A stretch of 64,000 bases of DNA from Xestospongia bergquistia (Eukaryota > Porifera > Demospongiae > Haplosclerida > Petrosiidae): NCBI GenBank assembly GCA_963965975.1, contig OZ014424.1:3720001-3784000 (forward strand), read 5' to 3'. The notes under the pieces are model-generated. The model did not search any database and had not been told where the DNA came from. It saw only the letters and a list, made by a program, of their open reading frames with translations. A program made the position numbers and the translations under genes. Positions 1-64,000 of this stretch are shown here, piece after piece. Position 1 is the stretch's first letter; every line of letters starts with the position of its first letter.

Positions 1-1015
1 AATAGAATTAACAAAAGGTATATAAAGATCAATCTTACATAGAGTGATTATTAGAGAACATCACTGCATTATCTCCAGTCTAGTCATCAAAGTATCACTA
101 TAGAATTAAAGGAAATAGTTAGTACATGATTGTCAAGTTAATAATACATCAAACTTACAGTCTAAAATATCAGAGAACCATACTACACCTATATAATAGA
201 CCAAAGTCCATCTAAAAATTATAAAAAATAATGTTTAGTAAAGACATGTCCATATTATTATAACAGATAACTTACATTAGTCATCAGTTAATGTACATAA
301 GATCATCATTACCAGTGACATTATCTTTCTATCCTATTATAGAACATTGAGGTTCATTTAGTAGATATTGTACTATTTAATAATTCAACTTACAGTAGGT
401 ATATTAACAATTGTTATCAGATCATCTCTTACTAGTTTATTGATAGACCTACTAAATGTAACAGAATTTGTTTTGTTCTAACATTATAGTTACTATACAA
501 CTCACAACTATTAGAACATTATATTATTACACTACAGAACAAATAGTTAGTAAATTAGTAATTTAATAATAGATATTGACTTACATATATAGTATATCAT
601 AGGAATATACTAGATGTAGATCATCACATGTTGATGTAGAATAAATTACTATTATAATAGAAGAGAATAAAAAGTAAAAACATTTATTTAATAAGTGTTT
701 CTATTAACTTACTAGAAGTAGGACAATCATCTCCAATAGACCAGTCAGTAAACAGACCTATTCTACTCTATCCTAAAAGAAGGTATCATTTAAATTGTTG
801 AGTTTATAACTCTCAATTAGTTGATGATCATCTCTAGTAGAAAACAGTCCTACTATAAAATGAAAAATAGTTATTATAACAGACCAGCAATAATAATTGA
901 CAAGAGTCTGTTGTATATTAAAATCACTTAATTCTAGTGTACAACTGTCCATGTCAGTTATTAGGGATAAAGAGAAGAGCCTACACTTCACAAACACCAG
1001 CTAATAAAATGTAAC
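1..1015. repeat. Left copy of 2.34 kb direct duplication
   Basis: This stretch matches 2341-3345 almost base for base, with a few substitutions (for example near 540 versus 2880) and a small length change near 400/2735. The two copies lie 2340 bp apart, so the unit includes the minisatellites between them and the second copy is cut short near 3345. No open frame here looks like a protein; the short ones differ between copies and start without context. Confidence 0.9.
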
Positions 1016-1125
1016 CATCAAATCTTCAAGGTCAGCACAAACCTAACCTTTAAAACCTATCCAGATACCAGTAATACAGTGAAAATGAATGTCAGTACTA
1101 ATTTACAAAAAATTACAGAGAGAGT

Positions 1126-1445
1126 TAAATAATTCAGGCTCGTACAGCACACATAAGAGGTAAATATGTAACACACTCAATGGTTGACAATTACAAAACA
1201 GAAGGGGTTAAATTATTCAGGATTATACAGCACACATAAGTGGGTAAATATGCAACACAATGGTAACAATTATGAAATGGAGGGTTAAATAATTCAAGAT
1301 TATACGACACACACAAGGGGTTAATACACAACACACTCAATGGTTAACAATTACGAAACAGAAGGGGTTAAATTATTCAGGATTATATGACACACACAAG
1401 GGGTTAAATAATTCAGGATTACACAACACAAAGTGAGTTAATGTG
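1126..1445. repeat. Minisatellite, ~80 bp units
   Basis: About four imperfect units, each starting near a GGTTAAATAATTCAGGATTA-like core and running through CACACATAAGGGG and CAATGGTTAACAATTACGAA. Units start near 1128, 1208, 1286 and 1369; the last is shortened. Confidence 0.8.
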
Positions 1446-1967
1446 GCAGACATAAGTTATAGAACATTATGACACAGTAACAGACACACACAAAGGGATT
1501 AAAATAAATATGGAAGGATCTGATATTAAGTTCAATATCAAGAGAAAGGGTCACCGTTATACATCATCAACACCTAGAAGGTTATACAGGGATAGTTTAT
1601 ATATAGATACACAAAAGACAAAGATGAATGAGATGTGAGGTACCACAAGACAAGGAAGAGGATACAATATTAGAAAGTATTGACAAATAACATACAAACA
1701 GTTCTTCCATGTCCAAATCCACCTATTAATACCCCTGACTCATCAACCACCTATAATCACATTATGATGTCCATATACACAACCCACAAACTGACCCTGA
1801 CCATACTCAACACACGAAAAGACTGTCAACCTCAAGAACCAAGATAAAGAGCCACAACCAACAATGTTGAATATTTTTCCAGGTCCCTTAAACAATTATT
1901 GATGTCCACACAGTGTTAGTAGTAGATAAAGCAATTAAAGGAGACCAAAACAGTTTATAATTGTACT

Positions 1968-2318
1968 ATATATACTGTAACTATTAATACACAACTATTA
2001 TCTCCCATCACCATCTCAATCATCATCATCACCATCTCCACCTCCATCTCCATCACCATCTCCATCACCATCTCAATCATCATCATCTCCATCATTATCT
2101 CATTCATCATCTCCACCATCTCCAGCAGTTGAAGTACACTCAACTGTAACTATTAATATACAACTATTATCTCCATCACCATCTCAATCATCATCATCAC
2201 CATCTCCGCCTCCATCTCCATCACCATCTCCATCACCATCTCAATCATCATCATCTCCATCATTATCTCATTCATCATCTCTACAGTCTCCAGCAGTTGA
2301 AGTACATCAAACTTGAAC
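1968..2318. repeat. Two ~172 bp units of CATCACCATCTC-rich repeat
   Basis: Two tandem units (about 1970-2143 and 2144-2318), each beginning ACTGTAACTATTAATA and containing a simple CATCAC/CATCTC repeat. Read on the minus strand this gives a methionine- and glutamate-rich open frame, which is a product of the repeat and not a gene. Confidence 0.8.
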
Positions 2319-3424
2319 ATCACTACAGAATGAAAAGTTTAATAGAATTAACAAAAGGTATATAAAGATCAATCTTACATAGAGTGATTATTAGAGAACA
2401 TCACTGCATTATCTCCAGTCTAGTCATCAAAGTATCACTATAGAATTAAAGGAAATAGTTAGTACATGATTGTCAAGTTAATAATACATCAAACTTACAG
2501 TCTAAAATATCAGAGAACCATACTACACCTATATAATATACCAAAGTCCATCTAAAAATTATAAAAAATAATGTTTAGTAAAGACATGTCCATATTATTA
2601 TAACAGATAACTTACATTAGTCATCAGTTAATGTACATAAGATCATCATTACCAGTGACATTATCTTTCTATCCTATTATAGAACATTGAGGTTCATTTA
2701 GTAGACATTGTACTATTTAATAACTCAACTTACAGGAGGTGTCTACAAATGTTATCAGGTCATCTCTTACTAGTTTATTGATAGACATACTAAATGTAAC
2801 AGAATTTGTTTTGTTCTAACATTATAGTTACTATACAACTCACAACTATTAGAACATTATATTATTACACTACAGAACAAATAGTTAGTAAATTAGTAAT
2901 TTAATAATAGATATTGACTTACATATATAGTATATCATAGGAATATACTAGATGTAGATCATCACATGTTGATGTAGAATAAATTACTATTATAATAGAA
3001 GAGAATAAAAAGTAAAAACATTTATTTAATAAGTGTTTCTATTAACTTACTAGAAGTAGGACAATCATCTCCAATAGACCAGTCAGTAAACAGACCTATT
3101 CTACTCTATCCTAAAAGAAGGTATCATTTAAATTGTTGAGTTTATAACTCTCAATTAGTTGATGATCGTCTCTAGTAGAAAACAGTCCTACTATAAAATG
3201 AAAAATAGTTATTATAACAGACCAGCAATAATAATTGACAAGAGTCTGTTGTATATTAAAAATACTTGTAATTCTAGTGTGCAACGTTTCATGTCATTTA
3301 TTAGGGATAAAGAGAAGAGTTTAGATTTCATAGACATCTGCTATAAAACCTAACCTTTAAACCCTCCAGGCTGATACAAACCATGAATGGAAACTTACCA
3401 AAAGCCCTGATGCCAATGAAGAAG

Positions 3425-3865
3425 ACACGAAAAATTCTAGATGCTATATCAAGTAAATTTCTAGATGCCAGTAAAAAAATATTGTAGTATATTTTTAGAT
3501 GCTTGTAAAAATACTGTAGTAAATTTTTAGATGCCAGTAAAAAGCTCTGTAGTAAGTTTTTAGATGCCAGTAAAATTTTTTAGATGCTAGTAAAAATACT
3601 GAAATAAAATTTTAGTTGCCAGTAAAAGATACTGAAGTAAAAATCCAGATGCCAGTAAAAAAGTACTGCAGTAAAATTTTAGATGCCAGTAAGAGAACTG
3701 GAGTATAGAGATGTCAGTAAAAGAACTGAAGTAAAATTTTAGATGTCAGTAAAATAACTAAAATAAATTTATAGATGTCAGTAAGAGAACTGGAACAATA
3801 TTACAGATGTCAGAAAAAGAACTGAAGTAAAATTATAGACGCCAGTAAAAATACTGATGCGAGCA
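3425..3865. repeat. Minisatellite, ~35-40 bp units
   Basis: About a dozen degenerate units with the core TTTTAGATGCCAGTAAAA followed by an ACTGAAGTAAA-like spacer. Unit length varies. Confidence 0.8.
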
Positions 3866-4499
3866 TTATCTAGTAGAAAACCTTTTAACTATGTCGGAAT
3901 ATGTAGGAATAATATGCAACAAACAAAACAAGACAACAGGAACAAGAATAGCAAGAGGAAGAGGAAGTATTACAGTATATGAATTCTGTGGGTCATACAC
4001 TACAAGACTATAATATGTAAGATATATCAAGAAAACAACAGAATATCTTTAGTCTACAAAAGTACTGAAAAACTAATGAATGTATGGTACAGACAATAAT
4101 ATAACATAATACAAAGTGTTATAGAACAGCTGCAGGAGATGGATGTTAAAGATAACATAGAGAACTAAACAAAATGTCAGATCAAGTATAAAAGTGTTAA
4201 CAATCACATGAGATATTAACACAAGATAGAACTAGTATAATAATAACTCAAGAGTTATAACAGTCACAGTAGATGGCAACAAGAGATCATCACAGGAGAT
4301 ACATTGAACTGTAAGTAACAAAACCAAATTAGATTCTACCAGTAAAATTGTAGACACTAGTAGATTTAGTGTGAATAGGAGATTTACGAAAGTATTATAG
4401 TTTTAGTGTACAAAGTCACAAAAGGTTTGTTAGAAAACAGAATTTATACAAATATAGATAACAAATATTAATGAATTCACAATTTTGGTGAAGAATTTT
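3866..4499. other. No gene seen
   Basis: AT-rich sequence with stops in all frames and no recognisable coding, repeat or RNA signal. Confidence 0.5.
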
Positions 4500-5650
4500 T
4501 CTACACATTATAATAATATTACACAAGGAATGTCTTGTGTGCTATTATACCTAATAGCACACATGTACATGTCACAAGAATAGGTTGTATCATAGGATAT
4601 AATGTGGTTTGAGTAACAAGACATTGTGTATGAATATGTCAAAATGTTAGCAGTGTATGTATATGATACAGGGCTAGGTTGTATGTATTACAGGAGGTTG
4701 TTGGTGTTGAGACATTTGCATATGTTAAATAGAAATAATAGGACATTATGTGGTTGTACAAGACGTTCATACATGTATATGTCAGAGGGTGAGTTTATAC
4801 CATATTGTAGGACATTACGAGATAAGAACATGTCACAGTATTAAATTGCATCATAATGGTCACAAAAGATTTTATGTATGCATGTCACAGGACTAGGTTG
4901 TATCATAGGACATAATGTGGTATGAGTAAGAAGATATTTGTGCATAAATATGTCAAAAGATTTGTATGTTTATGCCACAAGACTAGTTTGTATCATAAGA
5001 CATAATAATGTGGTATGAGTAACAAGATATTTGTGCATAAATATGTCAAAAAGTTTGTGTACATACATGTTACAGGGCTAGGTTACATAAGATTATGTGG
5101 TTATATGATGTTTGTATACATGTATATGTCACAGGGCTAGGTTGTATTGTACTACAAGAGGTTGGGTATTAAAACATTTGTATGTATTGGGTTGTATAAT
5201 AGGACATTATGTGGCATGGGTAATTAGACATTCAAACATGTACATGTCGGAGACAAGGTTATAGCATATTGTAAGAGAATATGCCACAGAAGTAGTACCA
5301 AGACATTTGTGTATGAATATGTCAAAAGGTTTGTATATGTAAATGTCACAGAACTAGGTTGTATCATAGGACATAATATGGTATGAGTAACAAAACATTT
5401 GCGTATGAATATGTCAAAAGGTTTATATAGGTGCATATCACAGGGCTAGTTTGTGTCACAGGACATAATGTGATATGAGTAACAAAACATTTGTGTATGA
5501 ATATGTCAAAAGGTTTATATGTACATGTTGCAGGATTAAGTTTATTACCATAAATTAAAAGAAGGGAAGTTATCTGAATGTACATGTTGTAGGACTTACA
5601 AGAGGTTGGGATATGTAGATGTCATACTGTGATAGGATTACCAAAAGGTG
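4500..5650. repeat. Degenerate satellite, ~110 bp units
   Basis: Roughly ten diverged units containing, in order, TGTCACAGGGCTAGGTTGTA, a CATAGGACATAATGTGG segment, a GAGTAACAAGACATTTG segment and GAATATGTCAAAAGG. The short open frames on both strands here are repeat by-products. Confidence 0.75.
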
Positions 5651-6961
5651 TGTGTATGTAAATGGATTAACAAAGGATAAGCCACATACATGATATGTTG
5701 ATCACAAGAGTTATAACACTTACTTTATATAACACAACAATAGATAGTATAATGGTCACTGAACACAACAAGACTTGGATCATTAGACATTGCAATGATT
5801 TAGTTTCTATATGATATGATGGTACAATATAAGACCAAAGTGACAAGACATCTAAACTATGTAAAGTGTCTATCATAAAAATGTATGATAGAAATTATTA
5901 ATATGTTAATTTATAAGGTTACTTATAAAAGTTGGTCTCAAAAGCTTGCACAAACTACAATTATTAATACAAACAGGACTTGTACTCTAGTTATTCAGTC
6001 GACATGTATTACACAAAAACATTACAATAGGGTTGTGAACATGTTCTAAAATTAGACTATTGGACCCACAGAGTTCATGTACTTATCAGGGAGGCTCCGC
6101 TAATAATTATAGTTAACAAGATGACTTCTCATTAGCTAGACTGTGGTTATAAGCTACAACCAAAAAGAAAGCTAGCCTGCTATATCGAAACTGCTAGTAT
6201 GAGTAAGCTTCATATTCTATCGAAGAGCTTATATGTTCCAGGCTTCAAATCTGGTTCTTAATGTGAAATACAGCTACTTGGCTTGTCAGCTAGCTGCCAG
6301 GACCTTGAAACTTTAAAGCTCCATGCTTATTGTCAGCTATAGCATTCATGAAAAGTTACTCACAACCTATCTGGGAGAGACTTGCACTAGCCATTTTAGT
6401 TGTGTTTAGGACAGCAAAATCCTCTCTACTCTGAACACTACCTCGGATCGGTGCTACATTGCATGGGACAATAACTAAACTTTGATAATATACTATAGAA
6501 TTAGGCAGCCTCAACAGATCAAAGGGTCTCAAGTCATAAGAAAGTAGCTAGTAGCTAGAAGAGGCTATAAGTATGTGAAACAACAGCAACTGTCTGGGCC
6601 AAACAAAGCTAGAATATCTGAATTAGGCTTTACAAATATACACACGGAGTATGTTTACTCTGACCTGAATACTTTCTCTGCTTGTGTATGTGCTGGAACA
6701 AAGCATATTTTCGTCGTTGCCCTCGAGTTGACTGTAACGTTTTTCTGCATTAGAGGCGAACGAGAATTGAAGGAAGGTACGTATTAACTTGACTGGATAC
6801 AAAAGAGACGGACTGTAGACAGCAGCATGGTTGTGCTCTTCTTCTTTAAAACAGATCGGTCCTGCACTAGCACTGGTCCAATAGTCATAGTCATTTTGCA
6901 GAAATGAGGCGGTCTACCTAATGCAAGGAGTAAAAATTGGTGTTACTTTAGCGGTTTGTTG
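5651..6961. other. Non-coding; possible dispersed repeat at 6070-6480
   Basis: No gene is supported. From about 6070 to 6480 the composition changes: less AT-rich, with many AGCTAGC and CAGCTA words. This suggests an inserted repeat, but I see no terminal repeats or target duplication to define one. A frame at 6575-6787 opens only from GTG and matches nothing I know. Confidence 0.4.
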
Positions 6962-7030
6962 AACTGAGCATGCTCAGTTTACTAAAACAGGCGCCATTAA
7001 AGCATCATGTTAAACTGAGCATGCTCAGTT
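6962..7030. promoter_or_regulatory. Two identical 18-bp palindromes
   Basis: The perfect palindrome AACTGAGCATGCTCAGTT occurs at 6962-6979 and again at 7013-7030, 51 bp apart start to start. Its core GAGCATGCTC fits the RRRCWWGYYY half-site consensus of p53-family proteins. A regulatory role is inference; no gene start is visible close by. Confidence 0.4.
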
Positions 7031-8295
7031 GATTGGGTACAGTTAAGAATGCGTGATAAAATCATAGTAAAAATAAACTGACATTAAAACACATATTCTA
7101 TCTGTCAGTACATTGTCTAATTATTTTGTTTGTAACAATGCGAAGTGATGCTAATCCATTAAGAACTAGGTATAATTTCATCATTACAATCTTGAACACT
7201 AATGCATTATCAGATTTGTATATATGTTAATATCAAAATAATTATAAACTATGTAATATAGGTCTTGTTTGTGTTTGAATGGGCAGAGCAGGAGGATGTG
7301 GAGGTAATGACAGAAGGGAAACTTCACTTGGATTAGTAGATAGTTTGCATTTCTTTGTGACAATTTAATGTTAATTACCATAATTATAATATAATTGCAA
7401 CAATATGCATCATGTACACTAATTTTTTATATACTAAAAGTTTTATATCAATTTAGCATAAGGATCTGTTGAATTACAGGTGCTTTAGAAAAAAGGAATT
7501 GTAAGACAACCTCACTTGTTGATACAAGGATCATTACAGATCCAATGTTATCATATCCTCCGTTACTATATTCATTACTCATTATTCTGGTTGACAGGTA
7601 TCAGCTGAAACACCAATTAATTCCACCATCACTCACCACTGATATCATAATATTTATGTTATTTTTATTGCCATTAATATAACAGTCATAATTATATTTA
7701 ATGATGATGTAATTACTTCAGAAGAAAATCAGAATTAATAAAAAAACTGACATGTACAAGGGTATATTTTTAAAATGCTAAAAATTAAAAAATATAGTTA
7801 CTTGTAAAAGCCTACAAGAGATATTTGTAGCCTTAATGGACAATAGATACTAATATGTTACCATTTTATGTATTAGATGCTATGACTTAAATTATGATAA
7901 GAATGAAAAGAACACCACTACATGATAAATAGTAATAGACCAGAAAAGAGAGAAATAAGCATCTCTAATGTCATACATGCTTATATCTAATTACCAATTT
8001 AGTGTTTGACTCAAACATGTGTTTTTCCTCTAATTAGATTTTGTAACCCAACTATAACTAAATTTAATTTTATTCATTAATCCATTGTTATAGGTTGTAC
8101 ACAAACTCTGTACAAGATAACAGTCACTCTACAAATTAAAACAAGGCAATATATCTTCCCATGGCCAAGGTCTACAGATGTCTTCATATTTCTCTATATA
8201 ATATAATATCATCAATATTTAATAAATTGAAGCACACATACTAATTTAACTTAACATGCACACACATAGTCTTTTAATGAACATGAAAAAATTCT
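7031..8295. other. 3' flank of the FEM1/TTL cassette
   Basis: The last ~900 bp resemble the sequence left of the other FEM1-like genes (18400-19019 and 23450-24066). An example is the shared stretch around GAATGAAAAGAACACC at ~7900 and ~23665. No open gene is seen; it shows that the duplicated unit includes several hundred bases of intergenic DNA. Confidence 0.6.
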
Positions 8296-10085
8296 AAGAA
8301 AAATAATCAAACTGCTTAAAATATTGAGGACTTGATAAAGTCTATAACATGAGAAGGAAGTACTTGGTAAGGTATACAGTGCTTCACTACAGCATTAGCT
8401 GCAGTACAATAGAGAGATAAAGGAAGGTGTCGAGAACATAAAGCTTTGTATGATGGAAGCTTTGATTTAACTATGTCACTGAACAATGTAAGGCCTTTAC
8501 TGTTAGTTGTGTCTACATGAGTACCATATTCCAATAATATCCTTATAACTTCCTCTATTCTTTCAATTTTGTATGCATTAACTGCCTTTTTAAGAGCAAC
8601 TTGAAGTAAAGTTCTTCCATCCCATCCAACATCATTTATTACAGCATCACCTCCTACTTCAAGGAGAAAACACAGTAGTGAAGGGTATTGGTAAATGAAA
8701 TCAGAGTTAGACAAAAGTAATTCTGATCCTTCTGGATAATAAAGATACTTTGAAACAAACTCATTGGCTAAAGAGATTAACTCAAAAGGATAAGATGAAT
8801 TGGTAGATTCACAGCTCTTTATCCACATGGAAAACACTCTTAATACTTCATGTTTGTCATTATGGTTCAACTGGTAGATTTAGGTGATATAGGGTCATCA
8901 GAACTGTTAGTCCAAATTTAATGCATATATAATGGAAAATTAGGTGGATATTCTATTTTCAGAAGTGTACGAATTAATACATGGAAGTAGGCTATGACAT
9001 TTTTTGTAACATGAAATCAAGGAAAAGAATCAGAATTGGGTGGCTTGGAACATAACTTTTTATACACACTTGTTTCAAATAGTATACCTCTATTAATCAC
9101 AGATTCACCTTCTTTAGGATGTCCTTTTATCAATCATTTCTCCTCCCACTTCCAATAGGTATTTGGTACATACTCTACCTAGACATCGCTCATAAATCAA
9201 TGCATATTGAACAAGTATTTTCAAAGTATTGTCCCATATTGCATCTAGCTCTTCCTTTGTTTTCACCTCCTCACGTATGTCATATTCATGTACTGGTAAT
9301 GGATATGAAAGCTGAACATTATGTTCTTTCATGATTTCAAGATCTTTAATCCATATATGGCGAAAACCAATTCTCTTTTCAATTTCATCATAACTACAAT
9401 ACAAGGTTTGACATCAGGTAGCGTTTAGCAAATATATATTTACTTCACATTCTATAGGACAAACTTCTCTTTGAATAAAAATCTCTACTATAGCTTCATT
9501 GCCAGTATAAACAGCAAGATACACAGGAGATGGTATGTAATCAATATCTGTAACACAAGAAGTAGCAGTAAGCGTAGGAGCTGTTCCATAGTCTAATAGA
9601 AACTGAACTACTTCTTTATAAGCAAATGAAGTATGACTAGCAATGTGTAAAGCTGTGTATAGCCAACTGTTGTATGTTGATAAGCATTAGCATTTTTTTT
9701 CAAGAAAATATCTTAAAATCTGAATCTTTGCTTCTTTTGTTAGGATGACATTTCTGATGACTTGTAATAGTGGACTGATACCCTCATTACAGGCCTTATT
9801 AATATCAACACCACACTCCTGTAAGTACTTTATAGTCCAAGGGAAAGTGCATGATGTAATGAATTTGATCCATCCGTTGATGGTTTGTTAACTTTGGCCG
9901 CTTTTGAAATCAAATATTTAATTATTTTTCTGTGGACTGCCACACAAGCTGTTATTAGTGGGGTAACTGCTGTTTCCTTGTCCAAAAACCTAATAGCCAA
10001 TGTATTTACATCAATGACATACATTGGGAAAACTCTCAAGGAAGTACTGGACAATCTCAAATTTGCCCCAATAGCAAGCAATAAT
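8296..10085 (-). pseudogene. FEM1-like gene copy A, broken
   Basis: A fourth copy of the FEM1-like gene found intact at 10953, 19020 and 24067. Three separate open pieces remain: C-terminal ankyrin and VHL-box-like end (8316-8870), middle TPR-like region (9114-9404) and part of the N-terminal ankyrin repeats (9830-10081). They lie in different frames. Relative to copy B, the 3' end has lost 8 bases near 8330, which removes the normal last residues. The first ~60 codons, including the MADYRFSKEK start, are absent; the similarity stops at about 10085, where TTL-like sequence begins. No single protein can be made. Confidence 0.9.
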
Positions 10086-10189
10086 AAAAGGTTATTATTC
10101 CATTGTCATCCACTAGTCTATTGCTATGAGATTATACATGAGAGTTTATATGAAAGTTTGTCAAAGAAATGCCAATCACTTTGTGAATA

Positions 10190-10650
10190 CCATCATAAAT
10201 ATATGAGAAGTAATGGCATGTTTAAGAAGATTCACAGCTTTATAAATGTGTTAATGAGTATTATTCCTCATGTTTTAATGCCATAATAAATATTATACTT
10301 CACTTAATGATACATAAACAATGTGTTACTTAAAGTTAATATGTATTAATAATAACATACTCAATATATATTGCACTGACATTTTCTTTATTATAGAAGG
10401 ACATGCTTGATTTAGTAATGATAAAGAGACAGACACCCTAAGTGTTCCTGGACATGACCTGTAGGAGAACATTTTCATTCTTGGGAATTAATATGGAAGG
10501 AAAATCCTCCAGATTGTCCACTTTTAGATAAGTATAATCCCTTTACATGAATTTGAGGACACAAAACCAAACAACATGTGGTTAATTAAATCTAGAAGAA
10601 AGTTTGGAGGTTGTGGGATTGAAGTGATTGTATTACACTCTTATATCTGT
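10190..10650 (+). pseudogene. TTL-like remnant of cassette A
   Basis: Fragments of the TTL-like gene intact at 26577-27873. Around 10225-10280 is a piece of its first visible exon. 10397-10545 matches its last exon but carries indels and stops. 10555-10650 matches the ATP-binding segment (NMWLIK-like) out of normal order. The order of pieces is scrambled, so this is a rearranged relic. Confidence 0.75.
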
Positions 10651-10952
10651 TTCCCAATTAAGTGTGAGGCTCAGACATCTGTACAAGGTATGTTTTTCCT
10701 CTATTAGATTATGACCTGCTGAAAAAGTCTATAAAATTGGTAATCCAGTGCTAGCTGTAACTAAATTTAATTTTATTTAATAATCCACTTTTTAAAATAT
10801 GGATGAATTCTGTACAATAAGACAGTCACTCATCACTCTACAAATGAAAACAAGGCAACATGTCTTTCCAAAAGTCTACAGAAAATAAAGCATGCAAATA
10901 AAATAATTTAACTTAACATGTACATACAGACTTTAATATATGTCAAACAATT
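10651..10952. other. 3' flank of FEM1-like copy B
   Basis: Non-coding, similar to the flank left of the other FEM1-like copies. Confidence 0.5.
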
Positions 10953-12944
10953 CTAAGGAAAATAGTCAAACTGCTTAAAGTAATGAGGATCATGTAACTT
11001 GATAAAGTCTATAACATGAGAAGGCAGTCCTTGATAAGGTATACAGTACTTCGCTACAGCATTAGCTGCAGTACAATAGAGAGATAAAGGAAGATGTCGA
11101 GAACATAAAGCTTTGTATGATGGAAGCTTTGATTTAACTATGTCACTGAACAATGTAAGGCCTTTACTGTTAGTTGTGTCTACATGAGCACCATATTCCA
11201 ATAATATCCTTATAACTTCCTCTATTCTTTCAATTTTGTATGCATTAACTGCCTTTTTAAGAGCTACTTGAAGTAAAGTTCTTCCATCCCATCCAACATC
11301 ATTTATTACAGTATCACCTCCTACTTCAAGGAGAAGACACAGTAGTGAAGGGTATCGGTAAATGAAATCAGAGTTAGACAAAAGTAATTCTGATCCTTCT
11401 GGATAATAAAGAAAGGTTAAAACAAACTCTTTTATTAAAGAGATTAACTCAAAAGTATATGATGAATTAGTAGATTCACAGCTCTTTATCCACATAGAAA
11501 ACAATAGTAACACTTGACGTTTGTCATCTGGTTCAACTCGGAACTGTAGGTGATACTTGGTCTTCAAAGCTGTCAGTCCAAATTTAATGTACAATTGAAA
11601 ATTAGGCGTGTATACTGTTTTGAGAAGCTTACGAACTAATATATGTAATTTATCCAGGACACTTTGTGTAATATAAAAACGAGGAAAAGGATAGGAATTG
11701 GGTGGCTTGGAACATATTTCTTCACATATATTTGTTTCTAATAGTACACCTCTTTTAATCACAGATTCACCTTTGTTAAGATATCCATTATCAATCATTC
11801 TATTTCCTACATCCAATAGGTACTCAATACATACTCTACCTAGACATCGCTCATTAATCAATGCATATTGAAAAAGAAATTCTAAAGTATTACCCCATAT
11901 TGTATCCAGCTCTTCCTTTGTTTTCACCTCCTCACGCAGGTCATATTCATCTACTGGTAATGGATATGAAAGCTGAACATTATATTCCTTCATGATTTCA
12001 AGACCTTTAATCCATATGTGGTAAATACTAATTATCTCCTCTTCTCCTTGAAAAAAATACACCGCTAGAGATAGATGCCTCATAGCTGTCAACAAATATA
12101 CATCAACTATACATTCTATAGGACAATCTTCTCTTTGAAAAAAAACATCCACTATATCCTCATTCCCAGTAGACGCAGCAGCAAGATACACAGGAGATGG
12201 TATGTAATCAATATCTGTAGCACAAGAAGTAGCAGTAAACATAGGAGGTGCTCCACTGTCTAATAGAAACTGAACTACTTCTTTATAAGCAAATGAACTA
12301 AAACTAGCAATGTGTAAAGCTGTGTAGCCATTTTTTGTACATTGATAAAAATTAGTATTTTTATCAAGCAAATATCTTAAAATCTCAATTTGGGCATCTT
12401 TTTGCAGAAGGAAATTCCCAGTAACTCCTACTAATAGGCTAATACCCTGATTACAGGTCTTATTAATATCAGCACCACACTCCAGTAAATACTTTATAGT
12501 CTCAAGGGAATGTGCATGACGTAATGGAGTAATCCCATCAGTTGACGACTTGTTAATTTTGGCCCCTTTTGAAATTAAATATTGAATTATTGTTTGAGAA
12601 GCTTGCTCACGGTCATCCCTATGTTCTGCCATACAAGCTGCTATTAATGGAGTAATTGCTGTTTTGTTGTTATAAAATATAACAGCTAATGTATCTACAT
12701 CAATGATATTAGGGAAAGTCTCAAGGAAGTACTGGACAATATTAAATTTGCCCCAATAACAAGCACTGACAAGTGGTGATTGTAACATGTACTTTAGTGG
12801 AGGGCAAAACGTGGTTGGTCCAAACCGTGCTCTTTCATTAGGTTGTACTTCTTTTATCAATGCCTTTATCTCAGTTAGTTTGCCATGTTTAGTCCAGTAA
12901 CACAATTGTTGATACTTTTCTTTACTGAATCTATAGTCTGCCAT
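10953..12944 (-). CDS. FEM1-like ankyrin protein, copy B (CUL2 substrate receptor family)
   Basis: Single-exon gene, 663 aa. Order of domains fits FEM1A/B/C: N-terminal ankyrin repeats (about residues 50-250; visible cores PLVSACYWGK, TPLIAACMAE, TPLRHAHSLE, TALHIASFSS), a TPR-like helical middle (about 300-430; the LPVDEYDLREEVKTKEEL stretch corresponds to the FEM1 segment before its TPRs), C-terminal ankyrins (about 535-610, GRTLLQVALK) and a VHL-box-like end (about 615-650; SLYCTAANAV, IPYQGLPSHVIDFI). Vertebrate FEM1 proteins of ~620-655 aa use the VHL box to bind Elongin B/C and CUL2 and the N-terminal ankyrins to bind C-degrons. A similar role here is inferred. The ATG is conserved in all three intact copies with a shared upstream block. 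Absence of introns suggests origin from a retrocopy or intron loss before the array expanded. Confidence 0.85.
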   Translation of the reverse strand: MADYRFSKEKYQQLCYWTKHGKLTEIKALIKEVQPNERARFGPTTFCPPLKYMLQSPLVSACYWGKFNIVQYFLETFPNIIDVDTLAVIFYNNKTAITPLIAACMAEHRDDREQASQTIIQYLISKGAKINKSSTDGITPLRHAHSLETIKYLLECGADINKTCNQGISLLVGVTGNFLLQKDAQIEILRYLLDKNTNFYQCTKNGYTALHIASFSSFAYKEVVQFLLDSGAPPMFTATSCATDIDYIPSPVYLAAASTGNEDIVDVFFQREDCPIECIVDVYLLTAMRHLSLAVYFFQGEEEIISIYHIWIKGLEIMKEYNVQLSYPLPVDEYDLREEVKTKEELDTIWGNTLEFLFQYALINERCLGRVCIEYLLDVGNRMIDNGYLNKGESVIKRGVLLETNICEEICSKPPNSYPFPRFYITQSVLDKLHILVRKLLKTVYTPNFQLYIKFGLTALKTKYHLQFRVEPDDKRQVLLLFSMWIKSCESTNSSYTFELISLIKEFVLTFLYYPEGSELLLSNSDFIYRYPSLLCLLLEVGGDTVINDVGWDGRTLLQVALKKAVNAYKIERIEEVIRILLEYGAHVDTTNSKGLTLFSDIVKSKLPSYKALCSRHLPLSLYCTAANAVAKYCIPYQGLPSHVIDFIKLHDPHYFKQFDYFP

Positions 12945-13040
12945 GACGTTTAGATCACTACTTTTTTATACGGAGGTTCGGTTATAAGAGAGCCCTTCCC
13001 TACAACGAGTAATCATTAGATAAAATCATCATTAATTTTT
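12945..13040 (-). promoter_or_regulatory. Conserved upstream block of FEM1-like copy B
   Basis: About 95 bp directly upstream of the ATG is nearly the same in copies B, C and D (12945-13040, 21009-21100, 26050-26130). Read on the minus strand it contains GGGCTCTCTTATAACCGAAC and, closer to the ATG, CGTATAAAAAAG (TTTAAAAAAG in C and D). These may be core promoter or 5'UTR elements; their conservation is directly visible, the function is inferred. Confidence 0.5.
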
Positions 13041-14639
13041 ACTTAATTACTACAATATCTTTCAATGATAAACACACCCCCTCCCTTTAATGTACAGGGT
13101 GGAGCTAACATTTGGTGTGCTGGAGTAAGCAATAACAACCTGCTGAATAAACTAGTTAATATTACATAATGGTTTTGTCTTAGTGTTAAGTTTCCTTAAC
13201 CTTTTATAGGAAATGAAGTTGGAATCAGACTCTCAAGACAGCTATTTTATAAGAGAAACCATTGCAACAGGTCTCCTGTGAGACACTTCTCATTATCCTA
13301 TACCCTGATATCAATCAGTGTACAAATCATGGGATTAATACAACTATTTTCAAATGGTTTTATAGACAACCCCCAAAGTCTATCAATGATACAAATAGGA
13401 TATGAGAACCAATGACATGTTGGAAGTAAAGATTATATCAACAATGATTAAGAAATCAAATTTTATGAATCTTATGAAACATCATAACATTAAGCAGACA
13501 AGTATGATGTAAAAATCGTTCAATTGCCAAAATTCCTTCAAGAACCAAGCAAAGCGAGAAGGCTATGGCTGTTGTTAAATCTGCTAGCACATTGTTATTT
13601 TTCAGAGGAAATTTGCTAATTAGATGTGGCTATGATTATTTGACCACACTTACAAGTGTCAGAAGAAGTCAGTCAAGACTACAAAGTGTCATTATCACAG
13701 ATATTCTGAAAGGTATGATAAGATTAGATACTCAATAGACTTATTTGTGGCATGTCACATGTCTATAATCCTAATACTACTGCATTATAGTGACTTGAGT
13801 AATTGGTTCAAGTATAATTGTACTGATGTATGATTGTCACCTTGATGTCTCAAATTGGTGCCTGAACTTGAGTGACAATTAAAATTAACATTTTTTGCCA
13901 AAACAGCTATTTGGATGTTTATTGTCTTCATAAGCATAAAACATTATATAAGACACCTTAGAGATTTTCCTATCTCTCTTACATCCATATTCAAGATGCT
14001 ACTATTCATACTCATTACCTTACCATAATTCAAAAGAAACATTTTCTGTAATAAAGTAATTAACTATGACAGTGTTCCCATTACTTTAAAGGAAAACCAG
14101 AATAGCCATTTGATAGAGTTGAGACTAATTAACTTACATATTATTGATGTCTGCTTTCTTATTTGAGATATACTTGATTCAAGTGCTAAAGTTATTGGTA
14201 GTGTTCTCAAGTATGACAAAACAAACTTGAGTACTAATCAGACTTGTAGTTGTGGAAAAACCATATGTTAAAGTCTTTTCACTTTTTGTTGCTATTAGAA
14301 CCAAAAGTGCAAATGCAAGTTACAGCTTTCATATTAATAGCCTAGGACTTTCTCCATATGACGTTTTAGTAATATTTTGGCCCAAAAAAGGCTTTTGGTG
14401 TGATGATGACCAGCACTGACAAGATTACAGTGGATAACACACTGCCAAAATTTTCAAGGAAGAATATTTGACAAATAGCTTCTTTGGGAAATGGAAATTT
14501 TCAAGAATTTCCTATCGCTCTCATCATAAAATTGTACAATTTATAAGTTTGCAAAATTCGCAAATGTTCTTCAAAAATTTTGCAGTGAATGGGGGGTTAA
14601 GCTTATAATATAATAGTTCTATATCTAAATCTAAGGCCA
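13041..14639. other. Cassette B upstream DNA, then foreign insertion
   Basis: 13180-13460 matches the region before the intact TTL exon (26290-26540). Similarity stops at about 13465 and resumes at about 17555, so roughly 4.1 kb of other DNA has replaced the first part of the TTL exon. From 13465 to 14639 I see no open gene. Confidence 0.5.
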
Positions 14640-16625
14640 AGTTATGCAAGCATAGGGACTAGCATATGTTATGTCATTGTCATGTATGGTGTCATTCTAT
14701 TTGTAAATCCTTGGCAAACCCAATGAGATCTACAAGTGTACATTGCTATTTTAAGAACAAAGTGGATGGACCCAGTCCTTATGGAGAAGTCCCCAGGACT
14801 ATGTATGGTCTTTCAGAATCCGGACGGATCAATAGTAAACTGTTTGATTTATGGTACGTTCATCTTTTTGCCTCATGCCCCAACTGTATGACCAATTCTA
14901 CTCCTACTCAATGGTGATTCTTCACACTATAATCCTTCAGTAATTAATAAGGCAGCAGAAGAGAAAGTGATAATTTTTTGTCTACCCCCACATTAATCAC
15001 ATGAAACCTAGCCTCTGGATAAAGGTCCATTTGGACCACTGAAGTCTTCATGGAGGCAGGTATGCTGAAAATTTTTAATGGATAATCCTGGCAAGGTAGT
15101 CACAAGGTTCACCTTTTCAAAACTACTTAGTGAGGCATGGTCATGTGCAATGACGATGAAAAATATTCAAGCTGGATTTGAATGCAAAGGAATCTACCCC
15201 TTGAACAGGGATGCTATTGTTCCATCGATGCCACAAGCACATTTGCACAGCGCACAGGGCTGAAATTTATACCGCTATGTAGCCCTGCATGACAATATAG
15301 GCCTCCCATTACTCAAGCAGCTGTATTCACAGAAGAGGAAGAATCAAGATTTCAAAAAAGATTTTAAGAAGGTTATGATATTACTTCTGATGATCGTTAT
15401 AACCATTGAAAAAAAAGCATTAATCTACTAATGACGGTAGTGGATTAGTTGATCAAGAGCTTGATTTGAGTTCCCAATTGCCCCACAATGACACAGTTGC
15501 TAATGATGCCACCACTCATATTTTTACCCTTTTGTAAGCTTCCAGTTATACCACAAAAGAAGTCTGGAAAAGTCTTAACAAGTGCAGAGAATCGTATGGC
15601 AATTGAAAAAAAAGAGAAAAGGAAATTAGAAGAAATGAGAAAGAAGGAAGAAAAAAAGATAAAAGAAGTAAGTATATATATATATATATAGATACTGCAA
15701 CTTACTCATTCTTACTTTGATTAAATTAAGCTAGGATTGCTCGGTTAAAAAAAAGTGAGAATGACATGCTGCCAAATTTTGATTCTTCAATGTTGTTATA
15801 GAAAGTTCTTGCTCTAAAAAGTTCTGTACTTGTTCAAGCCCTATTAGCAGTTCTCAATATACATCAAACAATCCCATTGAAGGTAGGTATTTGCATAATT
15901 TCATCTTAAGTCTAGCACCTTTCCAGCCATTATCAATGAAGGTACTGTTATTATATTATACTGCAAATAGGTTGCTCATTGTTTACAATGCCTGAAGAAC
16001 TAGAGAATAGTTTAAATGAAGGTATAGTGTTAAGTTATTGAATTAGTTTATATACCACATCAGGTGCTGCAGGTATCTCCAAGTCTCCAATAGGATAGTT
16101 TGTCTGTTATCCTCTATATTATTCATTGTTATAATAATCTAGCCTCTAGTACTATGTTAGGGACTTGTTCTCAATCTCAAAAGGCAACCACTGTCAAGTC
16201 TCCTATAGGTCAGTTTGTCTGTTATCTTTTATATTATTCATTGTTATAATCTAGTCTATAGTACTCAGTCTCAGACATGTTCTCAGTCTCAAAAGGCAAC
16301 CTCTGTCAAGTCTCCAATACATCAGTTTGTCTGACACATTCTCAGTTTCAGATACATTCTGAATTTGAAAAAGACAACCATTGTTGAATCCCCAATAGAT
16401 ATATATAACACATATATTGCACACTTGCAATAATACTTGATGTAGAAAAGTACTGCATTTGCAGGCAGGGGCAGTTTGGCAGAATGATTTATTGCGACAA
16501 TGCAAATTGCTCAATTTGCCGGTGGCATTTTGAATGTGGTAATCTTAAGAGAAAACCAAGAGTGACTTGGTATTGTTCTACATGTGATAATCTATATAAA
16601 CTAGATGATCCAAAGTCTTGAATGT
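14640..16625 (+). mobile_element. Dead pogo-type DNA transposon with PHD-finger end
   Basis: Pieces of a DDE transposase appear in order but in changing frames. They are: a GLSESG..NSKLFDLW segment (~14800-14865); NGDSSHYNPS (~14910-14940), the position of the pogo/jerky catalytic-Asp 'DGHSSH' motif with N in place of D; QPLDKGPFGPLKSSW (~15008-15055); NPGKVVTRFTFSKLL and KNIQAGFECKGIYPLNRDAI (~15084-15225); a Lys/Glu-rich helix (~15590-15670); and a C-terminal PHD finger (~16485-16620; CDNANCS, WHFECGNL, WYCSTC). PHD ends are known on some invertebrate pogo-type elements. Frameshifts and stops make it inactive. Terminal repeats were not found. Confidence 0.75.
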
Positions 16626-17549
16626 TATTTAATAAAACTTTTAATTGACCTCCTGAAAAACTGAGTACATGTTACCATATATGCTTGCATAATGTGACAC
16701 CTTATCAGTTGTCATTGAACCCTTTAACAGCCTTTACTTTATTATAAGGTGCATTACCTACCTAGTGAATAATCATGACCACACCTATTCAGCTGATTTC
16801 CTGAACAACAACCTGTTTTTAGATAATAAAGTTTAATTGTATGACTTTTATAGTTCGCTCATTACTTGATCAAAATAGCCATAGCTTTTGGCTGTAGACA
16901 ATATATTTAGATTATGAGACTATTGTCAATAGATCAATCAATAATAATAATGGATAAAACAAAATTACCTCTATGAGAATTGGAGAAAGGAGACTTATTA
17001 GTAATCATGTATTATTCAGAATTTGAAAAATCAGTAAATATAATTTCATTATGAATAGAGTGCAGTTACCGATGGTGAAACACAATAAGTTCTGAAGAAT
17101 AATTCAGTAATCATTTAAAACCAATCACATCTAATTAAATGCACAAATAAATGCCAGGAAAAGAACACCTTGCAAGCATGGACGATTTTATCAGCCACAC
17201 CTACTCAACTAATTTTTATCGAGAAACTTAGATCAGTTAACAGAAAATGGAACTTTGAGTATAATGTTGTAGCTCAGTCAGTACTTGATAGCAACAACCA
17301 TAGGTCTCTTGCTAAGCTTTGTACTTCAAGGAGTTTGAGGAACTGGATAAATTTATATCATACTTGTCCTCGCATTTCCGATTTATTTTTTTGTAAAGAC
17401 TGTTGCTGTTCAGAGGAACTTTCTGAATTTTTTATAATTCCTTCACTTCAATGTGTTTTGATAACAGCGAAATTCGTTTCAGTATTTTAGAAATGCCAAT
17501 TCTATTGTTAGTTTATCCTGCTAGATGTGGCCGAAAGTGATATGTGTAA
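16626..17549. other. Rest of the insertion; no identified gene
   Basis: A frame at 17170-17490 (106 codons) has some protein-like composition (Cys-rich near its end, LFFCKDCCC) but matches nothing I recognise and has no clear start context. It may belong to another decayed element. Confidence 0.3.
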
Positions 17550-17920
17550 TTTACTCTACATAATTAATTGAAGGCTGTAAATTTGATATCAGAGCTTTCA
17601 TTCTTTTAGCTAACACACAGCCATATATATGATATTCCATCATGATGGGATATCACAATAAGAAAGTACATGATAACATGTGTACATTATTACTTAAACT
17701 GTATATGAGATTTTTTATATATTATGAAGTACATATCATACTGGTTATTACAGAAGGACATGCTTGATTTCATGATGACAATGTGACAGACACCTCAAGT
17801 GTTCCAAGACATGTCTATAGGAGAATGTTTTGTTCTTTACAATTAAGACGGAAGGAAAATCCTCCTAATTATCTAGTAGATAAATATAATCCTCTACATA
17901 AATTTCATAATTCAAACTAG
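17550..17920 (+). pseudogene. TTL-like remnant of cassette B
   Basis: 17555-17640 matches the KFDIRAF..ANTQPY part of the TTL-like exon but then runs straight into the end of the second exon (near 17645). 17752-17920 matches the last exon (KDMLDL... to the stop) with frameshifts. The first part of the gene is missing, replaced by the transposon-bearing insertion. Confidence 0.8.
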
Positions 17921-19019
17921 TGTTAAACTTATTGTACATTTTATTATGTCATTAGTACTTTTGTATTGTCATATAATTAATAACTGGAGTATAGGCAAAG
18001 ATATTTCATGATGCTATCATGTTTTGATCACTACACTCTTGATCAATAGGAATTAATTGATTTGATGCCACTCAGGGCTTTAATAAACAACACTTAAGTG
18101 TCTACTGCACTCTCTCAAAGGTAACTTTATCCTTACTAACATTACTAGAAGTCTTGTAATAAAGAACCTTTAGCAGTCAGAAATTAATAAATTTCAATGC
18201 ATCAAGGTCACAACAAAATAATGATCTGTGTACAACAGCTGTGGTTACTTTACTTTGAAATACTTCATCATTATTAACTAGAAAATGAATTATAATGGAA
18301 GACATGTGATAAAAAGGGAGATCCTTTTATGTTTACACAATCAAGAATAAACAGTGTTTGCAAGTGATGATAATGAATGAATATTAATTCTGCCTGAATA
18401 GTTATACATCTCCTCTCATTCACCTTATATTGAAATTGAAACTTGATCACACTATATATAACAGTGATGATGTATTACTGCAGTACAAATTCTGAATTAA
18501 TATAAATCTGACATATAGGGTATACATATTTTTAAAATGCTAAGAAATGGACATATAGGTATATATAAACGCCTGCAAGGTAATTAAAACATATTAATAT
18601 TTGCAGCTTCAATATGTAATATATACTAATATGTTACTTAGTACATCATAGATGCTATGACTTTATTATAAACAGTAGTAGGCCAGAAAAGAGAGAAATG
18701 TGTACCTCTAATGTCATACACTCTCATATCTAATTCCCAAATTAGTGTGCGACTCAAACATGTCTTTATGGTTCTCTAATTAGTTTTGTAACCCAGCTAT
18801 GACTAAATTTAATTTTATTCATTAAGCCACTTATATAGGTTGTACATAAACTCTGTACGAGAGACACTCACTCTACAAATGAAAACAAGGCAACATGTCT
18901 TCCTAAAGGTTTATAGATATCTTCACATTTCTCTATGCAACATCATTAATATTTGTAAAATAAAACATGCAAATAAACTAATTTAACTTAAGATGTACTT
19001 TAATGAGTGTCAAACAATT
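17921..19019. other. Intergenic flank of cassette C
   Basis: Homologous to 22926-24066 and in part to 7400-8295. No open gene; it is part of the duplicated unit. Confidence 0.6.
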
Positions 19020-21008
19020 CTAAGGAAAATAATTTAACTGCTTAAAGTAATGAGGATCATGTAACTTGATAAACTCTATAACATGAGAAGGCAGTCCTTG
19101 ATAAGGTATACAGTACTTCACTACAGCATTAGCTGCAGTACAATAGAGAGATAAAGGAAGGTGTGGAGAACATAAAGCTTTGTATAATGGAAGCTTTGAT
19201 TTAACTATGTCACTGAACAATGTCAGGCCTTTACAGTTAGTTGTGTCTGCATGAGCACCATATTCCAATAATATCTTTATAACTTCCTCTATTCTTTCAA
19301 TTTTGTATGCATTAACTGCCTTTTTAAGAGCTACTTGAAGTAAAGTTCTTCCATCCCATCCAACATCATTTATTACAGCATCACCTCCTACTTCAAGGAG
19401 AAGACGTAGTAGTGAAGGGTATTTGTAAATGAAATCAGAGTTAGACAAAAGTAATTCTGATCCTTCTGGATAATGAAGATAGTTTGAAACAAACTCTTTT
19501 GCTAAAGAGATTAACTCAAAAGGATAAGATGAACTGGAAGATTCACAGCTCTTTATCCACATAGAAAACATTCTTAATACTTCATGTTTGTCATCTGGTT
19601 CAACTGGCAGCTGTAGGTGATATTTGGTCTTCAGAGCAATTAGTCCAAATGTAATGTATAATGGAAAATCAGGTGGATATGCTGTTTCGAGAAGGTTATG
19701 AATAAATACATGTACTTCGTCCAGGACACATTGTGTAATATGAAATCGAGGAAAAGGATAGTAATTGGGTGGCTTGGAACATATTTCTTCACATATATTT
19801 GTTTCTAATAGTACACTTCTTTTAATCACAGACTGACCTTCTTTAAGATATCCATTATCAATCATTCTATTTCCCACTTCTAATAGGTACTCAATACATA
19901 CCCTACCTAGACATCGCTCGTAAATCAATACATATTGAAAAAATATTTCTAAAGTATTGTCCCATATCGCATCCAGCTCTTCCTTTGTTTTCACCTCCTC
20001 ACGTAGGTCATATTCATCTACTGGTAATGGATATGAAAGCTGAACATTATATTCCTTCATGATTTCAAGACCTTTAATCCATACGTGGTAAAAACTAATT
20101 TTTTTCTCTTCTTCATGAAACCAACACACAATTTGACTTAGATGCCTAACAGCTTTCAAGAAATATACATCAACTATAGATTCTCTAGGACAATCTTTTC
20201 TTTGAAGAAAAACCTCCTCTACAGACTCTTCCCCAGCAGACACAGCAGCAAGATACACAGGAGATGGTATGTAATCAATATCTGTAACACAAGAGGTAGC
20301 AGTAAACATAGGAGGTGCTCCATAATCTAATAAAAGCTTAACTACTTCATTAGCAAATGAAGTATGACTACCAATGTGTAAAGCTGTGTAGCCATCTTTT
20401 GTACGTTGATATACATTAGCATTTTTATCAAGCAAATATCTTAAAATCCGAATTAGGGTTTCTTTTTTTGTAAGGAAACTTCTGGCAACTTGTATTAATA
20501 GGCTAATACCCTCATTACAGGCCTTGTTAATATCAGCACCACACTCCAGTAAATACTTTATAGTCTCAAGGGAATGTGCATGACATAATAGTGTACTCCC
20601 ATCAGTTGATGACTTGTTAATTTTGGCCCCTTTTGAAATCAAATATTTAATTACTTTTAGAGATTTTTGGTCACAGCCATCTCTACATTCTGCTATACAA
20701 GCTGCTATTAGTGGGGTAATTGCCATATTTTTGTGAAGAAATATAACAGCTATTGTATTTACATCAATGATATTAGGGAAAGTCTCAAGGAAGTAGTTGA
20801 CAATGCTAAATTTGCCCCAATAACAAGCATTGACAAGAGGTGATTCCAACATGTACTTTAGTGGAGGGCAAAACGTAGTTGGTCCAAACCGTGCTCTTTC
20901 ATTAGGTTGTACTTCTTTTATTAATGCCTCTATCTCAGTTAGTTTGCCATATTTGGTCCAGTAACACAATTGTTGATACTTTTCTTTACTGAATCTGTAG
21001 TCTGCCAT
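19020..21008 (-). CDS. FEM1-like ankyrin protein, copy C
   Basis: Single-exon gene, 662 aa, with the same domain order as copy B. The start MADYRFSKEKYQQLCYWTK and the C-terminal VHL-box-like block are almost identical to copy B. Most differences lie in the ankyrin linkers (TFANEVVKLLLDYG-like segment, shortened by one residue) and in the helical segment around residues 290-330 (WFHEEEKKISFYHVWIKGL). Intact frame, a conserved ATG and the conserved upstream block argue that it is expressed. The differences fall in the surface-exposed substrate side if the FEM1 comparison holds, so copies could recognise different degrons; that is inference. Confidence 0.85.
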   Translation of the reverse strand: MADYRFSKEKYQQLCYWTKYGKLTEIEALIKEVQPNERARFGPTTFCPPLKYMLESPLVNACYWGKFSIVNYFLETFPNIIDVNTIAVIFLHKNMAITPLIAACIAECRDGCDQKSLKVIKYLISKGAKINKSSTDGSTLLCHAHSLETIKYLLECGADINKACNEGISLLIQVARSFLTKKETLIRILRYLLDKNANVYQRTKDGYTALHIGSHTSFANEVVKLLLDYGAPPMFTATSCVTDIDYIPSPVYLAAVSAGEESVEEVFLQRKDCPRESIVDVYFLKAVRHLSQIVCWFHEEEKKISFYHVWIKGLEIMKEYNVQLSYPLPVDEYDLREEVKTKEELDAIWDNTLEIFFQYVLIYERCLGRVCIEYLLEVGNRMIDNGYLKEGQSVIKRSVLLETNICEEICSKPPNYYPFPRFHITQCVLDEVHVFIHNLLETAYPPDFPLYITFGLIALKTKYHLQLPVEPDDKHEVLRMFSMWIKSCESSSSSYPFELISLAKEFVSNYLHYPEGSELLLSNSDFIYKYPSLLRLLLEVGGDAVINDVGWDGRTLLQVALKKAVNAYKIERIEEVIKILLEYGAHADTTNCKGLTLFSDIVKSKLPLYKALCSPHLPLSLYCTAANAVVKYCIPYQGLPSHVIEFIKLHDPHYFKQLNYFP

Positions 21009-21100
21009 GACGTTTAGATCACTACTTTTTTAAACGTATAGGTTCGGTTATGAGAGAGCCCTTCTCTACAACGAGTTATCATTGAAGATAAAGACACGCT
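21009..21100 (-). promoter_or_regulatory. Conserved upstream block of FEM1-like copy C
   Basis: Same block as upstream of copies B and D, with GGCTCTCTCATAACCGAACC and TTTAAAAAAG. A further ~80 bp insertion-like difference follows at ~21080. Confidence 0.45.
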
Positions 21101-21574
21101 GGTTCTCTTGTAGATAAAATGATCATTATTTCTTACTTAATTACTGCAATATCTTTCAGTTATAGAGACCAGCCTTTCCCCTTCAATTACAGGGTGGAGC
21201 TAACACTTGGTGTGCTGGCTTTAAAGGAGTTAGCAATAACAACCTACTGAATAAAGTAGTTAATATTACATAATAGTTTTGTCTTAGTGTTAATGTTTTA
21301 ATATAGTTATTGAAGTCAGAAGAAGACTCTGAAAACAGCCATTTTATGAGTGAAACCATGGTAACATGTCTTCTTTAATTTCAGACACTCCTCATTGTCA
21401 TGTACTTTGGTATCAGCCATGTACAAAACTCAAATCATAGGATCAGTATAGCTATTTTTGAAATCGTTTTATAGACAATCCCAATGTCTATCCTTGATAG
21501 AAATAGGATATGAGAAACAATGACATGTTAGAAGTAACAAGATTATATCAACAATGATAAAGAAATGAAATCTT

Positions 21575-22925
21575 CTTATTTTCAGACAATATGTTCATAG
21601 TTGTCTTCACTGGCTTTTATTTCTCAAAGCACAGCTTTGTAAATCAAATGTGTTAATGAGTGCTATTCCTCATGTTCTCAAGCTCATTATTGATATGTAT
21701 TCACGCCTCAAAATTTTCTTAAACCTTATAGAACATCAGTAGAGCAACTTAAGCTTGTGCCTGATACCTATTTGGTGTCAGTGTGGAGACTAATATAACC
21801 CTAAGCATAAAGTCAAGCTATCAAAACTTGTTATAAGATGTTTATTTTTAAGTAGTGCTTATCAGTCAGGTTGTTTACTCTGAATACATGTGTTTGTTAG
21901 ATAAGCATCATGACTACCTTTAGGATGATATGCTTTCAAAGATACACATAGATATCCATCATGATGGCATAACATATATGGCTATGAGTTTGCTATAAGA
22001 ATGTAAGCTCCAATATAAAATTTACAGCCTTCAAGTAATAACAGATTAAGTACATACTAATGCATAATCTTTTCATCTGATGACACCATTTTCTGCTCTA
22101 ATTAAAGTGTACTGTTCAATCCTACAGCCTCCAAAGCCTGTTCTTTGTTTTATTAACCTCATATTGTTTTCTTTCAGGTGTTGTTAGATATTTGGTGACT
22201 GTATTAATTCACTCATCAAATAAGTATGCTACAAGTCAGACTCTATACTCCTTGGCAGCAAGAGACTGGAGTCTAGGTCATGAGACAGCCTTTCCCTGAA
22301 GAGAAAACAATCAGAGCCAGTTACTCCCCAGAATAACAATAAGTAGAGGGTGAGGCTTATACTTACAGCTAATAGTCCTATTGTTACCTGTATAGTGTGT
22401 ACTGTTTTATGAGAGTAAGATAATATTTTATCATCAATTTTATAATGCTTGTGCCTTAGCAGTAACTGTCCTTAACATTATATTATAGATTGTTCAACAT
22501 CTTATTGATTTAAAGCTTATTGTTATGATATTTCCTGGAGAGAGCAACTTCCTGTTTTCAACTGGACTTTATGGTATCAAGTGACTGGAATGTTGGGTTC
22601 ATTGAAGCTAATGGCTACCCTGAAGTAAAATAATTGAATATATAAATGATTTCCATCACAATAAGAAAGTAAATAATAGCATATGTATGTAATTACTTAA
22701 ACTATATTGATATTTTTTGTATATTATGAAGTACATATCACACTGACATTTCTTTATCACAGGAAGACATGCTTGATTTAATGATGACAATGCTACACCT
22801 CAAATATTTCTGTAGGAGAATGGTTTCATTCCTGGCAATTAGTATGGAAAGAAAATCCTCCTAATTGTCTGTTAGATAAGTATAATCCTCTACATGAATA
22901 TTTAGTGATTGAAACTAGTGTTAAA
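21575..22925 (+). pseudogene. TTL-like gene of cassette C, broken
   Basis: All three visible exons of the intact TTL-like gene have counterparts. The first exon start is at ~21590 (VFTG-like, deletion within, then stop codons), the second exon at ~22535-22650 (DWNVGFIEANGYP-like, frame disturbed) and the last exon at ~22765-22925. The central ATP-binding part of the first exon is deleted. Introns are still present, so this arose by DNA duplication, not retroposition. Confidence 0.85.
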
Positions 22926-24066
22926 TTTATTCTACTTTTTATTATATCATTAGTACTTTTGTATTGTTATATAATTATTAACTTGAGTATAAGCAAAGAT
23001 ATTTCATGATGCTATCATGTTTTGATCACTACACTCTTGATCAATTGGATTTGCTACCACTATGGCCTTGAACAAACACCATATAATGAGTGTCTACTGC
23101 ACTGTCTCAAAGGTATCTTTTATCCTTACTAACAATACAAGAATTATTGTAATAAAAGGAACTTTTAGCAGATAGAAAATAAAAACGTTTCTATGCAAAA
23201 GTTTAAAACAAGATGATTTAATATGCAGCACCCAAAGTAACCTTACTTTGACATACATCATCATTTTTAACTTAAAAGTCAATTATGATGAAATATTAAC
23301 AAGTGATAAAAATATAGATCAATTTATGCTTACACAATCAGGAATAAATAACGTTTACAAGAGATGATAATGAATGAATACTATTCTGCTTTAAACAGTT
23401 GTGCCTCTTCTCTCATTCACCTTATATTGATATGGATACTTAATCACACTATATATAACAGTGATGATGTAATTACTTGATCAGTACAAATTCTGAATTA
23501 ATAAAAAGTAACACATGTTTTTAAAATGTAAAAAATGGAAATATAGTTATTTATTTATAAAAGCGTACAAGATTATTACAGAAGATATTTGCAGCATCAA
23601 TGGACAATAGATACTAACATGTTACCATTTTATGTATTGGATACTATGATTTAAACTATGATAAGAATGAAAAGAACACCACTACATGATATACAAAAAT
23701 AGGTCAGAAAAAGAGAAATATACACTACTGAGGTCACACACTCTTATATTTAATCCCCAATCAAGTGTGTGGATCAAACATGTGTTTTTCTACATTAGAT
23801 TTTTAACTGTAACTCAGTGCTATAGCTTTAACTAAATTTAATTTTATTCATTAATACATACATTTATATAAGTTATATCTATTCTTTGTACAAAAAGTCA
23901 AACACTAGACAAAGTCAAAAACCACATGTCTTTCAAAAGGTCTACAGATATCTCCACATTTCCCTGTATAACATTATTAATACTTAGTAAAATAAAGCAT
24001 ACAAAAGAAGTAATTTAACTGAAATGTACACACATGTGTACAGACTTTAATGGATATCAAACAATT
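22926..24066. other. Intergenic flank of cassette D
   Basis: Homologous to 17921-19019; no open gene. The frame at 23094-23282 is not conserved in the other copies. Confidence 0.6.
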
Positions 24067-26049
24067 CTAAGGAAAATAGTCAAACTGTTTAAAGTATTGA
24101 GGATCATGTAACTTGATAAAGTCTATAACATGAGAAGGTAGTCCTTGATAAGGTAAACAGTACTTCGCTATAGCATTAGCTGCAGTACAATAGAGAGATA
24201 AAGGAAGGTGTGGAAAACATAAAGCTTTGTATGATGGAAGCTTTGATTTAACTATGTCACTGAACAATGTAAGGCCTTTACTGTTAGTTGTGTCTACATG
24301 AGCACCATATTCCAATAATATTCTTATAACTTCCTCTATACTTTCAATTTTGTATGCATTAACTGCCTTTTTAAGAGCTACTTGAAGTAAAGTTCTTCCA
24401 TCCCATCCAACATCATTTATTACAGCATCACCTCCTACTTCAAGGAGAAGACACAGTAGTGAAGGGTATAAGTAGATGAAATCAGAATTAGACAAAAGTA
24501 ATTCAGATCCTTCTGGATAATAAAGATAGGTTAAAACAAACTCTTTTGCTAAAGAGATTAACTCAAAAGGATAAGATGAACTGGAAGATTCACAGCTCTT
24601 TATCCACATGGAAAACACTCGTAATACTTGACGTTTGTCATATGATTCAACTGGTAGCTGTAGATGATATTTGGTCCTCAGAGCTGTTAGTCCAAATTGA
24701 ATGAACAATGGAAAATTAGGTGGATATGCTTTTTTGAGAAGCTTACGATTTAATACATGAAAGTAGTCCAGGACACATTGTGTAACATGAAATCGAGGAA
24801 AAGAATAGTAATTGGGTGGTTTGGAACATATCTCTTCACATATATTTGTTTCTAATAGTATACCTCTTTTAATCACAGATTCACCTTCTTTAAGATATTC
24901 CTTATCAATCATTTCTCCTCCTACTTCCAGCAGGTACTTAGTACATTCTCTACCTAGACATCGCTCATAAATCAATGCATGTTGAATAAATATTTCTAAA
25001 GTATTACACCATAATGCATCCAGTTCTTCCTTTGTTTTCACTTCCTCACGTAGATCATATTCATCTACAGGTAATGGATATGACAACTGGACATTATGTT
25101 CCTTCATTAATTTAAGACCTTTAATCCATTCATAGTAAAATCCAATTTTCTCCTCTTCTTCATAAAACCAATACAAAGCTTGTCGCCTCATAGCTTTTAA
25201 CAAATATACATTGACTTTGCATTCTCTAGGACAATCTTCCCTTTGAAGAAAAATCTCCATTACAGCCTCTTTTCCAGTACAAGCAGCAAGATACACAGGA
25301 GATGGTATGTAATCAATATCTGTAACACAAGAAGTAGCAGTAAACATAGGAGGTGCTCCATAGTCTAATAGAAACTGAACTACTTCTTTATAAGCAAATG
25401 AAGTATGACTAGCAATGTGTAAAGCTGTGTAGCCATCTGTTGTACATTGATAAAAATTAGTATTTTTATCAAGCAAATATCTTAAAATCTGAATTTTGGC
25501 TTCTTTCTTCAGAAGGCCATTTCTGATGACCTGTATTAGCGGACTAATTCCCTCATTACATGTCTTATTAATATCAGCACCACACTCCAATAAATACTTT
25601 ATAGTCTCGAATGACTGTGCATGATGTAATGGAGTAGATCCATCTGTTGATGCCTTGTTAATTTTGGCCTCTTTTGAAATTAAATATTGAATTATATTTC
25701 GAGATTCTTGGTCACAGTGATCACTACGTTCTGCCTTACAAGCTGCAATTAGTGGGGTAATGGCTGTTTTCTTCTCCAAAAATATAGCACCCAATGTATC
25801 TACATCAATGATATTGGGGAAAGTCTCAAGGAAGTACTGGACAATCTTAAATTTGCCCCAGTAGCAAGCAATGACAAGAGGTGATTGTAACATGTACTTT
25901 AGTGGAGGGCAAAACGTGGTTGGTCCAAACCGTGCTCTTTCTTTAGGTTGTAGATCTTTTATAAATGCTTTTATCAGAGGTAGTTTGCCATGTTTGGTCC
26001 AGTAACACAATTGTTGATACTTTTCTTTACTGAATCTATAGTCTGCCAT
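24067..26049 (-). CDS. FEM1-like ankyrin protein, copy D
   Basis: Single-exon gene, 660 aa; third intact member. Ankyrin cores PLVIACYWGK, TPLIAACKAE, TPLHHAQSFE and TALHIASHTS, TPR-like middle with LPVDEYDLREEVKTKEEL, C-terminal ankyrins and the SLYCTAANAI...GLPSHVIDFI end are all present. It sits head to head with the only intact TTL-like gene (528 bp between its ATG and the first visible TTL exon), which may share a two-way promoter. Its last 120 residues are almost identical to copies A-C, far more alike than the first 330. That fits either recent conversion or strong constraint on the ubiquitin-ligase-binding end. Confidence 0.85.
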   Translation of the reverse strand: MADYRFSKEKYQQLCYWTKHGKLPLIKAFIKDLQPKERARFGPTTFCPPLKYMLQSPLVIACYWGKFKIVQYFLETFPNIIDVDTLGAIFLEKKTAITPLIAACKAERSDHCDQESRNIIQYLISKEAKINKASTDGSTPLHHAQSFETIKYLLECGADINKTCNEGISPLIQVIRNGLLKKEAKIQILRYLLDKNTNFYQCTTDGYTALHIASHTSFAYKEVVQFLLDYGAPPMFTATSCVTDIDYIPSPVYLAACTGKEAVMEIFLQREDCPRECKVNVYLLKAMRRQALYWFYEEEEKIGFYYEWIKGLKLMKEHNVQLSYPLPVDEYDLREEVKTKEELDALWCNTLEIFIQHALIYERCLGRECTKYLLEVGGEMIDKEYLKEGESVIKRGILLETNICEEICSKPPNYYSFPRFHVTQCVLDYFHVLNRKLLKKAYPPNFPLFIQFGLTALRTKYHLQLPVESYDKRQVLRVFSMWIKSCESSSSSYPFELISLAKEFVLTYLYYPEGSELLLSNSDFIYLYPSLLCLLLEVGGDAVINDVGWDGRTLLQVALKKAVNAYKIESIEEVIRILLEYGAHVDTTNSKGLTLFSDIVKSKLPSYKALCFPHLPLSLYCTAANAIAKYCLPYQGLPSHVIDFIKLHDPQYFKQFDYFP

Positions 26050-26576
26050 GACGTTTAGATCACTACTTTTTTAAAAGTAGGTTCGGTTATAAGAGAGCCC
26101 TTCCCTACAACGAGTAATCATTAGATAAAATCATTAATTTTTACTTAATTACTACAATATCTTTCAATGATAGAGGCCAGCCCTCCCTTCAATGTAAAGG
26201 GTGAAGCTAACACTTGGTGAGATTTGTGTGCTGGCTTTAAAGGAGTAATCAACAACCTACTGAATGAAGTAGTTAATATTACATAATAGTTTTGTCTTAG
26301 TGTTAAGTTTCCGTAACATTTGATATAGGTAATAAAGACTTTGAAGACAGCCATTTTACAGTGAAACCGTCTTCTCTCAGACGCTTCTCATTATCCTGTA
26401 TCCTAGTATCAACCATTACATACAAATCATGGGATCAGTATAGGTATTTTGAAGTGGTTTTATAGACAAACCTCAACGTCTATCACTGATACAAATTTTT
26501 ATATGAGAAAAAATGACATGTTAGAAGTAAAAAAGATAATATCAATGTGATGAAGAAATTAAATCTTTGTTTTCAG
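26050..26576. promoter_or_regulatory. Divergent intergenic region FEM1-like D / TTL-like
   Basis: 26050-26130 is the conserved FEM1-like upstream block. The rest should hold the start of the TTL-like transcript, but I could not find a first coding exon with an ATG that joins the phase-1 acceptor at 26576. It may be very short or lie further left. Confidence 0.4.
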
Positions 26577-27873
26577 GTGATGTGTTCACAGTTGTCTTCA
26601 CTGGCTCTAGAACTCTTGCTCATCCATTTCTTAAAGCACAGCTTTGTAAATCAAATGTGTTAATAAGTGCTATTCCTTATGTTCATAAGGTCACTATCGA
26701 TAGGTGGGATATGTATTCACTGCTTCAGAATTTTCTAAAACCTTATGGAACATCAGTAGAGCAACTTAAACTTGTACCTAATACTTATTTGATGAGTAAA
26801 TTAATACAGTCACCAAACATCTTACAACATCTAAAAGAAAGAAAACCAAACAGTATGTGGTTAATAAAACCAAGAACAGACTCCGGAGGCACTGGGATTG
26901 AAGTAATTGACAGTACACTGCAATTAGAGCAGAAAATGCTATCATCAGCTGAAAAAATTGTTCAAGAGTATATACATATTCTGTTATCACTTGAAGGTTG
27001 TAAATTTGATATCAGAGCTTTCATTCTTATAGCAAACACACAGCCATATATGTTATTTCATCATGATGGATATCTACGTGTATCTTTGAAAACATATCAT
27101 TCTAAAGGTAGTCGTGATGCTCATCTAACAAGCACAAATATTCAGAGCAAACAACCTGACTTCTCTCCTGATAAACACTACTGCTTCTATGATAGGTTAC
27201 AAGCATATTTAGATCAACATCATCCCGATAACAGTACTTTTGTCACTAACAAATTAATTTTTTACATCAAAAAGACTGCTATACTCTTGTTACATTTAGG
27301 TAATGTTTGACATGATACAATTACCTTACTTCTGCTTAATTGTAGTTGACTTGTTGATGTCTAAGTAAATTTTATAGTTAGCAAAACCAGTATACTATAT
27401 TTCTACATATATAGGTTTTCATCTCTTGGAGAGAGCACCTTCCTGTTTTCATCTAATGGGTTTAGACTTTATGGTATCAATTGACTGGAATATTTGGTTC
27501 ATTGAAGCTAATGTCTACCCTGGAAGTCGAACATTTGGATACATGAGTGATTATCATCATAAACAGAAAGTGAGTGACAGTAAGTACACAAACTATTTAA
27601 TAATAATATATTATATTTCATTTAATCATACATGAACAATATGTTACTTAATGTACATTAAAATACATACCTCATATATCATATAGACTTTTATTTATTA
27701 CAGAAGGACATGCTTGATTTAGTGGTGATAATGAGACAGACACCTCAAATATTTCTGGACATGCCTATAGGAGAATGGTTTCATTCTTGGCAATTAATAT
27801 GGAGAGAAAATCCTCCAGATTGTCCACTATTAGATAAGTATAATCCTTTACTTGAATTTAATGGTTCAAACTA
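26577..27873 (+). CDS. Tubulin-tyrosine-ligase-like (TTL/TTLL family) protein, 5' exon not found
   Basis: Three exons: 26577-27299, 27415-27569 and 27704-27873 (stop), with introns of 115 and 134 bp. The junctions restore LLHLGFHLLERAPS and HHKQKKDMLDL. Family marks: WLIKPRTDSGGTGIEVI (ATP-binding lysine and glycine loop), VQEYI, KFDIRAFIL (the TTL hallmark Asp and Arg), HLTSTNIQ where most members have HLTN, and GLDFMV...WFIEANVYPG, with Glu and Asn for metal. TTL-family enzymes ligate an amino acid to tubulin tails using ATP; the substrate here is unknown. The Asn-to-Ser change in HLTN could weaken catalysis. The visible part begins just after a splice acceptor (TTTTCAG), so the ATG is in an unseen exon. 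It is the only one of four array copies still open. Confidence 0.8.
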
Positions 27874-28639
27874 GTCAGTCTAGACTCAAGACTCTTGAAG
27901 AGAATGTTTTCCTTTACACAGTATAGAATTATGAGATTTAGAAAAGCAATGTATTATTTACATTGGTTTTACAATGTTAATATATTAATAATTCAATCAT
28001 TGGATTAACTATCATCACATATACAATTGTAGAACAATTGTTAAATGAGAAAGAATAGTGACCTACTATATCAAATGTGCCAAACATGCCAGTTTCTGCA
28101 CCAATGCTGTCTTGTTGAGGGGTAAATGATGCAGAAGTTGATCATTGCATGCATGAATGAAAAATGTTCTACCTCCTGCTATACTTGTTTTTTTCATCAA
28201 GACTTAACATAAACATTTTTATCGCACAACTTCCATTTAGTTTACATTATAGAGTTTATATATAAAGCTAGTAAACATTTATATTGTACTATTTCTTAAC
28301 CCAATTACTAAACCACACTAAACTCTTATAGTGTAGGCCTAATAATGAAATTGATGTCTGACTTTTGCTTCAGTTGTACGGTGTTAAGAAATTGGGAAAT
28401 TATTTTTACTTGTTAGTATAAACAATTCTACCTTAAGTTTGTAGGACTTACAGTAATTATAATGTTGAGTGTTGTTCCCTCTATTCTCCATAATGATGAT
28501 ATATTTATATGTTGTTAGTAGTTCTCAGAATATGTACTCCTTTGATATTTGCCCATTTCTATTACACTCCCTTCCACATACAGAACTGTAACCATACCTC
28601 TATTATTCATATGTCTATCATATATATCTGTACTTTTCT
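27874..28639. other. No gene seen
   Basis: AT-rich, stops in all frames, no clear repeat. Confidence 0.5.
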
Positions 28640-29640
28640 ATTCCAGATGTTGTTTGTTCTGGTAAATCATCTTGATAGATCGTTTATGTCAAGGCTCCTC
28701 TAAAAAACCAAATGCTCCTCCTTTAGTCAAAGCAAATATCTACTCTCTGGTTTTAGTCTGGAGTATCGATTCATTGATGTACAAGATGAGGAGACAGATG
28801 GTAAGTTAAAGTTTTCTGATGATCTCATTACTAAACTGTGTGCAAAGACATCTTTTGCTATTAACAACTTAATTTGTACTATCTCCTGAATTGTTATAGT
28901 AGCAATGTTTACCACAGTGACTTATAGTAGCTACTATTAGTAAATTCTAAACTCATAAACCACAAAATTTACCAGTGACCTATAATAGCTACCATTAGTA
29001 AGCTGTAGACATTAATACTTACTTGCTATTTGTAATAATCATAGGTTAATGATTATCAAAAACCCAAACATAATTATCGTTTGTATCTAGTGAAGCAATC
29101 TCACCTTCAAAAACTTCCCCACTATCCGAAGAAGCACCAACAGATATGTTTAGTTGTCACTATTATGGTCTGTTATGACTAGTACTATTGTAATATGATA
29201 GTTTGGTGTGTGTTTTGTTATTATTTGTTGTTCATAATGACAATATGTTCTATCATGATGTCTATTATCATGAAAAGATAACACTTTTACTTTACATGTC
29301 TGTCTAAATATTTGTCTGCTACCCTCCATCCATTCATCAATCTTTTCAACTATTCATTTGTTTCTTCATTCATTCTTCTAACACACACATCTTTCTTCTC
29401 TAGTTTTCCTTGTATATCTTGGTGTCTGGAATTTAGATGGTGTTGTTTGTCACAGTCAGCTGCTTCCATTTGTCATTAATGAAAAGAATATAGAGGACAC
29501 TATAGTAATGATTGTCATTGATCTAACTTATCCTTGGAATGTTCAAGAATCACTAGAGAGATGGACACAAGTTGTTAGTAAACATGTTAATTTATTGAAG
29601 ATCTCCAAGAAACCAAGGAGAGGTATGGAAGATAAGAGTA
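28640..29640 (+). pseudogene. Cytoplasmic dynein light intermediate chain fragment
   Basis: Two exon-like pieces. 28647-28800 begins after TTCCAG and holds a P-loop-like SGKSS, an LIDRLCQGSSKK segment and SLEYRFIDVQDEETD, which matches the 'GLEYLYLNVHDEDRDD' region of DYNC1LI proteins. The three segments are in different frames. 29403-29638 reads GVWNLDGVVCHSQLLPF and DTIVMIVIDLTYPWNV, followed by an SLERWTQVVSKHVNLLKI stretch. This is the typical light intermediate chain sequence after the P-loop, joined in phase to the first piece. Nothing matching the remaining two thirds of the protein follows. It is a truncated, frameshifted copy; a working gene presumably lies elsewhere. Confidence 0.7.
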
Positions 29641-30939
29641 AGTAACATAACAGTAGTTGTTTCTGTGGTTTTATATTGGAGGGTATTTGTTCATTTAAAA
29701 TACTTATATATCCATTCCTGATAGAGTATTTAAAGAATGGATGAATGAATTGAATTAATTATCACATTTTATTTAATTAGTTATTGTTTGTCATAGTACA
29801 TGTACAAGCCCTAAATATCAGACAATGACATTTGGGAGTCACAATTATTAGATGTACATATTTATCACACAGCAAGTGAGAAACTAATGTTTAAATTCCA
29901 GGTCAAGATCTTTTTCCTTTTAACATAAACTATGGTAGAATGACATTCCACGATGATATTGGACATATATAGTGCAGAGTGCTGGTCATACAATATGTAG
30001 TACAATATCATGTCACTAGAAATCATCACAAGAGTGTGTGTGCTAATATTTTTCATTTGATTTCTAGTGTATGGAGCTCTCTTACATACTTCTAACAAGT
30101 TCAAATAATGTACAGGCACTAATATGTAATTTAGGAATGTGTTGATTGAATAATATTGATTGATCTCTGAGTATAAATTGTCTTCTTGTTTACTAATTTA
30201 AAATAAGTGTCTGACATGTCACAGTGACCTACTAGACTAGTGAATATCAGATTCCATGATGTTTCATTTATCTTTTATTAGTATTGAATTTCTCTGTATT
30301 TTTCTACACTTTATAGTTACTTGGGCCCCAGATTGCTAGTTTTGTTTCTCAAACACTCAAAATGAGAATACAAAAGTAGATACTTTTCTTAAAGATCTGC
30401 TATGTTTGTAGCAGTGATTGTTTAGTACTTGCAGTGCTTATGCGCTACAAAATACTCTTGTGCTCTTAGGTTGTTTAAAAAATCATTTCTGACTATAAAT
30501 TTGTAATAAGAAATACTGAGGGCACTTATACTGTGGTTATTAAAATGAGGTATCAGAATGGTGTGTTTACATAAATCACAGTAATAGTACTACAATAACT
30601 AGTCTCTCCCCCTTATTCTTAAGTTTTGATCAACCCTAAACTTATGGCAGTACTATATATACACATAGACATATATTATTGTCTTTAATGATAAATTAAT
30701 AATATTCATGAGTGCTGCAAGGTGAGTTACATTGTTTAACAAATGTCAACAACAAAAAATGAACTATAAACATTTTAGAACCAATTTCTGAGAAAAGTTA
30801 ATAATAATTTTATTTATCAAGTGAATTTAGTTTTCGAGAAGAGTTCCCTCTTTCATTACATTGTGAAATAATATTAGTACCAAGAGAACGATACACATTT
30901 GTGCTTATGTCTCTCAAGTTTTGTGTTACTAACCTTGTT
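29641..30939. other. No gene seen
   Basis: AT-rich; short minus-strand frames are not supported by any similarity I can see. Confidence 0.45.
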
Positions 30940-32035
30940 TTATATCTTCTTGTATAAGCTCATTACATGTAAGATCTAGTGAGATATCACATTTCTTTTT
31001 AATTTCATCAATCCAGTCTTGACACAACGTTTGGGCAGCTTATTTCATTGGACCACCTTCACTTGAGAGACACTGTATGAGAAGTTGACAATGTCCACGT
31101 AACTTTGAAATGTCTTCTCTAATAAATTGCATTGCATTTTCAAATTCATCAATCACACTGTGAGCAGTTGGAGAATCTCGGACTGATTTGCTTATCAGCG
31201 CGGGAGTACATCTCTGCAGTAACATGTTGGAGACATGGTTTTCACTGGTCAGTTAAACAAGCAAAATGAGTTGTCAGTATCCTCTTCAATACTTTATGAA
31301 CTTCATTTTCTTCTGTAGCATTGGCACTTGCTATATTTACTAGAAATATCTACAGAGGTACCACAGGAAGGTCTTCCAGGCCTTCTTTCTGTCTTTCTAT
31401 TTGCCCTTGATAATGAAAGGAAGGGACCATCAAGCCAGTTTTCATTTAACCCCTTTTTGTTGATATAAAGCTTCAATGTTTGTTATATATTTACTGATAT
31501 GTTATATACTACATTGACATTTATTTTTAAGGTACTAGTACATAATGAATTATACATAGTCTATACCTTCATTTTTAATATCTAGCTGTGTTCTCAGTTT
31601 AGTAGCTATATCCTTATCACCACAAGTCTCAACAGCTTTCTTCCCAAGAGGGGGCAGTATTATTATTAATCCACCATTGTAAACCTTCCTCTAAAGCAAA
31701 GTGATAGTCTTGATCACTGCTGGCCATTGTCTTGAATTCTCTCCTCTCCTCCAGTGAGACACCAATAAGACTAGTGAGTTTATTCCATTTATCTTCAATG
31801 ATAAAACTACTCATTATTAGATGTCAACTCTTTTGAAACAAATGAGATATCATTTATTTGTATTAATGTTTATTTGATGTCAACTCTATTGGAACAAATG
31901 AGACATTAGTTATTTGTATTAATGTTAACATGTTTTAGGTCCAGGATTAAGTTCAATATCTCCTGAGGAGTAGTAACAGAAACAAAACTAAGGAGAATGT
32001 CAAGTTCCCACCACCCTCATCTCCTGACATCGGAT
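30940..32035 (-). pseudogene. Inverted, broken copy of the 2A-death-domain gene exons 1-3
   Basis: Mirror image of 36567-37651. Exon 1 copy (~31935-32030) keeps MSGDEGGGNLTFSLVLF but an 8-base deletion puts the GDIELNPGP codons out of frame. Exon 2 copy (~31570-31815) encodes the death domain up to TAPSWEE, where another 8-base deletion shifts the frame. Exon 3 copy (~30945-31400) keeps LISKSVRDSPTAHSVIDEFE but has a stop in place of a leucine after GGPMK. Intron positions match, so this is a DNA-level duplication. Confidence 0.9.
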
Positions 32036-32060
32036 CTCCACCTACTAATACCCAAACGTT

Positions 32061-32167
32061 AACTATACGCAACAAGTTTTGTTGCATATAGTTACTGTCT
32101 ATTTTAATAGAAGAATTAGTGACTATTTGTCGAGCAGGAAGTCCATACTTAAGTATGGACTTCCTGC
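32061..32167. repeat. Two hairpins at the inversion junction
   Basis: 32061-32093 is an inverted repeat (AACTATACGCAACAA against its complement, one mismatch). 32134-32167 is a perfect 34-bp palindrome centred between 32150 and 32151 (arm GCAGGAAGTCCATACTT). They lie exactly where the inverted copy (left) meets the direct copy (right). Confidence 0.85.
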
Positions 32168-32174
32168 CAGACAT

Positions 32175-33566
32175 GTCATCATATCAGATGTGCTGCTTCA
32201 AACGGCAAGGAAACAGAACTAGTTATATTATTTTGGCCATTTTCCAGCCAACCACTACATGGTGGCTTTAGGTTCTTATACATAATTAACATCTATTGAG
32301 AATATTGAGAATGCATAAAAGATATTAGATTTGTAATTGATATGGAGGACTATGTATCACTGCTGAATGTTTTGCATCATCTTATAAAAATTGTTATGTG
32401 AGTTTGACGTATGAGTATGGCACTCTACATATAGTGATATATAATGTTTAAGGACTAGTAAACAATTACAATATATCTACAGGTAGTTAAGTTCATTGAG
32501 TGAGTAGCACATTGAGTTACAAGGAAGTAACATTAAATGTATTACTTATACTACTTACTAACAACCATTATAATATCTGTTATAGCTATAGATATACAGA
32601 ACCAAGTTCAGAATGTTTGCTAATAGGTCATGTAAACAATTCTCCTATATCATTAATTACTAGCATAGTTAGAGCCATTAATGTAGACAGCTAATTAAAC
32701 TAATTAATATAAGTACAAGGAAACAATGTACATTGTATGATATCTGTTTACTAATGCTATACATTACCACATGGAATGTAAACTAATGAGTGACATGTAT
32801 GCAAATAACAAATTGATGTATGGAATGATCTACCACTATTAATGATTTATTAATATCAAGTCACTTAAGACAATTTCTATATATGTATATGCATATACTT
32901 CTGTTATTGATACTGTATGTGTGTATATACAGGTAATGTCTCATATTAAGAGTTACTTTCTTGAATACTGAACTGTGTAATTCATAATAATTAGCAACCA
33001 AATCAGTACTATGTTGCTAATGTATTATTATAAACAACCTTAGTGACTATAGCTATTATGAATCAGATAAAGGAACCATTAACAGTGAATGTATATGTGA
33101 TATTTTTATAATTTTTAAAAGGAGAGAGAAAACCCAACAGTTATTTGAAAGGCACATACAACAATAGATTAAAATGTTAGAGTAAACTTTTGATTTTGGA
33201 CACCATGTATATATGAACTTGACCTACTTTTTGCTAAAGGTGTTGGGCTTGGGGCAATAACTGAAATACATACAGCAACGAGAGAAAACTATTTCTTCTA
33301 TTCATGATTTGTGTACAACTGATTTATATATATATATATATCTTTATTTTGATGTTTTTGCTATCCTTTTTAAGTTGTTAATCTAGGCTGAACAATGGTT
33401 TATTTCATTAGTATTTTCCATTTATGTAGGGATTAAAGATCAGGAAATAACAGTCACCCCAGATTATCCTGTAGCTGAAGCAATGAAAAGTCTTCATAAA
33501 GAATACACAGATTTAGGTAAAAATATTAAAAATGCCCTACGCAAACTAATTGTAATCTGTTTGTAA
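32175..33566 (+). pseudogene. Direct copy of intron 3 and start of exon 4 of the death-ankyrin gene
   Basis: Matches 37735-39440. The intron is followed by the same splice acceptor (TTTATGTAG, ~33427) and the first ~45 codons of exon 4. A base change creates a GT (TTAGGTAAAAA) and the frame stops at ~33560, after which the similarity ends. It lacks ~470 bp present in the intact intron near 38750-39050. Confidence 0.85.
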
Positions 33567-33639
33567 AAGGAAGAGTGAGTATAACACAATAACAAAATAT
33601 ATATAATTGTGATCTTGTTCATTGGAGGCTAGTACTGTA

Positions 33640-35420
33640 ATGTCTAAAACACTTTTAGAGAAGATGTTGCCAGTTCAGACAGTTTTACCTCATGATCCAA
33701 ATGTTGATGTTAGTGTTCTTTATAAGTTGTTTTCAAAACCTAAATGGAAGGTACAGTATATCAATATAACATTATAAAACAGTGTGTATCTATGTAGATT
33801 GAGAGAAAAAGATTTGCTCGTGATGTACTAGAAGATGAGGATGGTATATTATTAACTATAACAAATTGTGTGTTTATTTATTTTGTAGCTGGAGAAGTTT
33901 ATAATTATGATAATGCTAATGATGAAAGTGGATATGTACCAGTGAGTGATAAAGATATCATTAAATTATAAATATCTTTCACTATTTTGTTGCATTATTG
34001 CAGATGTCTTTGTGCTTAATTTTAAAAATAGTTTTCTACTCAATCATATAAAATCATTTGTTTGTCCTTACACTTTGGTGGGAATGTACCTGATAATTAT
34101 GATGATGATCAAGATATTGGATTTGTGGATGCTACTCAGTAAAGTGGTGCTCAGTTTATGAGTTTACTTAGTGACATTCAACTGCAATCAACAAACAATG
34201 AACCATTGGATCTTAACCTCATTGCTGAGCCTAGAAAAGTAAACTCCTGATAGACTTGTTAATATTTACATCTATAATACTATTCCTGCCTGGGATCTGA
34301 TACATTCTGATGATCCTAGATCATATGTTCAGGTTTTCATATTTCCCTTGTATGTGACTTAAAATAGAATCATTCAATTTTAGTATGCATTCATCACTAC
34401 CTATAGAATGGAGTACATAATGTTGTTTTCGCATATGAAAGTCTATCCATATATCAAAGCATGCTGACACTTCAATTTTAAACTAAAATCTTCACACCCA
34501 ATTCAATAAGCCTTTACTGAATATATTCCATTATATTAATGACATGTATTATATTCCAGGTAACACCTATACAAATAGAATATGCTAAACAAGCAAAGAA
34601 GATAGATGTAAAAAAACTCAAGGGAAGAATGTGGGGAATAATTTCACAATATAAAGATGACTCTTAGGTATGCATATCTTCCTATATAATAAAATAAATA
34701 GCCTTCTTTTTTCGACAACTTAATAAATGGAAATAGTGTAATGGCTATATACTAACATATAGACAATAGCCATATCAATTGTTGTACAGTAGTAGCAATA
34801 GAAGATAATGGAATGCTTCAAGTTCTGAAGTTGTCATCACTTTTATCATCACATTATTGTATGGATAATTGTACTGTATTTCTAACCACAGGTGACTCCT
34901 CTTTCCTTCACTTCTCTCTACTGTGGTGTCAAGGGTAAAGTATCATCAACTATGTCTAATGAATTGTCTGTTCCAATATCATTTGTATGTTTACTTCACT
35001 TAGCAAATGAAAAGGTAAGTACATTGTAATATACACATTACATGTCCTTGTATGTATTGTAAGGATATGTTACTATAAATAGTTGTTATGATTATTAAGT
35101 GAACAGGTTATTACTAATGGATTATAGTAGATGGTGCAGTTTTTAGTAACTTTCTTTAAATACTGATTAAATAAATTAATAAACAAGCTATTATGGATAA
35201 TGATCTTTGAGGATAACTATTGTTATCTTTATTTATAGTTTCTTATTATTCATTTTTCACTTTACATTATTATTTTTTGTTTGTTGATATTCTAGATTTT
35301 ACAAATAACTAGTCAAGAAGTTTTGTCTGATTTTGTTATTGCTCTAACTTCTGATGGTATGTGTACAGATAGTGAAGGAATCTTGTGGTCAAGTAGTGAT
35401 GTGGATATGCTTTAAAGATT
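33640..35420 (+). pseudogene. Condensin complex subunit 2 (NCAPH/Barren) C-terminal fragment
   Basis: A series of exon-like segments with sensible splice sites. In order: DPNVDVSVLYKLFSKPKWK (~33690-33750); a YNYDNANDESGYVP-like acidic stretch; LNLIAEPRK joined at 34238/34560 to VTPIQIEYAKQAKKIDVKKL; then SVPISFVCLLHLANEK (~34965-35012) and ILQITSQEVLSDFVIALTSD (~35296-35355). The AKKIDVKKLK and CLLHLANEK motifs are typical of the C-terminal part of the kleisin NCAPH. At least two in-frame stops (after DATQ, and TCT TAG before the donor at ~34667) and absence of the N-terminal half make it a broken copy. Confidence 0.75.
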
Positions 35421-35599
35421 ATGATTTTAATTTATTATTAATTTCATTTGTCATTCAAATGAAGTACAGATAATGTTCATGTGTCTATGTAAGCATGTGT
35501 AATATTGACATTGACAGTATATATGACCTGCTATGTAGACCTTTCATAGCAATATCTAGCTGGTAAGTGATGGGTCTTTTTAATTAACTTAATTAATTA

Positions 35600-35950
35600 A
35601 TGGAGACTTAGGTACAGTTGTATGGAAGACAGTAGACAGTTCAGATACTTCATTGGTACTTCACTCACGATAGCTTCATCATATGGTATTGTGGATGTGT
35701 ATGTTCTAGCCCATTCAAGCTGGAGCTGATGTCAATATACAGAAAATCAGTACGAGTTCACTCCTTTGTTTTTTCAGTAAAAGAAGGTAAATCCACTATA
35801 ATAATAGAGAGATACTCTTAGAAAATAGTCACAATCCTAATGATATTATAATTCTTAGCAATGAAACTCCACTAGAAATAGCTAATGAGAGCTGTCAGCA
35901 GGTAGTGTCTATTCTAATTGATCACAATTTTCCTCTTACTGAGTTTTATA
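35600..35950 (+). pseudogene. Ankyrin C-terminal fragment
   Basis: Matches 42725-43040 of the intact death-ankyrin gene (LGTVV.., SFGIVDV, QAGADVN, NPND-like). Several frameshifts. With the 32175-33566 piece it shows that a second copy of the whole gene once lay here and was split by, or recombined with, the NCAPH fragment. Confidence 0.8.
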
Positions 35951-36566
35951 CCATATCATTAATATAATAGATAGCTTCTGTGAACTTGATACTCTTGTAC
36001 CTTGGTGTGCCTGGATACAAAGCTTTGAACTTGGCAACTTATATCAGATATATTTATGTTTGATAAATCTCTTGTCTGTACACTCTATGTCCTAAACCAT
36101 TTAAGTGCATGGACAGGCAGATTGGGATCTAAGTGATATAAATACTCAGTCCTCATAATTGTAGTAAATTATAGTCCAACAAAAATATAATAAATGATAG
36201 TAAATTCAATGGAATCGAAACTGCACTGAAGTACTTATACTTTGGGGCTCTAGAACTTGTAGCAAACCATATTATTTAACAATTCAGTTTGGCAGTGAAA
36301 GATGAAGCACTGCTGTGTTGGTTTAACTTATTGTTTAACCTCCACACTTTATATGCAGAATTGAAATTCCACGTACTGGAAGTGCGTGGGTTTCCACTCC
36401 CAGTTACGAAGTTCTCTTTTGATATAGAGATTGTTTGTAGATCATTATGATAGATATCCATCAATGGAGAGCTACTATTGGGCTATGGTATTGTCATCAC
36501 ATACCATATACTCCTAAAAAGATTCTCTCTACCACTGATACTCCTGAATATGTGAAGTTACTTTTG
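35951..36566. promoter_or_regulatory. Upstream region of the 2A-death-ankyrin gene
   Basis: No gene of its own. The frame of exon 1 is open back to 36447, but that extension is absent from the inverted copy, where similarity begins at the ATG used here. I therefore treat the extension as 5'UTR. Confidence 0.4.
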
Positions 36567-36681
36567 ATGTCAGGAGATGAGGGTGGTGGGATCCGGAACT
36601 TGACATTCTCCCTAGTTTTGTTTATCTTACTTCTCCTCATTTTATCAGGGGATATTGAACTTAATCCTGGACCTAAAACAG
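36567..36681 (+). other. N-terminal 2A-like (StopGo) leader exon
   Basis: The exon encodes 38 codons: M, a short polar stretch, hydrophobic residues 14-26 (FSLVLFILLLLIL), then SGDIELNPGP. This fits the 2A consensus D-x-E-x-N-P-G-P, where the ribosome skips the Gly-Pro bond; the break would lie between 36671 and 36672. 2A leaders with this hydrophobic form are reported at the N-terminus of sea urchin NLR proteins, where they can also act as signal sequences when skipping fails. Here the downstream protein would start with Pro at residue 36, directly before the death domain. The motif is read directly; activity is inferred. Confidence 0.85.
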
Positions 36682-39600
36682 GTAACATTAATATAAATAA
36701 CTGATGTCTTATTTACTTCAATAGAGTTGACATCAAATAGTGCTTTGCGACATCTTGTTAAGAGTGGTTTTATGATTGAAGATAAATGGAATAAACTCAC
36801 TAGTCTTCTTGGTGTTTCACTGGAGGAGAGAAGAAAACTCAAGACAATGGCCAACAGTGATCAAGACTATCACTTTGCTTTAGAAGAAGGTTTACAATGG
36901 TGGATTACTAATGGTACTGCTCCCTCTTGGGAAGAACTTATTTCAGCTGTTGAGAGTTGTGGTGATAAGGATATAGCTACTACACTGAGAACACAACTAG
37001 ATATTAAAGATGAAGGTATAGACTATTATGTACTAGTACCTTAAAAATACATGTCAATGTAGTATATAACATATCAGTAAATATATAACAGACATTGAAG
37101 CTTTACATCAACAAAAAGGCATGAAACTGGGTTGATGGTCCCTTTCTTTCTTTACCAATTGCAAGGGCAAATAGAAAGACAGAAAGAAGGAACAAGTGGT
37201 CAAACTGGAAGGCCTTCCTGTGGTAACTCTGTAGATATATCTAGTAATATAGCAAGTGCTAATGCTACAGAAAAAAATGAAGTTCATAAAGTATTGAAGA
37301 GGATACTGACAACTCATTTTGCTCGTTTAACTGACCAGTTAAAACCATGTCTCCAACATGTTGCTGCAGAGATGTACTCCCGTAAGCTGATAAGCAAATC
37401 AGTCCGAGATTCTCCAACTGCTCACAGTGTGATTGATGAATTTGAAAATGCAATGCAATTTATTAGAGAAGACATTTCAAAATTACAAGGACATTGTCAA
37501 CTTTTCTTACAGTGTCTCTCAAGTGAAGGTGGTCCAATGAAATTAGCTGCCCAAAAGTTGTGTCAAGACTGGATTGATGAAGTTAAAAAGAAATGTGATA
37601 TCTCACTAGATTTTACATGTGATGAGCTTATACAAGAAGATATAAAACAAGGTTAGTAACACAAAACTTGAGAGACATAAGCACAAATGTGTATTGTTCT
37701 CTTTGTACTGTTATTATATCACAATATCATATTATGTCAGATGTGCTGTTTCAAACTGCAAGGAAAAGGAACTGATTATATTATTTTGGGACATTTCGTA
37801 GTCAGTCACTACATAGTGGCTTTAGGTTTTTGTACATAATATCTAATGAGAATACTGAGAATGCATAAAAAATGTTAGATTTATAATTGATATGCAGGCT
37901 GAATGTTATCACTGCTGAATGTTATGTGTCATCTTATAAAAATTGTTATGTGAGTTTGACATATGAGTATGTCACTCTACATGTAGTGATATATAATGTT
38001 TAAGGACTAGTAAACAATTACAATATATCTACAGGTAGTTAAGTTCATCGAGTGAGTAGTACATTGATTTACTATAGCTGTGCATAGACTTATGCATGAC
38101 ACACTGACTCTAGTCACATTCAAGTAGTTACAAGAAAGTAACATTAAATGTATTACTTATACTTATGTACTAACAACCATTATAATATCTGTTATAGCTA
38201 TACATATACAGAATCAAGTTCAGAATGCTTGCTAATAGGTCAATTCTCCTATATTGTTAATTACTAGCATAGTTAGAGTCATTAGTGTAGACAGCTAATT
38301 AAACTAATAATTAATATAAGTATGAGGAAACAGTAATGTCTGTATGTACATTGTATGATATCTGTTTACTAATGCTATAGACATTATCACGTGGAATGTA
38401 AACTAATGAGTAACATGACATTCAAATAACAAATTGATGTATTGAAATGATCTACCACTATTAATGATTTATTAATATCAAGTCACTTAAGACAATTTCT
38501 ATATATGTATATGCATATACTTCTGTTATTGATACTGTATGTGTGTATATACAGGTAATGTCTCATATTAAGAATTACTTTCTTGATTTTCATAATAATT
38601 AGAAATCAAATCAGTACTATGTTGCTAATGTATTATTATAAACAACCTTAGTGACTATAGCTATTATGAATCAGATAAAGGAACCAATTACAGTGAATAT
38701 ATATGTGATATTTCTATAATCTTTAAAAGGAGAGAGAAAACCCAACAGTCTTTAACCAGCAAAATAGGAACTATAACTAAACAGATGAACTGACTACAAC
38801 AAGCTATACAACTGTAACTAGTTATGACAAGTTATTACAATATATTTATCAATATTATTGTAAAAATCATCCTAAGATTATTTTGATGATACTGTTGTTG
38901 CTGCAAGTGACTGAATTTTTGCAGAAGCTGTAGGACTGCTCAAAGATATTTCTTAAGTAACATAACTCACAAGCTTTGATCAGTTGCTAAGTATATCTGT
39001 GATTACTATAAACATGTTAATTTCATTTGTTGCTTTTGAAAGGCACATGCAAAAATGGATTAAAATGTAAGAGTAAACTTTTGATTTTGGATACCATGTA
39101 TATATGGACTTGACCTATTTTTTGCTAAAGGTGTATGGGCCTGGGACAATAACTGAAATACATGCAGCAATGAGAGAAAACTATTTCTTCTATTCATGAT
39201 TTGTATACAACTGATTTATATATATATATCTTTATTTTGATGTTTTTGCTATCCTTTTTAAGTTGTTAATCTAGGCTGAACAATGGTTTATTTCATTAGT
39301 ACTTTCCATTTATGTAGGGATTAAAGATCAGGAAATAACAGTCACCCCAGATTATCCTGTAGCTGAAACAATGAAAAGTCTTCATAAAGAATACACAGAT
39401 TTAGTTAAAAATATTAAAAATGCCCTACGCAAACTAATTGATAATGGAACACTTGAACTTATTGATATTTCTGATTATCTTGGAGAATATTTTAGAATAG
39501 AAGGATTAACAGATGCTACAGATATTCCAAAACTATTCCAGCGACTTTGGCCATATTACAGCTACATTGATGTTGAGGTGTTAGAAGTAATTGTTGATAA

Positions 39601-42600
39601 TGATGACTTCCTAATTCATGAAAAAATACAGAAGGACATGTGTACTTACAAACAACATCTTGAGGAATTTAAGCAATCAACAACACTTGACAAATTCAAG
39701 AATGCAATTAAAGAAGCACTGATACCAAACCCAGAATTAACATCGATTACATGTGAAGTGGTTATCAAAGTTAATCGCGAATGGGGAAAGAAAACATTGG
39801 AGAACTTTAAAACACTAGTTAACTATATGTTCCATCAGAGATTGACTCATATTCGAGTAGAGGAAGGGTCAATTTGTGTAACTCTACTGATACCACAATC
39901 AAGATTAGACTACATCTTGGAAATTGCCACCTTAAAAAAAGATTTTGTATCACTCATTGGAATCTTTGAACTGATTATTGATGGTGAACCTATCCTTGAA
40001 AAGGAAGAAGAAAAGCAATTTTCTTTTAACCAAGCATTACAAGAGGCTTCAAGTCTTGGCAATGAGGAAGCTGTTCACTTCTTACTTGACTTAATTGATA
40101 ATATCAATTGTCAAAATGAAGAAGGTAGAACTGCACTTATGTTAGCTAGTGCAGGTGGACATGAACAAGTTGTACAAATGTTAGTATCAGCTGGAGCTAA
40201 TGTTGATGTTCAAGATAACAATGGTTACACTGCATTGATGATAGCATGTGACACAAATTCCTACACTATAATCAACTACCTACACCAGGCTGGGGCTAAT
40301 CCTGATATACAAAGAAATGATGACGACACAGCTATCATAATAGCATGCCGAAATAATCACTCAGACATTGTGAAGTTATTGCTTCAATGTAATGCTGATC
40401 CACTTATTATTACAAGAAATGGTGACACAGCTCTTACTGTATCAGTATATGTAAACTCCATTGAGATAGTGGAAACGTTACTTGATAAACAGCCAGAGAA
40501 CCAGAAAACAAATTTAATAGTAACAGCTCTCACTACAGCATGTCGATATGGACACTCTCAACTTATTATTAGTTTATTAGTCCATTTACTTGAATATTTC
40601 ACACCAGAGGAATTCCAACTTTTTGTATTATGTGCTGAAGAAGATCACATGTCTACAATGAATCACATTTCTGTTTCTTCTGTTGATATCAATTGTACAC
40701 TAGTCAATGATATCACTCCTCTTATGTTAGCCTCATCTTGTGGGCATACAGAGATAGTACAAGTCCTTTTACAAGCTGGTGCTAATGTACACAGTACAGA
40801 CAGTGATGGGTATACTCCTCTAGTATATGCTATAACAGGATGTAAATCATCTCAAGTTATAGAACAACTACTTAAAGCTGGTGCTCAACCAGATGTCTTC
40901 ATTAATGGCCAGAGTATTGTTGACAAAGCAAGAGAAGAAGGAAGAGAAGATATCTGTACATTGTTAGAACAGTTTAACGTAAATATCCCACAAAAGGAAA
41001 AAGACGAGGAGCATCAGTTACAATTCACTAGTGCTCTTATAATTGATGCTGCAAAAATAGGCCACATCCAGGCTGTTGAACTAATACTCAAAGTGTATGC
41101 AGATGTTAACTTTCAATCTGCAAGTGGTGAGACTGCCCTAATGTTAGCTAGTGAATATGGTCATACTGAGGTTGTTGAATTACTGCTCAAAGAGAATGCA
41201 GGTGTCAATATTAGGAAAGAAGATGGATGGACTGCGCTAATGTTAGCTAGTCGAAATGGTCATACTCAGATTGTTGAATTACTGCTCAAAGAGAAAGCAG
41301 ACGTAAATATTCAGCAAGAACAAAAGTGGACTGCCCTAATGCTAGCTAGTCGAAATGGTCATACCCAGATTGTTGAATTACTGCTCAAAGAGAGTGCAGA
41401 TGTTAATATTCAGGAAGGACAAAAACGTACTGCCCTAATGTTAGCTAGTCAATACAATCATACCCATGTTGTTGATTTACTGCTCAAAGAGAATGCAAAC
41501 ATTAATATTCAAGAGGAAGATGGATGGAGTGCTCTAATGTTAGCTAGTCGAAGTGGTCATACTCAGATTGTTGAATTACTGCTCAAAGAGAATGCAGATG
41601 TTAATATTCAGGATGAACAAAAATGGACTGCCCTAATGCTAGCTAGTCGATATGGTCACACACAGGTTGTTGAATTATTGCTCAAAAAGAATGCAGATGT
41701 TAATATTCAGAAAGACGATGGATGGACTGCCCTAATGATAGCTAGCCGATATAGTCATACACAAGTTGTTGAATTACTGCTCAAAGAGAATGCAGATGTT
41801 AATATTCAGGATGAACAAAAATGGACTGCGCTAATCCTAGCTAGCAGATATGGTCATACACAAGTTGTTGAATTATTACTTAAAGAGAATGCAGATGTTA
41901 ATATTCAGAATGAAGATGGATGGACTGCACTAATGTTAGCTAGTCGAAATGGTCATACACAGGTTGTTGGATTACTGCTCAAAGAGAATGCAAATGTTAA
42001 TATTAAGAAGGAAGATGGATGGAGTGCCCTAATGTTAGCTAGTCTAGATAATCATATCCAGGTTGTTGAATTACTGCTCAAAGAGAATGCAGATGTTAAT
42101 ATTCAGGATGAACAGAAATGGACTGCCCTAATGCTAGCTTGTGAATATGGTCATACCCAGATTGTTGAATTACTGCTGAAGGAGAATGCAGATGTTAATA
42201 TTCAGACTGATAATGGAGCAACTGCCCTAATACTAGCTAGTTTAAATGGTCATACTCTGGTTGTTGAACTACTACTCAAAGGGTATGCAGATGTTAATAT
42301 TCAGGCTGAAAATGGAGTGACTGCCCTAATGGTAGCTAGTGGCAATGGTCATACTGAGGTTGTTGAACTACTACTCAAAGGGAATGCAGATGTTAATATT
42401 CAGGCTGAAAATGGAGTGACTGCCCAAATGCTAGCTAGTGTGTTTGAACATCTTGAAGTAGTTGAATGCTTATTACAATCAAAAGCAGATTCTCACATAG
42501 TAGCATATTTTGAAGGGTTTGAAATGACATCACTTCTTATAGCAGCTCTTAGAGGTAACAGAGACCTTGTTAAAATGCTCATAGACAAAGATGAACCCTC

Positions 42601-43384
42601 TTCTGATGAAATTGCAGAAGTAATAGTATTGTCATGTTTATATGGTCACCCTACTCTCATTACCTTACTCTCAAACAAACTTCCACACTTCACTAATGAT
42701 CAGAGAGAGCTCCTAGACTCATGCATTAAGGGAGATTTAGGTACAGTTGTAATGAAGACATTAGATAATCCGGATATTTCCTTAGTACTTGGTCTTACTC
42801 CACTCGTGATAGCTTCATCATGTGGACATGTTGATATTGTGGATGCTCTCATTCAAGCTGGAGCTGATGTCAATAAACAAGAAAGTTATTTTGGATTCTC
42901 TCCTTTGTTTTTTGCAGTATCAGGTAGTAAATCAATGACAATAGTAGAAATGCTCTTAGAAAATGCTGGCAATCCTAATGTTATTGTTAGCAGTGAAACT
43001 CCATTGGATGTATCTAAAAAGATGCAAAATAAAATCATTATTGAGTTACTAACCAAATATGGAGGTCAAACAGCATTACAATTACAGGATGCAAAGCAAT
43101 CTTCAGAACAGACCAGGAAGTTATCCTCACAATCATCTAGTGAAACAACAATTATAACTACATCTTCACTAACAACCAGTCAATTAACAAGCACAAATGA
43201 AGCTAACAAGAAACAGATGAAGAGAAAAAGAGTGCCAAATTTGGAGTCCATATTTAGTTTATTCACTTCATACATCTTAAATCCTACTCATACATTTAGA
43301 GATACTAGTGTAAAACAAAACAAAATAAAACAAGACAACAAAGAAAAAGCTCAAGAAGGCTATCTTGTTCATACTGTATCTTAA
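36567..43384 (+). CDS. 2A leader-death domain-CARD-like-ankyrin protein
   Basis: Four exons: 36567-36681, 36725-37015, 37166-37651 and 39318-43384. All introns are phase 1; the total gives 1652 aa. Residues 1-35 are a hydrophobic leader ending in 2A motif GDIELNPG|P. Residues ~57-130 form a death domain (KWNKLTSLLGVSLEERRKL ... WWITNGTAPSWEELI). Residues ~165-285 are a helical, CARD-like region (LISKSVRDSPTAHSVIDEFE). Residues ~315-530 hold a domain shared with the gene at 48969-54392. Residues ~530-1560 carry about 25 ankyrin repeats, 14 of them near-identical. The Ser/Thr-rich tail has a basic KKQMKRKR. It is probably an intracellular sensor or adaptor signalling through death-fold contacts, comparable to NLRs but without NACHT (inference). 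The start is chosen because the inverted copy is conserved only from this ATG. A broken relative lies just upstream. Confidence 0.85.
41110..42445 (+). repeat. Homogenised 99-bp ankyrin-coding tandem array
   Basis: Fourteen in-frame 33-residue units from SGETALMLASEYGH to NGVTAQMLASVFEH, most reading xTALMLASRNGHTQ(I/V)VELLL followed by KENADVNIQ. Two linker types alternate, DGW and QKW, giving a 198-bp higher-order period over much of the array. Flanking ankyrins (40020-41100 and 42446-43050) are diverged normally. Confidence 0.9.
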
Positions 43385-43573
43385 TACATTTTTGTTGACA
43401 TTTTTTCTTTTGAGTAATCTTTGTAGATGATACTGTTATCATCATATTTTATTTCAATTTTTTTTCGTCAGTATTTAAAGAATCAAGCTCATTTCTATTG
43501 ATTGTTACGTTATCTATAGCCTGCACCATATTTGAATGTGACCTCAACTCTAGACTAGAGTTACACTGCATAC

Positions 43574-43579
43574 AATAAA
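43574..43579 (+). terminator. Polyadenylation signal AATAAA
   Basis: AATAAA 190 bp after the stop of the 2A-death-ankyrin gene, the first on the plus strand after the stop that I noticed. Confidence 0.4.
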
Positions 43580-44255
43580 TACAGATGGAAGAATAATTAT
43601 ATTTTTATATTAATTATTTGTTTTTATGATAACAATCTGACAAAAATAGGGAATACAAAGAACATAATATAATTTGATGACCTAGTATATAAAATATAGT
43701 AGCATAAGTTAATTACTTGATGACAACTATAACATTCAAAATGTGTGCTTCAATGAATTGACTTTATAGATCTGACCAGTCTTACAAAACCATTATTAAA
43801 AGCACAAATCATCCACTGACTACTAGACTGTGCTGGACTAAATACACACTAAGAAATAAGAACATATACAATGTCAGTTGATATGTAATGGCATTATTTA
43901 TTGCTGTTAGTGGTATAATATTTGAACAATAACATTATTGTTTCTAAATTTAAAACATAAGTTATTTAATTTTATTGACAATTTTTTAACTCCTGTTTCT
44001 AATACAACTTGATGAGTTACAGTCAATTCTGGTATTTCCATAAGTAAAACTTTCCTCTGCACTGTCTAAAAGTCTAGTCAGTCTAGATCCCAAACCAGTT
44101 GGGGTGGTTTACACAAGACTTGCTTTGGATGGACACATAAGTATAAAGTATGAACGTAACCATCAACACATCTCAAAGGAATGTACCAACAACCGTTATG
44201 TCTTGTTCTAATGAGCATCCAATACTCTTGATAAAGGAGTATTAAAATTATTATT

Positions 44256-44295
<40 letters not shown>

Positions 44296-46069
44296 AGAAT
44301 GATGTAGGAGCTGTTGATTTAACATAGAAAGTCAAAGAAATGGATTTTAATAGTTTTCTGCAATATAACAATAGAGATTCAATTTTTTAACAAACAAAAA
44401 TAGAATTCTAACAATAGCAGGCAATCAATGCTAGCAAACCTATGGAGAGAATAGCAGTGTTATACTATAACCACGGCCATTAGCAAAGCCATACCTACTC
44501 CTCAAGCTACACCTACTAACTGTCAGCTTATTTGACCACACCTCATATTTTAATCCATAGGTCTGCCAGCATCACACCCACTCATTAAGTATCAGTAGCC
44601 ACACCTACTAACTGTTCTTATTTTGACCTCAACACATATTTTAATTAATTTAGGTGAATATAGCCTTGGAATGTATGGGGTTGGAATGAGACAGCTTTGG
44701 TCGTGACTTACTTAGCCTTTTCTCTATAATATAAACAATATACTCACTTTTGTTCCTTGGTCTAGAGGATATAATTGTATAGTTATTTAATCATAAATAC
44801 ACACTGCCAAATTTACGATTACCAAATGTACCACTCTCAAATGATATATTGCCAATGATTATACTTTATGAGCTTATGTAAAGTACAAGTGAACTTATAT
44901 CCTTAGTGTAGAGATAGATGAGTGTCTTGAGCATAATGATATTGGTGAGATTTAACTTAAATTAACATCACTATTTATGTTAATAAAACAATGACTGTCT
45001 TGGTAAAAAGAAAGACTTGCATTAACTTGTAGTTCATTACAATGACAATTACTGTAGATCCAGAGGAGTAGGAAGATAAAATTCATAGGGAGAGGGGGGG
45101 GCACAACCCTGCATGGTGATGTTAGAGCAAACTATGCACTATAATTATTTTGATTAGTGCTTTTTAAAAACATTTTTGAGTGCATGCTATTTTCTCTGAC
45201 CAGCAACTTGGAAATGTTTTTTTTTTGTTTTTTTAATGCAATAATTTAAACAAAGCAGTAAGCAAACAGGGATGTTTGCCTGGACATTCATGAAACAAAA
45301 CAGGAGCTATATAGGTGCTCCAAAACCAGTGAAGTGTAAAATATTTATATAACCTTATTTGAATATTGGATTGATGAATATGAATATAAAGAAATATGTA
45401 AATTTACAATTTTCTTTGTGATTCATGCTTGAATTCATCACTTGTTGTTGTAATGGTATAATTACAGGGGGGCTAGGCACCCCTGTTCAAAGTTTGGGGA
45501 GGCCTAGGCCCCCTTGCCCCCCTGAGATTATAAATTATATTTCATACATGAAGTATAATGATGATTGCTACAATATGGAAAGAGAATGTGAGGTACAATG
45601 GCATATGATATCAATTGTACTAACACATACTATACTTTAACAATTTATATTATTTTAGATGTAATAAAATTAATGTGTATGTTTAAATATATAATAATAA
45701 TTTAATAGTGATTATAATATTTAATATTAACTTTAGTGTAAATCTATTTTTCCAGTGACAACATTATAAACTGAAGCCAATGTAATTGGTAATTATACTG
45801 TTTGTTTAAGTTTAACAGGAAGAATTCCTTTATATAATCTTCCTAATAAAGAATCCTTATTGTAGAGATATTTGTTGCCATAGTAACAGTATCAGTTATT
45901 AACATGTTTAGTGACATCAAAGATACTACCATAATTTTAACTATCTATTAGTCATGAATAGTTTAAGAGGACACATTCCCTACTATGGTAACCTCAAGTT
46001 CCAAGTATAGTTAGCAAATAGGATGACTTGTGCCAGAACTAAGATACTCACTGCATGCTTCTCTTTCAG
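43580..46069. other. Gene-free; (TA)n and a G/C-rich repeat
   Basis: 44262-44292 is a (TA)n microsatellite. 44790-44850 contains CTGCCAAATTTACGATTACC-like words related to the satellite at 63315. 45060-45535 starts and ends with G/C runs (GGGAGAGGGGGGGGC at ~45090; GGCCTAGGCCCCCTTGCCCC at ~45502) unlike the surroundings and may be a short non-autonomous element. No coding gene seen. Confidence 0.5.
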
Positions 46070-46377
46070 ATGAAGATAAATGCAACAAGTGTCCACCTGA
46101 ATGTGTGTTGAAGACTCAATGTGAAATTAAAATGGACATACTTATTTTGTTTGTGGCTACCTTTATAGTAGTCATAATGGTATGCATACATTTACAACAA
46201 AAAGGAACCTCAAGTCCTCCCTCCAAATATCAGACTCTCAAAGTCCGTCATCTCTTGTGCATTAATAGCAATGATTATACAAGAAATGATAATGGTACTC
46301 ATACAATCTGTAGGTGGATGGTCTGTGATAATGATGATACAGAAATACAAGAATGTCCTCTACATTTTGAGGATTGA
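46070..46377 (+). CDS. Orphan last exon of a single-pass membrane protein
   Basis: An open exon of 102 codons beginning after the acceptor CTCTTTCAG (phase 1) and ending in a stop. It reads a Cys-rich outer part (CNKCPPECVLKTQCEIK), a membrane helix (DILILFVATFIVVIMVCIHL) and a ~60-residue tail ending ECPLHFED. There is no ATG before it in frame and no upstream partner exon is visible between 43385 and 46069. It may be a stranded 3' exon or belong to a gene with a long intron. Family not recognised. Confidence 0.45.
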
Positions 46378-46855
46378 AGCAAAAAATGGTTGACAACTAT
46401 AATAATAATAATAACATTTTTAATACTTTAAATGCATGCATCTTAACTTCCATATATTTCTATAAACGTCCTTTAACTCTCAAGAGTAGGGATATCATTG
46501 ATCTCATGATCTGTATGTGAAATGTACTACTTTATTCACTATCAAGTTACAAACTTGTATCTTATGCATACAGTTGTGGACTGTATACATAAGATACAAA
46601 ATTCATATGACGTACATTTTTAATTTATCATAAACAGTGAGTAATTGATATGAGTTCTTCATTTCACACAGTAACTGATGTAAACTACAAATTTGTTGTT
46701 CAAGGAACTGACTAATTTTACAATGCGCAATTATTGTAACATAAAGAGGAAAAATTATAAGTACCTCTACGCTTAAATTAATTAATCATGTAGATTATTT
46801 TTACGACAATTCAAACTCCTATTCAATAAAAAAGTTTAGCAACAGTTGAAAATAG
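46378..46855. other. No gene seen
   Basis: AT-rich spacer between convergent features. Confidence 0.5.
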
Positions 46856-48038
46856 TTAAGTTGGTGATCGATATAACATATTGCTCATATCAGATCCCAA
46901 TTCATAGTCAAGAGCATCCCATTCTTCATCTCTAAATGAAAATAGTAACCAACTCCACTGGAACTCCTCAAATATATCCAGTAGATCTTGGAGATACTGA
47001 CGGCCACCAGGAACTTCACGGCAAATACCAAATTCTCCGACAAGTATACGACTTGAAGATATACTGTGCTTCCTCTGCCAAGTAACAACATACTTTTGTA
47101 ACATATTTCGAAGAGTGTCCTTTGTAATTTCTATTGAAACGTAGGGACAGTCGACCCAACGTTGTATAAAACCAGGATGCATGTAACCTGGATTACCAAA
47201 TTGTCGCTGTAAAGTGAGATGAGGGTGAGTATACACATGAAATGAATAAGCAATATAGGGATCTTTCAGTGGATGAAGTGCATCAATGGCTCGAGGGTTA
47301 GCGAACCGAGAAGAGGTAAGAATGACAACTGTTTTTGTATCTGATTGTCGAATAGCTGCCACAGCTTCTTTATAAAAATGATTCAATTCTGTAGTACGAT
47401 CTAAAGATAATTCAGTAAAGTTGTCATGTTCTGAGTTTGGTGTATAGGGCTCGTTAATTAAATCATAACCCATTATTAAGTCCCTCATATCTACCAGTGC
47501 TTTGGCAATCAGTCCCCAAAATTTGGCTGCTCAGATTCGGACCTTTTCTGACTCCCAAAATTCAGAACTTTTTTCGCTTTGAAATGGAGCACCTGGTAAA
47601 TCAGTTAATGTAATGATCACTTTCAAACCATGGCTACCAGCTTTATTTATTGCCTGACAGAGTCGAGGGAGAACCTTTCGGAGATGGTTACCATCATCTT
47701 TAATGTTCTTAGCATGTGGATCTAAGAGATAATTTAAGTCTTCAGCATCAGCAACAGCACCTACCCTAATCACTTTGACTCCATAATTAGAGGCTGCAAG
47801 AAAATCAAACTCACTAGCCGGTTCAGATGACATGTTTACACCACCAAACCCATTATTCCATATCGATAATGGAGGCTCGGTATTAGTGGTAGAAGGTACC
47901 ATCTTTCCAACTGGTATTTGATGTAATGGTTTTGTGATGCCTCTGGGCCAATTATGTTCATAAATAAAAGAATAAAACTCAAGAAAAATTTGACTGTCTT
48001 TTTCATTAGCAGGAATGAGCTGTTGTCGCTGGACATAA
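46856..48038 (-). pseudogene. Glycoside hydrolase family 5 (cellulase-like) exon with in-frame TGA
   Basis: One exon of 394 codons starting after TTGATTTCAG (phase 2). GH5 marks: FGGVNMSSEP near the start, KVIRVGAV, KVIITLTD, GYDLINEPY (acid/base Glu), YSFHVYTHP, RILVGEFGICR (nucleophile Glu) and WLLFSFRDEEWDALDYELG near the end. Family members cleave beta-glycans with retention. The frame is open throughout except for one TGA at 47531-47533, after SEKVRI and before AAKFWGLIAK. Both sides are otherwise well preserved. It is therefore a young pseudogene, a polymorphic null allele or a sequence error; I lean to the first because the upstream exon also has a frame problem. Confidence 0.7.
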
Positions 48039-48061
48039 CTGAAATCAACAAAATCATCTGT

Positions 48062-48730
48062 TTTAATTTACATATGCTGTGATCTACATTGAATTTATGC
48101 TCAGTAACATAAGAGCACCACAAATGACCTAATGATGTAAAGTTAGTATTTCTACAATATGATGGATGATATTTTGATGAGGATAGGCATATTTATAAAA
48201 ACAAATTCAGGAGTAAATATGTGAAGTGGACAATCCGAGTCCGAGTTATTGTAGAGTTTGTAATGGAGGCCATCTTTAAGTGATTTTAATGGATTCTCCA
48301 ACTTTGTATGTGGAAATAATTGGAAACCAAAAGCAGTCAAGACAACATCACTATCATACTCAACCTTCTTCTGACTAAGGAATGAAAGACAATTTGGTTT
48401 TAAACAAACACCACAAGAACACAAAAGAACACTAGTACAGTTAAACTGTTTTAGAAACACCAAAGAGGAGGGTAGGTTATTTAGAAAGAGATGTTCCCTA
48501 TTAACAGAAGTAACTTCACTGCAGTTAGAGATAGTATGTTGAATAGCAACATCTTTTAATTCTTGAGAACAACCATCATTGTACCATACTAGTATCTTGA
48601 TGTGATGGTTAAGTTTGTCTTGTGAAATAAAACTTTGCAAAGTAAGTTTCAAAGTTTCTTGTGTATCTCCTTCAGAACACTGAACTATGAGACATATAGT
48701 ACTATTGTCCTCATCATGATGTAACCACAC
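48062..48730 (-). pseudogene. Glycosyltransferase-like exon upstream of the GH5 exon
   Basis: A 192-codon open stretch (48152-48730, no ATG at its start) reads TICLIVQCSEG, TLQSFISQDKL, KILVWYNDGCS and SVLLCSCGVCLKPNCL, the layout of a GT-A nucleotide-sugar transferase N-terminal half. After INMPILIK the likely continuation (YHPSYCRNTNF, LGHLWCSYVTEHKF) is in another frame, so a frameshift sits near 48165. It directly precedes the GH5 exon on the same strand with only a ~30-base gap, suggesting one gene in which a GT-like part was joined to GH5. The GT assignment is tentative. Confidence 0.4.
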
Positions 48731-48968
48731 CCCATAAAATGAAAGTGCTATTAACTATTAATAAATTGATAAGTATAATAACTTTTGTTTTCAATAATAT
48801 ATGTACTAATATATTAATAACAACCTAAATATGAAAATCTGAAGTGAAGAAAGTTATGGTCTATGTACAAATCATGACACATAGCAGCTATCCAATAGCT
48901 TCATATTACTACAAAAGTGAAGATGATTAATTAAGATAAATATGAAAGGTCATTAAATAATAACATTG

Positions 48969-51900
48969 TTACCAGAAATGAACTTTGTCCTTAACAGACT
49001 GATAAATATCAAGTGTCTTACAATACTGCTCATGTTGTTTAGTTATGTATATTTTCTGTATTGTACTCTCCTTGGTGAGTGCTGTACAAATTGTCTTGAT
49101 ATCATCATCTTTAAATGAAGTGTGATCATGGAGATATAGTACTGTAAGTGATTTAGTTGTCTTTATAAGTTCAACTATTGTATCAGTACTAGCTGAAGTT
49201 ATTTGAGGATTAGCACTGATAGATAATGTTGTTAATGTTTGGTTTTTAACAAGTCCTTCACTGATATATTTAACGTATTTATCAGTGATGTTACAATCAG
49301 AGATTTGTAGAGTTGTTAAGGTCTTATTATTACTTATCATATCAGACAAGTGAGTTATGTCTTCATATGTGATGCCAGTAACACTGCATAGTCGTAGTGA
49401 TTCGAGTGTGGTGTTTTTGTAGGAGAGAACATCAATGAGTTCCTTGATATTACTATCATCAGTAAGTGGAGTAGAGTGAAGATATAGAACCTTTAGTGTT
49501 TTATTTTCACTGAGAACTTCTGCCAATGTTGAGATACATGTACTGTCCAATGGAGTGCCCTTTATGTGAAGTTCACTCACTATACACTTATTGAGATTCT
49601 TAACAATTACTAACGTATTTTCAGGAGATGACACTTGAAGCAAAATTGACCCTTTTTTTCCAGTTTGTTGTTTTTTCATTAATCTATTCATAACATCTTC
49701 ACATTCTTTGATACTTGGTGAGGTGAGATGAACATAATTATTATCATCACTCCATCTAACACTTCCAGTTTCTTCCGCTGTAAATGGAAATATAGTATTT
49801 ATTTTTGTATATATAAAAAATATATGAGCACATTAATATAATAGCTTGTGACAATCCAGGTAACTTCTACTAAGTACTTCATATCTGATATATGTATTGT
49901 TACTTACTTATGTGTTAGTATTAAAGCTCTACTTAGCTACATATAACTATATGTTAACTATATGTTATGTTAGTGCTACAAACAAAGTAGCTATTGCTTT
50001 GCTATTCAATACATTAAATCTGAGACTATAACAAATACATACGTTCATCATCATCTTCATTTTTCTCTTCTGTTGGCTTATCACTTGTTACCTTTTGAAA
50101 TTCTTGATTTAATTGTGAATTGTTAGTAGACTTGGTCAAAGTACTTGATTCTATAATTTCACATAACAAATTCATGAAACAAATTACTTTAAATATTAGC
50201 ATAGTTCCAGACGTATATCTATTATGTGCTCCTGATAGTATATAGAAACATATAATGATATGACTGTGAAATAAATAATGTCATGACTAGATTAGCACAA
50301 TCAAGAGGCCACATACATTAGACAATGTTACTGCATATATCTAATTATTTAATTACTTACAATTTAAAATAATGGACACTATTTGGATTACTAATGGTAT
50401 AATGAATACATACCTGAGTCTTCAGTTTTGTGTTGAGTTGGTTTATCACTTAATATATCTTGAAGTTTTTGATTTAGCTGTGTATTATTAGTGGATTTGA
50501 CCCAAGTACTTAGCTCTGTAATTTTAAATGAAATAATCTCATGCATGAACTAAAATTACCTTCTTACCTTTCATCTGTTTTAAAGATAAGTTGATCTTTT
50601 CTCCTTTTTCCTGTAGCTGGCAAGTTAATAACGAAATTTTCTCTTGTAACATCTCTATCTCTTTATGCTGTTCTACAAGCACTATATCAGTAGCTATAAG
50701 GTAAAAACATACATGGTAAGTACTACACTAATTTATATAACTGTAAAAATTGATTGAACTATTATATAGTAATGCTGATTGTATGTAGCAAAATTATTTT
50801 GATCAAAAAGTAATTATTATAATGTTTTGATTACTAATATAACTGTATAAACAGTCAAATTTATAATACATTAGTAATCATAATAGTATGTCTTATGTTC
50901 ATTGTTTGCATATGTAACCATGTAACCATACAATTAGCTATATCAACCAGTCAGTGGTATAGTTCACCTTGTTTTTGTCTGGTCAATCTCTCTATTTCCA
51001 ACGTCTTTGCCTTACTCTTCATTCTCTCCAATAGTATCAGCTTCTCTTCACCTAGTTAATATTATAATAAAACAACAAAGTATGTACAGGACCATTAATT
51101 TAAACTTAATGTAAATGTTATTTATATTTGTGTACCCCTTCATTGTACCTTCCTGTTCTTTTGCTCTTTCTTGTTTAATGTAATTTAGCTTCTCTTTGAG
51201 TACAGCATTTTCTTTCTCAAGTTCTCTTACCTCCTGAATCATCATATATACACAATAGTTGGTATCTACTATTACTCATTTCTTACTTTATCTCTAGTAC
51301 ATCCGTCCCAAACAGTGTAGTAACTGATAGTTAGCTTTATTAATCCAATCCCTCTCAGTAGATCAAGATTCGTCTCTGCTTCAATCAATAAAATATCCAT
51401 TGTATATCTTGGAGCATAGCAGGTAACAATGATGGAATTGCCTTCATTTATATTTGAAACTAGAACCTTTTTAGCATTATCCTTAAAGGCTTTTCGTAAC
51501 AAAACTCTGATGTCATAGAGCGAATATTCATCAGCTTCCCACTCTAGAACAAACTTGATGGTTTCACATTTTAAGTAAGAAGACGGACCCCTCGTGACTT
51601 TGAAACACTCGTTGCAACAAACATTAAGTGTAACTTCACAAAAATCTTCAACTGCTACTTTGTAAGCTGTGATGTAATCTTTGGCTTCATCAATATTGAA
51701 ATAATCTACAATGGCTTCTAGGCAATCAACATCAATGATGTTGTGTTTTATTTCAATGATAAACATAACTTTTTTGAATGTTTCAGCAAGTTCTAGTTGA
51801 GGTCTTAGCTCTCTATAACATCTCTGTAAATATGTTTTAAGCTCATCTAGTGAAGGGACTTTAACTTTGATTAGACGAGCAACAGTGTCAACAAGAGTAC

Positions 51901-52834
51901 CATAATGAATTTGCATTTGCCTGAATGTATGCTCCTGATTTTCATGTATAAGTACTAAATAAAATAAGGTAATAGAAATTGTAACAACTTACAAATTAAA
52001 TTATCTATCTATCTATCTGTTTATCTATCTATATATGTATGTATGTATGTATGTATATATATATACATACATACCTGGTGGTACAGTACACTCTGTGTTT
52101 ATATCAGCACCTAATGAAGATGATAAATTATTTTAAAGGGTTAAATATAATCCAAACCTGAACAAGCTTGTTCTGTCACTAATCCACTTGTAGAGGGGAA
52201 ACTATCATTAAGTTCTAAAATTTGAGGTTGATCTGATGGAAATATGTTCTCTATAAATATAGACAATGATATTACAGTGTTGTGAAAGTTGTATGGTGCT
52301 TACCATACTCTGTAAGTATATCTTCAGCTACTTGTACAGTCTTATTTGAATGCATTAAGACAGAAGCTATAACTCTTAACTGACTAGGGTCTTTACAGAC
52401 TGTACTAGACAATGCTCTTATTAGACTATCAGCTAACTCTCTCTCAGTTTTGATTTTTTTGTTAGAGATGAATATCTCTGCTGCTTTCGGCTGATTCTAT
52501 TTGTAAGTAATATTATAGAACATGTTTGCTTGAAAGAAGAAATTCTTACTGGATTTGAAATTTCTGCTAAATCAGAAATTTGCATTGGTGCTAACACTAA
52601 AATTAGTTATAAAAAAGTGGTAATCACTTATATATTATATACAAAGTAAAAATTCATTTAACTAATACATGGTTGTTATAAGGTTGCATATACAAAATGT
52701 AGACATAATACTATTTTGATTACTAATGTACTATAAAATTGATGGTTATACAGCTACAAAAACAATAGTACATTAGTAATGAAAACAGTATTATGTTTAC
52801 TTTTTTGTTGCAACCTGTATAATCAATGTTGACA

Positions 52835-52867
<33 letters not shown>

Positions 52868-54392
52868 CTCGCTCTTTTTCAATGTAACAAACAGATTATT
52901 AGATTAAGATTTTTGATAATTTGGAACTTAGTTCTATGTTCAAAATAAGTACTTAAAATCTTGAACACAAACCTGGCTTTCCAAACAGGCTAAGGAACTA
53001 AAGTGACTTATGCCATTCAGTCAGGATTAAAGATAAGGGTTTGCAGTTTGTGTTGATATACTACACATAAGCCATGAATGCATTTACTCACATGGTTTCT
53101 TGGATACATTTTCATTCTCTAATATTGTCACTTGTTTCCTTTTTCTTTTTGAAATAATACCATGTGTTGGTGTCTTAACTGGATGATGGTGAACATCAGA
53201 TACTTTGCACTCTCTTTCAAATAGTTGGGGAAAACTATCAATTTCCATATCGACTTCCTCATACTCTTCATAAAATCCATCTTCCACCAATTGCATGTCC
53301 CTAGTAGTCATGACTGCGTTAATAGAAATAGATTACATCAATTTAAAAACTATAGAGAGTTTACCGTCAATAGAATGAAAGTCCTCTTTTTGTATATCAA
53401 TACCATTGCTATAGCCAGTAGTCAGTGTTCCTGTATTGACATTGATAAAATTTTAAAAAGTAATTAACTGTCTTTAGTGTTATTATAAAATATAACAATG
53501 CAATTCAAATACTGAACAAAGACATTTGAAAAATCTAGAAATAAATGAACTTAAATTATACATAATATATATTATATATATATGTGCCCTGATTTGCAAA
53601 AAGGACCACTTCTGTCAAAACATTTGACCTGACTTTTGAAACAAAGTACTGTTAAAACATCTCAGTTTTGTATACGTACAGTTGGTATATATATATATAT
53701 GCATAACTATTCTACATGTATGCAAAACTGTTTTTGTTATGTTTTAACAATGTTTTTTTCACAAATCAGGTCACAAATGTTGTGACGGAAGTGGTTCCTT
53801 TTTGTAAATCAGGTCACACACACACACACACACACATATATATTGAAATGGCTTGATGAGTAGTAAACATATCTTTAGGTGGTAGGTGGATCTGCTCAAT
53901 GTGTCTCACTTGATTTTTCCAATTCATAATATGTTTCCCTTGAGATGAGTCCCTCAGTAAATAACATCTGAACTATCTCCAAAGGAAGATTTGAGAGCTT
54001 ATCAGAGTGTTTCTGTATTACATGATGGACTTGCTTAGCCACTGTAGATAATTTTTGTGATATAACTTTATAGTCTATCTATACACTTAACACTCACTTT
54101 GAATTTTTAATGTCTTTTCATAGTCTTTAGCAATTGTAAACTCACCAATAACATCCTTCCGGAGTGTGTCTATAATCTCCTTTCTCGTAGCATTGGGATT
54201 AGTCCTCAGCCACAAGTCAAACATTTTAAAAGCCCTCAAATCACTTTCTTCATAGTTCCGCTTGATATCATCAAGCTTAACAGTGTCTAACTTGAGAAGA
54301 ACACCAAAACTATGCCATTTGGTAGCTATTCTAACATGTTCATACAACTCATGAGGAGTTGGTCTTGCATTCAAGAAGTCTTTTGCAGCCAT
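48969..54392 (-). CDS. Death domain-~200-aa domain-coiled coil-LRR protein (15 exons)
   Basis: Exons in transcript order: 54392-54098, 54041-53910, 53430-53365, 53313-53092, 52596-52550, 52496-52304, 52250-52158, 52110-52075, 51954-51287, 51233-51149, 51051-50968, 50693-50568, 50515-50414, 50150-50043, 49777-48969. They total 3066 nt, 1021 aa; every junction is GT-AG and in phase. Exon 1: death domain (FGVLLKLDTVKLDDI ... FKMFDLWLRTNPNATRKEII). Exon 2: half a CARD-like fold (VQMLFTEGLISRETYYELE). Exon 4: basic KRKRKQ. Exon 9: ~210-residue domain shared with the ankyrin gene. Exons 10-12: coiled coil. Exons 13 and 14: near duplicates. Exon 15: ribonuclease-inhibitor-type LRRs. No NACHT. Likely a cytosolic receptor or adaptor of innate immunity (inference). 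A close paralogue lies directly upstream. Confidence 0.85.
52685..52822. mobile_element. Short hairpin (MITE-like) in intron 4
   Basis: Inverted repeat with arms starting GGTTGCA and including CATAATACT.TTTT.ATTACT and AATGTACTAT, folding on ~20 bp of loop. A weaker relative is at ~50790-50930 in another intron of the same gene. Confidence 0.6.
53578..53822. mobile_element. MITE-like inverted-repeat element in intron 2
   Basis: Two ~100-bp arms complementary to each other. The left arm begins GCCCTGATTTGCAAAAAGGA, the right arm ends with the complement of GACCTGATTTACAAAAAGGA. Inside each arm the CTGATTT word recurs. A TA repeat lies at the centre and CA/TA repeats flank it. No coding capacity. 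Confidence 0.75.
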
Positions 54393-54445
54393 AGAAAAAG
54401 TTTAACTGTGGCTAGCTCTATGAATAAAATGAATAAAATAAAAAT

Positions 54446-54455
54446 TGCGCATGCG
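54446..54455. promoter_or_regulatory. NRF-1-like site upstream of the death-LRR gene
   Basis: TGCGCATGCG, the core of the NRF-1 (alpha-Pal) palindrome, 54 bp before the ATG on the minus strand in otherwise AT-rich DNA. A promoter role is inferred from position and motif. Confidence 0.45.
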
Positions 54456-54994
54456 TTTGTGCAAATGGCACACCCTAATCTCAGATGTATAAATTTTTTG
54501 TCTAACATTATATTAACATAATCTGAAATCTGATAAGACTGACTTTGACTTCAAACATTATACAATAGAGAATAGCATCACTGCAATGCGTGTGGTTCAT
54601 TAGTTAATTATTAATATAAGATATAAGTACAGTTCTGTCTTAATTAATTTTGTATACACACTCAATTATCATATTGTTTATTTTCCATTGTTACTCCTGT
54701 TATACTGTTGTATCTGTTATATATGCTTTAATGATGAATCTTTTTCATATACTTATCTTTTACATCAGTACAAAGAATGTATAAAATGTGTAATCGTATT
54801 GTTGAAATAACTAAAAGTCTGTTTCACTATTATGAATAATTGTAATCATAATAAAAGTCTAATAAATTGTGACTTTGAATTTTTGTAAATATTTAAATTA
54901 TTCATCATTCCACATTAAGCATATTGTCACTAATGAAAACAATCTGTACTGAAACCAAAAATTAAGCCTTTTCTAACAACAAATGTTAAAAACA
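54456..54994. other. Spacer between the two death-LRR genes
   Basis: AT-rich; contains the promoter side of the downstream gene and the 3' end of the upstream one. No coding sequence seen. Confidence 0.5.
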
Positions 54995-56691
54995 TTACCA
55001 GAAGTGAACTTTGTCCTTAACAGACTGATAAATGTCAAGTGTCTTACAATACTCCTCTTGTTCTTTTGCTATGTATAGTTTCTGTATTGTACTCTCCCTG
55101 GTAAGTGCTGTACAAATTGTCTTGATATCATCATCTTTAAATGAAGTGTGATCATGAAGATATAATACTGTAAGTGATTTAGTTGTCTTTATAAGTTCAA
55201 CTATTGTATCAGTACTAGCTGAAGTTATTTGAGGATTAGCACTGATGGATAACGTTGTTAATGTTTGGTTTTTAGCAAGTCCTTCACTGACATATTTAAC
55301 ATATTTATCAGTGATGTTACAATCGGAGATTTGTAGAGTTGTTAAGGTCTTATTATTACTTATCATGTCAGACAAGTGAGTTATGTCTTCATATGTGATG
55401 CCAGTAACACTGCATAGTCGTAGTGATTCAAGTGTGGTGTTTTTGTAGGAGAGAACGTCAATGACTTCCTTGATATTACTATCACCAGTAAGTGGAGTAG
55501 AGTGAAGATATAGAATCTTTAGTGTTTTGTTTTCACTGAGAATTTCTGCCAATGTTGAGATACATGTACTGTCTAATGGAGTGTTCTTTATGTGAAGTTC
55601 ACTCACTATACACTTATTGATATTTTTGATAATTACTAACACATTTTCAGGAGATGATACTTGAAGATAGACCCACCACTTTTTTCCTGTTTGTCGTTTT
55701 TTCATTAATCTATTCATGACATCTTCACATTCTTTAGCATTTGGCGAGATGAGATGAACGTAATTATTATCATCACTCCATCTAACACTTCCAGTATCTC
55801 CTGTTGTAAATAGAATAAGTGATTTGCCAGAATAATAATAATTAGTAAAACTCGAGTGATCAGAGATTTCCTTATAAAACTCATTTTATAGACTATATTT
55901 TATATTTGACTATATACAAATACTTGTAATTATATTTATCATAATAATAGTGTAATGTCAACATACACATACCATAGTTAGTGGATTTTCCTTCATCGTC
56001 TTTCTCAAAGGTTTGGTCACTTTCCTTAATTAGTTGTGTATCCTCTGATATATGTGTGGTAACTGCTATTATCTCTTGAAGTCTTTGACACAACTCTGGA
56101 TACTTGGACCTGAGTCTAACACTTTCCTTTGCTATGGAAGACCGCAGACCTTATGAATATAAGCTAAAAACAATTAATAAGCATCTTTAAATTTCTAACA
56201 TTGCATGTTTTTTGTCAATTGATGAATCTTCTCTTCCTTTTCTTTTATCTGTAAATCTAGCAACATAACTTGCTCTTGAAGGATCTCTATTTCTTTTTCT
56301 TTGTCTGTTAATGCTTTAGCAATATCTATATAGTATATTCATATTACATATATATTATGACATGCTATTCTAATGGCTTACCTTTATATCTGTGCGACTG
56401 CTGAGCCCTAGACTTACTCATTTTATAAAGTCTCAGCTTTTCTGTGTGTTTTCCTATACCTTTATGTACCAGACACTCACTAGATTTGCCCATCATGACT
56501 CCCAGCCACAGTCGAAACACCATCGATGCTTTCAAATCACTGAGTTTCATCCCCTTTAATTTTTGGTAGTCTAACTCGAGGACTACACCAAAGATGTATC
56601 TGTACTTAGTGCCAACTCTAATTAGTTCATCTATTGTTGGATCTTTGCTGAAAAAGGCGTCGAAATCTGTTGAGACTCCACCAACAGCCAT
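54995..56691 (-). CDS. Death domain-coiled coil-LRR protein, short paralogue (4 exons)
   Basis: Exons in transcript order: 56691-56382, 56325-56200, 56149-55973, 55800-54995; total 1419 nt, 472 aa, all junctions phase 1. Exon 1 begins a death domain (PTIDELIRVGTKYRYIFGVV, LELDYQKLKGMKLSDL, MVFRLWLG) but then departs into a short basic stretch (KSRAQQSHRYK), so the last helices of the fold are missing. Exon 2 is a 126-nt coiled-coil exon, the counterpart of exon 12 in the 15-exon gene and the same length. Exon 4 carries ~240 residues of LRR nearly identical to exon 15 of that gene. The ~200-aa domain is absent. It may act as a regulator or decoy of the longer protein; that is inference. Confidence 0.8.
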
Positions 56692-57204
56692 AACTCTTAC
56701 TTCTCATTAATAATTATTCATATCAAACTTGTACAACGCCCTCAACTAGCCACACCTTATCTGTAGAGTCGCTGTTATTGACAGGTTCACTGGCTGCTTG
56801 CTGTCTAATACCTTTTACCATCAAATCTTAATCTTAAAAATCAATTACAGGATAAATTTTAATTCTAGATTTACTGTCCCAAACATGTAAGAAATCAGTG
56901 TCCATTATAGGAAATAATTTGGTGGGGCAAGCATGATTGAATGAGTGTTGATGTATGTATGTACATGTGTTTATCAATTTTTTTGTATGGTTTTACAATT
57001 AATTAGTCATCATCAACTGAAATCATTTTAATAAAGATCATTTGTGATGTTGGATAAAGAAACGATGCTATAACTAACTATAATAGACATATTGTTAAGT
57101 TTCCAAAGTCCTGGAGAAAATACTGTTCAACAAGATGATAGACTTCATCAATTCAAAGATTTCATATACCCAATTCAGTTTCCTTAAAAAAGACTTAGTA
57201 TACA
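56692..57204. other. Upstream region of the short death-LRR gene
   Basis: No gene; presumably holds the promoter. No clear TATA or other motif stood out. Confidence 0.4.
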
Positions 57205-58180
57205 CATTCTTCTCCTCTTCCTGTTATAGTTGACTCACTAGCAAGAACCACAATGTGGATGTCATTTTTCTTGACATTTTATGAAGTATTTGACTTTGTG
57301 GGCCACCATGAGCTTCAACATTAGTTAAAGGAATGATGGGATAACAAGAGACTTAGAACTGTGGTAAAGTCTACTTAGAAGACTGCAGATACTATGTCAA
57401 GCTCAATGGGATCATCGCTTCTAATGAACTCACTATGCTTGGTAACTTAGGCAACAAAAATCCCACAGGACAGTCAATATTTAGTGTGATTTGGATTTGA
57501 TGGCACATTCGTCTTCAGACTGGAACATTTCATTTCAATGCCAAAAAAGTGTACCTTTCTATGATGTGGTCCTTTTCCCAAAAAACCCTGATAATACATC
57601 ACACAACGACCTCAGAGTTCTATTTACCAATCCTTTCTTCTGGATCCTTCTCATGTTATGTATATATTACTAACCAAGGTATATAGTTCCATTAATTTAA
57701 TCAGATGTGTTGTTGTGTTAACATGAATCTTAGAGATTATTGTATCTAACATGGCCAGGAGCGACACAGCCTACTGTTCAAAATATGGCACCTTTATTCA
57801 ATCCAATACACCAGAAAGTTTAAAAGGCTACAGCATCAAGCCACCAAATTTTTAGTCTCAAAAGATTTGGATTATAAGTGTAGACTGATAACTATTATGC
57901 TGCTCCCTCTATCCTTATGACTTGAAGCTAAGGACCTCTTATTGTTATTAAGACTATGAATGACCGACCCTCTGAGCAATTTTCATATGGCTGACTAAAC
58001 AGTCTCTCAAACCTCTACTTCAAGAAGTTTAAGCAAACAAATCCATTTACTCCTCACCTATATACCACTAGACAAATCTACTTAAAAAGAGTAACCTGAT
58101 TTTGAAACTTGCTCCTTCAAATTGACATCAGACCACTTTTCTAATCATTCAGTCATATCCCAAATATCTACAGGTAATAT
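57205..58180 (+). mobile_element. Dead non-LTR retrotransposon, 3' part
   Basis: Decayed reverse-transcriptase signs in order: FLTFYEVFDFVGHHEL (from the common 'FLDFSKAFDSVPH' type motif, ~57270-57315), VKLNGIIASNELT (~57395-57435), a damaged PQG/LGP region, SFQCQKSV (~57530), and the C-terminal FKRLQHQATKFLVSKDLDYK and MLLPLSL segments (~57820-57920), typical of CR1/L2-like or related LINE ends. Stops and frame changes throughout. The 5' half is missing, as usual for LINE insertions. Confidence 0.7.
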
Positions 58181-59434
58181 TGTTTTATGTAGATGACCAG
58201 TAAACATGGCATGTAGCTCGTCAATATATTACTGTACTTAGCAGTTACGTTCAATATCTAACTCTATTTTGTACTGTCATCTTGATATTGTAAAGTTATC
58301 GTTGCACATATATAGATGAAAGCAATTCACAATCACTTTTTCTTTTCTTAACAGATTTATTGACACTTTCATAGGCTTGATTATCATTGAAAAATGTGAA
58401 AGTCACAAAGTATTATTAATGTAAAGCTATATAAGTTGTCACAACAACCTTAACCATCTTTCTCTTCTCCCACTTTCTGCTTTTTATTCACAAAGTAGAC
58501 ATCAGCCTCATGGATCATATATTGGCCTGTGCATAATTGGTAAAGACAAAAATGATTGAAGTCATAATACCTGACCACAAATATAAATTTTATTTTATTT
58601 TTTAGGAGCAATTAATATTTACATTATTTATATTTTAAGTGTAAGTAGCCTGACTCTGTTGAAGTTAGCAGCACATTTGTGCCTTAAAACCTCGGTATGT
58701 GTTGCTGCAGTTAATGTGCATTCCTTGCATTCCTTATTTGAATGTGCTGCTGCAGAAGCTTAATTAATGTCTCATCACCACATGACAATGCTACAAGGAA
58801 ATTGTATTATTTTGGATATGAGACTGCACTGAAAGATCTCTGAAGGTCAGTGTTTTTGTATTGATGCCTAGGCAGCAATAGCAAACATTAGTGTAGTATA
58901 CTCTGCTCAAAGCATTATTGATTGTGCATCAAGTGCTTATGTTGTAGGATATGAGACTCTTATTGGCTTAAGATTGGTTTTTAAGTCCAATATAACTTCA
59001 GGGTTTCCAATTAATATTCAAATTTCTGACTTTCTTTCAAGCATTTCAGTACAAATTTGATCAATATGACTATCAGATTCATATTAAAATACAGCAATAT
59101 GTCATTTCTATCACTACAATAGAGTTCAAGTTAATAACTTAAAATCAAGAACTTTGTGTTTGGATACAGGGAAGTTGTCTTTGTACGAGGCACTTAACTG
59201 CCTTTTCATATGAAAAGTGAATTTTCTCCATTATTAACAAAGTGAGAATCTATAAGTATAATTTAATGAGGTTATAGCTTACGACTTATTATCTGGAATT
59301 ACCTCTGGCCAGACGATTGATTTCATAAAATCATTTAAATAGAAAACAGGTTTTTTTAGACAATCACTTGCCAAAGCAAGTAAATAGTAATTAATTTCCA
59401 TTATCTACATGAAACTGTATGAAGTAATTGTTTG
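58181..59434. other. No gene seen
   Basis: AT-rich with stops in every frame; no similarity recognised. Confidence 0.45.
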
Positions 59435-60510
59435 TTAGACTAACATTCTCACCATATCATCAAGGTCAATTGGCCAATCATCATCCACATACTTTACTTT
59501 AACAAAATCACTATAACATTCTCCATTTAATAGTTGTCTAATTGTATGCTATTTTGTATTATAAAAATATGAATTTTATATGATATTTGTAAACATACTT
59601 CATTTGCTTTGATTGTTGTTCTAATGAACCCTCTTGTAAATATGCAGTCACTGATACAATGATAGAATATTATCTATAGTATTCACATATATGAATAACA
59701 TACTGATCTGATTTGTCACGTCTAAAGTTTGGATAACTTTTAAGGTAAAATTCCTTGTCCCATTTTTGTTCAGTACAAAATATATCATCCTTATCTATTA
59801 CTGGTTCAGATGTAAATGATGGAAGTAGTATGTCATTGTCCTCTAAATCTTCTAATAAATATCAATCAACATAGAATTTATAGAGCAGTATGCTTACGAT
59901 CCATTATATAATTAACTTCATTGTCTCCATCACAGCCTAAAGATAACAAAGATTGAAATTATAATCACTCAGTATTTATGTAATTTATTATGTACCTGAG
60001 TTGACATAAGTTTTGATGGTTTCTATGTAATCTGGTGGAACATTTTCCATATGCACATCTGCTACTGAACAGCTAGATATTAACAGACAATGTATTAATG
60101 TATGATGAGTGTACTCATTTCATGAACAACATACCTTATTTTAAGGATCCATTTCTTGTAAGTTGTCAACTATTTTTATAAATAATGTCAACATGTAATA
60201 AACAGTCTCTACCTCAAAATCATCCTGATATTCTGAGATAACTTGCCACATACTGTTAAGTTTAATTGACTAATGTAAATGTTAAATCTTACCTATGCTT
60301 TTCACATACCTTACATACATATACATTTCTGTAGATGTCAGGGCATGTGTCCTTATGATTAAATATGTTAGTGTATCCCATTTTTAATTAAACTTTTTAC
60401 CAACCTTCACCACATTAATTTTCCAATTGTTATATCTTCTTGCTTCCTTCATTACTGTTGTCCTCCATGTAGCAACTGCTTTCCTTCCAACCTGAAGTAC
60501 TGTAAACTTG
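59435..60510 (-). CDS. Unrecognised multi-exon gene, 5' end uncertain
   Basis: Seven small exons join in phase: 60252-60213, 60169-60135, 60072-59996, 59936-59898, 59851-59704, 59650-59599, 59548-59435 (stop). The readable end includes VISEYQDDFELTTYKKWILK, ENVPPDYIETIKTYVNSG, DKEFYLKSYPNFRRDKSD, CIFTRGFIRTTIKANE and FVKVKYVDDDWPIDLDD. Upstream coding-like pieces near 60310-60351 and 60405-60510 (GRKAVATWRTTVMKEARRY) probably belong to it, but their joins are not settled. The protein is charged, with no signal peptide or membrane helix in this part. I do not recognise a family. Introns are ~45-60 bp, like those of the death-domain genes. Confidence 0.55.
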
Positions 60511-60559
60511 AAATTAGAAGGAAAAAAATGAAATAGAAATAACAAAAAATATAAAAAAC

Positions 60560-61090
60560 ATACATTATCGTTACCTCAAACTTACAACAGCACCTACATC
60601 ATGGACTACAATGATGCTATATAAATAAAAAAGTAAGTGATAATGTGCCATATAATCATAAGTTAACACATTGTACATTACCAACTTACACCAAAGATGG
60701 AGAGATGAACAAATGTCTTGAGATCCCTTAGTCCAATGACGCTATAGAAAGAAACAAAGTAGAAGTAATATTGTGCCATAAATTCACAACATAATAATGT
60801 ATATTACTACCTCACATAATCAGATGTAGAAACAAATGACGAGTGTCTTGAAAGAGCAACCTAAAGATCTGCAGAAAAAATTGAGAGAAAAGAACACTAT
60901 GAAATAGTATATAATAAAATTTCTAAAACAAAATATACGCTTATGTTACCTCAAATGTACTACCATACTTAGATCCTAGATCCATAAATTAAAAAATTAA
61001 CATATTGTACTCTTTAAGCTTATACTCTGAGATGTAGAGACGAATGAGTGTCTTGACATCATAGAGTCTAACAAAGCTATATAGATAAAA
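60560..61090. repeat. Three or four degenerate ~120-bp units
   Basis: Repeated segments containing GATGTAGAGACGAATGAGTG, TCTTGA and a GCTATATA.ATAAA tail (near 60600, 60700, 60830, 61040). On the minus strand several read as short LYDVKTLIRLYIS-like frames bounded by splice-like sites. They may be decayed duplicated exons of the gene to the left. A related word occurs at ~44915. Confidence 0.5.
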
Positions 61091-61974
61091 CAAACATAAA
61101 GAATAATTATATAAAATAGGTTAACATTATATTACAATATATTTGACAGTATATTATTTGAGAGTGGTACATTTAGCAGTATTACAATATAACATCACTA
61201 AAATATAATTCCACTATCTTATTAAAAAATAAGAAACTTAACAAATTATAAAGAGTTTAACCTGTATGTATGTGTGTGACTTGAAAGATAAAAGAAATAC
61301 TTTTTATGTTACATATTGTTATTATGATATTACTAACAACATAAACTATATGTACCTTAAATAATCATTACATCAGTATAATAAATGTCCACATTCTTTC
61401 ACCTATATGTAATATAGGCATAAAGTAAACTGCCTACAGAATAGAAAATCATATCATAACTGACTATAATTGTATGTGTTGCTACATTATGTTAACATGG
61501 TATGTTTGCTAGTAACACACATAACACCAAACAGTCTGGAAGTGATCTGGTATTGTATAAACTTATGTATGATTAATTAATATTTGGTAACCTTTCAATG
61601 TTATTCAGGAGATAGGACTAGCATATAATCCTATGAAGAAGGAGAGAAAACAAGAATTAGTCTGCTGACAAGAAGCTTACTTGTAAATCCTTCTTGTTAT
61701 TACCCAAAGCTGTTCTTACTAACAGTAGCACTTAAATACTGTTTGATTAATATACAAATTAATTACACAATTTATATATGTACCTTATATTAAGATAATA
61801 GAAGACATCATTATGTAATAAAGTACTGCTATAAGCCATGAGGCTATTCTTGCTGAAAAATAACAGTAAAGCTGATAATTGACTAATTTTTTATCTGTAG
61901 TCTTACTGTCTGAGAATGTACATTGACAAAGAATTGAACAACATTAAATAGAACGGATTCTTTCAAACATACTT
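61091..61974. other. No gene seen
   Basis: AT-rich, no open frames of interest. Confidence 0.45.
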
Positions 61975-62640
61975 AAACTATGGGCCGTTCCTGACATTTG
62001 GCTAACCAGTTTTACAAACTCAGTACAAAACTGTGATACACATTGAGAGAGAACACAAGATTAAATGTACAACAGTCTTACATATTCTTCATTATGAAGG
62101 AGTTAGTGCATAACCTGACTATATATTCTACTTCATTAATACCTGTGAACAAGAAACATATCAATCTTGTACGGTAGTACGAATAACCTTTAATCCTTCT
62201 TCACTTCTTGCAGCTGCAATGTCAGTATTTAATATTTTGGCGGCAAACTGTCAAGTGAATGGAAGTATACTGACATAGTGTACTGACTCAGTATACTACC
62301 ACTCTTACCTGTAGTATACTGAGTCAGTATACTACAAGTCACATGAACATGTAAAGTTTCCCGCCATAATGTTAAAATACTGACATTGCTACTACAAGAA
62401 TCGAAGAAGGATTGAAGGTTTCTCATTCTACCTTATAAAATTGATATGTTTCTAGTTCACAGGTGTTAATGGAGTAGAACGTATAGTCAGGTTTTTGTGC
62501 TAACTCCTGGACAATAAAGAATATGTAAGACTATGTTATAATTAATGGTGTGTGTCACTGATCTATACTGAGTTTATACTATTGGTTATCCAAAACCTCA
62601 CTCCTTCTTTGTCAGTATGAACGGACTTGGATTTACATAC
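61975..62640. repeat. Large imperfect palindrome, arms ~320 bp
   Basis: The left arm (about 61975-62308) and right arm (about 62318-62640) are inverted copies with small indels. Matching words include CATATTCTT, CTGACTATA, CCTGTGAAC, AGAAACATATCAAT, AATCCTTCTTC, GCAATGTCAGTATTT and CTGACTCAGTATACTAC. The centre is only a few bases. It could be a foldback transposon or an inverted duplication. Confidence 0.8.
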
Positions 62641-63314
62641 TAGCATTGGTCTGTGTAAAATGTACATTGTTCTACCAATATTACATAATAGATCAATCAA
62701 CTTTAATCTTACTCCTTGATTTATTTGTGTCTATTTATGACACTATTCATGAACACATCATGCTATTCAATGATATTTCACATTACTAAATCTTTAGATA
62801 TTAAATATTACACATATAGATTGTGGATTAATAATTATATCTTAATGTATCACTGCCAATGTAGGCAGACAAATATAAAAGTAAATATTTTGTCACGTAA
62901 CATTGTTGTGTTCTCTTTCTTTATAGAGCTAGTCTTATCTCATGTTTAATAATGAAAGGTTAAATAAATATTCTTGTTTTATATTCAGGTATATACAACA
63001 TACTAGATAATGTCCATTTTTTACCAATATTTTGTCTTGTGGGATATCAACATCACATGGTAACATAATCTATTACATAATGATAGACTCAATTATAATA
63101 TATAATATCTGATACTGTGATTCCTTGTCCTTCCAGATATACAACTTGGATATCAGTGTAATGGTACATATATTTAATATCATATTGCATAACTTAACAG
63201 TATTACCTTATCTTGTATGTCACACATACACACACTCACATACATGAAGATGAAGCACTTAATATTTGGTAAGTATATTAATAATAAAATATAAACGGTT
63301 ACTGGTACTTTGAC
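62641..63314. other. No gene seen
   Basis: The frame at 62716-62949 opens with ATG but has no family likeness and AT-rich composition; not supported. Confidence 0.4.
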
Positions 63315-63590
63315 ATTATAATCTAATACTACCAAATGTAATACTACCAAATGTAACAATGCTAAATGTATAATGCTGCCAAATGTATAATGCTGCCAAA
63401 TGTAATACTGCCAAATGTAATACTGCCAAATGTAATACTGCCAAATGTATAATGCTGCCAAATGTAATATTGCCAAATGTAACACTGCCAAATGTAATAC
63501 TGCCAAATGTATAATGCTGCCAAATGTAATGCTACCAAATGTAATACTGCCAAATGTAATACTGACAAATGTAATATTGTCAATATAATA
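63315..63590. repeat. 15-20 bp satellite TACTGCCAAATGTAA
   Basis: About 16 units of (TA)ATACTGCCAAATGTAA with a longer form carrying TATAATGCTGCC. The Trp/Leu-rich minus-strand frames over it are artefacts of the period. Confidence 0.9.
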
Positions 63591-64000
63591 TTATTGTAAT
63601 GTCAGTGTATAATAGATTATTACTTCTTATTTCTGTTTTATTTTTATAGTATCGTTGGATATCAGGACCAAGGCTCAAGACATTCATCTATCTTAAAGAG
63701 TCTAGAGATGTAAGTTAACAGCATACAGTACTAGTTTGCACTAATTCATAATACATCATTACTTTTAATTTGATGATGACATTATTAACATATTATATCA
63801 TTTAATTGATTAAATGATATAATGTGTATTTATAACAAAAAAATAACTATCAATTAATTAAAAAAGACAATAGTACCTGAATTATTAAACTTAACATTAC
63901 TTTGGAAACAATTACTATAAATTAAGGTGTTATCTTAGCCCCTTCATTAGTATATGATTATGAAAGTTCACTTTCTTTACTTTGATAGTCATTATTCAAT
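63591..64000. other. No gene seen
   Basis: AT-rich end of the window; contains a TCATTTAATTGATTAAATGA palindrome at ~63798-63817. Confidence 0.4.

Follow-up and report, generated by a model that had tools for sequence, protein, structure and literature searches.

Why does the first coding exon of a sponge gene for a Death-domain and ankyrin-repeat protein end at a StopGo (2A) motif, and what would become of the leader that precedes it? StopGo has been described as largely a viral device and rare in cellular genes, a rarity that serves as an argument for drugging it (PMC12846837), and on immune receptors an N-terminal StopGo is known from one sea urchin (PMC4981915). The locus lies in a window of 64,000 nucleotides from Xestospongia bergquistia (contig OZ014424.1, positions 3,720,001 to 3,784,000), and unprefixed coordinates are positions within this window.

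The focal gene and its first exon

On the forward strand of the window DIELNPGP is encoded at about 36651-36673, directly preceded by LLILSG. The gene that begins here and a broken relative on the opposite strand have the following features, the splice sites of the gene being predicted from the DNA sequence.

36447..36681, + strand: exon 1, the leader exon (codons 1-78 plus one base, phase 1)
36447..36494, + strand: N-terminal motif MIDIxQWRxxIGLWYC (codons 1-16; from 82 distinct leaders)
36495..36599, + strand: variable linker (codons 17-51; dN/dS 0.95)
36600..36644, + strand: hydrophobic core LTFSLVLFILLLLIL (codons 52-66; 15 residues, Kyte-Doolittle mean 3.18)
36645..36674, + strand: putative StopGo/2A site SGDIELNPG/P (codons 67-76)
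36682..36724, + strand: intron 1 (43 bases, phase 1)
36725..37015, + strand: exon 2, Death domain (PF00531 in 17 of 28 aligned exon-2 sequences)
37166..37651, + strand: exon 3, helical domain, CARD-like
39318..43384, + strand: exon 4, helical stretch, TRADD-N-like stretch, ankyrin repeats and stop codon
31938..32030, - strand: leader relic, frame-broken, with the 2A DNA motif kept
31568..31826, - strand: broken Death exon downstream of the leader relic, in two pieces, one with a TGA

Joined in phase 1 throughout, the four exons form a single open frame of 1692 codons, whose product of 1692 residues runs from the leader through the Death and CARD-like domains and the TRADD-N-like stretch to the ankyrin repeats. 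Exon 1 ends at 36681, two codons past NPGP, as the first-pass annotation had it, and does so in phase 1; among the 38 other loci compared, 33 have a GT with the same spacing from NPGP. That annotation had further read the locus as a cellular StopGo leader preceding a Death-ankyrin protein, for which anatomy and conservation together provide good support, StopGo activity itself being a prediction. Its placement of the start codon at 36567, from which a peptide of 35 residues would be released, has to be revised. The ATG at 36567 is codon 41 of the frame, with a T at -3, and occupies a position where Met is rare in other leaders and the commonest residue, Ile, accounts for 18%. The ATG of the family lies at 36447, two codons past an in-frame stop, and is preceded by a purine at -3 in 82 of 82 distinct leaders. 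Since translation is placed at 36447, the predicted products are a released peptide of 75 residues and a remaining protein of 1617 residues starting with proline; across 87 leaders, the length ranges from 62 to 78 codons, the proline counted.

Among the aligned exon-2 sequences PF00531 reached a best E value of 1.6e-6, with the focal exon itself at 21.4 bits against a cut-off of 22.6, and a profile of the Death exon gave no match among solved structures. The exon 3 profile found its best solved structure in SUS1 (E 0.022); for this exon CARD is favoured without being established, since designed proteins and bromodomains rank close behind the CARD matches. In exon 4, TRADD-N (PF20694) came out at E 0.0011 and 19.2 bits, below its cut-off of 23.7, in an N-terminal part whose predicted structure is a low-confidence model (pLDDT 45), and the ankyrin repeats with E 2.1e-191. 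The Pfam scan detected neither NACHT nor LRR in the focal protein.

Several other frames share the window. A fragment at 33432-33551 (+) matches the beginning of exon 4 with 95% identity, and an open frame at 51272-51988 (-), with no Pfam match, resembles by eye the helical and TRADD-N-like region of that exon. Three similar open frames of about 670 residues lie at 10953-12965, 19020-21029 and 24067-26070 (-), that at 19020-21029, the one scanned, containing ankyrin repeats; two further frames, similar to each other, occur at 48969-49832 and 54995-55885 (-), the latter, again the one scanned, with weak leucine-rich-repeat matches. A tubulin-tyrosine-ligase-like frame (26540-27310, +) and a glycosyl hydrolase family 5 frame (46856-47530, -) are also present.

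A leader exon family across the genome

In the sponge's own genome (146 Mb), the degenerate coding pattern D(x)ExNPGP occurs in 162 copies (90 and 72 by strand), and the same pattern read backwards, used as a control, in none. A chance motif is ruled out by this comparison, and a curiosity of one locus by the 162 copies together with related leaders elsewhere in the genome: most of the motif copies that were read form the end of one related leader exon.

To avoid counting only copies found by their motif, the leader query was cut before the 2A part (66 residues), and 147 candidates were scored. It matched 134 places in the genome, 128 of them aligned from residue 1. Comparison with a search by the whole leader, in which the best 150 of 187 candidates were scored and all 150 matched, revealed that 123 of the 134 places gain at least 20 bits from the 2A part (median 28.0; focal copy 28.5). 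Four gain little, all frame-broken or stop-bearing when read. The remaining seven have no counterpart among the best 150 of the 187 whole-leader candidates, an absence that may reflect this selection, and span only 21-42 residues of the query; one of them is the broken leader already noted on the - strand of the window, and two lie just upstream of matches bearing the 2A end. Among the 134 places no full-length open leader without 2A was seen. Reading 20 loci by their coordinates gave the same picture, the four weak exceptions being among them and the other 16 of 16 carrying GD(I/V)ELNPGP, including one (L091) that is frame-split near its N-terminus. Broken leaders that still carry 2A (e.g., L005, L014, L065, L072 and L091) are also found, a pattern that recent decay would likewise produce.

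Searching a separate protein collection with a profile built from 16 leaders gave 1038 matching proteins. Among the 120 of these listed, the octapeptide (D/G/C/N)(V/I)ExNPGP is present in 115 leaders, one departs after GDIEL, and four have an open frame with a substituted core (P0061, P0073, P0085 and P0103; the substituted cores read KPGP, NPGL, NPEP and NPRP). These four may be regarded as natural variants whose leader should stay fused; for them and for the one that departs after GDIEL, either a few copies can afford to lose 2A or the copies concerned are decaying.

The motif also occurs in other settings. In L009, L010, L011, L015 and L017 it stands directly before a PHD-type finger without the MIDIxQWR motif; L017 has a stop codon right behind 2A, and L015 continues into what we take to resemble the endonuclease start of a non-LTR retroelement. 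An array at C4:8.60-8.91 Mb (L105-L107), together with L002, holds some ten copies of GACATTGAATTAAATCCAGGTCC preceded by a hydrophobic stretch, and also contains Death-type exons; L106 and L107 have a PRHRRY stretch in common with the PHD-type L017 and may be retroelement remains. In L023 and L024 the hydrophobic-2A end follows a different N-terminal part, and in L003 an open frame with TPR repeats is preceded by a divergent leader (MIDIGVWRARIGLFNSS...GDVEVNPGP).

Two constrained ends and a free linker

Constraint along the leader was examined in an alignment of 82 distinct leaders, derived from those 87 of the 106 motif sites in the loci read that met the leader pattern; the 19 sites left out were PHD-type, C4-array, broken or divergent copies, including L023 and L024. 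Codons 1-8 were affected by the selection pattern, and the search itself fixed the 2A core. Ten residues (M1, I2, Q6, W7, R8, I11, G12, W14, L63 and L64) are each found in at least 95% of the leaders. Pooled dN/dS, a descriptive value here since the leader copies share kinship, is 0.18 for codons 1-16 and 0.23 for codons 9-16 alone, which lie outside the selection pattern, rises to 0.95 in the linker (codons 17-51), and returns to 0.26 in the hydrophobic core; the 0.12 of the 2A segment is biased, the leaders having been found by this motif. The best 15-residue Kyte-Doolittle value over the 82 leaders has a median of 3.08 and a minimum of 2.23, and a median of nine residues separates the core from the scissile bond. 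Lying some 50 residues into the leader, the core does not qualify as a classical N-terminal signal.

The leader thus appears, as far as its sequence can tell, to consist of two constrained ends and a free linker, more than a simple signal sequence would need. The conservation of the N-terminal motif at a distance from 2A suggests that the released peptide is itself functional, a possibility that the first-pass annotation does not raise.

Genes behind the leader

Downstream of the leader lie several classes of immune-type gene. A same-strand leader precedes 76 of the 92 focal-type Death matches used (the best 92 of 106, the 14 weakest being left out) and, within 9 kb and before the next leader, 47 of the 95 NACHT matches listed; the 48 listed NACHT matches without one include 29 on contig C2. 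Seen from the other side, at least 108 of 150 leader matches are followed by a focal-type Death exon, a second Death-like type, NACHT or the exon 4 module, where the second Death-like type was represented by 149 rows from the best 150 of 910 candidates, and the exon 4 module by the best 150 of 328. The second type has no Pfam Death match and owes its name to its look and place. Death followed by the exon 4 module, as in the focal gene, is found behind at least 30 of the 150 leader matches, 26 of them on C14, and at most 42 of the 150 have none of the tested domains in range, an upper bound. Individual arrangements include leader, Death exon and NACHT-type exon (L016), and leader, helical exon without a Pfam match and NACHT-type exon (L045, L046, L048, L051 and L082). 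The first-pass annotation had set the focal protein apart from leader-bearing NLRs by its lack of NACHT; this holds for the protein itself, yet leaders of the same family precede the 47 NACHT matches counted above.

Comparison with known systems

The closest parallel in layout is found in the NLRs of the sea urchin Strongylocentrotus purpuratus (Roulston et al. 2016, PMC4981915). There too, an N-terminal 2A follows right after a hydrophobic stretch on innate-immunity receptors of large gene families, and NACHT genes are among the cargo in both animals. The sea urchin leader has 26 residues, however, whereas that of the sponge has 75 with a conserved N-terminal motif, and its cargo combines NACHT and LRR, both absent from the focal protein. 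Recoding by the sea urchin leader was about 80%, and abolishing it directed the fused product chiefly to the Golgi (PMC4981915). By analogy with this leader it is possible that in the sponge as well, as the first-pass annotation suggested, one mRNA serves two destinations.

The cargo of the focal gene is of a known kind, contrary to the first-pass view that such a Death-ankyrin protein without NACHT was undescribed. In an Amphimedon expansion of 357 proteins, one to three N-terminal Death-like domains are followed by TRADD-N and a variable C-terminus, e.g., ankyrin repeats (Kaur et al. 2021, PMC8195603). The focal protein shares this order of Death-like domain(s), TRADD-N-like stretch and ankyrin repeats, and has both the N-terminal Death-like domain and the ankyrin C-terminus that define the expansion; the family size compares with 328 first-look candidates for the exon 4 module in the present genome, of which the best 150 all matched. 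The Amphimedon proteins are described without a leader, and the terms NPGP, 2A peptide, signal peptide, ribosome skipping and leader do not occur in the text of that paper.

As to the motif, the focal DIELNPGP agrees with the core octapeptide (D/G/C/N)(V/I)ExNPGP by which StopGo/2A is recognized, and resembles the viral L-rich class (Li et al. 2026, PMC12846837) in its D(V/I)ExNPGP core and LLLLSG-like upstream sequence. Compared by eye, LLILSG fits the L-rich group ending in (A/S/C)G, with a deviation at p15, where the focal core has Leu and the class favours Ser. One representative of the class, L-rich upstream motif 6, was active in reticulocyte lysate in vitro (PMC12846837). The viral sites split two proteins within a polyprotein, whereas the present one ends the first coding exon of cellular genes.

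Proposed mechanism and alternative explanations

We infer from its sequence that StopGo is very probably active at this leader. It is likely, if with less assurance, that throughout the leader exon family StopGo separates a released peptide from a cytosolic receptor, with a minor fused form possible. In the mechanism envisaged, a StopGo leader exon would be joined by splicing, as a rule in phase 1, to Death, NACHT and Death-TRADD-N-ankyrin genes. The ribosome would reach NPG/P with the hydrophobic core, nine residues (SGDIELNPG) before the bond, still in the exit tunnel. With room for 30-40 residues in the ribosomal tunnel and a median distance of only nine between core and scissile bond, the core is not expected to have emerged when skipping takes place, a timing deduced from these lengths. 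Most ribosomes would skip the Gly-Pro bond and free the 75-residue peptide, comprising the N-terminal motif and a hydrophobic tail, and would then make in the cytosol a receptor starting with proline. The skipped peptide would reach membranes, if at all, only after release and by its hydrophobic C-terminal tail, since only an unskipped chain could expose the core to the signal recognition particle. Ribosomes that do not skip would produce a fused protein in which the emerged core may act as a signal anchor, yielding a membrane-routed form; the charges flanking the core do not decide whether its Death domain would face the lumen or the cytosol. We lean towards a function of its own for the released peptide, and consider physiological use of the fused form rather doubtful. 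Going further, we tentatively propose a two-product immune transcript, in which about a hundred Death/NLR receptors would each be made by StopGo together with a matched peptide of about 75 residues, freed before the signal recognition particle sees its tail and later inserted into membrane as a partner or guard of the receptor family, so that the leader would not be a targeting device.

The most serious competitor would make targeting the selected function: partial skipping would set the ratio of cytosolic to secreted or membrane receptor, as has been suggested for the sea urchin NLRs, and the peptide would be a by-product. The sea urchin precedent, with direct localisation data (PMC4981915), and the conserved hydrophobic core are both in keeping with such dual targeting. 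What it leaves unexplained is the conserved N-terminal motif, split from the core by an unconstrained linker and for which the 26-residue sea urchin leaders have no space (PMC4981915), and we judge it unlikely. A different possibility is that the leader is an ordinary signal anchor of a membrane-bound Death/NLR protein and the 2A motif idle. In A. queenslandica and D. avara, transmembrane domains within NLR architectures have led to the proposal of membrane-bound NLRs (PMC12909245), and the hydrophobic core is strong throughout the leaders examined. NPGP would nonetheless be superfluous for a bare anchor, yet 2A is kept in the great majority of leaders found without recourse to it and no full-length open leader lacks it; as sequences of this class are active in published assays (PMC12846837, PMC4981915), an idle motif seems most improbable.

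Little credence can be given to the leader exon being a piece of a 2A-bearing non-LTR retrotransposon, captured once or spread along with its element. Work by Odon in 2013, cited in PMC12846837, is said to have established 2A in such elements, and the same genome does place NPGP before PHD-type fingers with a retroelement-like continuation (L009-L011, L015). However, the PHD elements have neither the N-terminal motif nor the shared donor and simply continue in frame, whereas in 34 of the 39 loci compared leader and Death exon follow one common splice layout; membership of the leader family at large among PHD retroelements was rejected for the lack of the MIDIxQWR motif and shared donor in the PHD copies. 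A remote origin of this kind is still possible, but says little on present function. Finally, that the focal gene is a silent or dead copy, its motif without a present role at the locus, is very unlikely: a frame-broken relative does lie 4.7 kb away, but the 1692-codon frame is open over four exons with introns all in phase 1, and the best paralogous leader (84% identical) and best Death exon (90% identical) are free of stops.

Implications

One animal genome thus apparently carries a StopGo first exon on about a hundred immune-type genes, among them those behind about half of the NACHT matches listed. A search of titles, abstract openings and term counts found no 2A leaders in sponges or on Death-ankyrin proteins, although Rao et al. 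in 2025, who reportedly screened cellular proteomes for 2A, may list sponge cases. Within the literature searched, the new elements are the occurrence of the device in a sponge genome, its scale, the use of a single leader family by several receptor classes, the N-terminal motif and the Death-ankyrin cargo. With its many natural variants, a few of them carrying a substituted core, the family lends itself to a direct test of the question. For the 'membrane-bound NLRs' of sponges (PMC12909245) an alternative reading arises, in which the membrane segment may come off during translation; the transmembrane domains reported there may concern such leaders. If the two-product proposal is true, a cellular lineage has made StopGo a routine, operon-like tool for its immune receptors. 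The use of StopGo first exons in this genome would be a second and distant animal case beside the sea urchin, and bears on whether StopGo in invertebrate immunity is ancient or arose repeatedly.
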